Source of the DNA: Intrasporangium chromatireducens Q5-1
GTDB lineage: Bacteria > Actinomycetota > Actinomycetes > Actinomycetales > Dermatophilaceae
Reading direction: 5' to 3'
Length of the DNA stretch: 46,551 nt
Assembly (NCBI RefSeq): GCF_000576575.1
Contig: NZ_AWQS01000011.1
Span: forward strand, 1 to 46,551
The notes beneath the pieces were generated by a model, which had not been told where the DNA came from, ran no database searches, and worked only from the letters and a program-made list of their open reading frames with translations. This document shows positions 1-46,551 of this stretch, one piece after another (the first letter of the stretch is position 1; each line of letters starts with the position of its first letter). Position numbers and translations under genes: made by a program.

Positions 1-243
1 GTCGCGGTCGTTGCCGGCCGCAGCGACGGCGCGGTCGCGGGCCTCGTAGCCGAGCCCGGCCACCGTGTCGGAGAGGCCCTGGACCGCGGCCGCCTCGGGG
101 CTCAGGTCGCTGCCGCCCGCGCTGCGCACGACGACGCCACCGGCAATGGTGGTGGACACGAGGGCGAGGGGGACGAGGAGACGACGGCCGTGGGAAGCCT
201 GCGCGGGCGCGCGGTGGCGACCCGCGTATCGGTTTTCGGACAC
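1..243 (-). CDS. Putative exported cell-envelope protein, 5' part only
   Basis: Only the first 81 codons are present; the gene runs off the left edge of the window. Reading from a GTG at 243, the product starts with a basic segment containing a GRHRAP motif, then a hydrophobic stretch (about residues 22-38, LLVPLALVSTTIAGGVVV) that looks like a signal peptide or signal anchor, then an Ala/Glu-rich stretch. This N-terminal style is common in actinobacterial cell-wall hydrolases (M23 or NlpC/P60 peptidases, Rpf-like proteins), but no catalytic domain is visible, so the function is unassigned. There is no strong Shine-Dalgarno; a perfect inverted repeat sits directly upstream of the start. Confidence 0.6.
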   Translation of the reverse strand, partial: MSENRYAGRHRAPAQASHGRRLLVPLALVSTTIAGGVVVRSAGGSDLSPEAAAVQGLSDTVAGLGYEARDRAVAAAGNDRD

Positions 244-247
244 GAAG

Positions 248-261
248 AAGTTACCTAACTT
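248..261. promoter_or_regulatory. Perfect inverted repeat just before the start codon
   Basis: AAGTTA-CC-TAACTT is a perfect 6-bp inverted repeat with a 2-nt spacer, 4 nt upstream of the GTG at 243. It is AT-rich against a GC-rich background, so it could be an operator or overlap a promoter -10 region. No binding protein can be named. Confidence 0.35.
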
Positions 262-458
262 GACCGGTGAAGACGCCTCACCCTAAGCGTGACCGTTTCG
301 TGATGCAAAACCGTCGCAGGGCGTCCACCCCCGTTCGGACGTGCGGCCGACGGCGCGGTGGCACCTCGCACGATAGGGCATCTCCGGACAAAAGGGGAGC
401 ACTCCGGCGGTTAGGGGCACGCCAACGTGGGTACGGGCGGGGGTTGGCCGGTGGTGCT

Positions 459-1400
459 TCAGGAGCTGCGGCGCTCGCCGAGCGGGCTGACGCCTGGTGT
501 CACCGTCGCCCCCGTGACGTCGAGGTGGCCCAGGGCCGAGGTGATGCCGTGCACCACGGAGCGGGTGATCGGCAGGCTCATGTGCCCGATGCCGTGCAGT
601 TCGACGTTGTGGACGTTGAGGTCGGGGTGGTGCAGGGCGGCGTTGCGCTGGGGGACGACGAGCTGGTCGATGTCGGAGCGGTAGGCGATGAACCGGGTGC
701 GGCAGTCCGCGATCGGTGCGTCGAGCTCGGCGAACAGGCTGCTGCCCGGGCGCAGCTGCCGGGTCAGCCCGTTGTTCCAGGCGTACGCGACGTAGGTGCC
801 CTGGTGGGGCGTGCCGAGGGTGACGAGCGTGTCGACTCGTTCGTCCCCGCCCAGCCGGGTCACGTAGTAGCGGGCGATCAGGCCTCCGAGGGAGTGGCCG
901 ATGACGTGGATGCGCTCGTAGCCGGTCTCCTCGGCCAGATGCTCGACCTCACGGCCCAGGTCGGAGGCCGCCCGCCGCACGTCGCCGGTGAGGATCGAGT
1001 AGTTGATCGTCTCGATGCGGCCGAACCCGCGCCGGCGCAGACCGTGCCGCAGCACCGTGAAGATCGACCGGTTGTCGACCATGCCGTGCACGAGCAGGAT
1101 CGGGGTCTCGGCCGCCTCGATGTTGTGCACTGCGAGGCCGCGCTGGGTCGGCGAGAGGTGCCCGATGCGGTAGCCGGCGCGCTGGTCGCTGCGGCGCGCC
1201 CCCACGTGCCCGAGCGGCCAGAGCCCGAGGTGCAGCCCGATCCACGAGGCCTCGACCGCGACGCCGGCGAGCCCGGCGGGACGGCAGAGGGCGCGGCCCA
1301 TGGCCCGGATGTCGCCGAGGAGGCCGGGTTGCCTCGACGTCCTGTCGGCTCCCGGCTCGGGTCCGTGCGGCGCCATCGCCGCGGGTGCCACCCCAGCCAC
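459..1400 (-). CDS. Triacylglycerol lipase / alpha-beta hydrolase
   Basis: A 313-residue alpha/beta-hydrolase. The sequence shows the oxyanion-region motif HGMVDN (about residue 105), a lipase nucleophile elbow GHSLGG (about residue 168, Ser), a candidate acid in SDIDQ, and a candidate catalytic His in GIGHMSLP near the C-terminus. These are in the order expected for bacterial class-2-type lipases and esterases that hydrolyse acyl esters. There is no clear signal peptide; the N-terminal 45 residues are poorly conserved in type. The GTG at 1400 is a default choice: internal ATG codons at residues 9 and 34 are possible starts and no upstream Shine-Dalgarno is convincing. It is probably transcribed alone, preceded by a small tandem repeat. 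Confidence 0.8.
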   Translation of the reverse strand: MAGVAPAAMAPHGPEPGADRTSRQPGLLGDIRAMGRALCRPAGLAGVAVEASWIGLHLGLWPLGHVGARRSDQRAGYRIGHLSPTQRGLAVHNIEAAETPILLVHGMVDNRSIFTVLRHGLRRRGFGRIETINYSILTGDVRRAASDLGREVEHLAEETGYERIHVIGHSLGGLIARYYVTRLGGDERVDTLVTLGTPHQGTYVAYAWNNGLTRQLRPGSSLFAELDAPIADCRTRFIAYRSDIDQLVVPQRNAALHHPDLNVHNVELHGIGHMSLPITRSVVHGITSALGHLDVTGATVTPGVSPLGERRSS

Positions 1401-1450
1401 GACCGAGACGTTACCCCCGGCCAGGTCGAAACATGCGCCGGCCGCGCGAC

Positions 1451-1519
1451 GTGTTGCCAGGTCGAGACCGGGCGTGTTGCCGGGTCGGGGCCGGGCGTGT
1501 TGCCGGGTCGAGACCCGGT
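1451..1519. repeat. Three tandem 23-bp repeats
   Basis: Three adjacent 23-bp units (1451-1473, 1474-1496, 1497-1519) share the start GTGTTGCC followed by a GGTCG-containing core. A degenerate fragment of the same motif precedes them at about 1416-1438. They lie in the 138-bp gap between the lipase start and the upstream membrane-protein stop, so they may sit in the lipase promoter region. Function is unknown. Confidence 0.75.
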
Positions 1520-1538
1520 GCCCCGACCGTGCCGCCGG

Positions 1539-2138
1539 TCAGGCGCGCGGGAGGCGCCGGTTGAGCGAGAAGAGCCGCCCGAGGATCGGCATGACGAGCA
1601 GGTTGAGGCCGTGCAGGACACCGATGACGAGCAGGATGCCGCCGATCCGCGTGAGCGAGGTGGCGAGCTGTTCCGCGGTCACCCATGTCGCCCAGCTGAC
1701 CTGCGGCACGAGCTGGACGGTGAAGAGGATGTACGCGCTGAAGATGAGGTAGTAGACGATGTCGGTCAGCACGATGTAGCTCTTGCCGGTCTGCGGGTTG
1801 TCGTGGAAGACGTCGGCGGCGTACGCGCGGCCGAACCGCTTGATGAACGGCCCGAGCCAGACCGCGATGGCGATGAGGGCGAGGTTCGTCGCGATCTCGA
1901 GGATCCACCAGTGCATGGCCAGCCTCCCGTGGATGCGGGGCGTGAGGACGGCGACCCCGACGACCGCCGCGATGATGCCGGTCGCCCATGCCGCGGCAAC
2001 CAGGCGCAGGTGCCGGCGGCGCCGCCGGTCGTCGGCGACGGAGTCCATGACCCGGGTGAAGAGGTCGCGGGGCGGCTCGAGCGGCTCGGGTCCGGACGGC
2101 CGCAGCGCTTCCTCGAGGAGGTGCTCGATGTCGCTCAT
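1539..2138 (-). CDS. Membrane protein paired with ECF sigma factor, possible anti-sigma factor
   Basis: A 199-residue product starting at the ATG at 2138, whose ATGA overlaps the stop of the sigma factor gene. The N-terminal ~40 residues are cytoplasmic and acidic/basic (MSDIEHLLEEAL...), followed by about four hydrophobic segments (AAAWATGIIAAVVGVAVL, then EIATNLALIAIAVWLG, IVYYLIFSAYILFTV, IGGILLVIGVLHGLNLLV). A gene translationally coupled to an ECF sigma factor and encoding a short soluble N-terminus plus membrane helices is typical of an anti-sigma factor. I see no ZAS zinc motif (HxxxCxxC), so the anti-sigma role is inferred from context only. Confidence 0.7.
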   Translation of the reverse strand: MSDIEHLLEEALRPSGPEPLEPPRDLFTRVMDSVADDRRRRRHLRLVAAAWATGIIAAVVGVAVLTPRIHGRLAMHWWILEIATNLALIAIAVWLGPFIKRFGRAYAADVFHDNPQTGKSYIVLTDIVYYLIFSAYILFTVQLVPQVSWATWVTAEQLATSLTRIGGILLVIGVLHGLNLLVMPILGRLFSLNRRLPRA

Positions 2139-2698
2139 TGGTGCTCCTCCAGGGCGAGGGCGAGGGCCCGCAGCCCCCGTTGCAGATGGGTCTTGACGGA
2201 GTTGACGGACAGTCCGAGCCCGTCGGCGATCTCCGGGGGCGACATGTCGTAGTAGTACCGCAGGGTGAGGCAGTCGCGTTGCCGCCCGGGCAGCTCGCGG
2301 AGGGCGTCGATGACGTCCTGGCGCCTGCTGCGCCCGAGGGCGAGCTCCTCCGCCGAGGGCATGTGCTCGGGGTCGGGCGGCCGGTGCCGCAGCGAGACGA
2401 GGCCGCGACGGTTGTGGTCGCGGGCGAGGTTGATGACGATCGAGCGCAGGTATGCCGCCGCGCGGGCGGGGTCCTCGATCCTCCCGACGCTCCGGCTGAG
2501 CCGGATGAAGGCCTCCTGCACGAGGTCCTCGGCAGCGGTCTCGTCGTCGACGTAGAACCGGGCCAGGTGCAGCAGCGACGGCGCCTCCGCGTGGAACAAC
2601 GCCGCCGCCCGCGACTCGAAGCCGGTCGCGGGGATGCCGTCGGCCCGCGTCACCACCACAGCGGTGCCCGCCCCTGCCTCCGTTGCGAACGCATCCAT
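2135..2698 (-). CDS. ECF-type RNA polymerase sigma factor
   Basis: A 187-residue sigma-70 family factor of the extracytoplasmic-function class. Region 2 is visible as DDETAAEDLVQEAFIRL followed by AAAYLRSIVINLARDHNRR, and region 4 as ELPGRQRDCLTLRYYYDMS with a helix-turn-helix (PPEIADGLGLSVNSVKTHLQRGL). It directs core polymerase to a set of stress or envelope promoters not identifiable here. The ATG at 2698 gives a normal family length; an upstream GTG at 2776 would add 26 residues, and the GAGG before 2698 is very close to the ATG, so the start is uncertain. The 4-nt overlap with the downstream membrane gene implies translational coupling. Confidence 0.85.
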   Translation of the reverse strand: MDAFATEAGAGTAVVVTRADGIPATGFESRAAALFHAEAPSLLHLARFYVDDETAAEDLVQEAFIRLSRSVGRIEDPARAAAYLRSIVINLARDHNRRGLVSLRHRPPDPEHMPSAEELALGRSRRQDVIDALRELPGRQRDCLTLRYYYDMSPPEIADGLGLSVNSVKTHLQRGLRALALALEEHQ

Positions 2699-2826
2699 CA
2701 CCTCGACAGACGTGCCACTGACCGGTCCGGGTGACAAGGAAATTCGAGGAATCTTCCTCGTCCCGGCCGCGCTCACGGCCGTCTGCCCAAGTGTATGGAT
2801 GCATCACGAACAAGGGGGGAAAACCC

Positions 2827-3384
2827 ATGGAACACAGTCGGTTTCGCAAGCCGAGCATCCCGCTCGTCCTCGCCGGGTCGCTCGTGGCGGGCATCGCGTG
2901 GGGAGCGCTTTCTCGCCTCTTCATGCGACTCGTGTCGACGACGCCGGAGTTCAGCTGGGAAGGGACGCTCGGGATCGTCGGCATCGGCGCCGTCGCCTTC
3001 GTGCTGACCGGGCTCGTGGCCGGTGCGATGGCGAGGGGCTGGTCCGGCTGGTGGCGGCTCGCTGCGGTGCCGGCCCTGCTCATCTTCGCGGGACAGGGGC
3101 TGGGCCTGCTCCCGGCAGCAGCCGGCACCTTCCTCGCCGTCCGGGTCCGCAACGTCTGGCTCCGCTCAGCAGCGCTCGTCGCCGGTCTCGTGGGGAACTA
3201 CGCGCTGCTCCACTCGGCGATCGACTTCAACTGGCTGCAGCCGCGCACGCTCCAGCTCGGCCTGGCCGTCGCGGTCCTGTCCGGCGCCTGGCTCGGTCTC
3301 CAGTTCGCGCTCGCCGCCCGGCCTCGCGCGCAGCGGGCCCCGCTGCGCACCGCGACGGACGTGACGCGGAAGGTCACCGTCTAG
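2827..3384 (+). CDS. Conserved membrane protein of unknown function
   Basis: A 185-residue product with an unusually good Shine-Dalgarno (AAGGGGGGA, 7 nt before the ATG). It has about five hydrophobic segments: residues ~11-26, ~43-66, ~75-96, ~105-125 and ~137-158, and ends in a basic tail. It is divergent from the ECF sigma operon, so the 128 bp between them holds promoters for both. I recognise no family motif. It ends just before a strong hairpin. Confidence 0.7.
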   Translation: MEHSRFRKPSIPLVLAGSLVAGIAWGALSRLFMRLVSTTPEFSWEGTLGIVGIGAVAFVLTGLVAGAMARGWSGWWRLAAVPALLIFAGQGLGLLPAAAGTFLAVRVRNVWLRSAALVAGLVGNYALLHSAIDFNWLQPRTLQLGLAVAVLSGAWLGLQFALAARPRAQRAPLRTATDVTRKVTV

Positions 3385-3392
3385 CGGGGGCG

Positions 3393-3435
3393 GGGTGAGC
3401 GGCATACCGAAGAAAGGGAGGTATGCCGCTCACCC
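3393..3435 (+). terminator. Hairpin from an inverted pair of the GTATGCCGCT repeat
   Basis: A 16-bp perfect stem (3393-3408 with 3420-3435) and 11-nt loop start 8 nt after the stop of the membrane-protein gene. Each arm contains one copy of GTATGCCGCT in the -CAC subtype. There is no U-tract, so it would be an L-shaped actinobacterial terminator. Nothing else is obvious in the rest of the 3385-3636 gap apart from the sucC leader. Confidence 0.65.
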
Positions 3436-3636
3436 GCGTCACGTGTCCACGGTGCGGCACGCTCGTGTTCCGTCCGTCACACCGCCCGCGTCGGGGCGCC
3501 GCAGCGGGCGCCCCACGGGTGGGGCTGCCCCTCGCACGGGGTCTAGAGTCCGAGGGAACCTTGTCGACTGCGGCGGGCGGGCACACCTCCCGGCCGGCGG
3601 TGGTCGACGCCAACCGACGACGAGGACGGACAATCC

Positions 3637-4836
3637 GTGGATCTCTTCGAGTACCAAGCGCGCGACCTGTTCGAGGCGCACGGGGTGCCGGTGCTGGCCG
3701 GTGCCACTGCCACCACCCCTGAGCAGGCCCGCGAGGCGGCCGAGCGCATCGGGGCGAGCTCAGGCGGCGTGACGGTCGTCAAGGCGCAGGTCAAGACCGG
3801 CGGTCGTGGGAAGGCCGGGGGCGTCAAGGTCGCCAAGAGCTTGGATGAAGCAGCCGAGGCGGCCCGAAACATCCTCGGCATGGACATCAAGGGCCACACC
3901 GTCGGCACCGTGATGGTCGCCGCGGGCGCCAAGATCGCCGAGGAGTACTACTTCTCGCTGCTGCTCGACCGGGCCAACCGCAGCTACCTCGCCATGTGCT
4001 CCAAGGAGGGCGGCGTGGAGATCGAGCAGCTGGCCGTGGAGCGGCCCGAGGCGCTCGCGAAGGTCGAGGTCGACCCCAACGTCGGCATCGACGATGCGAA
4101 GGCCCAGGAGATCGTCGACGCGGCCGGTTTCGACCAGTCGACCGGTGCGGCCATCGTGCCCGTGCTGAAGAAGCTGTGGGAGGTCTACCACGACGAGGAC
4201 GCCACGCTCGTCGAGGTGAACCCGCTCGTCAAGACCGAGGACGGCTCGATCATCGCCCTCGACGGCAAGGTGACCCTCGACGCCAACGCCGACTTCCGGC
4301 ACCCCGAGCACTCAGAGCTCGAGGACAAGGCCTCGGCCGACCCGCTCGAGGCGAAGGCGAAGGCACTCGGCCTCAACTACGTCAAGCTCGACGGCAACGT
4401 CGGCATCATCGGCAACGGCGCGGGCCTCGTCATGAGCACGCTCGACGTCGTCGCGTACGCCGGCGAGGATCTGCACGCGGAGCGGGGCGGCAGTGTTGTC
4501 GCCAGGCCGGCGAACTTCCTCGACATCGGTGGCGGCGCGAGCGCCGAGGTCATGGCCAACGGCCTCGGCGTCATCCTCGGGGACGAGCAGGTCAAGTCGG
4601 TGTTCGTCAACGTGTTCGGCGGCATCACGGCGTGCGACGAGGTCGCGAAGGGCATCGCCGGCGCGCTCGAGTCGCTCGGTGACGCCGAGACGAAGCCGCT
4701 CGTGGTCCGCCTCGACGGCAACAAGGTCGACGAGGGGCGCCGCATCCTCGCCGAGCTCAACCACCCGCTGGTCACCATCGAGGAGACCATGGACGGCGCC
4801 GCCCGCAAGGTCGCCGAACTGGCAGCCAAGAACTGA
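3637..4836 (+). CDS. sucC: Succinate-CoA ligase (ADP-forming) subunit beta
   Basis: The beta subunit of succinyl-CoA synthetase, which with SucD converts succinyl-CoA, phosphate and ADP to succinate, CoA and ATP in the TCA cycle. It is 399 residues, near the family length. The ATP-grasp domain starts at [19 protein letters not shown] and shows the nucleotide-binding [17 protein letters not shown]; the C-terminal ligase domain shows [16 protein letters not shown]. The GTG start is supported by GAGGACGG 8-15 nt upstream and by the fact that it gives the canonical N-terminus. sucD follows after 16 nt, forming an operon. Confidence 0.97.
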
Positions 4837-4852
4837 AAGGGACGCTGACTCA

Positions 4853-5746
4853 ATGGCTATTTTCCTCAACTCGGACTCGAAGGTCATCGTCCAGGGCATG
4901 ACCGGCTCCGAGGGCATGAAGCACACCACCCTCATGCTCGCCGCGGGCACCAACATCGTGGGTGGGGTCAACCCGCGCAAGGCCGGCCAGATGGTCGACT
5001 TCCCCGAGGGCAAGCAGGTCAAGGTCTTCGGCACGGTCAAGGAGGCGATGGCCGAGACCGGTGCCGACGTCTCGGTCGTCTTCGTGCCGCCGGCCTTCAC
5101 CAAGGCGGCCGTCATCGAGGCCGTCGACGCCCAGATCCCGCTCGTCGTCGTGATCACCGAGGGCGTGCCGGTCAAGGACACCGCCGAGTTCTTCAACTAC
5201 GCGAAGGGCCAGGGCAGCACGCGGATCATCGGCCCGAACTGCCCGGGCATCATCAGCCCCGGCCAGTCGAACGCCGGCATCATCCCCGCGACCATCGCCG
5301 GTCCCGGGCGCATCGGTCTGGTGTCCAAGTCGGGCACCCTGACCTACCAGATGATGTACGAGCTGAAGGACCACGGCTTCTCCAGCGCCATCGGCATCGG
5401 CGGTGACCCGATCATCGGCACGACGCACATCGATGCGCTCGAGGCGTTCCAGAACGACCCCGACACCGACGCGATCGTCATGATCGGCGAGATCGGTGGC
5501 GACGCGGAGGAGCGCGCGGCCGAGTACATCAAGGCGCACGTGACCAAGCCGGTCGTCGGCTACGTCGCCGGCTTCACCGCCCCCGAGGGCAAGACGATGG
5601 GCCACGCCGGCGCGATCGTGTCCGGCTCGTCCGGCACCGCGCAGGCGAAGAAGGAGGCCCTCGAGGCCGCCGGCGTCAAGGTCGGCAAGACCCCGTCCGA
5701 GACGGCCCAGCTCATGCGCGAGGTCATGCAGGGCCTCGCCAAGTAA
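4853..5746 (+). CDS. sucD: Succinate-CoA ligase subunit alpha
   Basis: The 297-residue alpha subunit of succinyl-CoA synthetase; it binds CoA and carries the phosphohistidine. The Rossmann-like CoA-binding domain begins with [32 protein letters not shown] and [12 protein letters not shown] are the expected ligase motifs; GHAGAIVSG near residue 245 contains the active-site His. The ATG at 4853 follows an AAAGGGA Shine-Dalgarno. A long hairpin follows the stop, so sucCD is probably a two-gene transcript. Nothing is unusual in the protein. Confidence 0.97.
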
Positions 5747-5751
5747 CCGTC

Positions 5752-5805
5752 GAGGGGCCACCAACCGACGAGTGGCCACCAACCGACGAGGGGCCAGTTC
5801 ACGAC
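5752..5805. repeat. Three 18-bp direct repeats forming a hairpin arm
   Basis: Three 18-bp units (5752-5769, 5770-5787, 5788-5805) share GAGNGGCCA...CGAC. The third unit and part of the second form the left arm of the terminator hairpin that follows, so the structure appears to have grown by duplication. Confidence 0.7.
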
Positions 5806-5833
5806 AGCGTCGTGAACTGGCCCTTCGTCGGTT
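5781..5833. terminator. Long bidirectional terminator hairpin between sucD and a deacetylase gene
   Basis: A 25-bp stem (5781-5805 with 5809-5833) has one G/T mismatch and a 3-nt AGC loop. It lies between the convergent stops of sucD (5746) and the deacetylase (5857) and could terminate both. Confidence 0.8.
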
Positions 5834-5856
5834 ACTGGCCTTTCGACGGGAGAGGG

Positions 5857-6549
5857 TCAGCAGGCCATCAGGCCGAGGACGTAGCCGCGGGCCCGCAGCC
5901 TCGGGATGAGCAGGTCGAGCGCCGCGACGGTCTGCGAGCGGTCGCCGCCGCCGTCGTGGAGCAGGATCCGCGAGCCGTCCCGCACGTTGGCGAGCACCCG
6001 GTTCACGATGGTCCAGGTGCCGGGACGCGACCAGTCACGCGGGTCGACGGTCCAGAGGATGAGCCGCTGGCCGCGGTTGGCGATGATCGTCGAGATCCGG
6101 CTGTTGTAGGCGCCATAGGGCGGCCGGACGCAGCGGGGCCGGTAGCCGAGGGCCGACTCCATCCTGTTCAGCTGCCAGGTGACGTTGGCGGTCGACAGCG
6201 TCGTCAGGTCCGGGTGGTTCCAGGTGTGGTTGCCGATCTTCATGCCGTAGTAGCGCAGGGTCCGCGTGATCGACGGGTACCACGTGATGTTCTGGCCGAG
6301 CTCGAAGAAGACGGCCTTGACGCCGTACTTTCGCAGGATCGACAGGACCTTCGGTGTGTAGGTCGCGTTCGGGCCGTCGTCGAAGGTGAGGTAGACCGTG
6401 CCGGCGTAGGCGACCGGGACTGCGGCGACGTCCTGCGTGGCGGCATGGGTGGCCGCGGACGTGGTGGTCGGGCTCGGACTCGGTGCGAAGACGGTCACGG
6501 CCAGCATCGCGACGAGGACCGCGACGAGGGTTTTCAGTGTTGTCTTCAT
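5857..6549 (-). CDS. Secreted polysaccharide deacetylase (NodB-like, CE4)
   Basis: A 230-residue carbohydrate esterase family 4 enzyme that removes N-acetyl groups from a cell-wall or exopolysaccharide glycan outside the cell. A signal peptide covers about residues 1-25 (KTLVAVLVAMLAVTVFA). The CE4 motifs are present in order: TFDDGP (catalytic base Asp and metal Asp), GNHTWNH (two metal His), RPPYGAYN, DPRDW, and ILLHDGGG (catalytic His). The ATG at 6549 has AAGGGG upstream. It interrupts the usual sucD-perM-purN-purH neighbourhood. Its C-terminal motif block, LLHDGGGDRSQTVAALD, is identical to that in the deacetylase/glycosyltransferase fusion at 17189-19354, so the two are related. Confidence 0.92.
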   Translation of the reverse strand: MKTTLKTLVAVLVAMLAVTVFAPSPSPTTTSAATHAATQDVAAVPVAYAGTVYLTFDDGPNATYTPKVLSILRKYGVKAVFFELGQNITWYPSITRTLRYYGMKIGNHTWNHPDLTTLSTANVTWQLNRMESALGYRPRCVRPPYGAYNSRISTIIANRGQRLILWTVDPRDWSRPGTWTIVNRVLANVRDGSRILLHDGGGDRSQTVAALDLLIPRLRARGYVLGLMAC

Positions 6550-6696
6550 GGTCGTTCACCCCTTGTGACTCCAGTGTCTGGCGGTCCGTCAAGGGACGGA
6601 TGGGGCACACGGCCGTCTTGTTGCTCACGGACCTTCGGCCCTGTCGGCGTGGGGACTCGCCAGGGCGGACGAGTCTTGTGAGCATGGCGGGGACCG

Positions 6697-7947
6697 ATGT
6701 CAGGAGTGAGTCCAACGTCCAGCCCCACCTCGTCCGCCCTGCCCACCGCGGCCCGCGCCGGCCTCGTCACCGCGCTCGCCACGTGGTCCGTCGTCGTGCT
6801 GCCCGCCCTGGTCGGGTGGGTCAGCGCGCCGGAGAGCTCGCTCGGCTGGTGGTCGGGCATGGCCGTCGGCAGCGCCATCTGGTTCCTCGGTCACGGCCAG
6901 TCGGTCGCCGGCGCCGGGATCGCCGTCTCGACGACCCCGCTGCTCCTGCTCGGTGTCTTCGTCGTCATCGCCTGGCGGGTGTCGCGGCGGCTGCTGCTCG
7001 GCGCCCGGTCCCGGGTGCGCCGGGCGGAGTGGGACGCCGTGCTGTGGCGCGGCCTCGTCCCCGGCTACCTGCTCGGCTACGTCATCGCCGCCGCGGTCTT
7101 CGCTGCCCTGATGCTGGCCGGCTCGGTCCACCCGGACCCCATGGCGATCGTCGGCTGCCTCCTCGTGCCCTTGCTCGGCCTCGCGATCGTGCTCGTGCGA
7201 CCGGGGGAGGACACCACCCCCGACGTGGTCGCGCGCGGCCTCGCGGCGCTGCCCGACTGGGCCGGTGCCGCGTGGCGCGCCGCGTGGCGTGGCGCGCTGC
7301 TGCTCCTCGCCGCCGGGATGGTGCTCGTCCTGCTGCGCGTGCTTCTCTCCCTCGGCGCCGTGCTCCGCATCCAGAGCGAGTATGGCGCTGAGCTCGTCGC
7401 CACGATCGTGCTCGCTCTCGCTCAGGTGGCCTTCCTCGGCAACGCCGCCACGTGGGCGCTCGCGTTCCTCGCCGGGCCGGGCTTCTCCGTCGCGGTCGAC
7501 GGTGTGGTCTCCCCGGCCGGCGCCCACCCCGGGCTCATGCCGCTCATCCCGGTGCTCGGTGCGCTGCCCGACGACGCGACCTACCCAGGGGCGATGTGGG
7601 CGGTGGTCGCCGTGCCGGTCCTCCTCGGCGGGGTGATCGCCTGGCGGGTCGACCGGCTGCTCCGCCCGGCCGCCTGGCGGGAACGGCTCGGTGCGATGGT
7701 CGCTGCGAGTGTCGGCTCGACCGTGCTCGTCACCGTGCTGACGGCCCTTGCCAACGGAGCGATGGGGCTCGAGCGCCTCCGGTCCGTCGGCGTGGACATC
7801 TGGCCCTTCGCCGGGCTCCTGCTGGCCGAGCTGCTCGGCGGCACAGCCCTGTGGCTGCTGGTTGCCCTCTATCGCGAGCACACCGAGCCCCGTCCGGACG
7901 ACGGTCACGAGTCCCGTGCGCGCACGGTCGCGGCCGACCGCACCTGA
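6697..7947 (+). CDS. DUF6350 / PerM-like polytopic membrane protein
   Basis: A 416-residue protein with about ten hydrophobic segments spread along its length (for example ATWSVVVLPALVGWVSA, TPLLLLGVFVVIAW, YLLGYVIAAAVFAALMLAG, VATIVLALAQVAFLGNA, AVVAVPVLLGGVIAW). Its position between sucCD and purN/purH is the position of mycobacterial perM (Rv0955), a cell-division-related membrane protein, and the arrangement of helices fits DUF6350. A role in division or envelope stability is inferred from synteny. The C-terminal ~25 residues are hydrophilic. The ATG at 6697 lacks a clear Shine-Dalgarno. Confidence 0.75.
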   Translation: MSGVSPTSSPTSSALPTAARAGLVTALATWSVVVLPALVGWVSAPESSLGWWSGMAVGSAIWFLGHGQSVAGAGIAVSTTPLLLLGVFVVIAWRVSRRLLLGARSRVRRAEWDAVLWRGLVPGYLLGYVIAAAVFAALMLAGSVHPDPMAIVGCLLVPLLGLAIVLVRPGEDTTPDVVARGLAALPDWAGAAWRAAWRGALLLLAAGMVLVLLRVLLSLGAVLRIQSEYGAELVATIVLALAQVAFLGNAATWALAFLAGPGFSVAVDGVVSPAGAHPGLMPLIPVLGALPDDATYPGAMWAVVAVPVLLGGVIAWRVDRLLRPAAWRERLGAMVAASVGSTVLVTVLTALANGAMGLERLRSVGVDIWPFAGLLLAELLGGTALWLLVALYREHTEPRPDDGHESRARTVAADRT

Positions 7948-7961
7948 CCCGCCTGGTCCGG

Positions 7962-8372
7962 CTACTTGACGACGAAGTCCATCCCGAACGGGCCCTGCTG
8001 GCGGATCTCCTCACACATCGCACGGGCGGAGCTCGTCTGCGCGCCGCTCATGCACTCCTCGTAGGCGCGCACGCTCGGGTAGAAGGCCGCCTGCATCGCG
8101 AGGCTGCCGAGCAGGAGCCCCGTCAGGACGAGGGTGATGACGGGCCAGACCTTCTCGTGTCCCGTCTGGCCGCGCAGGAACTGGAGCAGCCGGACCGTCA
8201 GGACGACTGCGATGACGAAGGGCAGCGCGGCGACGAACCGCTGCGGCAGCGGCAGGTACATCGCGATGATGCCGAGCAGCACGAGCAGCGACACCGGCAG
8301 GGTGCGCTTGGCCTTCTCACGGGCGAAGGCGATGTCTCGCGGTTCGGGTGGCACGGCCCCATGGTGGCCCAT
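7962..8372 (-). CDS. Small conserved membrane protein
   Basis: A 136-residue product with three hydrophobic segments (about residues 25-43, 46-63, 77-96) and a C-terminal soluble domain containing two Cys residues (YEECMSG, AMCEEIRQQ) that could form a disulfide outside the membrane. It is encoded opposite to its neighbours; its start lies close to the divergent purN promoter. I do not recognise the family and no function is proposed. GTG/ATG alternatives near 8372 leave the exact start open. Confidence 0.65.
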   Translation of the reverse strand: MGHHGAVPPEPRDIAFAREKAKRTLPVSLLVLLGIIAMYLPLPQRFVAALPFVIAVVLTVRLLQFLRGQTGHEKVWPVITLVLTGLLLGSLAMQAAFYPSVRAYEECMSGAQTSSARAMCEEIRQQGPFGMDFVVK

Positions 8373-8397
8373 GCCGGGCCGCGGGCCGAAACCGGGC

Positions 8398-8403
8398 TAC
8401 ACT
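8398..8403 (+). promoter_or_regulatory. Probable -10 element of a leaderless purN promoter
   Basis: TACACT lies 7 nt before the purN GTG, the spacing expected when transcription starts at the initiation codon. There is no Shine-Dalgarno in between, which supports a leaderless message. Confidence 0.5.
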
Positions 8404-8410
8404 CGCCGCC

Positions 8411-9043
8411 GTGCCGAGCGATGAGACCAAGGGGCCCGTCGACGTCGTCGTGCTCGTGTCCGGTTCTGGCACGCTCCTGCAGGCGCTCATCGACGCGGCC
8501 CAGGACCAGACGTATGGCATCCGGGTCGTCGCCGTCGGGGCCGACCGCGACGGCATCGCCGGGCTCGAGCGGGCGCAGCGAGCCGGGATCCCGACCTTCG
8601 TCTGCCGGGTCAAGGACTTCGCCAGCCGGGACGAGTGGGACGCCGCGCTGACCGAGCAGACGGCGGCATACGACCCTGCGCTCGTCGTGTCGGCCGGCTT
8701 CCTCAAGCTGGTCGGCGCCCAGTTCCTCGCCCGGTTCGGCGGCCGCTACCTCAACAGCCACAATGCCCTGCTGCCGGCGTTCCCCGGGATCCACGGGCCC
8801 CGCGACGCACTCGACTACGGCGTCAAGGTCGCCGGGGCGACCCTCTTCGTCGTCGACGAGGGGGTCGACACCGGGGCCATCGTCGCGCAGTGCGTCGTCC
8901 CGGTCCTCGACGACGACACGGAGGAGAGCCTCACCGAGCGGATCAAGCAGGCCGAGCGGCCGCAGCTCGTCGAGTACGTCGGCCGGATGGCACGGGAGGG
9001 CTACGCCATCGAGGGCCGACGAGTTCGGCTCGGCCGCGGCTGA
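8411..9043 (+). CDS. purN: Phosphoribosylglycinamide formyltransferase
   Basis: A 210-residue GAR transformylase that transfers a formyl group from 10-formyltetrahydrofolate to GAR in purine synthesis. Visible motifs are the phosphate-binding VLVSGSGTLLQAL at the N-terminus (GSGTNLQ-type), the catalytic region NSHNALLPAFPGIHG (Asn and His), and DEGVDTGAIVAQ (catalytic Asp). The GTG at 8411 gives the normal N-terminus; an upstream in-frame start would add residues not typical of the family. It is followed by a riboswitch and purH, as usual in actinobacteria. Confidence 0.96.
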   Translation: MPSDETKGPVDVVVLVSGSGTLLQALIDAAQDQTYGIRVVAVGADRDGIAGLERAQRAGIPTFVCRVKDFASRDEWDAALTEQTAAYDPALVVSAGFLKLVGAQFLARFGGRYLNSHNALLPAFPGIHGPRDALDYGVKVAGATLFVVDEGVDTGAIVAQCVVPVLDDDTEESLTERIKQAERPQLVEYVGRMAREGYAIEGRRVRLGRG

Positions 9044-9054
9044 CCGCTAGTCTG

Positions 9055-9133
9055 GACGCACACGACTGGCGCGGGTGGACCACCACCGGGGAGTGACGCC
9101 GGGAGCATCGACCGCCTGGGTGCTCCCCGGCGA
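9055..9133 (+). ncRNA. ZTP (pfl) riboswitch upstream of purH
   Basis: The region carries the conserved pfl blocks: GACTGGCG at 9063, then GTGGACCACCAC with GGGGAG (about 9074-9093), then the second-subdomain hairpin with the invariant loop CCGCCTGGG at 9112-9120 closed by GGGAGCA/TGCTCCC. Members sense ZMP/ZTP, the purine intermediate that accumulates when 10-formyl-THF is short. PurH is the enzyme that consumes ZMP, so it is a logical target. The purH Shine-Dalgarno (AGGAG, about 9155) lies 20 nt downstream. I see no separate terminator after the aptamer, so control could be translational. Confidence 0.85.
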
Positions 9134-9165
9134 GCCAACCACCGATCCCCGGACAGGAGCACCGC

Positions 9166-10779
9166 ATGACCGTCCCCGCATCCGCACAGCCCGACGGGCG
9201 CCGCCCGATCAGGCGCGCCCTCGTCTCCGTCTACGACAAGACCGGTCTCGAGACCCTCGCGACCGCCCTGCACGAGGCCGGTGTCGCCATCGTGTCGACC
9301 GGCTCGACGGCCCGCACGATCGCCGCGACGGGCGTGCCGGTGACCCGGGTCGAGGAGCTGACCGGCTTCCCCGAGTGCCTCGACGGCCGGGTCAAGACGC
9401 TGCACCCCAAGGTGCACGCCGGCATCCTCGCCGACACCCGCAACCCCGAGCACGTGCAGCAGCTCGCCGACCTCGGGGTGGAGCCGTTCGACCTCGTCGT
9501 CGTCAACCTCTATCCCTTCACCGAGACGGTCATGTCCGGTGCGAGCCAGGACGACTGCATCGAGCAGATCGACATCGGCGGCCCGTCCATGGTGCGCGCC
9601 TCAGCCAAGAACCACGCGAGCGTCGCCGTCGTGACGAGCCCAGCGGCATACGACACCGTTGCCGCGGCGCTGGGAGCCGGCGGCTACACGCTCGCGGAGC
9701 GGCAGCGGCTCGCCGCCGAGGCGTTCGTCCACACCGCCACGTATGACGTGCACGTGGCCTCCTGGATGGGCAACGTCGTTGCGGACACGAGCGCCGGAGA
9801 CGGGTTCCCCGCCTGGTCCGGCGCGACGTGGAACAAGGCCCACACGCTCCGCTACGGCGAGAACCCGCACCAGCGAGCGGCCTTGTACGTCAACGGTTTC
9901 CAGCCGCAGCCGGGCCTCGCTCAGGCCGAGCAGCTGCACGGCAAGGAGATGTCCTACAACAACTACCTCGACACCGACGCGGCGGTCCGGGCGGCCTACG
10001 ACCACGGCGACCAGCCCACCGTGGCGGTGGTGAAGCACAACAACCCGTGTGGCATCGCCGTCGGGACGGACATCGCCGACGCCCACCGCAAGGCGCACGC
10101 ATGCGACCCTGTGTCGGCCTATGGGGGCGTCATCGCGACCAACCGGGAGGTGACGGTGGCGATGGCCGAGACGGTCAAGGGCATCTTCACAGAGGTGGTC
10201 GCAGCTCCCTCCTTCGAGCCCGAGGCGCTCGAGATCCTCAAGGGCAAGAAGAACATTCGCCTGCTGCTCGTCGCCCCGCAGACTCCTGGGGGCATCGAGA
10301 CCCGCCCGATCTCAGGCGGCTTGCTCATGCAGGAGCGGGACGCGGTCGACGCGGTGGTGGACGGCGAGAAGCCGGGTGGTGACGACCCGGCCCGCTGGGC
10401 GCTCGTCGCGGGGGAGCGCGCCGACGATGCCACGCTCCGGGACCTCGAGTTCGCGTGGCGCTCGGTGCGGGCGGTGAAGTCGAACGCGATCCTGCTTGCC
10501 AAGGACGGTGCGAGCGTCGGCATCGGGATGGGCCAGGTCAACCGGGTCGACTCGGCGCACCTTGCGGTCGATCGGGCCGGCGAGGGCCGGGCTCGCGGGG
10601 CCGTCGCCGCCTCCGATGCCTTCTTCCCCTTCGCGGACGGGCTGCAGGTGCTCCTCGACGCGGGAGTCCGCGCGGTGGTCGCCCCCGGCGGGTCCATCCG
10701 GGACGACGAGGTCATCGCCGCAGCGCGGGACGCGGGCGTGACGATGTACTTCACCGGCACCCGTCACTTCGCGCACTGA
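9166..10779 (+). CDS. purH: Bifunctional AICAR transformylase / IMP cyclohydrolase
   Basis: A 537-residue enzyme catalysing the last two steps of IMP synthesis. The N-terminal MGS-like IMP cyclohydrolase domain is seen as [27 protein letters not shown] and [11 protein letters not shown]. The C-terminal AICAR formyltransferase domain shows [22 protein letters not shown] (catalytic Lys-His) and the C-terminal [12 protein letters not shown] and YFTGTRHF. The ATG at 9166 has AGGAGCACCGC directly upstream. Expression is probably controlled by the ZTP riboswitch just upstream. Confidence 0.98.
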
Positions 10780-10786
10780 CGCGGCG

Positions 10787-10817
10787 GGGGCGTCGCCGAG
10801 GAGGCAGGCGACGCCCC
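10787..10817. terminator. Terminator hairpin between purH and the MmpL gene
   Basis: A perfect 11-bp GC stem (GGGGCGTCGCC, 10787-10797, with 10807-10817) and 9-nt loop lie between two convergent stops. It could act on both strands. Confidence 0.75.
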
Positions 10818-10857
10818 GGCCGTCATTGGCTGCGGGCCACTGGGGACCGGCGGGTGG

Positions 10858-12951
10858 TCACCGCCCTCCGGCCTTCACTGGCGCGGAGACCGGCTCGGGG
10901 CGCAGCGGCTCGGCACCGGATCGACGCCTCGGCCACCAGAAGGCGTCGCCGAGTCCGATGGCCAGAGCCGGCACGAGGAGGGTCCGCACCACCAGCGTGT
11001 CGAGCAGCACGCCGATGCAGATGATCACGCCGACCTGGGCGAGAACGACGAGCGGCAGGACACCGAGCACGGCGAAGACCGCGGCGAGCAGCACGCCGGC
11101 GCTCGTGATGACGCCGCCCGTGGCCGCAAGGCCGCGGACCATGCCGGAACGCGTGCCATGGCCCTGGGCCTCCTCGCGGGCCCGGGTGACGAGGAAGATG
11201 TTGTAGTCGACGCCCAGTGCGACGAGGAACACGAACGAGAGCAGCGGCGCGCTGTCGTCGAGACGTGCGAAGCCGAGCCACTGGGTGAAGACCAGCCAGG
11301 AGAGCCCGAGGCTCGCGACATAGGTCAGCAGGACCGTCGCGACGAGCACGACCGGCGCGACGAGCGAGCGGAGCAGCAGCACGAGGGCGACGAGCACGAG
11401 GCCGAGAATGAGCGGCAGGATGACCGAGCGGTCGTGCCGCGAGGCGCTCGCCGTGTCGAGGGCGGCCGCCTCGGTCCCGCCGACGTGGGTGTCTGGGAGG
11501 CCGGACAGGTGGTCCCGGAGGGCGGAGACCGAGCTGCGCACCTCGTCGCTGCCCGGCGCTCCTGCGAGCACGGCATCGATCTGGGTGACGCCGTTCCCCT
11601 GTGCGGTGACGCGGGCGGAGGTGACACCCGTGGATCCCGACACCCGGTCGAGTACGCCTTGCGCCTCCGCGGTGGTGACGACCACTGCGGGGTCGGCAGA
11701 TCCCGCCGGGAAGGACTGCGCGAGCCGCTCCGCGGCGCTGATGGCCTCGGGCTTGTCGAGGAACTGTTCCGCGGTGGAGAGCCCGGTGCTGATGCCGGTG
11801 CCCAGGGCGGCGGCGATGCCGAGCCCGACAAGAGTTGCGGCGATGACCCGCATGGGCCTGGCGGCGACCGCCTCGCCGATGCGGCGCCAAGGGGTCCGCG
11901 CATCGGCCAGGGACGCCTCACCTACGTGGGGGACCTTGGGCCAGAAGACCCAGCGGCCGAAGACGACGAGGGCTGCGGGGAGGACGATCAGGACGAAGCC
12001 GGCGGCGGTGGCCACACCGACCGCACTGGCTAGGCCGAGCCCCCGCGTCCCCGGGAAGGCCGAGAGCAGGAGGGTCAGCACCGCGACCACGACCGTCGTC
12101 GCACTGCTCAGCACCGCCTCCGCGGTCCGCCGCAGGGCGAGCGCCATCGCCTCACGCCGGTCTTCGTGGCGGCGCAGCTCGTCCCGGTATCTCGAGATGA
12201 GCAGCAGGGCGTAGTCGGTCCCTGCCCCGAACACGAGGACCGAGAGGATGCCGATCGTCGACTCGTCCCACACCACGCCCGTCGCGTGCAGCACCTGCGT
12301 CGCGAGGACGGCGGCCAGCCGGTCGGCGACGCCGATGATGGTGAGCGGGATGAGCCAGAGGACCGGGCTGCGATAGGTGATGACGAGCAGGAGCGCGACG
12401 ATCGAGGCAGTCGTGATGAGCAGCCGCACGTTGGCGCCCTCGAAGACCGCTGCCAGGTCGGCCTCGACCGCCGCGGGTCCGGTGACCTGTGCGGTGAGGC
12501 CCGAGGGCAGCCCGGCCTTGACCACGTCCCGGAGGTCGCGCACCACCTCTGCGGCCCGCGTCGCGTCCGCCGCGGCCACCGGGACGACGACCAGTTGTGC
12601 CGTGCCGTCCGCGCTCGGCACGACCGGCAGGCGCTTGCCACCCTGCGCGTTGGTGAGGCTCTGCACCTTCGTCCCGATCGCCGTCCGGTCGGCGTCGGAG
12701 AGTGCGGTGCCGTCACGGCTGAAGAGGACGACGGCGCTCGACTCGTCCTGCTGTGGGAGCCGTTCGCGCAGCGCGGCAGCCGCAGAGCTGTCCGAGCCGA
12801 TGGGCAGGGAGTCGGTCGCGGACGGCGACCGTTCCGCCTGTCCCACCACCCCGATGACGAGCCCCGAGAGGAGCAGGGCGAGGAGCGCGATGGCTCCCGC
12901 CCACCAGCGCGCCGTGAGTCTGGAGGTGAGACGCACACCGAGATCTGCCAC
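10858..12951 (-). CDS. MMPL/RND-family membrane transporter
   Basis: A 697-residue protein with the two-fold MMPL layout: TM1 near the N-terminus, a periplasmic loop of ~140 residues, a block of five to six helices, a second periplasmic loop (about residues 360-480) and a final block of helices. Diagnostic stretches are FGAGTDYALLLISRYRDEL and its second-half counterpart FLVALGVDYNIFLVTRAREE, including the Asp of the proton relay. Such proteins export lipids, drugs or dyes using proton force. The GTG at 12951 is chosen because AGGAG lies 6 nt upstream; an in-frame start at 12972 lacks one. It is divergent from a MarR regulator that probably represses it. Confidence 0.9.
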   Translation of the reverse strand: MADLGVRLTSRLTARWWAGAIALLALLLSGLVIGVVGQAERSPSATDSLPIGSDSSAAAALRERLPQQDESSAVVLFSRDGTALSDADRTAIGTKVQSLTNAQGGKRLPVVPSADGTAQLVVVPVAAADATRAAEVVRDLRDVVKAGLPSGLTAQVTGPAAVEADLAAVFEGANVRLLITTASIVALLLVITYRSPVLWLIPLTIIGVADRLAAVLATQVLHATGVVWDESTIGILSVLVFGAGTDYALLLISRYRDELRRHEDRREAMALALRRTAEAVLSSATTVVVAVLTLLLSAFPGTRGLGLASAVGVATAAGFVLIVLPAALVVFGRWVFWPKVPHVGEASLADARTPWRRIGEAVAARPMRVIAATLVGLGIAAALGTGISTGLSTAEQFLDKPEAISAAERLAQSFPAGSADPAVVVTTAEAQGVLDRVSGSTGVTSARVTAQGNGVTQIDAVLAGAPGSDEVRSSVSALRDHLSGLPDTHVGGTEAAALDTASASRHDRSVILPLILGLVLVALVLLLRSLVAPVVLVATVLLTYVASLGLSWLVFTQWLGFARLDDSAPLLSFVFLVALGVDYNIFLVTRAREEAQGHGTRSGMVRGLAATGGVITSAGVLLAAVFAVLGVLPLVVLAQVGVIICIGVLLDTLVVRTLLVPALAIGLGDAFWWPRRRSGAEPLRPEPVSAPVKAGGR

Positions 12952-12982
12952 GCTTCGCTCCTGTATCCTCAAAACGAGTCGC

Positions 12983-12999
12983 TAAGGATCTTACTAAGT
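12983..12999. promoter_or_regulatory. Probable MarR operator in the divergent promoter region
   Basis: The 50-bp gap between the MMPL gene and the marR-type gene contains TAAGGATCTTA (a TAAG/CTTA inverted repeat) followed by ACTAAGT. It is an AT-rich partial palindrome ending at the regulator start, as expected for an autoregulatory MarR operator. Confidence 0.5.
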
Positions 13000-13001
13000 T
13001 G

Positions 13002-13511
13002 GTGAGCGAAATCAAGCCCGAAGGTCCGTCGTCGCAGGCGCGAGGAGGCCGACAGCCGTCTGCGCAGATGGCCGCCGCGGTGCCCGAGTGGCGCCCCTCA
13101 TCGACCTTGGCGGCCCTGCAGCAGGTCATCGACGTCGCGCAGGAGCTGCCCGAGAGAGTGGCCCACCGGGCGGGCCTGTCGGTCAGCGAGCTGCACTCGC
13201 TTCGCGCGCTCTCGGAGAGGGCCATGGGGCCCGTCGAACTCGCGCGTCACCTCCACGTCACGTCTGCTGCATCCTCCGGAGTCGTCGACCGGCTCGTGGC
13301 TCGCGGCCACGCCCAGCGTCAGCCTCACCCCGTTGACGGCCGACGCACCGAGGTCGTCATCACCGACTCCGGACGCCGGGAGGTGATCGGCCAGCTGCGA
13401 CCGATGTTCGAGGGGCTGGCCGCGGTCGACAACGAGCTCAGCGAGGGCGAGCGGGAGGTCGTGCAGCGCTACCTCACCGGTGTGCTCGCGGCGATGCGTC
13501 GGCTGCTCTGA
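13002..13511 (+). CDS. MarR-family transcriptional regulator
   Basis: A 169-residue protein with a winged-helix domain at about residues 60-140. The recognition-helix region is GPVELARHLHVTSAASSGVVDRLVARG and the wing is HPVDGRRTEVVITDSG, both typical of MarR. The first ~30 residues are a disordered-looking extension. It probably represses itself and the divergent MMPL exporter in response to a small molecule. The GTG at 13002 is preferred; a TTG at 12999 is in frame. There is no well-placed Shine-Dalgarno, so the message may be leaderless. Its stop is 1 nt from the stop of the convergent hydrolase gene. Confidence 0.88.
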   Translation: MSEIKPEGPSSQARGGRQPSAQMAAAVPEWRPSSTLAALQQVIDVAQELPERVAHRAGLSVSELHSLRALSERAMGPVELARHLHVTSAASSGVVDRLVARGHAQRQPHPVDGRRTEVVITDSGRREVIGQLRPMFEGLAAVDNELSEGEREVVQRYLTGVLAAMRRLL

Positions 13512-13512
13512 G

Positions 13513-14625
13513 TCAGGCGCGAAAGCCCGGCAGGGTGCTCGCAAGCCAGGTGAGTGCGGCAGGACAGTAGGGAGCGTACAGGGACGCTCGGTGTCCGCCC
13601 GTGTTGAGAATCACCGCCTGAACGTCGAGAGGTGCTCTTGCCACGCTCAGGAAACGCGCGGTGGTGGGGTATGAGAGCGTGTCCTGCCGGGTCGTGAACA
13701 CCCACAGCGCCACCGGTGGGGGCGCGAGCCGAGCCAGGCGCACCAGGTCGTAGGGCAACAGTTCCTTTGGCGTCAGGGGGTCGTAGCCGGCTCCAAAATC
13801 GGGTCTGAAGTAGCCCTGGAACACTACGGCGGCCGCGAAGATCGAGGGGTGACGAAGTGCTAGTTCCGCTGCGCACCATCCTCCGTACGAGTAACCCATG
13901 GTCGCCCAAGAAGTCCGTGCCGTGCTGACATGCAGATGCTGCACCGCCCAAGCTGGGACGTCTCGAGCGAGCCACGTGTCCGTCTGTGGTTGACCTGGGG
14001 GTCCGTTGATGCATTCGGTGTCTACGTAGACGGGTGTGTCGATGGTCGGAATGATGAAAATCGTCGACGCCAGGCGGTGCTCGCTGGTCATGCGGTCAGC
14101 TGTCGCAACGAAGGCGTTGGGATGAAGAAAGCTGATCGGCGTCCCCGGGAAACCATGGAGCCCCACTATGACCGGATAGCGGCGAGGCGATGCCGGGTTA
14201 TAGCCGGCGGGTAGATATACGACCACAGGAACGTAGGTTCCTGATGCACGGTCCAGGACCGAATAGGTCTGGAGGCGCGAGCCCGCCTGTGGCAGCGCGT
14301 AGTTCGTCGGTCCCTGCTGGTGAAGTGCACCGGCGCCCACCTTCGAAGCGATCACCGTTCGGTTCGAGCCGCCTTGGTGCAACTGGGTCTGCGCCGACCG
14401 GGAGCCCAGCAGGTCGGCCCACGAGGAGTAGAAGACATACTGGTCGTTGAGCAAGGCGAAGGCGGTGACCACGACGACTGCATTCAGCAGGAGGACCTCC
14501 ACGGCGCGAATCCCGATCCGCAAGCCACGCAGACGTGGACGTGGCCAGCCGATGACGACCAGCGTGAAGAATGCCGCTGCGAGGACCCCGAGGATGATGA
14601 GGGGGCCGGGATCGGTCAGTTCCAC
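13513..14625 (-). CDS. Membrane-anchored esterase (alpha/beta hydrolase, esterase D/antigen-85-like)
   Basis: About 370 residues. Two N-terminal hydrophobic segments (PLIILGVLAAAFFTLVVIGW and AVEVLLLNAVVVVTAFALL) precede an extracellular alpha/beta-hydrolase domain with YPVIVGLHGFPG (oxyanion region), WATMGYSYGGWCA (nucleophile elbow GYSYGG), and a C-terminal NTGGHR that could supply the catalytic His. This layout resembles mycolyltransferase/esterase D relatives of unknown substrate. Base composition is visibly less GC-rich than neighbours, suggesting later acquisition. The start is uncertain: GTG 14625 (AGGAG and a G-rich stretch upstream) is used, with GTG 14637 and ATG 14700 as alternatives. 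Confidence 0.75.
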   Translation of the reverse strand: MELTDPGPLIILGVLAAAFFTLVVIGWPRPRLRGLRIGIRAVEVLLLNAVVVVTAFALLNDQYVFYSSWADLLGSRSAQTQLHQGGSNRTVIASKVGAGALHQQGPTNYALPQAGSRLQTYSVLDRASGTYVPVVVYLPAGYNPASPRRYPVIVGLHGFPGTPISFLHPNAFVATADRMTSEHRLASTIFIIPTIDTPVYVDTECINGPPGQPQTDTWLARDVPAWAVQHLHVSTARTSWATMGYSYGGWCAAELALRHPSIFAAAVVFQGYFRPDFGAGYDPLTPKELLPYDLVRLARLAPPPVALWVFTTRQDTLSYPTTARFLSVARAPLDVQAVILNTGGHRASLYAPYCPAALTWLASTLPGFRA

Positions 14626-14839
14626 CTCTGCCCCCACTCCTGGGCCAGTCCAACGTCCATGCCTGATCGTCCCGCGTGACCCTGTGGGCCGCCTGTCCAT
14701 CCTCTGGATAGCGATATAGAGGTCACTGAAAACTTCGCAACGCCACCTCGCCCTTGGACTGGGGCAGAGCGACCGGGAGCGGCTCGAACGGATCGCTCGT
14801 GACGTCGGCGGCATTTCCGAGTGAGGCTACGGTGAGGTC

Positions 14840-15253
14840 ATGCCGCTGACGACCGACGAGGCGCTCGCCTTCATTGCCGACAACAGCCACGCGGTGCTCG
14901 CGACGCGCCGGCGCGACGGCTCTCTCCAGATGTCGCCGCTCAACGCCGGTGTCATCGACGGGGACATCGTCATCTCCAGTCGCCTCCGGCTCGCCAAGGT
15001 GCGCAACATCCGCCGCGAGCCCGAGGTCTCGCTGCTCGTCATCACCGACCGGTTCTACGGCCGTTGGGTGCAGGTGGACGGCGAGGCGGAGGTCGTTGAC
15101 CAGTCGCAGCCCGGCACGCTCGACCTGCTCGTCGAGGTCTACCGCGCCATCGCCGGGGAGCACCCCGACTGGGACGAGTACCGCGCGGCGATGATCAAGG
15201 ACGAGCGGGTCGTCATCAGGATCCGGCCCCGGCGCGCGAGCGGCCAGCTCTGA
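14840..15253 (+). CDS. PPOX-class (split-barrel) F420/FMN-dependent oxidoreductase
   Basis: A 137-residue pyridoxamine-5'-phosphate-oxidase-fold protein. The N-terminal LAFIADNSHAVLATRRRDGS and the following SPLNAGVIDGDIVISS, LAKVRNIRREPEVSLLV and GRWVQVDGEAEVV blocks are those of the actinobacterial PPOX class F420-dependent family, which reduce diverse substrates with F420H2. The actual cofactor cannot be told from sequence alone. TACGGT 6 nt before the ATG could be a -10 of a leaderless message, although GAGG overlaps it. The 3' end overlaps the convergent gene by 38 nt. Confidence 0.85.
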   Translation: MPLTTDEALAFIADNSHAVLATRRRDGSLQMSPLNAGVIDGDIVISSRLRLAKVRNIRREPEVSLLVITDRFYGRWVQVDGEAEVVDQSQPGTLDLLVEVYRAIAGEHPDWDEYRAAMIKDERVVIRIRPRRASGQL

Positions 15254-15932
15254 GGGTGCCCGCCTGGGGAGAGAGCAACCGGGCCGACAGATAGGCCGGC
15301 TCCCGCAACCACCGGACCCACCGATACTCCTCGGTGCCGGGCAGCTGGTTCGCGATCGGGTCGAACCGGAGCGGCTCATCGGTCCCACCCACCCAGTCGA
15401 CCGATAGCCTGCCGCACCGCTGCCACGCCCCGGTGCCGTGTGCCCACGCCAGGTCGTAATCGGCCGGCCACCCCGCACCGCCCGAGCGTGGGAGCAGCCG
15501 CAGGAGGAGCGGCCGGCCGGAGGCCTGGACCGGCAGCAGCGTCGTCTGCACGCCGTGGTGGCGGGGCCGCCGCAGCCGCAGGATGAACCGGCCGACTCTC
15601 CCTGATCCCGTGCTCGCGAACAGGACGTCGGCCGGTGCCTCAAGCTGTCCTTCCGGCAGCAGCCGGAGTGCAAAGCCCTCGATGTCCGGTGCCTCCGGCC
15701 CCGTCCCCATCGCGTAGGACGCGCGGACGAGACAGTCGAGGTCGCCGGGCTCGTCGAGCAGCGGGCACCCGGACCGACCACCCGGATCCAGAGTGAGGTG
15801 CCCTGCCCCGACTCGACCCTCTGGGTGCAGCGGCTTCCCGTGCCGCAGGATCGCCACCGCGCCGAAGACCGCCGCCAGCAGCGCGCCGGGCACCGCAGCG
15901 ATGAGGCCCGGCTTCACCAGACTTCCAGCCAT
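15216..15932 (-). CDS. Conserved hypothetical protein with N-terminal membrane anchor
   Basis: A 238-residue product. A short hydrophobic segment (KPGLIAAVPGALLAAVFGAVAIL) is followed by a soluble domain with DLDCLVRASYAMG, DIEGFALRLLPEG and FDPIANQLPGTEEYRW. The last region is a recognisable conserved block of actinobacterial proteins of unknown function that are sometimes annotated as phosphodiesterases; I see no catalytic motif supporting that. The C-terminus is encoded in the 38-nt overlap with the convergent PPOX gene. Confidence 0.6.
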   Translation of the reverse strand: MAGSLVKPGLIAAVPGALLAAVFGAVAILRHGKPLHPEGRVGAGHLTLDPGGRSGCPLLDEPGDLDCLVRASYAMGTGPEAPDIEGFALRLLPEGQLEAPADVLFASTGSGRVGRFILRLRRPRHHGVQTTLLPVQASGRPLLLRLLPRSGGAGWPADYDLAWAHGTGAWQRCGRLSVDWVGGTDEPLRFDPIANQLPGTEEYRWVRWLREPAYLSARLLSPQAGTLRAGRSRAGAGS

Positions 15933-16097
15933 GCGTGGTCAATACCCACGCTGCTGGCCGGTCCTCGTGCCGACGCGCCCGACTCCACCGGAGCGTGGCC
16001 GCGACGCGCCCCTGACGCCGAGCCCGGTGCGTGTCCGCCCGACCGCCGGGGTAGGGGAGGCCATGAACCCAGTCAGGCCCAACCAGGAGAGGTGACC

Positions 16098-16583
16098 ATG
16101 GGGAGTGCAGACGCGCTGGCCGGTGCGAAGGACGTGGCGGACGAGATCTCGGAACTGGTGCGCGAGCGGGGCCTGTCCGTTGCGACCGCCGAGTCGCTGA
16201 CGGGCGGCAAGATCTCCTGCCAGCTCGGCGTCGCGGAGTGCTCCGCCGAGTGGTTTGCGGGCTCGGTCGTCGCCTACCTGAGCCGGGTCAAGTACGACGT
16301 GCTCAAGGTTCCCGAGGGGCCGGTCGTCACCGAGGAATGTGCCGCTGCCATGGCCGAGGGGGTTGCCGGTCTGCTCGGCGCGGACCTCGCCGTCGCTGTG
16401 ACGGGCGTCGGCGGCCCGGACGAAGAGGAGGGACAGCCGGCGGGCACTGTGTGGTTCGCAGTCCGCGCCGAGAGCGGGACCACGACGGAGCTTCGGCGCT
16501 TCGAGGGCGACCCCGCCGAGATCGTCGACAAGACGACCCTCCATGCCCTGCACCTCCTGCTGGACCACCTGAAGCGTTCCTGA
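16098..16583 (+). CDS. CinA-family protein, stand-alone C-terminal domain (NMN amidohydrolase-like)
   Basis: A 161-residue protein matching only the C-terminal domain of CinA/PncC, which deamidates nicotinamide mononucleotide to nicotinate mononucleotide in pyridine nucleotide salvage. Motifs: SVATAESLTGGKIS (active-site Ser in ESLTGG), WFAGSVVAY, AVTGVGGPDEEEGQPAGTVWFA. The ATG at 16098 is preceded by AGGAGAGG. The stop codon lies inside a terminator hairpin. Family assignment is firm; the exact substrate is inferred. Confidence 0.9.
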   Translation: MGSADALAGAKDVADEISELVRERGLSVATAESLTGGKISCQLGVAECSAEWFAGSVVAYLSRVKYDVLKVPEGPVVTEECAAAMAEGVAGLLGADLAVAVTGVGGPDEEEGQPAGTVWFAVRAESGTTTELRRFEGDPAEIVDKTTLHALHLLLDHLKRS

Positions 16584-16629
16584 ACGCCGTGTCCGAGGCC
16601 GCTCGCGGGAGCCGGAACACCGCGTTCAG
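16580..16629 (+). terminator. Terminator hairpin overlapping the CinA-family stop codon
   Basis: CTGAACGCCGTGT (16580-16592) pairs with 16617-16629 with one mismatch, around a 24-nt GC-rich loop. The TGA stop is inside the left arm. Confidence 0.6.
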
Positions 16630-16682
16630 GCGAGGAGCAGGCTGAGGGGCGCTGCGCGCGATGCCGTACGGTGGACGGCGCC

Positions 16683-17192
16683 ATGACGCCCCCTCCGCAC
16701 CCCTCCACAGCCACACCGGACGAGACGCCCGTCTTCGTCGACCCCTCCGGCCGTCGCCTGAGGCGGGTGCGGTGGCTGACCTGGTCCGTCTTCGCGGCCG
16801 TGGCCGCCTACCTGGTCCTCGTGCTCAGCCCCTTCCTCGGTGGACCGAGCATCGGGTCTGCCTTCCTGCCCGCCCCCCAACAGCAGGACAGTCCCCACGC
16901 GGCCCCGAGCCGCCCTAGCGAGCAGTCCGCACCGGGACCGGCCCGGCCGGCAGAGTCAACGCTGGCGTCCGAGCGCGCTGATGTGCCGAACCGTGTGGGC
17001 ACCATTCCCATCGGGAGCACCGCCACCGGCACCCCGGCGCCCACCAGGACGACGCCGCCCGCGACGACCGCGCCGGCACCGACGTCGAGCAACGGGCCCA
17101 CCACGGCGCCGACTGCCTCCTCGACGGACCCGGGCAAGAGCCAGTCGGCACCCGGGCAGACTCGACGACCGACCCGCCCGCCGAAGCCGTGA
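16683..17192 (+). CDS. Single-pass membrane protein with Pro/Thr/Ser-rich extracellular tail
   Basis: About 169 residues. A short cytoplasmic N-terminus (DETPVFVDPSGRRLRRVRW) precedes one membrane helix (LTWSVFAAVAAYLVLVLSPFL), then a low-complexity tail rich in Pro, Thr, Ser and Ala that is probably outside the membrane. Its stop overlaps the start of the deacetylase/glycosyltransferase gene by 4 nt (GTGA), so the two are translationally coupled and it is probably an accessory part of that polysaccharide synthesis system. TACGGT at 16668-16673 could be the -10 of a leaderless promoter. GTG 16671 is an alternative start. Confidence 0.7.
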   Translation: MTPPPHPSTATPDETPVFVDPSGRRLRRVRWLTWSVFAAVAAYLVLVLSPFLGGPSIGSAFLPAPQQQDSPHAAPSRPSEQSAPGPARPAESTLASERADVPNRVGTIPIGSTATGTPAPTRTTPPATTAPAPTSSNGPTTAPTASSTDPGKSQSAPGQTRRPTRPPKP

Positions 17193-19354
17193 CCGTCGGG
17201 CGTCACCGACCGCCGGCCGCGGCCACGGTCCGACCGCGCGTGCACTGGGCGGTGCTCGCCGCGCTGCTCCTCGCGCTCGCGGCAGCCCTGCTCGTCGAGG
17301 GCTACACGCAGCACCTGGCCGGGGTGGGGGCAGATCATCCCAGCTCGCCGGGCGCCTCGGCGGCCGTCCCGCAGACGGTCACCGGTGGGGGCCCGGTCAT
17401 CGCCGCCCGGGACGGCTCTGTCCGCACCGTCCGACCCGGCCCGGACACCGTTGCGCTCACCTTCGACGACGGACCAGACCCCACCTGGACCCCCAAGGTG
17501 CTCGAGGTGCTCGCCCGGCACCACATCCGTGCCACCTTCTTCGTCGTCGGCACCGAGGCGCTCGAGCACCCCGACCTGGTCCGACGCATCCGCGCCGAGG
17601 GCCACGAGGTGGGCGTCCACACGCTCACCCACGCGAACCTCAGCCTCGCCCCCGGGTGGCGGCGCTCCCTCGAGCTGCGCGCGGGGCAGCAGGCCGTCGT
17701 CGCCGCCACGGGCGAGACCACCTCGCTCTTCCGGCCGCCCTTCAGCCGCGACCCGGCCGGGGTCGATGATGCAGGCTGGTCCGTCATCCAGGAGGCCGGG
17801 GCGCAGGGCTACCTCACGGTGCTCGCCTCGTCCGACAGCGAGGACTGGCAGCGACCCGGGGTCGCCGCCATCAAGCGCAACATCGCCCCTCGTGGCTCCG
17901 CCGGTCAGGTCGTCCTCCTCCACGACGGAGGCGGCGACCGGAGCCAGACGGTGGCCGCCCTCGACCAGGTGATCCCGCAGCTGCAGCACCGAGGGTTCCG
18001 CTTCGAGACCGTGAGCGACACCGTGGGTCTGCATGGCGGTATGTCGCCCGCCTCGGTAGGCGAGCGAGTGGCCTCCACGACGCTCCTCTGGGGCGTGAGG
18101 CTCAGCCGGTTCGTCGTCGCCGCCCTCGCACTCGCACTGGTCCTGAGCGGCGTCGTCACCGTGGCCCGAGCGCTCCTCGTCGTCGAGGCGGCCGGTCGGC
18201 ACCGGCGCCGCACGAGACGTGATCGATCCGGTCGGCACCGGCCGGGTGCCAGGCCCGCCTCCCCGGTCACCGAGCCGGTCACTGTCATCGTGCCGGCCTA
18301 CAACGAACGGGCGGGAATCGAGGCGGCCGTGCGCTCCATCGTCGCGTCCTCCCACCCGGTCGAGGTCGTCGTCGTCGACGACGGGTCGACCGACGGCACC
18401 GCCGACCTGGTCGAGTCCCTCGGCCTGCCCGGCGTCCGGGTCGTCCGGCAGGCCAACGCCGGCAAGGCCGCCGCGCTCAACACGGGGCTGCGCGCGGCTC
18501 GGCACGGCATCATCGTCATGGTCGACGGTGACACGGTCTTCGAGCCGGACACCGTCGCGGCCCTCGTCCAGCCGCTCGCGGACCCGCGCGTCGGCGCCGT
18601 GTCCGGCAACACGAAGGTCGCCAACCGGGGAGGGGTGCTCGGGGCGTGGCAACACCTCGAGTACGTCGTCGGCTTCAACCTGGACCGCCGACTCTTCGAC
18701 GTCGCGGAGTGCATGCCGACCGTCCCGGGCGCGATCGGCGCCTTCCGGCGGTCGGCGCTCGACCGGGTGGGCGGAGTCAGCGGTGACACCCTCGCCGAGG
18801 ACACGGACCTCACCATGGCGCTCTGCCGGGACGGGTGGCGCGTCGTGTACGAGGACTCCGCACGGGCGTGGACGGAGGCACCGGCGACCCTCGGTGCCCT
18901 GTGGCGGCAGCGTTACCGCTGGTGCTACGGCACCCTCCAGGCGATGTGGAAGCACCGGCGGGCCGTCGTCCAGCGCGGAGCCGCCGGCAAGCTCGGCCGG
19001 CGGGGGCTCGGCTACCTGCTCCTGCTGCAGGTCCTCCTGCCGCTCTTTGCCCCGGTCGTCGATGTCTTCGCGGTCTACGGCCTCGTCTTCCTCGACCCGT
19101 CCCGGGTGGTCGGCCTATGGTCGGCCTTCCTCATCGTCCAGCTGCTGACCTCGGCCTACGCCCTCCGGCTCGATGGTGAGCCGCTGCGGGCGTTGTGGGC
19201 GGTGCTGCTCCAGCAGGTCGTCTACCGGCAGCTGATGTACCTCGTCGTGATCCAGTCGGTGTTCACGGCGGTCGCCGGCACCCGACTCCGCTGGCACCGG
19301 ATGGAGCGCTACGGCTCACTCCGCGTGCCCGAGGCGCCCACCCAGACGACCTGA
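17189..19354 (+). CDS. Bifunctional polysaccharide deacetylase / family-2 glycosyltransferase
   Basis: A 721-residue membrane fusion. One helix (about residues 20-40) leads to an extracellular CE4 deacetylase domain: TFDDGPDPTWTPKVL, HTLTHANL, LFRPPFS, and VVLLHDGGGDRSQ. A second helix (about 310-335) leads to a cytoplasmic processive GT2 domain: VIVPAYNERAGIEAAV, VDDGSTDGT, MVDGDT (DxD), LAEDTDLT (ED) and QRYRWCYG (QxxRW), then three or four C-terminal helices. These are hallmarks of synthases of the hyaluronan/poly-N-acetylglucosamine type. It probably makes and de-N-acetylates an exported amino-sugar polymer, combining PgaC-like and PgaB-like activities. Confidence 0.92.
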   Translation: MTVGRHRPPAAATVRPRVHWAVLAALLLALAAALLVEGYTQHLAGVGADHPSSPGASAAVPQTVTGGGPVIAARDGSVRTVRPGPDTVALTFDDGPDPTWTPKVLEVLARHHIRATFFVVGTEALEHPDLVRRIRAEGHEVGVHTLTHANLSLAPGWRRSLELRAGQQAVVAATGETTSLFRPPFSRDPAGVDDAGWSVIQEAGAQGYLTVLASSDSEDWQRPGVAAIKRNIAPRGSAGQVVLLHDGGGDRSQTVAALDQVIPQLQHRGFRFETVSDTVGLHGGMSPASVGERVASTTLLWGVRLSRFVVAALALALVLSGVVTVARALLVVEAAGRHRRRTRRDRSGRHRPGARPASPVTEPVTVIVPAYNERAGIEAAVRSIVASSHPVEVVVVDDGSTDGTADLVESLGLPGVRVVRQANAGKAAALNTGLRAARHGIIVMVDGDTVFEPDTVAALVQPLADPRVGAVSGNTKVANRGGVLGAWQHLEYVVGFNLDRRLFDVAECMPTVPGAIGAFRRSALDRVGGVSGDTLAEDTDLTMALCRDGWRVVYEDSARAWTEAPATLGALWRQRYRWCYGTLQAMWKHRRAVVQRGAAGKLGRRGLGYLLLLQVLLPLFAPVVDVFAVYGLVFLDPSRVVGLWSAFLIVQLLTSAYALRLDGEPLRALWAVLLQQVVYRQLMYLVVIQSVFTAVAGTRLRWHRMERYGSLRVPEAPTQTT

Positions 19355-19373
19355 GCCTTCCGTCCGAAGCGCC

Positions 19374-19406
19374 GTGAGCGGCATACGGAATCCGTATACC
19401 GCTCAC
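19374..19406. terminator. Hairpin from inverted GTATGCCGCT-type repeats
   Basis: A 16-bp inverted repeat (19374-19389 with 19391-19406, one mismatch) lies between the convergent stops of the glycosyltransferase and barbiturase-family genes. The left arm is the exact repeat GTGAGCGGCATAC; the right arm has one substitution. Confidence 0.65.
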
Positions 19407-19428
19407 GTCCTTGAGGTGGAACCCGCGG

Positions 19429-20565
19429 TCAGCGCGACCAGCGGTATCCGGTCGGCTCACCCTCGCCGAGGTCGACGATGGCCGCGACGGGACCGCCGCC
19501 GTCCGGGCCCTGGTGGGCGGCGGACACCGAGACGAAGACCGCCGGGTCACCGGTCACGGCTGCCGTGACGCCACCGACGCACGACTTGATCTGGCGGTGC
19601 CAGTGGACGTCGGAGTCGTCGAGCATCGCGTTGCGTCGACCGTGGACCATGCCGTCGGCGCTCGCCTCACACTTGAGGAACACGTTGACGAGCCGGCCCT
19701 CGAGGTCGGTCCAGTGGGGACGCTCCGGCAGCTCGAGGCCGGCGTCCTTGATGGCCTCCCAGATGCCGTCCTGGTCGAGGGCGTCCCTCATCACCGAGTG
19801 GCCGATCCGGTAGCGACCGCCGACGCCGCGGGCGTTGCCGACGACGACGATCTGGGCCTGGTCGAGCTCGACGCCGGAGGAGCACGACGCGACGGACGAG
19901 TAGAGCTCGCGGTTGTGCATGATGTCCTCGTCCGAGGGCATCTCGATCTCGCCGAGGGCGACCGCGATGCCGAGGCCGGTCGTACCGTTCGACAGGTCCA
20001 TCGACTCGTGGGTGTTCTCGGTCCAGACGCGGTGACCGCGGGACTTGGCGTCGCGGATGGTGTGGATCGTGAGGAGTGGCGTCTTCGTCTGGACGTAGTG
20101 CACGTCGGCCGGGTCGGTGATGCCGGCCCGTGCCATCGCCTCCTTGACGCCGGCGGCCACCTTGTTGACCATCCCGCTGTAGCCGATCTCCTCGGGGAGG
20201 ATCGGCTCGCTCATGGCGAAGCCGACGGTGAGGCGCAGGTCGTCCGACTTCTCCGCCTTCTCCTCCGGCACCGTCGCGAAGATCGTTGCGTGCGGGCTGA
20301 TCACGCCGTCCGTGCCACCGGACCAGACGATCGGCACCTGCCGGACCTGCTCCTCGGGTGCACCCTTGGCAATCAGCACCTCGCGGAAGGCCCGGTCGGC
20401 GATGATGCGGGTGTAGTCGTTGACGCCGCCGTTGCCCTCGGTCTTGCCGATGATGGCGATGACCCGGTCGGCCTCCATGACGCCCTCGTCGATGAGTCGG
20501 GCGAGGCCGGAGGCATCGGAGACGCTGTCGATCGGGACCTTGCGCACCTCAATGGGCTGGGCCAT
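19429..20565 (-). CDS. Ring-opening amidohydrolase (barbiturase / cyanuric acid hydrolase family)
   Basis: A 378-residue member of the AtzD/TrzD/barbiturase fold, which opens barbiturate (to ureidomalonate) or cyanuric acid. The family has three Ser-Lys dyads in a threefold repeat; candidates here are Lys41 in [15 protein letters not shown], Ser82 in [12 protein letters not shown], Lys161 in QTKTP, a Ser in SCSSGVEL (~229), Lys298 in FLKCEAS and a Ser in [16 protein letters not shown] (~346-348). Sequence alone does not separate the two substrates. The neighbouring uracil-type permease, molybdenum hydroxylase and CoA-transferase favour barbiturate (inference). AGAGGACA precedes the ATG. It lies 36 nt after carbamate kinase in one operon. 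Confidence 0.9.
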
Positions 20566-20601
20566 GTCTGTCCTCTCGTTCGTGTGGATGTGCTGGTGTG
20601 G

Positions 20602-21540
20602 TCACAGTCGTGGGGCGTCGATGACGGTGCCGACGTCACCCTCGACCGCCTCGGTGATCTGGTGGAGCGTCGTGATGACCGACCGGCCGCCGGAGCGCGC
20701 GAAGCGCAGGGCCGCCTCGACCTTCGGGCCCATCGAGCCCGAGGCGAAGTGCCCCTCGGCGGCGTACTTCTCCATCTCCTCGAGCCCGACCCGGCCGATG
20801 GGCCGGGCCTCGGGGGTGCCGTAGCCGAGCACCGCGTGCGGGACGTCGGTCGCGATGACGAGGACGTCCGCGTGCAGCTGCTCGGCGAGCAGGGCAGCGG
20901 TGAGGTCCTTGTCGATGACGGCGTCGACGCCCTCGAGGTCGCCGTCAGGGGTGCGCACGACCGGAATGCCTCCGCCGCCAGCCGCCGTGACGACGTAGCC
21001 GGCGTCGAGGAGGGTGTGCAGGGTGTGCGCCTCGAGCACCTCGAGCGGCTCCGGGCTCGGCACGACGCGGCGCCAGCCCTTCTCGCCGCGGTCCTGCCAC
21101 GTCTCCCCGTGGTCGATCAGCTTCTGCGCCTGCGCGAGGGGCAGGTAGCGCCCGATCGGCTTGGTGGGCCTGGCGAACCCTGGGTCGTCGCGATCGACGA
21201 GGGTCCGAGAGACGATGGCGGCCACCTTCCGGTCGACGCCTCGCCGCGCCAGCGCCGCCTCGAGGGCGACGAGGATCATGTAGCCGATCGTTCCCTGCGT
21301 CTGGGCGCCGCACCAGTCGAGCGGGACCGGGGGGACGACATGGGCGGCGAGCTCGTTCTTGACGAGGATGTTGCCGACCTGCGGGCCGTTGCCGTGGGTG
21401 AGAACGACGTCATGGCCTGCCTCGACGAGCCGGGCGACATGCTCCATGGCGCCCCTGATGGCCTCCCACTGCGCCTGCGGCGCCGCGCTGCCGTCCGGAC
21501 CCGTCATCGCATTGCCGCCGAGTGCGACGAGCACCCTCAT
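20602..21540 (-). CDS. arcC: Carbamate kinase
   Basis: A 312-residue enzyme making ATP and carbamate from carbamoyl phosphate and ADP. Motifs: VLVALGGNAM, LTHGNGPQVGN, the TAAGGGGIPVV nucleotide/carbamoyl region, VDAVIDKDLTAALLA and SGSMGPKVEAAL. The length is standard. The ATG has GAGGAGG upstream. No arginine deiminase or ornithine carbamoyltransferase genes are nearby, so this is not an arc operon; its partner is probably the AllFGH-like carbamoyltransferase at 40.3-44.4 kb, as AllK is in enterobacterial allantoin degradation. A PucR-type box lies 56-72 nt upstream of the start. Confidence 0.95.
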   Translation of the reverse strand: MRVLVALGGNAMTGPDGSAAPQAQWEAIRGAMEHVARLVEAGHDVVLTHGNGPQVGNILVKNELAAHVVPPVPLDWCGAQTQGTIGYMILVALEAALARRGVDRKVAAIVSRTLVDRDDPGFARPTKPIGRYLPLAQAQKLIDHGETWQDRGEKGWRRVVPSPEPLEVLEAHTLHTLLDAGYVVTAAGGGGIPVVRTPDGDLEGVDAVIDKDLTAALLAEQLHADVLVIATDVPHAVLGYGTPEARPIGRVGLEEMEKYAAEGHFASGSMGPKVEAALRFARSGGRSVITTLHQITEAVEGDVGTVIDAPRL

Positions 21541-21595
21541 GCCGACCTCCTCTCGTCCGTGTGGTGAGCCTATGGAGGAAAGCGGGCCGGTCGCG

Positions 21596-21612
21596 TTGTC
21601 ACCTCCTGCCCA
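21596..21612 (-). promoter_or_regulatory. Catabolic-island operator box 1 (carbamate kinase operon)
   Basis: TTGTCA-CCTCC-TGCCCA matches the shared TTGGCA-N5-TGCCAA box at 10 of 12 arm positions and lies 56-72 nt upstream of the carbamate kinase start. Confidence 0.6.
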
Positions 21613-21657
21613 ACGCGCCGGTGGCGGTTGGCAGATCTGTGCTGTCCCTCACGCCCG

Positions 21658-21825
21658 ATCGAGCGTGCGCGTTTCCCGATCGAGCGTGCGCGTTTCCCCA
21701 TCGAGCGTGCGCGTTTCCTGATCGAGCGTGCGCGTTTCTCGATCGACCGTGCGCTCTTCGCGTTCGAGCGTGCGCGTTTCGCGTTCGACCGTGCGCGTTT
21801 CGCGTTCGAGCGTGCAGCCTGCGCG
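21658..21825. repeat. 21-bp tandem array 1, eight units, intergenic
   Basis: Eight adjacent units of exactly 21 bp start at 21658, 21679, 21700, 21721, 21742, 21763, 21784 and 21805. Typical unit: ATCGAGCGTGC followed by GCGTTTCNNG. The first four begin ATCGAG and the later ones mostly TTCGA(G/C). There are no unique spacers. The array fills most of the gap between the carbamate kinase promoter and the stop of the carboxyltransferase gene. It is related to arrays at 41089 and 42382. Confidence 0.95.
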
Positions 21826-21832
21826 GACTGAC

Positions 21833-23335
21833 TCAGGCCCGGCCGAGGTCCCGGTAGCGCTCCAGCCGCGCGGCGAGCCGCTCCGCTCGGTCCTGACGGG
21901 CCAGCTCGGCCAGCTCGTGCTGGATCGTCTGGCTCATCCGCCGGCAGAACTCGGCCGGCTCGTCGGCGGCATCGGGATGCTCGGCCACGATCCGGTCGAC
22001 GATGCCGGCCTCGAGCAGGTCGATCGAGCGAACCCGTTGCGCGTCGGCCATCTCCGGGGCATGGCTGGTGTCTCGGTGCACGATCGCCGAGGCGCCCTCC
22101 GGCGGCAGCGGCGACAGCCAGGAGTGCTGGGCGCTGATGACCCGATCGGCGGGCATCAGGGCGAGGGCACCGCCGCCGGTGCCCTCGCCCAGCAGGATGC
22201 ACAGGGTCGGCGCGTCGAGCATGACGAGCTCGGCCAGGCACCGAGCGATCTCGCCCGCCATGCCGCGCTCCTCCGCCTCCTTCGACAGCGCAGCCCCGGC
22301 GGTGTCGATGACGGAGACGAGCGGCAGGTTGAGCTCCCGGGCCAGGCGCATGCCGCGCTGGGCCATCCGGAGCCCGGCGGGGGAGAGCGGGTCGAGCAGC
22401 TGGCCCCGCCGGTCCTGCCCGAGGACGATGCACGGGGCGCCGCCGAACCGGGCCAGCGCCATGAGCAGCCCCGGGTCGTTCTCGCCCTGCCCGGTGCCGT
22501 GCAGCGGCAGCACGTCGGTCGCGCCGAGCTTGAGCAGGGCCCGCACACCGGGGCGTTCCGGTCGCCGGGACCGGGTGATCGACTCCCAGGCCGGCAGGTC
22601 GGGCAGCTGCTCGCGCTGCAGCTCGGGCACCTCGGGGAGGTTCTCCCGGGGCCCCATCAGCACGGTCAGGGCCCGGTCGGCCGTCTCGGCGAGGGCCTCG
22701 ACGGGCAGGATCGCGTCGATGAGGCCGTGCTCATAGAGGTTCTCCGAGACCTGTACGCCGTCGGGGAAGGGCCGCTCGAAGAGCGCCTCGTAGACGCGGG
22801 CCCCCAGGAACCCCACCGTCGCGCCCGGCTCGGCGACCGTCACGTGGCCGAGCGAGCCCCAGGAGGCGAAGACCCCTCCGGTGGTGGGGTGCCGGAGGTA
22901 GACCAGGTAGGGCAGTCCCGCCTGCTTGAACTCGGTGCAGGCGGCGCTGATCTTGATCATCCCGACGAACGCCGGCGTGCCCTCCTGCATCCGGGTCCCA
23001 CCCGAGCTCGGTGCGGCGAAGAGGGGCAGCTCCTCCCGACGAGCACGCTCGAACGCCAAGACGATCCGCTCCGCGGCGGCGGCGCCGATCGAGCCCGCCA
23101 GGAAGCGGAACTCGCCGGCGATCACGGCCACACGCCGTCCGCGGATCCGCCCCTCGCCGGTGATGACGGCCTCGTCGCACCCGCTGCGCTCGGCAGCGGC
23201 AGCCAGCTCAGCGGCATACGGGCTGTCGGGGGCGGTGGGCTGCACGGGGGTCCGGTCCCAGCTCGTCCAGCTGCCCTCGTCGAGGACGGTCGTGAGCAGC
23301 TCGAGCGCGCCGAGGCGCTGCGTGGAGCTCGTCAT
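21833..23335 (-). CDS. Fused carboxyltransferase (AccD-AccA / malonate decarboxylase MdcDE-like)
   Basis: A 500-residue crotonase-fold protein. The N-terminal half is beta-subunit like (VAVIAGEFRFLAGSIGAAAAERI, SSGGTRMQEGTPAF, HPTTGGVFASWGSLG) and the C-terminal half alpha-subunit like (LPLVSVIDTAGAALS, LLGEGTGGGALALMPADRV). I see no Cys4 zinc ribbon at the N-terminus and no biotin carboxylase or biotin carrier gene nearby. It may therefore be a biotin-independent malonyl-thioester decarboxylase, as MdcD/MdcE are, and not an acetyl-CoA carboxylase (inference). The ATGA overlap with the CoA-transferase stop shows tight coupling. Confidence 0.8.
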   Translation of the reverse strand: MTSSTQRLGALELLTTVLDEGSWTSWDRTPVQPTAPDSPYAAELAAAAERSGCDEAVITGEGRIRGRRVAVIAGEFRFLAGSIGAAAAERIVLAFERARREELPLFAAPSSGGTRMQEGTPAFVGMIKISAACTEFKQAGLPYLVYLRHPTTGGVFASWGSLGHVTVAEPGATVGFLGARVYEALFERPFPDGVQVSENLYEHGLIDAILPVEALAETADRALTVLMGPRENLPEVPELQREQLPDLPAWESITRSRRPERPGVRALLKLGATDVLPLHGTGQGENDPGLLMALARFGGAPCIVLGQDRRGQLLDPLSPAGLRMAQRGMRLARELNLPLVSVIDTAGAALSKEAEERGMAGEIARCLAELVMLDAPTLCILLGEGTGGGALALMPADRVISAQHSWLSPLPPEGASAIVHRDTSHAPEMADAQRVRSIDLLEAGIVDRIVAEHPDAADEPAEFCRRMSQTIQHELAELARQDRAERLAARLERYRDLGRA

Positions 23336-24516
23336 GACGGCGCGTCCCGGTCCTGCTCGTCGAGCCAGGCTCGCACCGACTCGTTGTGCTCGCCGAGCAG
23401 CGGTGGATGCTGGTGGTCCGAGCGGCCTCCGGCGAAGGCATTGTCGTCCAAGCGAATCGGCGGTCCGGGGATCTGGATCGAACCGAGCACGGGGTGGTCG
23501 ACGTCGAGGACGAGGCCCTGCGAGCGGGTCTGCTCCCACTCATAGACGCGGTCGAGCGTGCGCACCTCGCCCGCAGGAACGCCGACCTCGGCCAGCTTCG
23601 CGAGCAGGTCGGTGAGCGGATAGGGGGCGAACGCGGCGTCGAGCAGCTCGATCACCTTGTCGCGGTTGGCAACCCGTTCCCGGTTCGTCGTCAGCCCGGG
23701 AGTGGTCGGGTCGATCCCGAAGGCCGTCGCGAGCCTGACCCAGAGTCCCTCACTGCCGCACGAGATCTGGACCTTGCCGTCCTTGCAGGTGAAGAGACCG
23801 TACGGCGCGATTGACGGGTGGTGGTTGCCCTGGGCCGTGGGCACCTCACCGGCGACCGTGTAGCGGGTCCCCTGGAAGGCGTGCACCCCGACGATGGCCG
23901 CGAGCAGGGACGTGCGAACGACCCGGCCCCGCCCGGTTGTGTTGCGCTCGTGCAGGGCGGCGGCGACCCCATACGCGCCGTACATCCCCGCGAGCAGGTC
24001 ACCGATCGGCACACCCACGCGCTGCGGGTCGTCGGGGCCGCTGCCGGTCAGCGACATGAGGCCGCCCTCGCCCTGGGCGATCTGGTCGTAGCCGGCGCGT
24101 CCGCCCTCGGGTCCGTCGTGGCCGAAGCCGCTGATCGAGAGGATGACGAGGCGCGGGTTGAGCTCATGGAGACGCTCGACGGAGAAGCCGAGCCGGTCGA
24201 GCACCCCCGGACGAAAGTTCTCGACGAGCACGTCGCCGTGCCGCACGAGGCGGGCGAGGACCTCACGTCCGTCGTCGGACTTCAGGTCGAGGGTGATCGA
24301 CTCCTTGTTGCGGTTGCAGGACAGGAAGTACGTCGAGACCGGGTCGTCCTCCGGCCCGACGAACGGCGGGCCCCAGCCCCGCGTGTCGTCGCCGTGCCCC
24401 GGTGACTCGACCTTGATGACGCGAGCGCCCATGTCTCCCAGCATCATTGCCGCATGGGGGCCGGCGAGGGCCCGGGACAGGTCGATGACCACGATGTCCT
24501 CGAGTGGTGCGCCCAT
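23332..24516 (-). CDS. CaiB/BaiF family (class III) CoA-transferase
   Basis: A 394-residue CoA-transferase moving CoA between carboxylic acids. The N-terminal VIDLSRALAGPHAAMMLGDMGA followed by VIKVE, then GDVLVENFRPGVLDRLG and SISGFGHDGP, is characteristic; the catalytic Asp of the family lies in the YDQIAQGEGG block (about residue 167). The substrate cannot be read from sequence. Coupling to the MdcDE-like carboxyltransferase suggests malonate to malonyl-CoA. The ATG at 24516 has GGAGCGG upstream, and an operator box lies 66-82 nt before it. Confidence 0.9.
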   Translation of the reverse strand: MGAPLEDIVVIDLSRALAGPHAAMMLGDMGARVIKVESPGHGDDTRGWGPPFVGPEDDPVSTYFLSCNRNKESITLDLKSDDGREVLARLVRHGDVLVENFRPGVLDRLGFSVERLHELNPRLVILSISGFGHDGPEGGRAGYDQIAQGEGGLMSLTGSGPDDPQRVGVPIGDLLAGMYGAYGVAAALHERNTTGRGRVVRTSLLAAIVGVHAFQGTRYTVAGEVPTAQGNHHPSIAPYGLFTCKDGKVQISCGSEGLWVRLATAFGIDPTTPGLTTNRERVANRDKVIELLDAAFAPYPLTDLLAKLAEVGVPAGEVRTLDRVYEWEQTRSQGLVLDVDHPVLGSIQIPGPPIRLDDNAFAGGRSDHQHPPLLGEHNESVRAWLDEQDRDAPS

Positions 24517-24535
24517 TTCCGCTCCCTTGCTAGCC

Positions 24536-24545
24536 GTATGCCGCT
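24536..24545 (+). repeat. Single intergenic copy of GTATGCCGCT
   Basis: An exact copy of the dispersed 10-mer in the CoA-transferase 5' region, without an inverted partner. Confidence 0.8.
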
Positions 24546-24581
24546 GTGCCCGAGCCTATGCGCCCACCTGACCTCAGGCGC

Positions 24582-24598
24582 GTGGCAGGTTGTGGCAA
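24582..24598 (-). promoter_or_regulatory. Catabolic-island operator box 2 (CoA-transferase operon)
   Basis: On the minus strand TTGCCA-CAACC-TGCCAC matches the shared box at 10 of 12 arm positions. It lies between the divergent CoA-transferase and SDR genes. Confidence 0.55.
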
Positions 24599-24652
24599 GG
24601 GGTCGGCGCTGCGCTGGTCAGGTGTTGCCAAGTGCGGTGGCGACCAAGGTCG

Positions 24653-24658
24653 TAGGGT
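24653..24658 (+). promoter_or_regulatory. Probable -10 element of a leaderless SDR promoter
   Basis: TAGGGT lies 8 nt before the GTG of the SDR gene, with no Shine-Dalgarno in between. Confidence 0.4.
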
Positions 24659-24666
24659 CTGGTCTC

Positions 24667-25323
24667 GTGGGCGACAGAGTTGCGGTCATCATCGGTGTCG
24701 GTCCGGGCGTCGGGGCGTCCGTGGCTCGACGGTTCGGCCGGGCGGGGTACGACGTCGCGCTGGTTGCGCGCTCGCCCGGGTACCTCGAGGAGCTCGGGAC
24801 GGAGCTGCAGGGTCAGGGCGTCACGACCGGGTGGACACCGGTTGACATTGCGGATGCGCCGGCGCTCCGCGCTGCCGTTGAGCGGTTCGGCCGGCATCTG
24901 GGCCGGATCGACGTGCTGCACTACAACCCGAGCGTCTTCCGTCAGGCCGATCCACTCCAGCTGGACGTCGACGACCTGCTCGAGGACGTGCGGGTCGGCG
25001 TCGGGGGGTTGTTGACGGCGGTGCAGGGTGCGCGGCCGGCCATGCTCCGGGGAGCGCGGGTCCTGGCAACGGGCAGCATGGCCGCCGACGAGCCCTGGAA
25101 CGAGGCGTGCTCGCTCGGTGTCCAGAAGGCCGCCCTGCGCAACCTTGTCCGCAGCCTGGACGCGACGCTCGCTCCTGACGGCATCCGCGCGATGTCGCTG
25201 ACAGTCCGTGGGACCCTCGCGCCCGACGGGCCGTTCGCCCCCGAGCGTGTCGCCGAGGCGCTGTATGCCGCTTCGCAGACGACCGAGGACAACTGGCAAC
25301 CCGAGGTCCCCTACGCCGGCTGA
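24667..25323 (+). CDS. Short-chain dehydrogenase/reductase
   Basis: A 218-residue Rossmann-fold SDR. The dinucleotide-binding motif is VAVIIGVGPGVGASVARRF, a variant of TGxxxGxG, and LVARSPGYLEEL follows as the second beta-alpha unit. The expected catalytic YxxxK is not intact: the SLGVQKAALRNLVRSL segment keeps the Lys but lacks the Tyr. It may therefore be an atypical or non-catalytic SDR. The GTG at 24667 gives the right N-terminus and fits a leaderless transcript. It is encoded opposite to the catabolic operons on both sides. Confidence 0.85.
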   Translation: MGDRVAVIIGVGPGVGASVARRFGRAGYDVALVARSPGYLEELGTELQGQGVTTGWTPVDIADAPALRAAVERFGRHLGRIDVLHYNPSVFRQADPLQLDVDDLLEDVRVGVGGLLTAVQGARPAMLRGARVLATGSMAADEPWNEACSLGVQKAALRNLVRSLDATLAPDGIRAMSLTVRGTLAPDGPFAPERVAEALYAASQTTEDNWQPEVPYAG

Positions 25324-25368
25324 CCCCGTCGACCGGTCGATCGGGGACAGCGGAGCGTCCTCGGGGAG

Positions 25369-26211
25369 TCAGGTCACAGCTCGAAGGACGACGCCGCGCC
25401 ACGTGGCTGGGCGACGACCGAGGAGGCGCTCGAGGTCATCACTCTCGTCGGCGAAGCCCTCGCGGTCGTAGGCCTCGAACATCGCCAGGAGCGCGGCCGT
25501 TCGTTCCTCGCCCAGCCCGCCCCCTGGTCCAGCAAGCCACTCCGACAAAGGGATCTGTTCGGCGACAACTTCGCGGCCCAGCACGTCGGCGGCCACCGCC
25601 GCGAGCTCGCGGACGGAGTACCGCTCGGGCCCGACCAAGTCGTAGGAGCGGCCTTCGTGCCCGCACTCCGTCAGCACCCGCGCCGCGACCTCCGCCACGT
25701 CGTCGAGGTCGACGTTCGTGAAGGGCGCGTCCAGCGAGTAGGGCACGCGGATCCGCCCGCCGAGGGCGGAGCCGAGGACGTTCTGGTGGTATGCCGCTGG
25801 GCGCAGAACCGTCGCGCCGGGAAGTCGCACTCGGATCAGCCGCTCTGCCTCGCCCTTGCGGACGTGGTGTGGCATCGCGTCGTCGTCGGGATGCAGCACC
25901 GAGTGGAAGACGAACCGCGAAACCCCTGCGGCACCAGCAGCGTCCGCGACCCTTCGGGCCATCCCGACCTCGTCGGGGTGCACGTTGGGAGCCAGGTGAT
26001 AGACGGCATCAGCGCCCGCCAGAGCGCGCTCGAGACCCAGCCCCGTCTCGAGGTCAACGGTCACCGGCGAGACGAGCTCAGCGGCATACGGCTCGCTTGT
26101 CGACCCGGGACGAACCGCCGCGCGCACCCGCGCGCCGCGCTCCAGGAGAGCGCGCGTCACGGCGCGGCCGGTCTTGCCGGCCGCGCCGATGACGAGAACC
26201 GTTGCGGTCAC
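25369..26211 (-). CDS. NmrA-like NAD(P)-binding protein
   Basis: A 280-residue atypical SDR of the NmrA/NAD(P)H azoreductase type: VLVIGAAGKTGRAVTRALLERGARVRAAVR carries the GxxGxxG dinucleotide site, then ADAVYHLAPNV, VFHSVLHPDDDAMPHH and PYSLDAPFTNVDLDDVAEVAA. Such proteins act as redox sensors or quinone/NADPH-dependent reductases; no specific role is evident. The GTG at 26211 overlaps the hyuB stop (GTGA), so it is the last gene of the hyuA-hyuB operon. It contains two copies of the 10-mer repeat. Confidence 0.85.
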   Translation of the reverse strand: MTATVLVIGAAGKTGRAVTRALLERGARVRAAVRPGSTSEPYAAELVSPVTVDLETGLGLERALAGADAVYHLAPNVHPDEVGMARRVADAAGAAGVSRFVFHSVLHPDDDAMPHHVRKGEAERLIRVRLPGATVLRPAAYHQNVLGSALGGRIRVPYSLDAPFTNVDLDDVAEVAARVLTECGHEGRSYDLVGPERYSVRELAAVAADVLGREVVAEQIPLSEWLAGPGGGLGEERTAALLAMFEAYDREGFADESDDLERLLGRRPATWRGVVLRAVT

Positions 26212-28232
26212 AGCCAATCGACGTCGGCCGCCTCGACGCCGGACGCGAGACGCCCGTAGCCGGGCCCGCGGTCGAAGAACGGCTGGTCCCCGCGTGACGC
26301 CCGCAGTTCGGAGCGGAGCGCGTCCGAGGCGGCCACGTCGATGACTGGCTCGTCACGCGACCCGGACGCAATGACCCCGTAGTCGGACCGCGCGCCCGCG
26401 AAGGAGACCTTCCCCCAACGGAGGTCGCGCTCGACCTCGTCGTAGGGCCGGTCGAGCGGGTCGCCCCAGCCGCCACCGCCGGTCGTACGGATCCGGATGA
26501 CCTGGCCGGCCTTGACCGGCTCGGCGTCCGCGAGGGCATCGACGACACGCTCGTCGGGACCGCCAAGGTCGATCGTGACCTCGAAGGGTCGACCGGCCTT
26601 GCCGCCCTTGACGCCCCAGCACGCGAGAATCGACCGGTCCGCGATCGACATGAAGTTCGCGTCCTTGAGCATCCGGATGTGCTTCTCGTAGCCCAGGCCG
26701 CCCCGGTACCGGCCGGCCCCGCCGGAGTCGACCGCGAGCCCGAGGCGCTCGACGATGAACGGGAAGCGGCTCTCGGTGAACTCGGTCGGCAGGTTGCGCG
26801 AGTCGGGCACGACGTGGATGGTGTCCTCGCCGTCGGCGTAGTAGCGCCCGCCGGATCCGCCGCCGAGCACCTCGCGCATCAGGTAGTCGTTGCCGTCGCG
26901 GTCCTTGCCGTAGACGCCGGTGTAGCGGATCGTCTCCTGGTCGGCCGGCATCTTGCCGTCGACGGCCTTGGCGACGACCCCGGCGAGCACGCCGAGGAGG
27001 CGCAGGATGACGAACGTGCGGGCGTTGGTCGGCGCCGGGTAGACCGGGGTGAGCAGCGTCCCCTTCTCCGGGAAGCGCATCTCGATGAGCGGCACGATCC
27101 CCTCGTTGACGTCGAGCTCGGCCATCCGCTCGGGGCTGTCCGCGAGGTTGCGCAGGATGGGCGCGAGCCACTTCTTGAGGAAGTTGCCGCCGACGTAGTC
27201 GCCGCAGTGGTTGATCGGCCCCTTCGCCTGCGGTGCGGTCCCGGTGAAGTCGACGATCAGGCGCGGGCCGTTGCCCGGGCCGCCGGTCGAGGTCTTCGTC
27301 AGGGTGATCCGCTGCGTGTGCAGCTTCGGGTCGTCGACCCCGTCGTGCTCGGCGTAGTCCTCCCAGACGTACTGGCCGTCGGGGATCTTCGAGAGGATCT
27401 CGCGCCGGTAGGTCTCGGTCGTGTTGTCGAGGATGGCGTCGAAGGCCGCCTCGACGGTGTCCCGGCCGTACCGGGCGAACAGCTCCGAGAGCCTCCGGGC
27501 ACCCATGAGGCACGCCGAGCACTCGGCGTCGAGGTCCGCAGCCAACGAGTCCGGCATCCGCGAGTTGCGCGTCATGATCCGAAGCGCCGCGCGGTTCGGA
27601 ACGCCCTTGTCCCACAGCTTGATCGGCGGGACGGACAGGCCCTCCTCGTGCACGCTGGTCGCGCCGGACGGCATCGACCCGGGGCAGGCGCCGCCGATGT
27701 CGTCGTGGTGGCCGAAGGCCTGGACGAAGGCGACGACCTCGCCCTCGTGGAAGACCGGCACGGTGACGCAGAGGTCGGGCAGGTGCCCGATGCCGCCCTC
27801 CGACTCGTAGACGTCGTTGTGGAAGAAGACGTCGCCCTCGCTCATCGTCTCGAGCGGGAAGTCGCGGACGATGGGGTGGACGAGGGCGCTGTACGACCGA
27901 CCCGTCAGCTTGCGCAGCTGGCGGTCGTGGATGCCGGCGCGGAAGTCGTGCGCGTCCCGGATCATGGGCGAACGCGAGGTGCGCGAGATCGCGGTCTCGA
28001 CCTCCATCTCGACGCTCGCGAGCGTCCCCTCGACGATCTCGACGATGATCGGGTCGACCTTCGTCCCCTCGGCCGTCAGGCGGCCACCGTGCTCGTACGA
28101 CGTGGGCAGCCCGGCCGGGTTGACCGGCTCGGACGCGATGTAGCGCTCGAGAGCCGCGCCGGTCAGAGGTATGACGCTGAGCTGGCTCGCATTGTCGGGC
28201 GCGGTCGGCTGGGTGGTTGGGGTCGCAGTCAC
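26208..28232 (-). CDS. hyuB: Hydantoinase B/oxoprolinase-family subunit
   Basis: A 674-residue HyuB subunit, which pairs with HyuA in ATP-dependent opening of cyclic amides or related amide hydrolysis. Visible family blocks: VDPIIVEIVEGTLASVEMEVETAISRTS at the N-terminus, HNDVYESEGGIGHLPD, PDGQYVWEDYAEHDG, NHCGDYVGGNFL, and the C-terminal glycine-rich VKAGQVIRIRTTGGGGWGDP. The GTG start overlaps the hyuA stop by 4 nt. The true substrate of this pair is unknown; hydantoin, oxoproline, acetone and lactams are used by relatives. Context suggests an N-heterocycle or a linear amide from the same pathway. Confidence 0.9.
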   Translation of the reverse strand: MTATPTTQPTAPDNASQLSVIPLTGAALERYIASEPVNPAGLPTSYEHGGRLTAEGTKVDPIIVEIVEGTLASVEMEVETAISRTSRSPMIRDAHDFRAGIHDRQLRKLTGRSYSALVHPIVRDFPLETMSEGDVFFHNDVYESEGGIGHLPDLCVTVPVFHEGEVVAFVQAFGHHDDIGGACPGSMPSGATSVHEEGLSVPPIKLWDKGVPNRAALRIMTRNSRMPDSLAADLDAECSACLMGARRLSELFARYGRDTVEAAFDAILDNTTETYRREILSKIPDGQYVWEDYAEHDGVDDPKLHTQRITLTKTSTGGPGNGPRLIVDFTGTAPQAKGPINHCGDYVGGNFLKKWLAPILRNLADSPERMAELDVNEGIVPLIEMRFPEKGTLLTPVYPAPTNARTFVILRLLGVLAGVVAKAVDGKMPADQETIRYTGVYGKDRDGNDYLMREVLGGGSGGRYYADGEDTIHVVPDSRNLPTEFTESRFPFIVERLGLAVDSGGAGRYRGGLGYEKHIRMLKDANFMSIADRSILACWGVKGGKAGRPFEVTIDLGGPDERVVDALADAEPVKAGQVIRIRTTGGGGWGDPLDRPYDEVERDLRWGKVSFAGARSDYGVIASGSRDEPVIDVAASDALRSELRASRGDQPFFDRGPGYGRLASGVEAADVDWL

Positions 28233-30373
28233 TGGTCCGACTCCTTGGTGATGACGAGGTTGCCGTAGGCGTCGACGCGGACGACGAAGCCAGGGTGGAC
28301 GGGCACGGTGGAGCCGAACTCCTCGATGATCGCCGGTCCGGTGATGGTGTCGTCGGCACGAAGGTCCGGGCGCCAGTAGACGTCAGTCAGCACGTAGCCC
28401 ACGGATGCGTCGAAGCAGACCTTGCGGGTGGAGCGGCGGGCCCGGCCCACGCCCTGGTCGGCGGCGTCCGTCCCCGGGATCTCGCGCAGCTCGGGGCGGG
28501 CGATCGGCCCGATGCCGGAGACGCGGAGGTTGACCCACTCGACCTGCTGGTGCGGGTCACCGCGGAAGTCGTAGCCATAGAGGGCGCGGTGCTCGGTGTG
28601 GAAGGCGTCGGCGACGGTCTCGACGAGCTCGCGGGTGACGGGCCCGTCGGGCATCGGGACCCGGACCTCGAAGGCTTGGCCGAAGTAGCGCAGGTCGGCA
28701 GTCCGGGCGTACCGATGGGCCGAGCGGTCGAAGCCCTCGGCGTCGAGGGCCTGGGCCGCCCGGTCGGTGAGGTCGTCGAGGACCGTCTGGACGGCGTCGA
28801 GGTCGAGCCCCTCGTGCTTGGCGACGGCCGTCTGGACGTAGTCGTTCTTGACGTCGACGGTGAGCAGGCCGAACGCCGAGACGTTGCCCGGGTTCTGCGG
28901 CACCACGACGCCGGCAAGGCCGAGGATGTCGACGAGGCGGCAGGCGAGGAGCGAGCCGGAGCCGCCGAAGGTCGCGAGCATGAAGTCGCGGACGTCGAGG
29001 CCTCGCTTGACGCTGACCTGACGGAGCGCGTTGGCCTGGTTCCAGGCCGAGATCTCGAGGATGCCGACCGCGCACTGGTCCGGCGAGAGGTCGAGCTTGC
29101 CAGCGAGGTTCTCGATGCCGGCGCGGGCCGCGTCGATGTCGAGTGGGATCTCGCCACCGAGCAGGTGCGGGGGGATCCGGCCGAGGAGGACGTGCGCGTC
29201 GGTGATGGTCGGCTCGGTCCCGCCCTTGGCATAGCAGAGCGGGCCCGGGTCTGCACCCGCGGACTGGGGGCCAACCTTGAGGGTGCCCTCCGGGGAGATC
29301 CAGGCGATCGACCCACCGCCCGCGCCGACTGTGACGACGTCGATCATCGGGATCTTGCTCGGGTAGGCCCCGACGCTGCCCTCGGTCGTCAGCGTCGGCT
29401 CGCCGTCGAGGACGACCGACACGTCGGTGCTCGTGCCCCCGCCGTCACAGGTGAGCACCCGGTCGAAGCCGGCCCGCTTGGCGATGAGACCCGCTCCGAG
29501 TGCACCGGCCGCCGGGCCGGAGAGGACGGTCGTGATCGGCTGGTTGACGACCTCGTGCGCGGACAGGACCCCGCCGTTGGACTTCATGACATAGAAGGGC
29601 AACCCACGGGGGGCCTCGCCCCCCGTGCTCCCCCCGAAAGGCCGGCGTGGCTGGCTGAGGAAGTCCTGAAGCCGGTCGTGGATGTTGCGCACGTAGCGCG
29701 CCACCTTCGGCTTCACGGCAGCATCGACGAGGGTCGTCATGGACCGCTCGTACTCGCGGTACTCCCGCAGCACCTCGCTCGAGATCGAAACCACGGCCTC
29801 CGGGTGCTCCTCCGCGAGGATCTCGCGCATCCGCCGCTCATGGGCGTCGTTCGCATAGGAGTGCAGGAAGCAGACGCCGAGCGTCATGACGCCTCGGTCG
29901 CGGAACCAGCGGGCCACCCGGACGGCGCCCTCCTCGTCGAACGGACGCAGCTCGTTGCCCTCGAAGTCGAAGCGGCCCTCGACCGTCCTGACGAGGTTGG
30001 CCGGCACGATCCGCGGTGGCTTGACCCAGAAGTAGCTGTTGCCGTAGCCGTCCGGCACCGCCTGGCGCGCGATCTCGAGGATGAACTCGTAGCCCTCGGT
30101 CGTGATGAAGCCGACCCGTTCGACCTTGCCCTCGAGCAGCTGGTTCGTCGCCACGGTGGTCCCGTGCGAGACCGCCGTCACGTCCTCGCCGGTCGCGCCG
30201 AGCAGGTCGAGCACCTTGGTCACGCCGTTGATGAAGCCGTCCGCCGGGTTGGACGGGGTGGACGGGGTCTTCGTCGTGACGAGCTCGCCCGTGTCCTCGT
30301 CGAGCGCGACGACGTCGGTGAAGGTGCCACCGGTGTCGATGCCGATCCTGATGCGCCGTGAAGTCATGGCCAC
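28229..30373 (-). CDS. hyuA: Hydantoinase A/oxoprolinase-family subunit
   Basis: A 714-residue ATP-binding partner of HyuB with an actin-like nucleotide site: RIGIDTGGTFTDVV at the N-terminus, VSHGTTVATNQLLEG, VLSGPAAGALGAGLIAKR, LTCDGGGTSTDVSVV and VGAGGGSIAW. Length and motif order are normal for the family. The GTG at 30373 is used; an ATG at 30367 is equally plausible, and an in-frame TGA just upstream rules out an earlier start. GGAGG lies about 16 nt upstream, too far to be ideal. A near-perfect operator box sits 30-46 nt before the start, so this pair belongs to the inferred regulon. Confidence 0.92.
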   Translation of the reverse strand: MAMTSRRIRIGIDTGGTFTDVVALDEDTGELVTTKTPSTPSNPADGFINGVTKVLDLLGATGEDVTAVSHGTTVATNQLLEGKVERVGFITTEGYEFILEIARQAVPDGYGNSYFWVKPPRIVPANLVRTVEGRFDFEGNELRPFDEEGAVRVARWFRDRGVMTLGVCFLHSYANDAHERRMREILAEEHPEAVVSISSEVLREYREYERSMTTLVDAAVKPKVARYVRNIHDRLQDFLSQPRRPFGGSTGGEAPRGLPFYVMKSNGGVLSAHEVVNQPITTVLSGPAAGALGAGLIAKRAGFDRVLTCDGGGTSTDVSVVLDGEPTLTTEGSVGAYPSKIPMIDVVTVGAGGGSIAWISPEGTLKVGPQSAGADPGPLCYAKGGTEPTITDAHVLLGRIPPHLLGGEIPLDIDAARAGIENLAGKLDLSPDQCAVGILEISAWNQANALRQVSVKRGLDVRDFMLATFGGSGSLLACRLVDILGLAGVVVPQNPGNVSAFGLLTVDVKNDYVQTAVAKHEGLDLDAVQTVLDDLTDRAAQALDAEGFDRSAHRYARTADLRYFGQAFEVRVPMPDGPVTRELVETVADAFHTEHRALYGYDFRGDPHQQVEWVNLRVSGIGPIARPELREIPGTDAADQGVGRARRSTRKVCFDASVGYVLTDVYWRPDLRADDTITGPAIIEEFGSTVPVHPGFVVRVDAYGNLVITKESDQ

Positions 30374-30402
30374 GATTCAACCGGTGCTGCCTCCGTCGGG
30401 CC

Positions 30403-30419
30403 TTGGCACATCCTGCCAA
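30403..30419. promoter_or_regulatory. Catabolic-island operator box 3 (hyuA-hyuB), perfect palindrome
   Basis: TTGGCA-CATCC-TGCCAA has perfectly complementary 6-bp arms with a 5-nt spacer. It is the best member of the set and lies 30-46 nt before hyuA. Confidence 0.65.
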
Positions 30420-30547
30420 CGGAAGGGCTGTTCCTCGTCACTGTTCGAGGCCCGCGACGTCCAGGCGACTCTTGACCAGCGACTGCTCTGTACCGCAGAG
30501 TGAATCCCAGGGAGGACGGCGAGGTCCTCCCGTCCGAGGAGGCAGTG

Positions 30548-31297
30548 ATGAACGGCAGGCACCCGGAAGCACTTGACCCACTAGCCGCCCGCGATGTCAT
30601 CGCGAGGACCGAGCAGGTCCGCCGTGCGGCTCGCGCGGACCAGCAGGGCGTTGCCATCCCCCTGATCATCCTTGGGCCCCTGACAGTGCTCTACGCCGCG
30701 CTGCTCGTCGTGGTTCGAGAGCAGATGGTGGGAGACCTGGGCCCTGGGGAGAGCAAGGTCGGCACAGCGGGGGAGCTCGCCTTGATGAACTTCGTCCAGC
30801 GTTACTGGGGGACCGTTGGGGCGCTGGGACTCATCGCAATCGGGTTGTGGTTCGGGGTGCGCAACCGGCGGGCCGGAGCGGGTGCGGGCGCCACGAGCTG
30901 GATCATCGCGGGTGCCGGCCTGTACCTGCTGATCGCCCACAGCGGTCTGGTGCCTGCCGTCGCGCTCGCGGTGAGCCTGCTGACCATGCTGACCCCAACG
31001 GTGCTGATCAGCGTCGTCCTCCTCGTGGTCGCTTGGCGTCGGCGCAACCGCCGTCTCGCCCTCTGGGTGCTCGTGTTCGGCGGGGTCACCGCTCTTGCCG
31101 ACATCGGCTTCATCGCGAACCGAACCTCTGACCTGCTCGAGTTCCTCAGGGTGCCGATGAGCACCGTCCTCGCGCTCGGCACGTGGGCCGACGTCGTGGC
31201 CATCGTGCTGCTAGGCATGGTCCTGACCGTGGCAGGTTGGCGTGCCCGGAGGGCAGACCTCGCAACCCACACCGCAACACTGAAGCCGTTGGCATGA
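30548..31297 (+). CDS. Polytopic membrane protein co-encoded with a winged-helix regulator
   Basis: A 249-residue protein with about six hydrophobic segments (PLIILGPLTVLYAALLVVV, YWGTVGALGLIAIGLWFGV, SWIIAGAGLYLLIAHSGLV, TVLISVVLLVVAW, LALWVLVFGGVTALADIGF, DVVAIVLLGMVLTVAGW). AGGAGG lies 7 nt before the ATG at 30548. An ATGA overlap couples it to the downstream regulator. This pairing of a membrane protein with a transcriptional regulator is common in actinobacteria, where the regulator often controls its partner; function is unknown. Confidence 0.7.
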   Translation: MNGRHPEALDPLAARDVIARTEQVRRAARADQQGVAIPLIILGPLTVLYAALLVVVREQMVGDLGPGESKVGTAGELALMNFVQRYWGTVGALGLIAIGLWFGVRNRRAGAGAGATSWIIAGAGLYLLIAHSGLVPAVALAVSLLTMLTPTVLISVVLLVVAWRRRNRRLALWVLVFGGVTALADIGFIANRTSDLLEFLRVPMSTVLALGTWADVVAIVLLGMVLTVAGWRARRADLATHTATLKPLA

Positions 31298-31680
31298 GTC
31301 GGGGAGAGGCTCCGGCGCGTGGGGAAGAGCCCCCGGTGGAGACAGCGCGGGAGCAGAGCGAGGTCGAGGGGGCACACCCAACGAGTGGCCTGAACGACGT
31401 GGTCCACCAGAAGGCGCGCCTCGGCATCCTCGCCGTCCTGTCCGAGGCCGAGCGCGCGGACTTCACCTACCTCAAGTCCCTGCTTCAGCTCACCGACGGC
31501 AATCTGGGCCGGCACATCGAGGTCCTCGCAGGCGAGGGGCTGGTGCATGTCGACAAGGGATACGCCGGCCGGCGCCCTCGCACGCGGGTGACCATCACCC
31601 GCTCCGGTCGCCAAGCCCTGGCGGCGGAGATGGCGGCGATCCGGGAGCTGCTCCGGCGCTTCGACGCGGGAGCCGGCTGA
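31294..31680 (+). CDS. Winged-helix transcriptional regulator (MarR/PadR-like)
   Basis: A 128-residue protein with a ~30-residue acidic N-terminal tail and one winged-helix domain: HQKARLGILAVLSEAERADFTYLKSLLQLTDGNLGRHIEVLAGEGLV, then a wing YAGRRPRTRVTITRSGRQAL. The N-terminus (arrangement 'LGILAVL...FTYLK...DGNLGRHI') is typical of the small MarR-like transcriptional regulators that do not need a ligand-binding domain. Its ATG overlaps the stop of the membrane protein gene. Targets are unknown. Confidence 0.85.
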   Translation: MSRGEAPARGEEPPVETAREQSEVEGAHPTSGLNDVVHQKARLGILAVLSEAERADFTYLKSLLQLTDGNLGRHIEVLAGEGLVHVDKGYAGRRPRTRVTITRSGRQALAAEMAAIRELLRRFDAGAG

Positions 31681-31708
31681 GCGTCATACCGTGCGTATGA
31701 CGCTCAGC
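31676..31708. terminator. Perfect hairpin of a variant repeat between convergent genes
   Basis: GCTGAGCGTCATAC (31676-31689) and its exact complement (31695-31708) enclose a 5-nt loop, overlapping the regulator stop codon. The arms differ by one base from the GTATGCCGCTGAGC repeat (GTATGACGCT variant). Confidence 0.7.
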
Positions 31709-31741
31709 CAGCGGCGTGGGCCTACCTCGACGGGCAGGGAG

Positions 31742-32392
31742 CTACCGGCGCCGGGCGATGCGCGCGCCGACGAGGACGCCGGCCAGGGCGAGCAGGCCGC
31801 CGACGACGGCACCGGCCGCAAAGCTGCGCCCGTCCACCGCGACCGGCGCGGCAGGGGCCTTGCCGGCGTAGACACGCGGTTCGGCGGCACCGCCGGCCTG
31901 GGGTGCGGCGGCAGTGCTCGGCAGGGGTGCGACCGCGCGCTCCTCCGGGCGAACTCCGGCGATGTCGGCGTCGAGGGCCGCGAAGAACTGACCAGCCATC
32001 TTCTTCGTGACGCCCGACAGCATCCGCTGGCCGACGCCACCGATGGGACCGCCGACCTCGGCGTCGGCGTTGTACGTCACCCGGGTCCCGCCGTCCTCGC
32101 ACAACTCGAGAGCGACGTCGACGTCGGCCTCCACTGTGCCAGGACTACCCGCGCCAGAAGCCTTGAGCCGCAAGGATTTCGGCGCCTCGACATCCTCGAG
32201 CCGCACGGTCCCGTCATAGGCACCCCGCACCGCGGCGACGCCCATCGTGACCCGCATCTTGTAGGCGTTCGCACCGTCCTCGGTCAGCGACTCGCAGCCG
32301 GGGAGCGTCCGCGCGAGAACGGCCGGCTCGTGGATCGCCTGCCACACCTGGTCGGGGGTCGCGGACAGTGAGACGGCTCCGGTGATCTTCAT
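31742..32392 (-). CDS. coxG: CoxG-like SRPBCC protein with C-terminal membrane anchor
   Basis: A 216-residue protein. Residues 1-150 form a START/SRPBCC domain of the CoxG type (MKITGAVSLSATPDQVWQAI, LARTLPGCESLTEDG, GGPIGGVGQRMLSGVTKKMAGQFF); a Pro/Ala linker and a C-terminal hydrophobic helix (SFAAGAVVGGLLALAGVLVGARI) follow. CoxG recruits molybdenum hydroxylases of the CO-dehydrogenase class to the membrane and the respiratory chain, so this links the CoxL/CoxMS enzyme to quinone reduction. AAGGAG precedes the ATG, and the gene starts 5 nt after the coxL-like stop. Confidence 0.88.
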   Translation of the reverse strand: MKITGAVSLSATPDQVWQAIHEPAVLARTLPGCESLTEDGANAYKMRVTMGVAAVRGAYDGTVRLEDVEAPKSLRLKASGAGSPGTVEADVDVALELCEDGGTRVTYNADAEVGGPIGGVGQRMLSGVTKKMAGQFFAALDADIAGVRPEERAVAPLPSTAAAPQAGGAAEPRVYAGKAPAAPVAVDGRSFAAGAVVGGLLALAGVLVGARIARRR

Positions 32393-32396
32393 CGAG

Positions 32397-34847
32397 TCAC
32401 TCCTTCGGTATGCCGCTGAGCTCAGCGGGCGCGGACGTGCGGGTATGGGGGTGGCGGAGTGATGGCAGGTCTCCGGCGGAGTGGCGTCGGCGCAGGTCCC
32501 ACAGCTCCGCCGGTGAGATCGGCATCGAGGTGATCGGGAAGCCCTCCGCGTCGGAGATCGCCGAGGCGATGACGGCCGTGACCGGGATGCAGCCCGCCTC
32601 GCCGGCGCCCTTGATGCCCAAGGGGTTCAGCGGGGACGGCGTCTCGAGGTGGTCGGTCTCGACGTGCGGCACCTCGGAGGCGTAGGGGAGCAGGAAGTCC
32701 ATGAACGAGGCGTTGAGCAGCTGCCCGCCCTCGTCATAGACCATCCGCTCGTAGAGCGCCCCGCCGACGCCTTGTGCGACGCCGCCGTGGACCTGGCCCT
32801 CGACGATCATCGGGTTGATCATCGGCCCGCAGTCGTGGATGACGCAGTAGCGCAGGATCTTGATCTCGGCGGTGACAGGGTCGGTCTCCACGATCGCGGC
32901 GTGCATGCCGTTGGCGAAGGTCGCCTGGGTGGGGGAGTAGAAGTCCTTCCCCTCGAGGCCGGGCTCGTCGTCGTCGGCCACCGGTGGCTTGTCAGGGTCG
33001 AAGGTGCCCGCGAACTGCGTTGCGGCCCTGGCCGCCTCGTCGAAGGCGTAGCGGAGCGGGTTGGACAGAACCGAGATGGTCCCGAGCGAGATCGACTGGC
33101 CGGGCGCGCCCTTGACCGACACCTCGCCGTCGACGATGTCGAGGTCGTCGACCGACACCTCGAGGGCCTCAGCGGCGATCCGAAGGGCCTTGGCTCGGAC
33201 GGCGCGCGCGGCGAGGGCGACGGCGTTGCCGCTCATCACCGCCGCGCGGGAGGCGAAGGTGCCGACGGCGTAGGGCATCTTCCGGGTGTCGCCCGTCGTG
33301 ACGTGGACGTCCTCGACCCGCACCCCGAGCTCCTGCGCGACGACCTGCGCGAAGGCCGTCTCGTGGCCCTGCCCCTGCGACGTGAGACCGGTGGAGACGT
33401 TGACCCGCCCCGACGTCTCGACCTGGACGTGCCCGCCCTCGTAGGGCCCGACGCCGGTGCCTTCGACGTAGCAGCCGATCCCGAGCCCGACCCGGCGCCC
33501 CTCGGCCTCGGCCTTGGCCCGGTAGTCGGCGAAGTCGTCCCACCCGACCAGGGCCTTGAGCTTGTCGAGGCTGGCCGGGAAGTCGCCGGAGTCGTACTTG
33601 AGCGGCCGGCCGTCCTGGAAGAGGAGCCCGTGGTCGTAGGGCATTTCGTCGGGGAGGATGAAGTTGCGCGACCGGACCTCCGCCCGGTCGAGGCCGAGGT
33701 GGTCGGCGATGGCGTCCATCGTGCGTTCCATGAGGAAGCAGCCCTGCGGCCGGCCGGCCCCGCGGTAGGGCGTCACGATGACGGTGTTGGTGTAGAGCGA
33801 CCAGAACTCGCAGCGGTAGGCGCCGGGCTTGTACGGGCCGAGCAGCTGCGTCGACGTGATGATCGGGACGATGATCCCGTACGGCGTGTAGGCCCCGTTG
33901 TCGTGCCAGAACTTGACGTCGAGCGCCGTGACGACGCCCCGCTCGTCGAAGCCGACCTCGACGTGCTGCAGCTGCCCGCGCTCGTGCGCGGACGAGATGA
34001 AGTGCTCCCGACGGTCCTCGGTCCACTTGACCGGGTGCCCGAGCATCCGCGCGGTCCACGAGACAAGGACCTCCTCGGGCCACGGGTGCATGATCTTCAC
34101 CCCGAAGCCGCCGCCGACGTCCGGGGCGATGCACTCGACCTTGGCGAGCGGCAGCCCGAGACGGGCCGCCACGGCGGCGCGGACCCCCGTGGACGTCTGG
34201 GTCGAGGACCAGAGCCGCAGCTCGCCGCGCTCGTCGTCCCATCTGGCATAGACCCCTTTGCCCTCCATGGGCATCGAGGCGCTGCGCTCGACCTCGAGGT
34301 CGAGGGTGAGCCGGTTGACGCTTGAGGCGAGGGCGCGCTCGACGTCGCCGACCTCCTGGACCATGTGCGCCGCGACGTTGCCTGGCACGTCCTCGTGCAC
34401 GAGCTCCGTTGCGGCCCGCGCCTGTTCGAGCCCGACGACGACCGGCAGGCGGTCGTAGGTGACGACGATCCGCTGCGCGGCGTCCTCGGCGATGTAACGG
34501 TCCCGGGCGACGACCATGACGACGGCCTCACCGACGTGGTTGACCTCGTCCTTGGCGAGCGCGTAGCCGGTGCGGCCGTGCGTCAGGGTGGGGTGCGGGA
34601 TGAGGAGCGGGAGCGGATCGGCCATCCGCTCGGGCAGGTCCTCCCACGTGTAGATCCCGACGACGCCCTCGATGTCGACCGCCTCGCTCGCGTCGACGTC
34701 GACGATCCGGGCGTGCGCGTGCGGGCTGCGGACGAACGCCGCCTCGAGCGCGTCGTGCCCGAGGTCGTCGAGGTAGCGCCCCTGTCCCGTGACGAGCCGC
34801 GGGTCCTCGCGGCGCTTGACCGGTGCCCCGAACATCCGCGTCGTCAC
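32397..34847 (-). CDS. Molybdenum hydroxylase large subunit (CoxL/XdhB-like)
   Basis: An 816-residue molybdopterin-cytosine-dinucleotide-binding subunit of the xanthine dehydrogenase superfamily. Motifs: FGAPVKRREDPRLVTGQGRYLDD, PDVGGGFGVK, PYRGAGRPQGCFLMERTMD and the catalytic-Glu block GIKGAGEAGC (about residue 750). The active-site loop is not AYRCSFR, so it is not a true form I CO dehydrogenase. The family hydroxylates N-heterocycles or aldehydes; with the uracil-type permease and barbiturase, uracil/thymine oxidation is plausible but unproven. The GTG start overlaps the CoxMS stop. The last residues (ELSGIPKE) lie inside a GTATGCCGCT element. Confidence 0.9.
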   Translation of the reverse strand: MTTRMFGAPVKRREDPRLVTGQGRYLDDLGHDALEAAFVRSPHAHARIVDVDASEAVDIEGVVGIYTWEDLPERMADPLPLLIPHPTLTHGRTGYALAKDEVNHVGEAVVMVVARDRYIAEDAAQRIVVTYDRLPVVVGLEQARAATELVHEDVPGNVAAHMVQEVGDVERALASSVNRLTLDLEVERSASMPMEGKGVYARWDDERGELRLWSSTQTSTGVRAAVAARLGLPLAKVECIAPDVGGGFGVKIMHPWPEEVLVSWTARMLGHPVKWTEDRREHFISSAHERGQLQHVEVGFDERGVVTALDVKFWHDNGAYTPYGIIVPIITSTQLLGPYKPGAYRCEFWSLYTNTVIVTPYRGAGRPQGCFLMERTMDAIADHLGLDRAEVRSRNFILPDEMPYDHGLLFQDGRPLKYDSGDFPASLDKLKALVGWDDFADYRAKAEAEGRRVGLGIGCYVEGTGVGPYEGGHVQVETSGRVNVSTGLTSQGQGHETAFAQVVAQELGVRVEDVHVTTGDTRKMPYAVGTFASRAAVMSGNAVALAARAVRAKALRIAAEALEVSVDDLDIVDGEVSVKGAPGQSISLGTISVLSNPLRYAFDEAARAATQFAGTFDPDKPPVADDDEPGLEGKDFYSPTQATFANGMHAAIVETDPVTAEIKILRYCVIHDCGPMINPMIVEGQVHGGVAQGVGGALYERMVYDEGGQLLNASFMDFLLPYASEVPHVETDHLETPSPLNPLGIKGAGEAGCIPVTAVIASAISDAEGFPITSMPISPAELWDLRRRHSAGDLPSLRHPHTRTSAPAELSGIPKE

Positions 34848-36400
34848 GCCGGGCCCCCTTCCGCTCCAACCGATCCCGTATGCCGCTGAGCCGGGTCGTG
34901 CTCGGTTGCGTCCTCGCGCTCGTCGTCCTCACGCTCGGTGCGCAGCTCGGAGGCACGCAGCACGCTCTTGACGATGTTCTGGTAGCCGGTGCACCGGCAG
35001 AGGTTGCCGGAGATCGCCTCGCGCGCCTCGTCCTCGGTCGGTTTGGGGTTCTCGTCGAGGAACGCGCTGATGGTGGTGAGGAAGCCCGGGGTGCAGAAGC
35101 CGCACTGCAGGCCGTGGCACTCGGTGAACGCCTGCTGCACGGAGTTCATCCGGGTGCCGTCCTCGCGGTCGCGGGCGTCCGGTGCGTCGCAGAGGCCCTC
35201 GACCGTCGTCACCTCGTGACCCTGGGCCGACACGGCGAACATGAGACACGAGCGCATCGGCTGGCCGTCGACGAGGACCGTGCAGGCGCCGCACACGCCG
35301 TGCTCGCAGCCGACGTGCGTGCCGGTGAGGCGCAGGTCGTGGCGCAGGAAGTCCGACAGGAGGCGACGCGGCTCGACGGTCGCGCTCCGCTCCTTCCCGT
35401 TGACCCGCACCGTCACCCGCCCACTCTCCCCGAACGCGGTGTTCGGGGGCGAACTCACCGGTGCACCGCTGCGTTCGGTCAGGAACCACGAGTTCGATCC
35501 ACGGGCGGGAGGCGGTTCGTGCGCCCCGGAGTCGGCCACGGCCTGGATGAGGGCGCGACGGGTCAGCTCCGTGACGAGCATTCGCCGGTAGTCGGCACTT
35601 GCGTGGATGTCGCTCTCGGGCTCGACGAAGTTGCGCACCCGCTCGGCGACGTCGTCCAGCCGCCGACCGAAGGCGCCCCCGTCGGCGACCTCGACGCCCG
35701 ACACGGCGTCCGAGACGTCGAGCACGGCCGGCACGTCGGTCACGGAGACGAAGCCCACCTTCGCCCCGCTCACCGTGCCGCCCTCATCGAGGGTGACCGC
35801 CACGCCGACGCCGGCCAGCGCGTAGTCCCCGTGCCGCCGGGCCGACTCGAGGAACGCGGTCCGCATGCCGGGGCCGAAACGGCGGAACCGGACCCCGACG
35901 GACAGCTCCGACTCGTCGAGCGAGGTCTCCAGCGGCCCGAGGAAGAACTCGCCCCACGGCACCTCACGGCTGCCCGATGGCCCGGCCACCTCGACGACGC
36001 CGTCACAGAGCGCGAGGACCGTCGGCATCTCGCCGGCCGCGTCGGCGTGTGCGATCGAGCCGACGGTCGTGCCCCGGTTGCGGATCGCCGGGTGGGCGAC
36101 GTTGAGGAGGGCCTGCCGCAGGAGGGGGAGAGCGGCATACGCGTCCTGGTCGCGCTCGAGCGCGGCGTGACGCACGAGCGCGCCGACCCGGACCCACTCG
36201 TCGGAGACCTCGACCTGGTCGAGCCCAGCGATCGCGTTGATGTCGACGAGGTGGGCCGGGGATGCCAGGCGCATGTTGAGCATCGGGATGAGGCTCTGGC
36301 CGCCGGCGAGGACCTTGCCGTCGTGACCCACCTCGGTGAGCACCGCGACGGCGGCCTCAACCGAGTCGGGGGAGTGGTGGACGAAGGGTGCGGGCTTCAC
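34844..36400 (-). CDS. Fused FAD subunit and [2Fe-2S] subunit of the molybdenum hydroxylase (CoxM-CoxS)
   Basis: A 518-residue fusion of two proteins that are normally separate. Residues ~1-290 are the FAD-binding subunit (LAGGQSLIPMLNMRLA, RNRGTTVGSIAHADAAGE). Residues ~328-518 are the iron-sulfur subunit with both clusters: CEHGVCGACTVL (about 366-374) for the ferredoxin-like cluster, and CGFC (about 434) with CRCTGY (about 468) for the second. A Pro/Ser-rich linker of ~40 residues joins them. A C-terminal acidic extension is extra. It supplies electron transfer from the Mo site to FAD. The GTG at 36400 is weakly supported; an operator box is 68-84 nt upstream. Confidence 0.93.
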   Translation of the reverse strand: MKPAPFVHHSPDSVEAAVAVLTEVGHDGKVLAGGQSLIPMLNMRLASPAHLVDINAIAGLDQVEVSDEWVRVGALVRHAALERDQDAYAALPLLRQALLNVAHPAIRNRGTTVGSIAHADAAGEMPTVLALCDGVVEVAGPSGSREVPWGEFFLGPLETSLDESELSVGVRFRRFGPGMRTAFLESARRHGDYALAGVGVAVTLDEGGTVSGAKVGFVSVTDVPAVLDVSDAVSGVEVADGGAFGRRLDDVAERVRNFVEPESDIHASADYRRMLVTELTRRALIQAVADSGAHEPPPARGSNSWFLTERSGAPVSSPPNTAFGESGRVTVRVNGKERSATVEPRRLLSDFLRHDLRLTGTHVGCEHGVCGACTVLVDGQPMRSCLMFAVSAQGHEVTTVEGLCDAPDARDREDGTRMNSVQQAFTECHGLQCGFCTPGFLTTISAFLDENPKPTEDEAREAISGNLCRCTGYQNIVKSVLRASELRTEREDDEREDATEHDPAQRHTGSVGAEGGPA

Positions 36401-36467
36401 GCTCTCGATCCTGCCTGCTGTGACGTGAGTGGACTAGGGCTGCGGCTGTGACGAGCCCCTCGCAGGT

Positions 36468-36484
36468 TTGGCAACTTCTGCCGA
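36468..36484. promoter_or_regulatory. Catabolic-island operator box 4 (molybdenum hydroxylase operon)
   Basis: TTGGCA-ACTTC-TGCCGA matches the box at 11 of 12 arm positions, between the permease terminator and the CoxMS start. Confidence 0.65.
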
Positions 36485-36505
36485 GGGCCTCGTCTGCCGA
36501 AATGG

Positions 36506-36540
36506 CGAGGGCCCCCGACCGTGATCGGCGGGGGCCCTCG
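36506..36540 (-). terminator. Terminator of the permease gene
   Basis: A perfect 12-bp GC stem (CGAGGGCCCCCG, 36506-36517 with 36529-36540), 11-nt loop, 25 bp beyond the permease stop on the minus strand. Confidence 0.85.
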
Positions 36541-36565
36541 TCATGCTTCGTTCATGCCGATGGGG

Positions 36566-38038
36566 TCACCGCGGCGTGCGGAGGTCGGGGCCTCCCGGCC
36601 GGTCCTGGTAGAGGTCGTCGATGCCGTCGCTGTCACCGTAGGCGGCGTCGCCCAGGGTGATCGCCGTGCCCTCCGCCCGCATGACGAGGTCGCGCGGAGC
36701 GATGGCCCGGGCCAGGTGGTAGACGCCGATCGCGACGATCGTGCCGAGGGCGATGCCGCCGAGGGTGAAGTTGTCGGTGAACTTCAGCTCGACGTTGCCG
36801 ATGCCGATGATGACGCCGGCCGCGACCGGAACGAGATTGATGGGGTTGCCGAAGTCGACCCCGTTCTCCTTCCAGATCTTCGCGCCGAGCAGGCCGATCA
36901 TGCCGTAGAGGATGACGGTGATGCCGCCGAGCACGCCGCCCGGGGTCGCCGCCACGAGGGCGCCGAACTTCGGCGAGAGGCCGAAGAGGATGGCGACGAG
37001 TGCTGCGACGTAGTAGGCGGCGGTCGAGTAGACCCTGGTCGCGGCCATGACGCCGATGTTCTCGGCATACGTCGTCGTCGGCGACCCACCCACGGCACTG
37101 GCGATGGCGGTGCCGACACCGTCAGCGGCGATCGCGCGGCCCATGTAGGGGTTGAGGTCGTGCCCCGTCATCTCGGCGACGGCCTTGACGTGGCCGGTGT
37201 TCTCGGCGATGAGCGCAATGACCGCGGGCAGGACGAGCAGGATGGCCGCCATCGAGAAGGTCGGCATGTGGATCCCGACGATCTCCTTGCCGTCCGGGCC
37301 GATGCTGGAGGTCGGCGGGAGGCCGAACCACGAGGCGCTCGAGACGCTGTCGAGGTTGACGCGGAAGTGCTCGCTGACCTTCCCGGCCCCGTCCGGCGAC
37401 GTGATCATGCCGAACGCCTTGTCGAAGATCCACGACAGGATGTAGCCGAAGATGAGCGACAGGAAGACGGCGATCCGGCTGATGAAGCCCTTGAAGGCGA
37501 CCGTCATGACGACGGCGAAAGCCATGACCAGCAAGGCGATCCACTGGTCCTGCGGCCAGTAGACGCCGGCCACCACCGGTGCGAGGTTGAAGCCGATGAG
37601 CATGACGACGGCACCGGTCACGACGGGGGGCAGCACCCGGTGCAGGATGTTCGACCCCATGAAGTGGATGACGACACCGACGAGGGCGAGCACCACACCG
37701 GCGATGAGGATCGCACCGGTGACGTTCGCCGACGTGCCGCCCTGGGCGCGGATCGCGACGACGGCGCCGACGAAGGCGGCCGACGTGCCGAGGTAGCTCG
37801 GCACCTTTCCGTTGACGATCAGCAGGAAGATGATCGTCGCGACACCGCTCATCATGATCGCGAGCTGGGCGTTCAGCCCCATGATGAGCGGGAAGACGAA
37901 CGTCGCGCCGAACATCGCCACGACGTGCTGTGCACCGAGGCCGATCGTCTTGCCCCAGGAGAGGCGTTCGTCAGGGGCGACGACGTCGTCGGGCCCCATC
38001 GTCTTGCCGTCCCCGTGCAGTTTCCAACCGAAAGCCAT
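36566..38038 (-). CDS. NCS2-family uracil/xanthine permease
   Basis: A 490-residue nucleobase:cation symporter-2 protein with 12-14 hydrophobic segments. Motifs are QHVVAMFGATFVFPLIMGL (TM1), IALIAENTGHVKAVAEMTGHDLNP (TM8 region with the substrate-binding Glu), and GGSPTTTYAENIGVMAATRVYS (TM10 region with the second Glu), close to UraA-type uracil transporters. The extended N-terminus and acidic C-terminal tail are usual in actinobacterial members. AAAGGAG lies 5 nt before the ATG. Next to a pyrimidine-type catabolic cluster it probably imports uracil or a related base, with xanthine an alternative. An operator box lies 94-110 nt upstream. Confidence 0.92.
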   Translation of the reverse strand: MAFGWKLHGDGKTMGPDDVVAPDERLSWGKTIGLGAQHVVAMFGATFVFPLIMGLNAQLAIMMSGVATIIFLLIVNGKVPSYLGTSAAFVGAVVAIRAQGGTSANVTGAILIAGVVLALVGVVIHFMGSNILHRVLPPVVTGAVVMLIGFNLAPVVAGVYWPQDQWIALLVMAFAVVMTVAFKGFISRIAVFLSLIFGYILSWIFDKAFGMITSPDGAGKVSEHFRVNLDSVSSASWFGLPPTSSIGPDGKEIVGIHMPTFSMAAILLVLPAVIALIAENTGHVKAVAEMTGHDLNPYMGRAIAADGVGTAIASAVGGSPTTTYAENIGVMAATRVYSTAAYYVAALVAILFGLSPKFGALVAATPGGVLGGITVILYGMIGLLGAKIWKENGVDFGNPINLVPVAAGVIIGIGNVELKFTDNFTLGGIALGTIVAIGVYHLARAIAPRDLVMRAEGTAITLGDAAYGDSDGIDDLYQDRPGGPDLRTPR

Positions 38039-38131
38039 GTTGACTCCTTTGTCGGTCCGTGTCACCTCGTGACATGGCTCACTCTCCCCACCCTGTAGCG
38101 GCAAAGTATCGCCGCACGGAGCCCGCTTCAT

Positions 38132-38148
38132 TCGGCAATTCGTGCCAT
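38132..38148. promoter_or_regulatory. Catabolic-island operator box 5 (permease)
   Basis: TCGGCA-ATTCG-TGCCAT matches the box at 10 of 12 arm positions, 94-110 nt before the permease start. The rest of the 38039-38404 gap holds only the hairpin at 38291. Confidence 0.55.
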
Positions 38149-38290
38149 GTCACGGCGTGTCGCTGTGTCAGGTGTGACTCAGGTGCCTTCGGGAAGCGAG
38201 GCTACGGATGTCGTGACAGGGCGGGACGAGGCGCTCACTCGAGGAGAACTGGGTGGCCGCCGAGGGGCACGTGCGCTCCTTCGCCGGGTG

Positions 38291-38319
38291 AGCGGCATAC
38301 GGCGCACGTGTATGCCGCT
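38291..38319 (-). terminator. Hairpin from an inverted pair of GTATGCCGCT
   Basis: Two exact copies of the 10-mer, 38291-38300 and 38310-38319, in opposite orientation with a 9-nt loop, lie 86 bp beyond the stop of the pucR-like gene. Confidence 0.55.
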
Positions 38320-38404
38320 GAGCCAGCCCGCGCGAATGGTGCCCTTCCGCGCCTTCCGTCGAGTGAGCGCTGAGTCCCGTGGGTCACAGCGGTCCCACGC
38401 GACG

Positions 38405-40198
38405 TCAGATGCCCTTCATCTGGTGGACCTTCAGCGCGAGCGCGAGGGTCAGGCGCACCTCGGGGTCCTCGGTGAACGGCCCGAGCATCCGCTCGAGCTT
38501 GCTGATCCGGTAGCGCAGGGTGTTGTAGTGGAAGAAGAGCTGCCGCGCGGTCTCAGCCACGTTCATGTTCGTGTCGATGAGGATAGCGAGGGTGCGGCGG
38601 AGGTCCGCGTTCTCGGGGGAGTCGTCGGTCGCGAGCGGGCCGAGGGCGTCGTGGACGAAGCGACGCAGCTGGGCGCTGTCGGGAACGAGCGCGAGGAGGC
38701 GGTAGATGCCGAGCCCGTCGACGTGGGTGAGGGCGCCGAAGCCGTGCATCTGCCGGCCGACCGTGACGGCGTTGAGCGCCTCCTCGTAGGCGCGGGGCAG
38801 GTCCTCGAGCGACCGGATGCCGCGCGACACGCCCGCCGAGAAGCTGCGCCGGCCGCCACCGCCGTCGCCGCGGACGACCCGGACGAGCTCGCCCACGGTG
38901 CGCATGATCCGGTCGGTGTCGTCCGGGTCGCTGACGCCGAGGACGGTGACGACCTCGCGGCTGAACCCCATGACGGGCGAGGCGACGTCGCGAACCCCGA
39001 CGGCGTGCGTCCAGGCCTTGGCGAAGCGCTGCTGCAGGAACCGGGCCTCGTCGGGGTCGCGTTCCTCGTCCTCGTCCATCTCCGCGACGACGACGACGAG
39101 TGGGCGGTCGATGTCCCAGCCGAGCGACGCCGCGTGCTCGATCGCCTTGGTGGGCGGGCCGGCCCGGCCTGCGAGCGCGTCGCGGAGGAACTCGGCGCGA
39201 TACTTGCTCTCCACGGCCGAGACGGCCTGCTCCTTGGCGATCGCGAGGGCGGCGACGGTGCTCGCCCGTTCGAGCAGGCGCACGTCCTCGAGGCCGAGCA
39301 GGCGCTCCCGGGAGAACGCGATGAGCAGGCCGTGGTCGAGCGAGCCGGACACGATCCGCACGGCGGCGCGGTGGGCGGCGGGTCCGGGCGCGCGCGGCCC
39401 GATCGGCTCCTGCTCGGTGATGAGCCGCCCGGTCCGGTCGAAGCAGTCGCCGGCCTGCGCCCAGGCGAGCTCCGGCTCCGTGCCCGCCGTCGCCAGGACC
39501 CGGCCGTCGGTGGTCGTGACCATCGCGGCCCCGCCGACGAAGTCGACGACCCGGTGGCACACGTCCTCGAGGGAGCCGCCGGCGAGGACGACCTCGACGA
39601 GGGCCTGGTGGAGGGCGTCGAGCCGGCCGAGGGTGGTGTTCTGGTGGTCGAGGACGGCACCGAGCACCTCGGCGTTGAGACGGTCGAGGCGGCCGTGCGG
39701 CAGGAGCAGGAGGGGCAGCCCCAGGGCGGCGCATGCGGGGACGAGCCGCGTGACCAGGTGGTCGGCGGCGCCCCCGACGACCAGCACGGCGGTCTCCGCC
39801 TCGGCGAGGTGCTGAAGCGCGTCGGGCCGAGAGTCGAGCAGGGCGCCGAGCTGCGCCCCGTCGGCGAGCACGAGCTGGTGGCGCGAGCCGTGCGGCTCGG
39901 CGACGGCCCGCTGCAGGGTGCAGGTCCGGACGATGACGAGCTCGCGGTCGGTCCGCGGGCGATGCAGTCGCCCGTCTGCGGCAGCAGGCAGCGCCGCCAG
40001 CTCGGCGAGGGTGATGCCGGAGTCGAGCGCGTCACCGTCGGGGATGCCCGGGCCAGCGGGGGCCGGGTCGGCGGGGGCGGCCGGGTCGGTGGGGGCCGGG
40101 TCGGTGGGCGCTGCGTCCGTGGCCGGATCGCCCGCCCCAGGCTGGTCCGCTGGCAACTCGCGGGGAATGAAAGGGGCATCGTTGGCAACTTTCACCAT
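38405..40198 (-). CDS. PucR-family transcriptional regulator
   Basis: A 597-residue regulator. Residues ~20-55 are a low-complexity Asp-Pro-Ala-Thr segment; ~57-190 match the PucR N-terminal ligand-sensing domain (ITLAELAALP...); the middle resembles a GAF/GGDEF-like region; the C-terminus is the PucR HTH_30 domain, LIDTNMNVAETARQLFFHYNTLRYRISKLERMLG (about 545-580). PucR proteins control purine and pyrimidine catabolism. Placed between the permease and the AllFGH-like genes, it is the obvious controller of the 17-bp boxes. A degenerate box overlaps its own start, suggesting autoregulation. The ATG at 40198 is the best start. Confidence 0.92.
   Translation of the reverse strand: MVKVANDAPFIPRELPADQPGAGDPATDAAPTDPAPTDPAAPADPAPAGPGIPDGDALDSGITLAELAALPAAADGRLHRPRTDRELVIVRTCTLQRAVAEPHGSRHQLVLADGAQLGALLDSRPDALQHLAEAETAVLVVGGAADHLVTRLVPACAALGLPLLLLPHGRLDRLNAEVLGAVLDHQNTTLGRLDALHQALVEVVLAGGSLEDVCHRVVDFVGGAAMVTTTDGRVLATAGTEPELAWAQAGDCFDRTGRLITEQEPIGPRAPGPAAHRAAVRIVSGSLDHGLLIAFSRERLLGLEDVRLLERASTVAALAIAKEQAVSAVESKYRAEFLRDALAGRAGPPTKAIEHAASLGWDIDRPLVVVVAEMDEDEERDPDEARFLQQRFAKAWTHAVGVRDVASPVMGFSREVVTVLGVSDPDDTDRIMRTVGELVRVVRGDGGGGRRSFSAGVSRGIRSLEDLPRAYEEALNAVTVGRQMHGFGALTHVDGLGIYRLLALVPDSAQLRRFVHDALGPLATDDSPENADLRRTLAILIDTNMNVAETARQLFFHYNTLRYRISKLERMLGPFTEDPEVRLTLALALKVHQMKGI
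40182..40198. promoter_or_regulatory. Degenerate operator box over the pucR start
   Basis: TTGGCA-ACTTT-CACCAT keeps a perfect left arm and a poor right arm. It covers the regulator start codon and lies 93 nt before allH on the other side. Confidence 0.4.
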
Positions 40199-40290
40199 GC
40201 GGGCAGCATAAGCGCACTCGATACGGTCGTCTGAAGGTTCGGACCGGGATTCGGTCGCCGCCCCTCGAGGGCCCGGTATCAGGAGGACTC

Positions 40291-41340
40291 GTGCAGGTGC
40301 CCGCCGCTGTGTCCCCGCTGACGCGGGACATCGTGATGGGGCCGGCTTGCGCGGCGAGGGTCCTGGCGGTGTTCCCGACCGCGGTCTACCTCGGGGTTGA
40401 CGGGGGCCGGTCCCGCACGGCTGCGGTGCTGCCGGTCGTGACGTCGGACGCGCTGCTCCTGCCGACATCGCTTCGGCTGGCCGCTTCCTCAGGTGAGGTC
40501 GCCTGGCCGGTCTGCGCGGGGGATGCGGTCGTGGTCGGTGCGGGCAGGGTCGTGGGTGCCGGGCTCGAGCTCCGTGCCGTCCGTGAGTGGCGCCCCAGTC
40601 GGGTGGGGGTGTTGCCGGTCCCCGGAAGGGCGGCCGCGGACGGGGTGGGACATGCCGGGGTGCTCGCTGACCTCTGCGCCGATCTCGTCCGGGCGGCGCT
40701 GGACGGTCGGACGGTGGAGCCGCACGTCCACGGCCTGGTGGGTGCCGGTGCCGGGCTCACCCCCAGCGGCGACGATGCCCTGTGCGGTGTCCTTCTCGCG
40801 CTGCGGGCGTGGGGCCGTTCGCCGGCGCCCGTCGCTGCGGTGGTCGGCGCGGTCGCGCGATCCCTGCGCCGCACGAACGATCTCTCCGCGTCACTTCTCA
40901 GGGCCGCCGCCGAGGGGTATGCCGTTCCTCAGGTCGTCTCCCTCGTCGAGGCCCTCTCCCGGTCCGAGCCCGAGGCCGAATCCGAGACCGGCCGGTCCGT
41001 GGCCGTCACGGCGCTCGAGGCGGTCCACGCGATCGGCCACAGCTCCGGACGCGACCTCGTCGCCGGCCTCGCCGGTGCCCTCCACTCGATCGAGAGTGCA
41101 GGTTCCCCGATCGAGAGTGCACGTTCTCCGATCGAGGGTGCACGTTCTCCGATCGACGGTGCACGTTCCCCGATCGAGAGTGCACGTTCCCCGTTCGAGA
41201 GTGCACGTTCTCCTATCGAGAGTGCACGTTCTCCGATCGAGAGTGCAGGATCTCCGATCGAGGGTGCAGGATCTCCGATCGAGAGTGCAGGATCTCCGAT
41301 CGAGAGTGCACTTTTTGCCAGTCCTCTCAGGAAGGAATGA
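40291..41340 (+). CDS. allH: AllH/YlbF-like (DUF2877) carbamoyltransferase subunit
   Basis: A 349-residue DUF2877 protein. The family motif is GLVGAGAGLTPSGDDALCGVLLAL (about residues 149-172). In E. coli the homologue YlbF (AllH) works with FdrA (AllF) and YlbE (AllG) as oxamate carbamoyltransferase, converting oxalurate and phosphate to oxamate and carbamoyl phosphate. The GTG at 40291 has AGGAGGA upstream. The C-terminal ~77 residues are encoded by a 21-bp tandem array (repeating SPIESAR), which is not part of the family domain. The stop is 3 nt before fdrA, and the fdrA Shine-Dalgarno lies in its last codons. Confidence 0.88.
   Translation: MQVPAAVSPLTRDIVMGPACAARVLAVFPTAVYLGVDGGRSRTAAVLPVVTSDALLLPTSLRLAASSGEVAWPVCAGDAVVVGAGRVVGAGLELRAVREWRPSRVGVLPVPGRAAADGVGHAGVLADLCADLVRAALDGRTVEPHVHGLVGAGAGLTPSGDDALCGVLLALRAWGRSPAPVAAVVGAVARSLRRTNDLSASLLRAAAEGYAVPQVVSLVEALSRSEPEAESETGRSVAVTALEAVHAIGHSSGRDLVAGLAGALHSIESAGSPIESARSPIEGARSPIDGARSPIESARSPFESARSPIESARSPIESAGSPIEGAGSPIESAGSPIESALFASPLRKE
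41089..41319. repeat. 21-bp tandem array 2, eleven units, inside allH
   Basis: Eleven 21-bp units from 41089 (every 21 bp to 41299; the last is degenerate), typical form ATCGAGAGTGC then ACGTTCTCCG. It encodes a heptad-like SPIESAR/SPIEGAG repeat. Units 8-10 share a GGATC variant, so they expanded separately. Confidence 0.95.
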
Positions 41341-41343
41341 CCC

Positions 41344-42948
41344 GTGGCTGACCACGTCGAGCTGCGCACCGGCGCGTACTACGACTCCGTGAGCCTCATG
41401 CAGGTGTCCCGCGCGGTCGCCGCAACCTCCGGCGTCGAGGCGGCTCAGGTTGCGATGGCCACCGACCTGAACCTCGACGTCATTCGCGGCATGGGGTTCG
41501 AGGTGCCCGCGGCGGCACCGAACGACCTCCTCATCGCGATCCGCGGCGACGACTCCGGCATCGAGGCGGGCAAGTCGGCCGTCGAGACCGCCCTGGCCGA
41601 GCTCCGATCGGCCTCGGGGAGTTCCGCGGGCCTGGGCCAGGCGCCCGCGCCCCGCACGCTCGGTGGCGCCACCCGCCGCGGTCATGCCAACCTGGCCCTT
41701 GTCTCCGTGCCCGGCCCGCATGCGACCACCGAGGCGCTCGATGCGATCAACGCCGGCGTGTCCGTCATGGTCTTCTCCGACAACGTCCCGCTCGCCGACG
41801 AGATCCGTCTCAAGGACGCGGCCGCGGCGCAGGACGTCCTCGTCATGGGACCTGACTGCGGCACGGCGGTCGTCGGGGGAGTGGCGCTCGGCTTCGCGAA
41901 CGTTGTCAGCCCCGGAACGATGGGCCTCGTCGCGGCCTCCGGCACGGGGGCCCAGCAGGTGATGTGCCTCCTCGACGCGGCGGGGGTCGGCATCAGTCAC
42001 TGCCTCGGCGTCGGCGGTCGTGACCTCTCGGCCGAGGTGGCCGGCCGTTCGACGAAGCAGGCGCTCGCGGCGCTCGCCGCTGACGAGGCGACGACGTCCA
42101 TCCTCGTCGTCTCCAAACCTCCTGCGCCGCAGGTGCTTTCCGACATCGAGAGGTATGCCGCTGAGCTGGGCAAGCCGGTCCACTGGGCCACGCTCGGGGC
42201 TGGGAAGCCGGACCTGACTGCCGCCGTCGAGGGGGCGCTCCGCTCGGCGGGCCAGGCGGTCGGCGAGTGGCCCTCGTGGGGCGCGGGGTCGGCGGCGCCC
42301 GGGCAGGGTTCGCTCCGGGGGTTGTTCTGCGGGGGCACGCTCGCGGACGAGGCCATGCTCATCGCGAGCGAGGAGCTCGCTCGATCGGAGGGAACGCACT
42401 CTCGATCGGAGGGAACGCACTCTCGATCGGAGGGAACGCACTCTCGATCGGAGGGAACGCACTCTCGATCGGAGGGAACGCACTCTCGATCAGGACAGAT
42501 CCGGTCCAACATCCCGCTCTCACCTGAGCTGGCACTCGGTCCCGACCTGCGTGACGACGGGCATGTCGTGATCGACTTCGGGGACGACTCGATGACCCAG
42601 GGCCGGGCGCACCCGATGATCGACCCGTCGCTGCGGCTCGAGCGCATCGCCGTCGAGGCCGCCGACCCCACGTGTGGCGTGCTGCTGCTCGACCTCGTTC
42701 TGGGCTTCGGCGCCCATCCCGACCCCGCGGGTGAGCTGGCCGAGGCGATCCGCAAGGCACGCGCCACAGCGCACTCCGACGGGCGCACCCTGCCGGTGGT
42801 CGTGTCGATCACCGGCACAAGCGGCGACCCCCAAGGACTGGAGCGGTGTGCCACGACCCTTGTCGACGCCGGCGCCGAGGTCTACCTGTCCAACGCCGTC
42901 GCCGCCCGGCGTGCCGTGGCGCTGCTTCACAAGGAGGCTGCTCAATGA
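41344..42948 (+). CDS. fdrA: FdrA/AllF-like carbamoyltransferase subunit with internal repeat insertion
   Basis: A 534-residue protein related to succinyl-CoA synthetase alpha subunits: VLVMGPDCGTAVVGGVALG and LVAASGTGAQQVMCLLDAAG correspond to the ligand and phosphate loops. FdrA (AllF) is a subunit of E. coli oxamate carbamoyltransferase. Residues ~347-381 are five copies of RSEGTHS from a perfect 21-bp tandem array, inserted between the N-terminal two-thirds and the C-terminal domain (HVVIDFGDDSMTQGRAHPMID). The insertion keeps the frame and is probably a surface loop. The GTG start has AGGAAGGA upstream. It overlaps allG by ATGA. Confidence 0.92.
   Translation: MADHVELRTGAYYDSVSLMQVSRAVAATSGVEAAQVAMATDLNLDVIRGMGFEVPAAAPNDLLIAIRGDDSGIEAGKSAVETALAELRSASGSSAGLGQAPAPRTLGGATRRGHANLALVSVPGPHATTEALDAINAGVSVMVFSDNVPLADEIRLKDAAAAQDVLVMGPDCGTAVVGGVALGFANVVSPGTMGLVAASGTGAQQVMCLLDAAGVGISHCLGVGGRDLSAEVAGRSTKQALAALAADEATTSILVVSKPPAPQVLSDIERYAAELGKPVHWATLGAGKPDLTAAVEGALRSAGQAVGEWPSWGAGSAAPGQGSLRGLFCGGTLADEAMLIASEELARSEGTHSRSEGTHSRSEGTHSRSEGTHSRSEGTHSRSGQIRSNIPLSPELALGPDLRDDGHVVIDFGDDSMTQGRAHPMIDPSLRLERIAVEAADPTCGVLLLDLVLGFGAHPDPAGELAEAIRKARATAHSDGRTLPVVVSITGTSGDPQGLERCATTLVDAGAEVYLSNAVAARRAVALLHKEAAQ
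42382..42486. repeat. 21-bp tandem array 3, five identical units, inside fdrA
   Basis: Five identical 21-bp units (CGATCGGAGGGAACGC plus ACTCT) at 42382, 42403, 42424, 42445 and 42466. The reverse complement, ATCGAGAGTGC followed by GTTCCCTCCG, is the same family as arrays 1 and 2 in opposite orientation. Confidence 0.95.
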
Positions 42949-44369
42949 CGACCCAACCCCTCCACGGTCTCCTTTCGGCGGACCTTTCCGTGGCGACGGC
43001 CGGCGTGACCCTCTTCGCCGATGCCCTTCGGCAGCAAGCGGTTCCGGTCACCGAGGCGGCCTGGCAGCCGCCGATGCCCGGCACGGAGGCCGATCTTGCC
43101 CGGGTCCTCGCGGACCCAAGGCGCGAGGCGGCGAACGCCGAGGCAGTTCGGCGGATGATGGCGGCCGGTGCCGAGCTCGTCGACGTGCGCCCGGCCCGCG
43201 AGGCGCTCGGGCTCGAGAAGGGCACCTTCCTCCACGCCGGGCCACCGATCGAGTTCGCCCGTGCGTCAGGGCCGCTCAAGGGCGCACTGATCGGCGCGAT
43301 GCTCCTCGAGGGCCTCGCCGACTCCGCCCCGGACGCGGAGGCCAAGCTCGAGAAGGGCGACGGGATCACCCTCGAGCCCTGCCACCACCGCGACGCCGTC
43401 GGCCCGATGGCGGGCGTCATCTCTCCATCGATGTGGGTCTACGAGCTGCGCGACGAGGTCCACGGCAACACCTCGTGGTGCTCGCTCAACGAAGGTCTGG
43501 GCAAGGTGCTCCGTTACGGCGCCTACGGGCCGGAGGTCATCGACCGGCTGCACTGGATGAACGCGACGCTCGGTCCGATCCTGCAGCAGGCGGTCCGGGC
43601 CCGGGTCGACCAGGGCTCCGCCATCGACATCAAGGCGATCATCGCCCAGATGCTCCAGATGGGCGACGAGGGCCACAACCGCAACCGCGCCGGCTCTCTC
43701 ATGCTCCTGCGCGAGCTGCTGCCGACGATGATCACCGCCGACGCACCGAGCACCGACATCGCCGAGGCGGTGCGCTTCTCGGGCGCCAACGAGCACTTCT
43801 TCCTCAACCTCGGCATGCCGGCCTGCAAGCTGGCCACCCTTGCGGGGCAGGGGATCCCGGGCTCGTCGATCGTGACGACCATGGCCCGCAACGGGACCGA
43901 CTTCGGCATTCGCGTATCGGGCACGGGTGACGAATGGTTCACCGGTCCGGCCAACACCCCGGAGGGGCTGTTCCTCGGCTCCTACGGTCCGGAGGACGCG
44001 AACCCCGACATCGGCGACTCCGCGATCACCGAGACCGGCGGCATCGGCGGCTTCGCCATGGCGGCGGCCCCGGCCATCGTCAAGTTCGTCGGCGGCGACG
44101 TGCCGTTCGCTCTCCAGGCCACCCAGACGATGTACGAGATCACGGCCTCGGAGCACACCGCGTTCCAGATCCCGATCCTCGAGTTCCGCGGCACCCCAAC
44201 GGGCATCGACGTTGCCGCCGTCGCGCGCACCGGCATCCTGCCGCAGATCAACACCGGGATGGCCGGCCGCGTCGCCGGCACCGGGCAGGTGGGAGCCGGC
44301 CTCGTCAACCCGCCGCCCCGGTGCTTCACCCAGGCCCTGTCCCGCCTCGCGGAGCTGGCCACCCCCTGA
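42945..44369 (+). CDS. allG: AllG/YlbE-like (DUF1116) carbamoyltransferase subunit
   Basis: A 474-residue DUF1116 protein, third subunit of the AllFGH-type enzyme. Recognisable blocks are LEPCHHRDAVGPMAGVISPSMW, MGDEGHNRNRAGSLMLLRELLP, GNEHFF-like GANEHFFLNLGMPACK, ARNGTDFGIRVSGTGDEWF and PQINTGMAGRVAGTGQVGAG. Length is normal for the family. ATG at 42945 overlaps the fdrA stop. It is the final gene of allH-fdrA-allG and is followed by a long hairpin. The substrate in this organism could be oxalurate or an analogue such as ureidomalonate. Confidence 0.92.
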   Translation: MTTQPLHGLLSADLSVATAGVTLFADALRQQAVPVTEAAWQPPMPGTEADLARVLADPRREAANAEAVRRMMAAGAELVDVRPAREALGLEKGTFLHAGPPIEFARASGPLKGALIGAMLLEGLADSAPDAEAKLEKGDGITLEPCHHRDAVGPMAGVISPSMWVYELRDEVHGNTSWCSLNEGLGKVLRYGAYGPEVIDRLHWMNATLGPILQQAVRARVDQGSAIDIKAIIAQMLQMGDEGHNRNRAGSLMLLRELLPTMITADAPSTDIAEAVRFSGANEHFFLNLGMPACKLATLAGQGIPGSSIVTTMARNGTDFGIRVSGTGDEWFTGPANTPEGLFLGSYGPEDANPDIGDSAITETGGIGGFAMAAAPAIVKFVGGDVPFALQATQTMYEITASEHTAFQIPILEFRGTPTGIDVAAVARTGILPQINTGMAGRVAGTGQVGAGLVNPPPRCFTQALSRLAELATP

Positions 44370-44370
44370 C

Positions 44371-44429
44371 CGCGAACGGACCGTTCGAGGGCGAGCGGGT
44401 GGGTCTACCGTCCAGTTCACCCACGAACG
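44371..44429. repeat. 59-bp direct repeat, copy 1
   Basis: Begins with CGCGAACGGACCGTTCGAGG, which contains the palindrome GAACGG-A-CCGTTC. It is almost identical (4 mismatches by eye) to 46418-46476, in the same orientation. Confidence 0.9.
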
Positions 44430-44436
44430 TCCAGTT

Positions 44437-44502
44437 CGTATGCCGCTGAGCTCGCTCGAGCGGCTGTCCGCGCTCCCGCTCGAGTGAGCTCAGCGGCATA
44501 CG
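44437..44502 (+). terminator. Very long hairpin with an inverted GTATGCCGCTGAGC pair, after allG
   Basis: 27-bp arms (44437-44463 and 44476-44502), one mismatch and a 12-nt loop. The outer 16 bp of each arm is CGTATGCCGCTGAGCT; the inner part is a CTCGAG-containing stem. Nothing else is visible in the rest of 44503-44651 except the leader of the next gene. Confidence 0.75.
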
Positions 44503-44651
44503 GGCTCGATTTTCACCACAGAACAGGCAATGCGGACATCCGCCCTTGTCGCTGTCCACTGGCTGGGAGCACGCTGGGTCATGGCCGCCGGCGGGCGCCG
44601 ACGCTGACGACTTCCTTCCACCGGACCCACAGAGCACCGGGAGTAGTCACC

Positions 44652-46391
44652 ATGCGCCAATCTCGACTCATCACCGCGGCCCTGGCCTCCCTGGCCACCG
44701 CCCTCGCCGGGGCCGCCGCGGCCGTCGCCGCACCACCGGACGTCCTCGTGTCGACCGGGAGCCCATCGACGCCTTTCTCGCAGAACAAACAGAACGAGCC
44801 GGCCGTGGCCATCGACGCGCACGCGCCAAGCGTCGTCGCCGCCGGGTCCAACGACGAGATCGACGACGAGTCGTGTGCCGCCGGTGACCCGACGACCTGT
44901 CCGTTCACGGCAGGAGTCGGGGTCTCGGGCATCTACTTCTCGTTCGACGGCGGCGCCGGATGGAGCCAGCCGACCTACAGCGGCTGGACCGGTCGCGACT
45001 GCCTCGGCCCGGACGCCTGTTCGCCACATGTCGGTCCGATCGGCACGCTGCCCAACTACTACGAGCACGGCCTCGTCTCCGACGGGGACCCGGCGCTGGC
45101 CTTTGGGCCGCAGCCGGGTGCCAACGGTCACTTCTCGTGGAGCAACGGCTCGCGGCTGTACTACGCAAACCTGACGTCGAACTTCCCGACGGCCACGAAG
45201 CAGGGACAGGCCTTCAAGGGCTTCGAGGCGATCGCCGTGTCGCACACGGACAACCCGCAGGCCGCTGCGGCAGGCGACAACTCGGCATGGTCGGCACCAG
45301 CGATCATCTCGAAGCAGTCGTCCACGACGTTCTCGGACAAGGAGCAGGTCTGGGCCGACAACGCGTCGAACAGCCCGTACTTCGGCAACACCTATGTGTG
45401 CTGGGCGTCGTTCCGCAGCAACAGCCACGGCAACGCGTTCCCGACGCCGCTCATGGTCTCGCGCTCGACTGACGGTGGCGTGACGTGGACGACCCGGCAG
45501 GTCGGGCCCGCCAGCGACAACGGTGTGAACCAGCAGGCCGACGGGTGCACGATCCGCACCGACAGCAAGGGCAACGTCTACGTCTTCGGCATCGGGGTCC
45601 GGCGTGGCGTCAGTTACGAAATGATGTACCGCTCGACCGACGGCGGCGCCCACTTCAGGGGCCCGACACTGATCTCCCCCGTCGTGGCGCCCGGTGTCCT
45701 CGACCCGCAGCTCGGCCGGCCGGTCATGGACGGCATCGCGGGGGCGCGCGTTGATCTCGCCGATGCGCCCAGCGTGGACATCGCCAATGGTGCACCGACC
45801 GGCACCGACGCCACCGACCAGCTCGTCATGACGTGGGTCGACGGCAGCGCCGGCCTCAACAACGAGCACCTGATGGTCTCGACGTCACGCGACGGCGGCG
45901 CGTCCTGGTCGACTCCGGCCGTCGTCGGCCTGACCACGGGGGACCGGCCGATCTACTCGGCACCGGCCATCTCGCCCAACGGCACGGACCTCTATGTCGT
46001 GGTCAACGCGTACACGACGCCCTACCGCGACAACACGACCGCCCCCCGGGGCCTCGTCGGCGAAGTCCTGCACGCTGATGTCACTGGCGGGACGCTCGGC
46101 ACCTTCACGGAGCTCCACCGGGGCGACGTGGGCGACCCGCGTGGCTCGTCACAGAACGGCCTGACCGCCGAGTTCCTCGGTGACTACGTCTACGCCGCGG
46201 CGACTCGGACGGGCATGGTTGGGGTCTGGAACGACACGAGCAACGCCGAGCCGTGCACGGCCATCAACGACTATCGGGCCTCGCTCTACACGAGCACGCC
46301 AAGCAAGCCGCCGGCTGTCATCGCGAGCTGCCCCGCCACGTTCGGCAACAGCGACATCCGCGGAGCCGCCCTGCCCGACCCGACCCCGTAG
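44652..46391 (+). CDS. Secreted BNR/Asp-box repeat protein (sialidase-like propeller)
   Basis: A 579-residue secreted protein. A signal peptide of about 26 residues (RLITAALASLATALAGAAAAVAA) ends in an Ala-rich cleavage site. The mature part carries Asp-box repeats (SxDxGxxW): SFDGGAGWSQP, SRSTDGGVTWTT, YRSTDGGAHF and STSRDGGASWST, typical of six-bladed sialidase-like beta-propellers. I see no RIP motif or catalytic Asp/Tyr-Glu/Arg triad of a true sialidase, so it may be a glycan-binding or other exo-enzyme. The ATG has GGGAG upstream. Flanking 59-bp direct repeats suggest it could be a mobile or recombined cassette. Confidence 0.85.
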   Translation: MRQSRLITAALASLATALAGAAAAVAAPPDVLVSTGSPSTPFSQNKQNEPAVAIDAHAPSVVAAGSNDEIDDESCAAGDPTTCPFTAGVGVSGIYFSFDGGAGWSQPTYSGWTGRDCLGPDACSPHVGPIGTLPNYYEHGLVSDGDPALAFGPQPGANGHFSWSNGSRLYYANLTSNFPTATKQGQAFKGFEAIAVSHTDNPQAAAAGDNSAWSAPAIISKQSSTTFSDKEQVWADNASNSPYFGNTYVCWASFRSNSHGNAFPTPLMVSRSTDGGVTWTTRQVGPASDNGVNQQADGCTIRTDSKGNVYVFGIGVRRGVSYEMMYRSTDGGAHFRGPTLISPVVAPGVLDPQLGRPVMDGIAGARVDLADAPSVDIANGAPTGTDATDQLVMTWVDGSAGLNNEHLMVSTSRDGGASWSTPAVVGLTTGDRPIYSAPAISPNGTDLYVVVNAYTTPYRDNTTAPRGLVGEVLHADVTGGTLGTFTELHRGDVGDPRGSSQNGLTAEFLGDYVYAAATRTGMVGVWNDTSNAEPCTAINDYRASLYTSTPSKPPAVIASCPATFGNSDIRGAALPDPTP

Positions 46392-46417
46392 TCCGTCCAG
46401 CAGCCTCCCCTTCCCCC

Positions 46418-46476
46418 CGCGAACGGACCGTTCGAGGGCGAGCGGGTCGGTATACCGTCCAGTTCGCTCACGAACG
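46418..46476. repeat. 59-bp direct repeat, copy 2
   Basis: Same sequence as 44371-44429 with about four substitutions, 27 bp after the sialidase-like gene. The last 75 bases of the window hold a variant of the 10-mer (GTATGCCGCC at 46523) and no gene. Confidence 0.9.
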
Positions 46477-46551
46477 GCCCGCTCGATGGGGTCCCGGCCG
46501 GCTTCCGGCAGCCGGACATTTGGTATGCCGCCGAGCTCGCCGTCGTTGTCC

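Follow-up and report, generated by a model that had tools for sequence, protein, structure and literature searches.

The malonate operon of Rhizobium, MatA/MatB/MatC, comprises a GntR regulator, the MatB synthetase, the MatA decarboxylase (PF05292) and the MatC carrier. The oxidative pathway of pyrimidine breakdown described by Soong et al. (work cited in PMC4051656) reportedly proceeds through barbiturase and ureidomalonase. In the Mdc system, decarboxylation is ACP-based and biotin-independent, with MdcA acting as the transferase and MdcD-MdcE as the decarboxylase, and MdcD-MdcE are structurally carboxyltransferase-like and act on malonyl-CoA in vitro (PMC5534430).

The window analysed here is a 46,551-nucleotide stretch of Intrasporangium chromatireducens Q5-1 (NZ_AWQS01000011.1, positions 1 to 46,551). 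Two ATG-initiated genes on its minus strand appear, on balance, somewhat likely to form a malonate-consuming module, a CoA-based counterpart of Mdc in which a transferase would convert malonate to malonyl-CoA and an AccD-AccA-like fusion would convert malonyl-CoA to acetyl-CoA and CO2. The upstream gene (23332..24516) encodes a family III (CaiB/BaiF) CoA-transferase of 394 aa, a proposed acyl-CoA:malonate CoA-transferase, and the downstream gene (21833..23335) encodes the fusion, a proposed malonyl-CoA decarboxylase of 500 aa without a zinc ribbon. From the CDS coordinates, the two share the stop/start sequence ATGA at 23332..23335, which bears out the 4-nt overlap reported in an earlier note on this DNA. 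The transferase matches CoA_transf_3 over its full length (residues 5-378, E 3.6e-117). Its Asp173, which we take to be the catalytic Asp of family III, is present in all 46 aligned family members, the window protein counted, and the succinate-hydroxymethylglutarate CoA-transferase of chain 9br7 has an Asp at the aligned position.

The fusion matches the Carboxyl_trans (E 9.8e-57) and ACCA (E 3.5e-55) profiles. Together with the conservation of the pair, the E-values of both proteins put their family matches and their pairing beyond chance. In profile alignments the AccA match covers fusion residues 237-499 and the AccD match residues 7-225, and because the latter begins at AccD profile position 56, the zinc-ribbon part of AccD is absent. 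Six Cys residues are found in the fusion, the first at residue 53, and neither the profile alignment nor the Cys positions reveal the Cys4 zinc ribbon of AccD. The earlier description of a fusion with both halves and no Cys4 ribbon was therefore correct. Domain profiles and the predicted structure place a carboxyl transferase domain or fold in both halves. The best full-length Foldseek match of the predicted fold was the 12S subunit of a biotin-dependent transcarboxylase, and the top VIA-align match of the second half was an AccA (Z 33.8); MdcD/MdcE chains are absent among the 50 VIA-align entries listed, which is not evidence of a differing fold. The fusion scores below the NCBIfam equivalog cut-offs for accA (155.9 vs 319.3 bits) and accD (163.9 vs 317.45 bits) and below those for MdcD (39.7 vs 278.15 bits) and MdcE (31.2 vs 237.15 bits), and it does not match the malonyl-CoA decarboxylase domain PF05292 at E 0.001.

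Glycine motifs are kept in both halves; across 18 aligned rows G153-G154 and G388 are invariant and G389 is nearly so. The second-half motif, G388-G389, presumably serves biotin binding, and carboxybiotin chemistry may remain compatible with the retained motifs. At 27 positions (L065 left out of the count) the ribbon-less fusions are fixed to a different residue than the AccD-AccA group, for example L350-S351 in place of the AccA P-G. The altered AccA motif GAYPG was rejected as proof of lost biotin binding, as it is likewise altered in the AccA of 9m70 and is not diagnostic.

In a phylogenetic tree, from which the L072 fragment was left out beforehand, the ribbon-less fusions group in a clade of their own, apart from E. 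coli AccD-AccA and from the ribbon-bearing fusions. This clade may include actinobacterial AccD3 (M. tuberculosis Rv0904c). Based on gene calls, a CxxC is missing from the first 110 residues in 37 out of 40 fusions, although one of the 37 (L070) was called too short to tell. Like AccD/AccA and the three distant CxxC-bearing fusions (L066-L068), the ribbon-less fusions have homologous halves and the glycine motifs of both halves; unlike them, they lack a Cys4 ribbon, showed no biotin partners in their surroundings, and have a separate clade and other fixed residues. The same tree, a quick one whose Mdc rows came from two of the four loci that exceed the cut-off, did not cluster the fusion with MdcD/MdcE. 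Membership in MdcD/MdcE was rejected on the scores far below cut-off, the separate tree placement and the AccD/AccA-like sequence. Of 296 genomes from the phylum, 4 have MdcD above the cut-off, this genome not among them; below-cut-off matches to TIGR03133 occur in 266 of 296 and are taken to be related carboxyltransferases. Classical malonyl-CoA decarboxylase (PF05292) was found in 2 of 197 genomes, again not including this one. The two loci that carry it (L183, L184) show weak GntR matches (41 and 53 bits) and neither a MatC nor a CoA-transferase match.

The pair lies among genes that suggest pyrimidine breakdown. On the minus strand, it is flanked on one side by a carbamate kinase of the ArcC family (20602..21540) and a ring-opening amidohydrolase of the AtzD/TrzD family (19429..20565). 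The closest solved relative of the latter is a 'Barbiturase' (5hwe, E 8.9e-203), the top-scoring cyanuric acid hydrolase reaching E 3.4e-95, and NCBIfam places it above the cyanuric acid amidohydrolase cut-off (472.9 vs 360 bits). On the other side, also on the minus strand, lie an NmrA-like NAD(P)-binding protein (25369..26217), hydantoinase B/oxoprolinase-like (26208..28232) and hydantoinase A/oxoprolinase-like (28229..30367) subunits, the last a candidate amide hydrolase of the pathway, a CoxG-like protein with the large and FAD/2Fe-2S subunits of a molybdenum hydroxylase (31742..36400) that may oxidize pyrimidines, a xanthine/uracil permease family transporter (36566..38131) and a PucR-type regulator (38405..40198). 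AllH-, FdrA(AllF)- and AllG-like genes on the plus strand (40291..44369) form a carbamoyltransferase set that could phosphorolyse ureidomalonate. As in the oxidative pyrimidine pathway, a barbiturase-like ring-opening enzyme is encoded in the same operon as the pair, with malonate as the expected product; unlike in that pathway, ureidomalonate may undergo phosphorolysis instead of, or beside, hydrolysis, to judge from the AllHFG-like set and carbamate kinase.

An operator shared across this island had also been proposed, and we searched for the dyad TYGGCA-N5-TGCCRA, using the pattern read backwards as a control. Four exact sites occur in the 4.8-Mb genome, compared with two for the control, and two of the four are in the window, at 30403..30419 (TTGGCA-N5-TGCCAA) and 36468-36484; a further candidate site at 38132-38148 has one mismatch. 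Upstream of the CoA-transferase there are only two copies, at 24582 and 24615, each with two mismatches. When two mismatches are allowed, the window holds 12 matches where 6.76 would be expected, a number also attained in 7 of 100 shuffles of 12 or more matches. The operator is thus clear upstream of other island genes and degenerate before the fusion/transferase pair, and the claim for that promoter is weak. No sigma-70-like promoter or terminator was predicted in 21500-24800.

Conservation of the pair was assessed in other genomes. Both genes are present, at the thresholds used, in 52 of 197 genomes, the window's own included, and are adjacent in 47 of the 52. Since the neighbour gene calls are composition-based, with approximate starts, some approximate neighbours and the fusion uncalled in three of 80 loci, linkage was recounted in six frames. 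A transferase lies within 2.5 kb of the fusion, and on its strand, in 40 of the 80 named actinobacterial loci, which are the best 80 of 578 matches. These counts are not independent, as named loci and relatives share genomes (e.g. L095/L076, L098/L069, L096/L054) and the stretches from relatives were hand-picked. At E 1e-90, 17 of 69 fusion-bearing genomes have no transferase, including those with ribbon-type fusions (G149, G180) and a distant one (G191). Of the 52 genomes with an AtzD-family gene, 50 also have the transferase; the Fisher tests on gene co-occurrence treat genomes as unrelated.

The pair recurs in two settings. The first is operons with barbiturase-family, ArcC and HyuAB genes; the second is GntR-MatC-transferase-fusion operons, whose carrier is of the dicarboxylate (MatC) type. 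In each of the genomes G018 and G082 there are two pairs, one in either setting. The two settings would have malonate in common. MatC was seen in only 6 of the 80 named loci (best 80 of 578), and its link to the pair is scattered, with 8 label changes on a 116-row tree (L065 left out; no shuffle baseline). In having a GntR-type regulator and a MatC carrier beside a two-enzyme activation/decarboxylation pair, the second setting resembles the Rhizobium Mat operon; it differs in that the CoA-transferase and fusion would replace MatB and MatA.

We infer the substrate, CoA donor, decarboxylation and biotin independence of the pair as follows. The transferase would use its catalytic Asp to pass CoA to malonate, the donor being either acetyl-CoA or succinyl-CoA. 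The AccD-like half of the fusion would hold malonyl-CoA, and its carboxyl group would leave as CO2 to give acetyl-CoA. With acetyl-CoA as donor, the product would prime the next round, a CoA-based analogue of the ACP-based Mdc cycle. Malonate would be supplied in this window by barbiturate, at the end of pyrimidine base breakdown, and in other genomes by import through the MatC-type carrier. The proposed pair would thus resemble Mdc in having two crotonase-fold halves, a transferase loading malonate and biotin-free decarboxylation of a malonyl thioester. Unlike Mdc, its halves are fused and AccD/AccA-like, score far below the Mdc cut-offs and belong to a separate clade, its transferase is of family III, and no dedicated ACP was seen among the window genes scanned. 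Those genes cover part of the window, and neither MdcA nor MdcC was named among them.

The fusion could instead be a biotin-dependent carboxyltransferase, either carboxylating acetyl-CoA or, in the reverse direction, handing malonyl-CoA's carboxyl group to a biotin carrier encoded elsewhere that would in turn feed another carboxylase. Its carboxyltransferase-like sequence and predicted fold, which match AccD/AccA and transcarboxylase 12S best, are consistent with this, as are the glycine motifs retained in both halves and the three Biotin_carb_C matches in the genome, all on other contigs. However, the fusion lacks the zinc ribbon, and carboxylation in the forward direction would run counter to the setting with a MatC carrier. 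In addition, no biotin carrier was detected with a three-sequence profile within up to 10 kb on each side of the 80 named loci (best 80 of 578), yet the three ribbon-bearing fusions sit with both a biotin carboxylase and a biotin carrier. A biotin carboxylase was found within 10 kb of one of these 80 loci, 7.7 kb away and on the opposite strand. A six-frame search of the window, using two profiles that were each built from three sequences, detected neither partner, in agreement with the earlier note. We consider biotin-dependent carboxyl transfer unlikely; the narrower case of an ordinary acetyl-CoA carboxylase subunit was rejected, as the fusion has no ribbon, scores below the cut-offs, falls in another clade and had no partners detected nearby.

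It is quite unlikely that the same chemistry serves a different acid, be it malonamate, methylmalonate formed from thymine by way of methylbarbiturate, or some other short dicarboxylate. Among family models the transferase comes nearest to those of succinate-glutarate CoA-transferase and succinyl-CoA:mesaconate CoA-transferase, scoring far below every cut-off, and the AllHFG-like set with carbamate kinase may point to a malonamate intermediate. Against this, some pairs are linked to MatC-type carriers with no barbiturase-family gene in the stretch read, which argues for malonate, although Pfam describes MatC just as a dicarboxylate carrier. It is very improbable that the transferase just supplies malonyl-CoA for fatty acid synthesis and that the fusion either is a carboxylase-like enzyme in its own right or regulates the malonyl-CoA pool. 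This reading would fit the 40 of 80 named fusions (best 80 of 578) without such a transferase within 2.5 kb, among them many from Nocardioides and Rhodococcus, three from Actinomadura and others, a few at contig ends (e.g. L156). It would also fit the 16 of 50 genomes that have an AtzD-family gene and transferase and no fusion at E 1e-30, from which it follows that the fusion is not obligatory; locus maps inspected by eye gave no common candidate for a replacement gene adjoining the transferase. Of 62 linked pairs, however, 58 have the transferase first and 28 overlap by 4 nt (by composition-based gene calls), and both features recur in different branches of the tree.

The malonate-consuming reading, CoA transfer to malonate followed by decarboxylation, had been put forward in the earlier note with MdcD/MdcE as the model. 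Its core gains independent support from the conserved pair, the MatC and GntR neighbours, the barbiturase-like enzyme and the separate clade of the ribbon-bearing, biotin-associated relatives; kinship with MdcD/MdcE did not hold up. Counting against the reading are the fusions with no transferase nearby, the genomes that have an AtzD-family gene and transferase and no fusion, the retained glycine motifs, the structural matches to transcarboxylase 12S and AccA, and the small number of loci with MatC. A broader proposal, to which we give nearly even chances, is that the ribbon-less actinobacterial clade is a biotin-independent malonyl-CoA decarboxylase, derived from a fused AccD-AccA through loss of the ribbon, and that with its transferase it would constitute a self-priming, CoA-based third route beside Mdc and MatA/MatB. 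A literature search at the level of listings and abstracts, its coverage leaving out most subscription papers, returned no description of the pair. If the proposal is true, many actinobacterial genes likely to be named for acetyl-CoA carboxylase would encode enzymes of the reverse reaction, which would matter for metabolic models and bear on the engineering of malonyl-CoA supply. The pair would also provide candidate last steps of oxidative pyrimidine breakdown, and a carboxyltransferase-type pair would serve as a decarboxylase in a second lineage.

The CoA-transferase gene (23332-24516, minus strand; 394 aa, Pfam CoA_transf_3) and the gene for an AccD-AccA-like fusion (21833-23335, minus strand; 500 aa, Pfam Carboxyl_trans and ACCA) are a conserved pair that probably consumes malonate. 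A single ATGA holds the transferase stop codon and the fusion start codon, bearing out the 4-nt overlap claimed in the earlier note. Because the first cysteine of the fusion is residue 53, the claimed absence of a Cys4 zinc ribbon also stands. The fusion falls below the NCBIfam cut-offs for AccD (163.9 bits against 317.45, beginning at profile position 56) and AccA (155.9 against 319.3), and its matches to the Mdc (ACP-based malonate decarboxylase) beta and gamma models are weak (39.7 and 31.2 bits; cut-offs 278.15 and 237.15). The top NCBIfam score of the transferase, also below cut-off, was for succinate-glutarate CoA-transferase (317.2 of 750 bits); the nearest solved chain is 4ed9, a CaiB/BaiF family protein, followed by 9br7, a succinate-hydroxymethylglutarate CoA-transferase.

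Among 197 genomes, including this one, the fusion (E 1e-30) was found in 69, the transferase (E 1e-90) in 75 and both in 52. The two genes lie within 1 kb in 47 of these 52, on opposite strands in G039; the fusion match is split in two pieces in G007 and G093, in different frames in the latter. Transferase-first order was seen in 58 of 62 linked pairs and the exact 4-nt overlap in 28 (window left out, some genomes counted twice). Named genomes were scanned with an 18-row alignment, and the best 80 of 578 loci, all actinobacterial judging from record titles, were analyzed. A transferase lies within 2.5 kb of the fusion, always on the same strand, in 40 of these 80, an AtzD-family (barbiturase/cyanuric acid hydrolase) gene within up to 10 kb in 13, and a MatC-type carrier gene within the same distance in 6. 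In three genomes of family f7 (L070, L086, L090), which place near Brevibacterium in the tree, the pair sits within an apparent his/trp gene run, the products being assigned by eye. One genome, G016, holds a full fusion and, elsewhere near an AtzD-family gene (L072), a short fragment (108 residues aligned, 78% identity) that is likely a decayed copy.

Two N-terminal CxxC motifs were present in 3 of 40 fusions read (L066, L067, L068). The one tested has a Zn_ribbon_ACC domain and adjoins genes for biotin carrier and biotin carboxylase; all three loci match carrier and carboxylase profiles, which were built from these same loci. By eye, their neighbours resemble type II polyketide synthase genes. 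Within up to 10 kb, the best 80 of 578 loci gave no biotin carrier profile match and one carboxylase match (L102, 7.7 kb away, other strand). The three Biotin_carb_C matches of the present genome are all on other contigs, in agreement with the earlier note that no carboxylase is nearby.

In a quick 123-row tree (SH-aLRT support only, midpoint root; the long row L065 of unsure placement), three groups separate: the 117 ribbon-less fusion rows, E. coli AccD-AccA together with the three ribbon fusions, and two Mdc rows. There are 27 positions where four AccD/AccA-type rows are fixed for one residue and at least 95% of 116 fusions have another in common, and the AccA P-G after GAY is L-S in the fusions. 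The fusion may still use carboxybiotin chemistry, given the glycine pairs kept in both halves (G153-G154; G388 and, nearly always, G389) and the transcarboxylase-like fold: full-length matches of the AlphaFold model (pLDDT 83.1, pTM 0.86) include transcarboxylase 12S and propionyl-CoA carboxylase beta subunits, and the top VIA-align match of the second half is an AccA (Z 33.8). A separate fusion of MdcD- and MdcE-like halves occurs as a single frame at L180:1369-3093, the first half above the MdcD cut-off and the second assigned by eye.

On the pair's strand are a barbiturase-like gene, a carbamate kinase, a HyuA/HyuB-like pair, an NmrA-like protein, a molybdenum hydroxylase set, a xanthine/uracil-type permease and a PucR regulator; AllH-, FdrA- and AllG-like genes (40291-44369) are on the opposite strand. 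The ring-opening enzyme carries the NCBIfam name cyanuric acid amidohydrolase, whereas among solved chains its match to 'Barbiturase' 5hwe (E 8.9e-203) is stronger than that to the best cyanuric acid hydrolase (E 3.4e-95). According to PMC11326118, E. coli AllFGH converts oxalurate to oxamate and carbamoyl phosphate, the latter usable by carbamate kinase. Of the 52 genomes carrying an AtzD-family gene (197 surveyed), 51 also have AllG, which suggests that ureidomalonate is cleaved by phosphorolysis through the AllH/FdrA/AllG-like set. Barbiturate would pass through ureidomalonate to malonamate and carbamoyl phosphate, and malonamate to malonate, with HyuA/HyuB as candidates for this amide step.

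A second setting has the order GntR (divergent), MatC, transferase, fusion in six loci from three families (L083, L084, L085, L087, L088, L089), and no AtzD-family gene was found in these stretches. All four carriers tested matched MatC_N (PF07158), and two regulators tested from MatC-type loci matched GntR. Two genomes hold two pairs each, one by an AtzD-family gene and one by MatC (L082 and L084 in G018; L081 and L083 in G082, respectively). Label changes on a 116-row tree, as raw counts, were 8 for MatC, 15 for AtzD and 13 for the pair. No MatC_N match above cut-off was found in the present genome, consistent with malonate being produced internally.

The window also carries repeats. Tandem arrays of 21-bp units lie directly 3' of the fusion (21654-21815, 7.7 copies), in the 3' end of the AllH frame (41087-41311, 10.7 copies) and within the FdrA frame (42380-42491, 5.3 copies); a core word common to the first and second has exact copies here and on just one further contig of the genome. 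A dispersed repeat, GCTCAGCGGCATACGGC, has 14 matches in the window at up to 3 mismatches (0.32 expected), at 23206, 24533, 26076, 34875, 44435, 44488 and elsewhere. Counting both strands, its core, TCAGCGGCATACG, has 157 copies in the genome against 1 for the reversed control; some copies form inverted pairs spaced 19 bp apart, resembling a hairpin element. The dyad TYGGCA-N5-TGCCRA occurs in island promoter regions (30403, 36468 and, with one mismatch, 38132). Genome-wide it has four exact sites, two of them in the window, against two for the control.

For the Pseudomonas Mdc enzyme, PMC5534430 describes CoA bound mainly by MdcD, an oxyanion hole of two main-chain amides and a malonyl group likely contacting MdcE Gln100, Tyr102 and Ser142; in vitro, MdcD-MdcE also decarboxylates malonyl-CoA, with lower activity than human malonyl-CoA decarboxylase. 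A fused AccD-AccA that no longer works with a biotin partner could act in this way too. If acetyl-CoA is the donor, the pair would run a cycle similar to that of MdcA plus MdcD-MdcE, using free CoA where the Mdc cycle uses ACP. Two further observations count against a malonate-decarboxylating pair. The fusion is absent from 16 of 50 genomes with an AtzD-family gene and the transferase, gaps that classical malonyl-CoA decarboxylase (PF05292; 2 of 197 genomes, G089 and G185) does not explain. Half of the named fusions (best 80 of 578) have no transferase nearby, and the fusion may therefore serve malonyl-CoA balance more broadly. The fusion is probably something other than a subunit of acetyl-CoA carboxylase, and the pair is most likely a new form of malonate decarboxylation.
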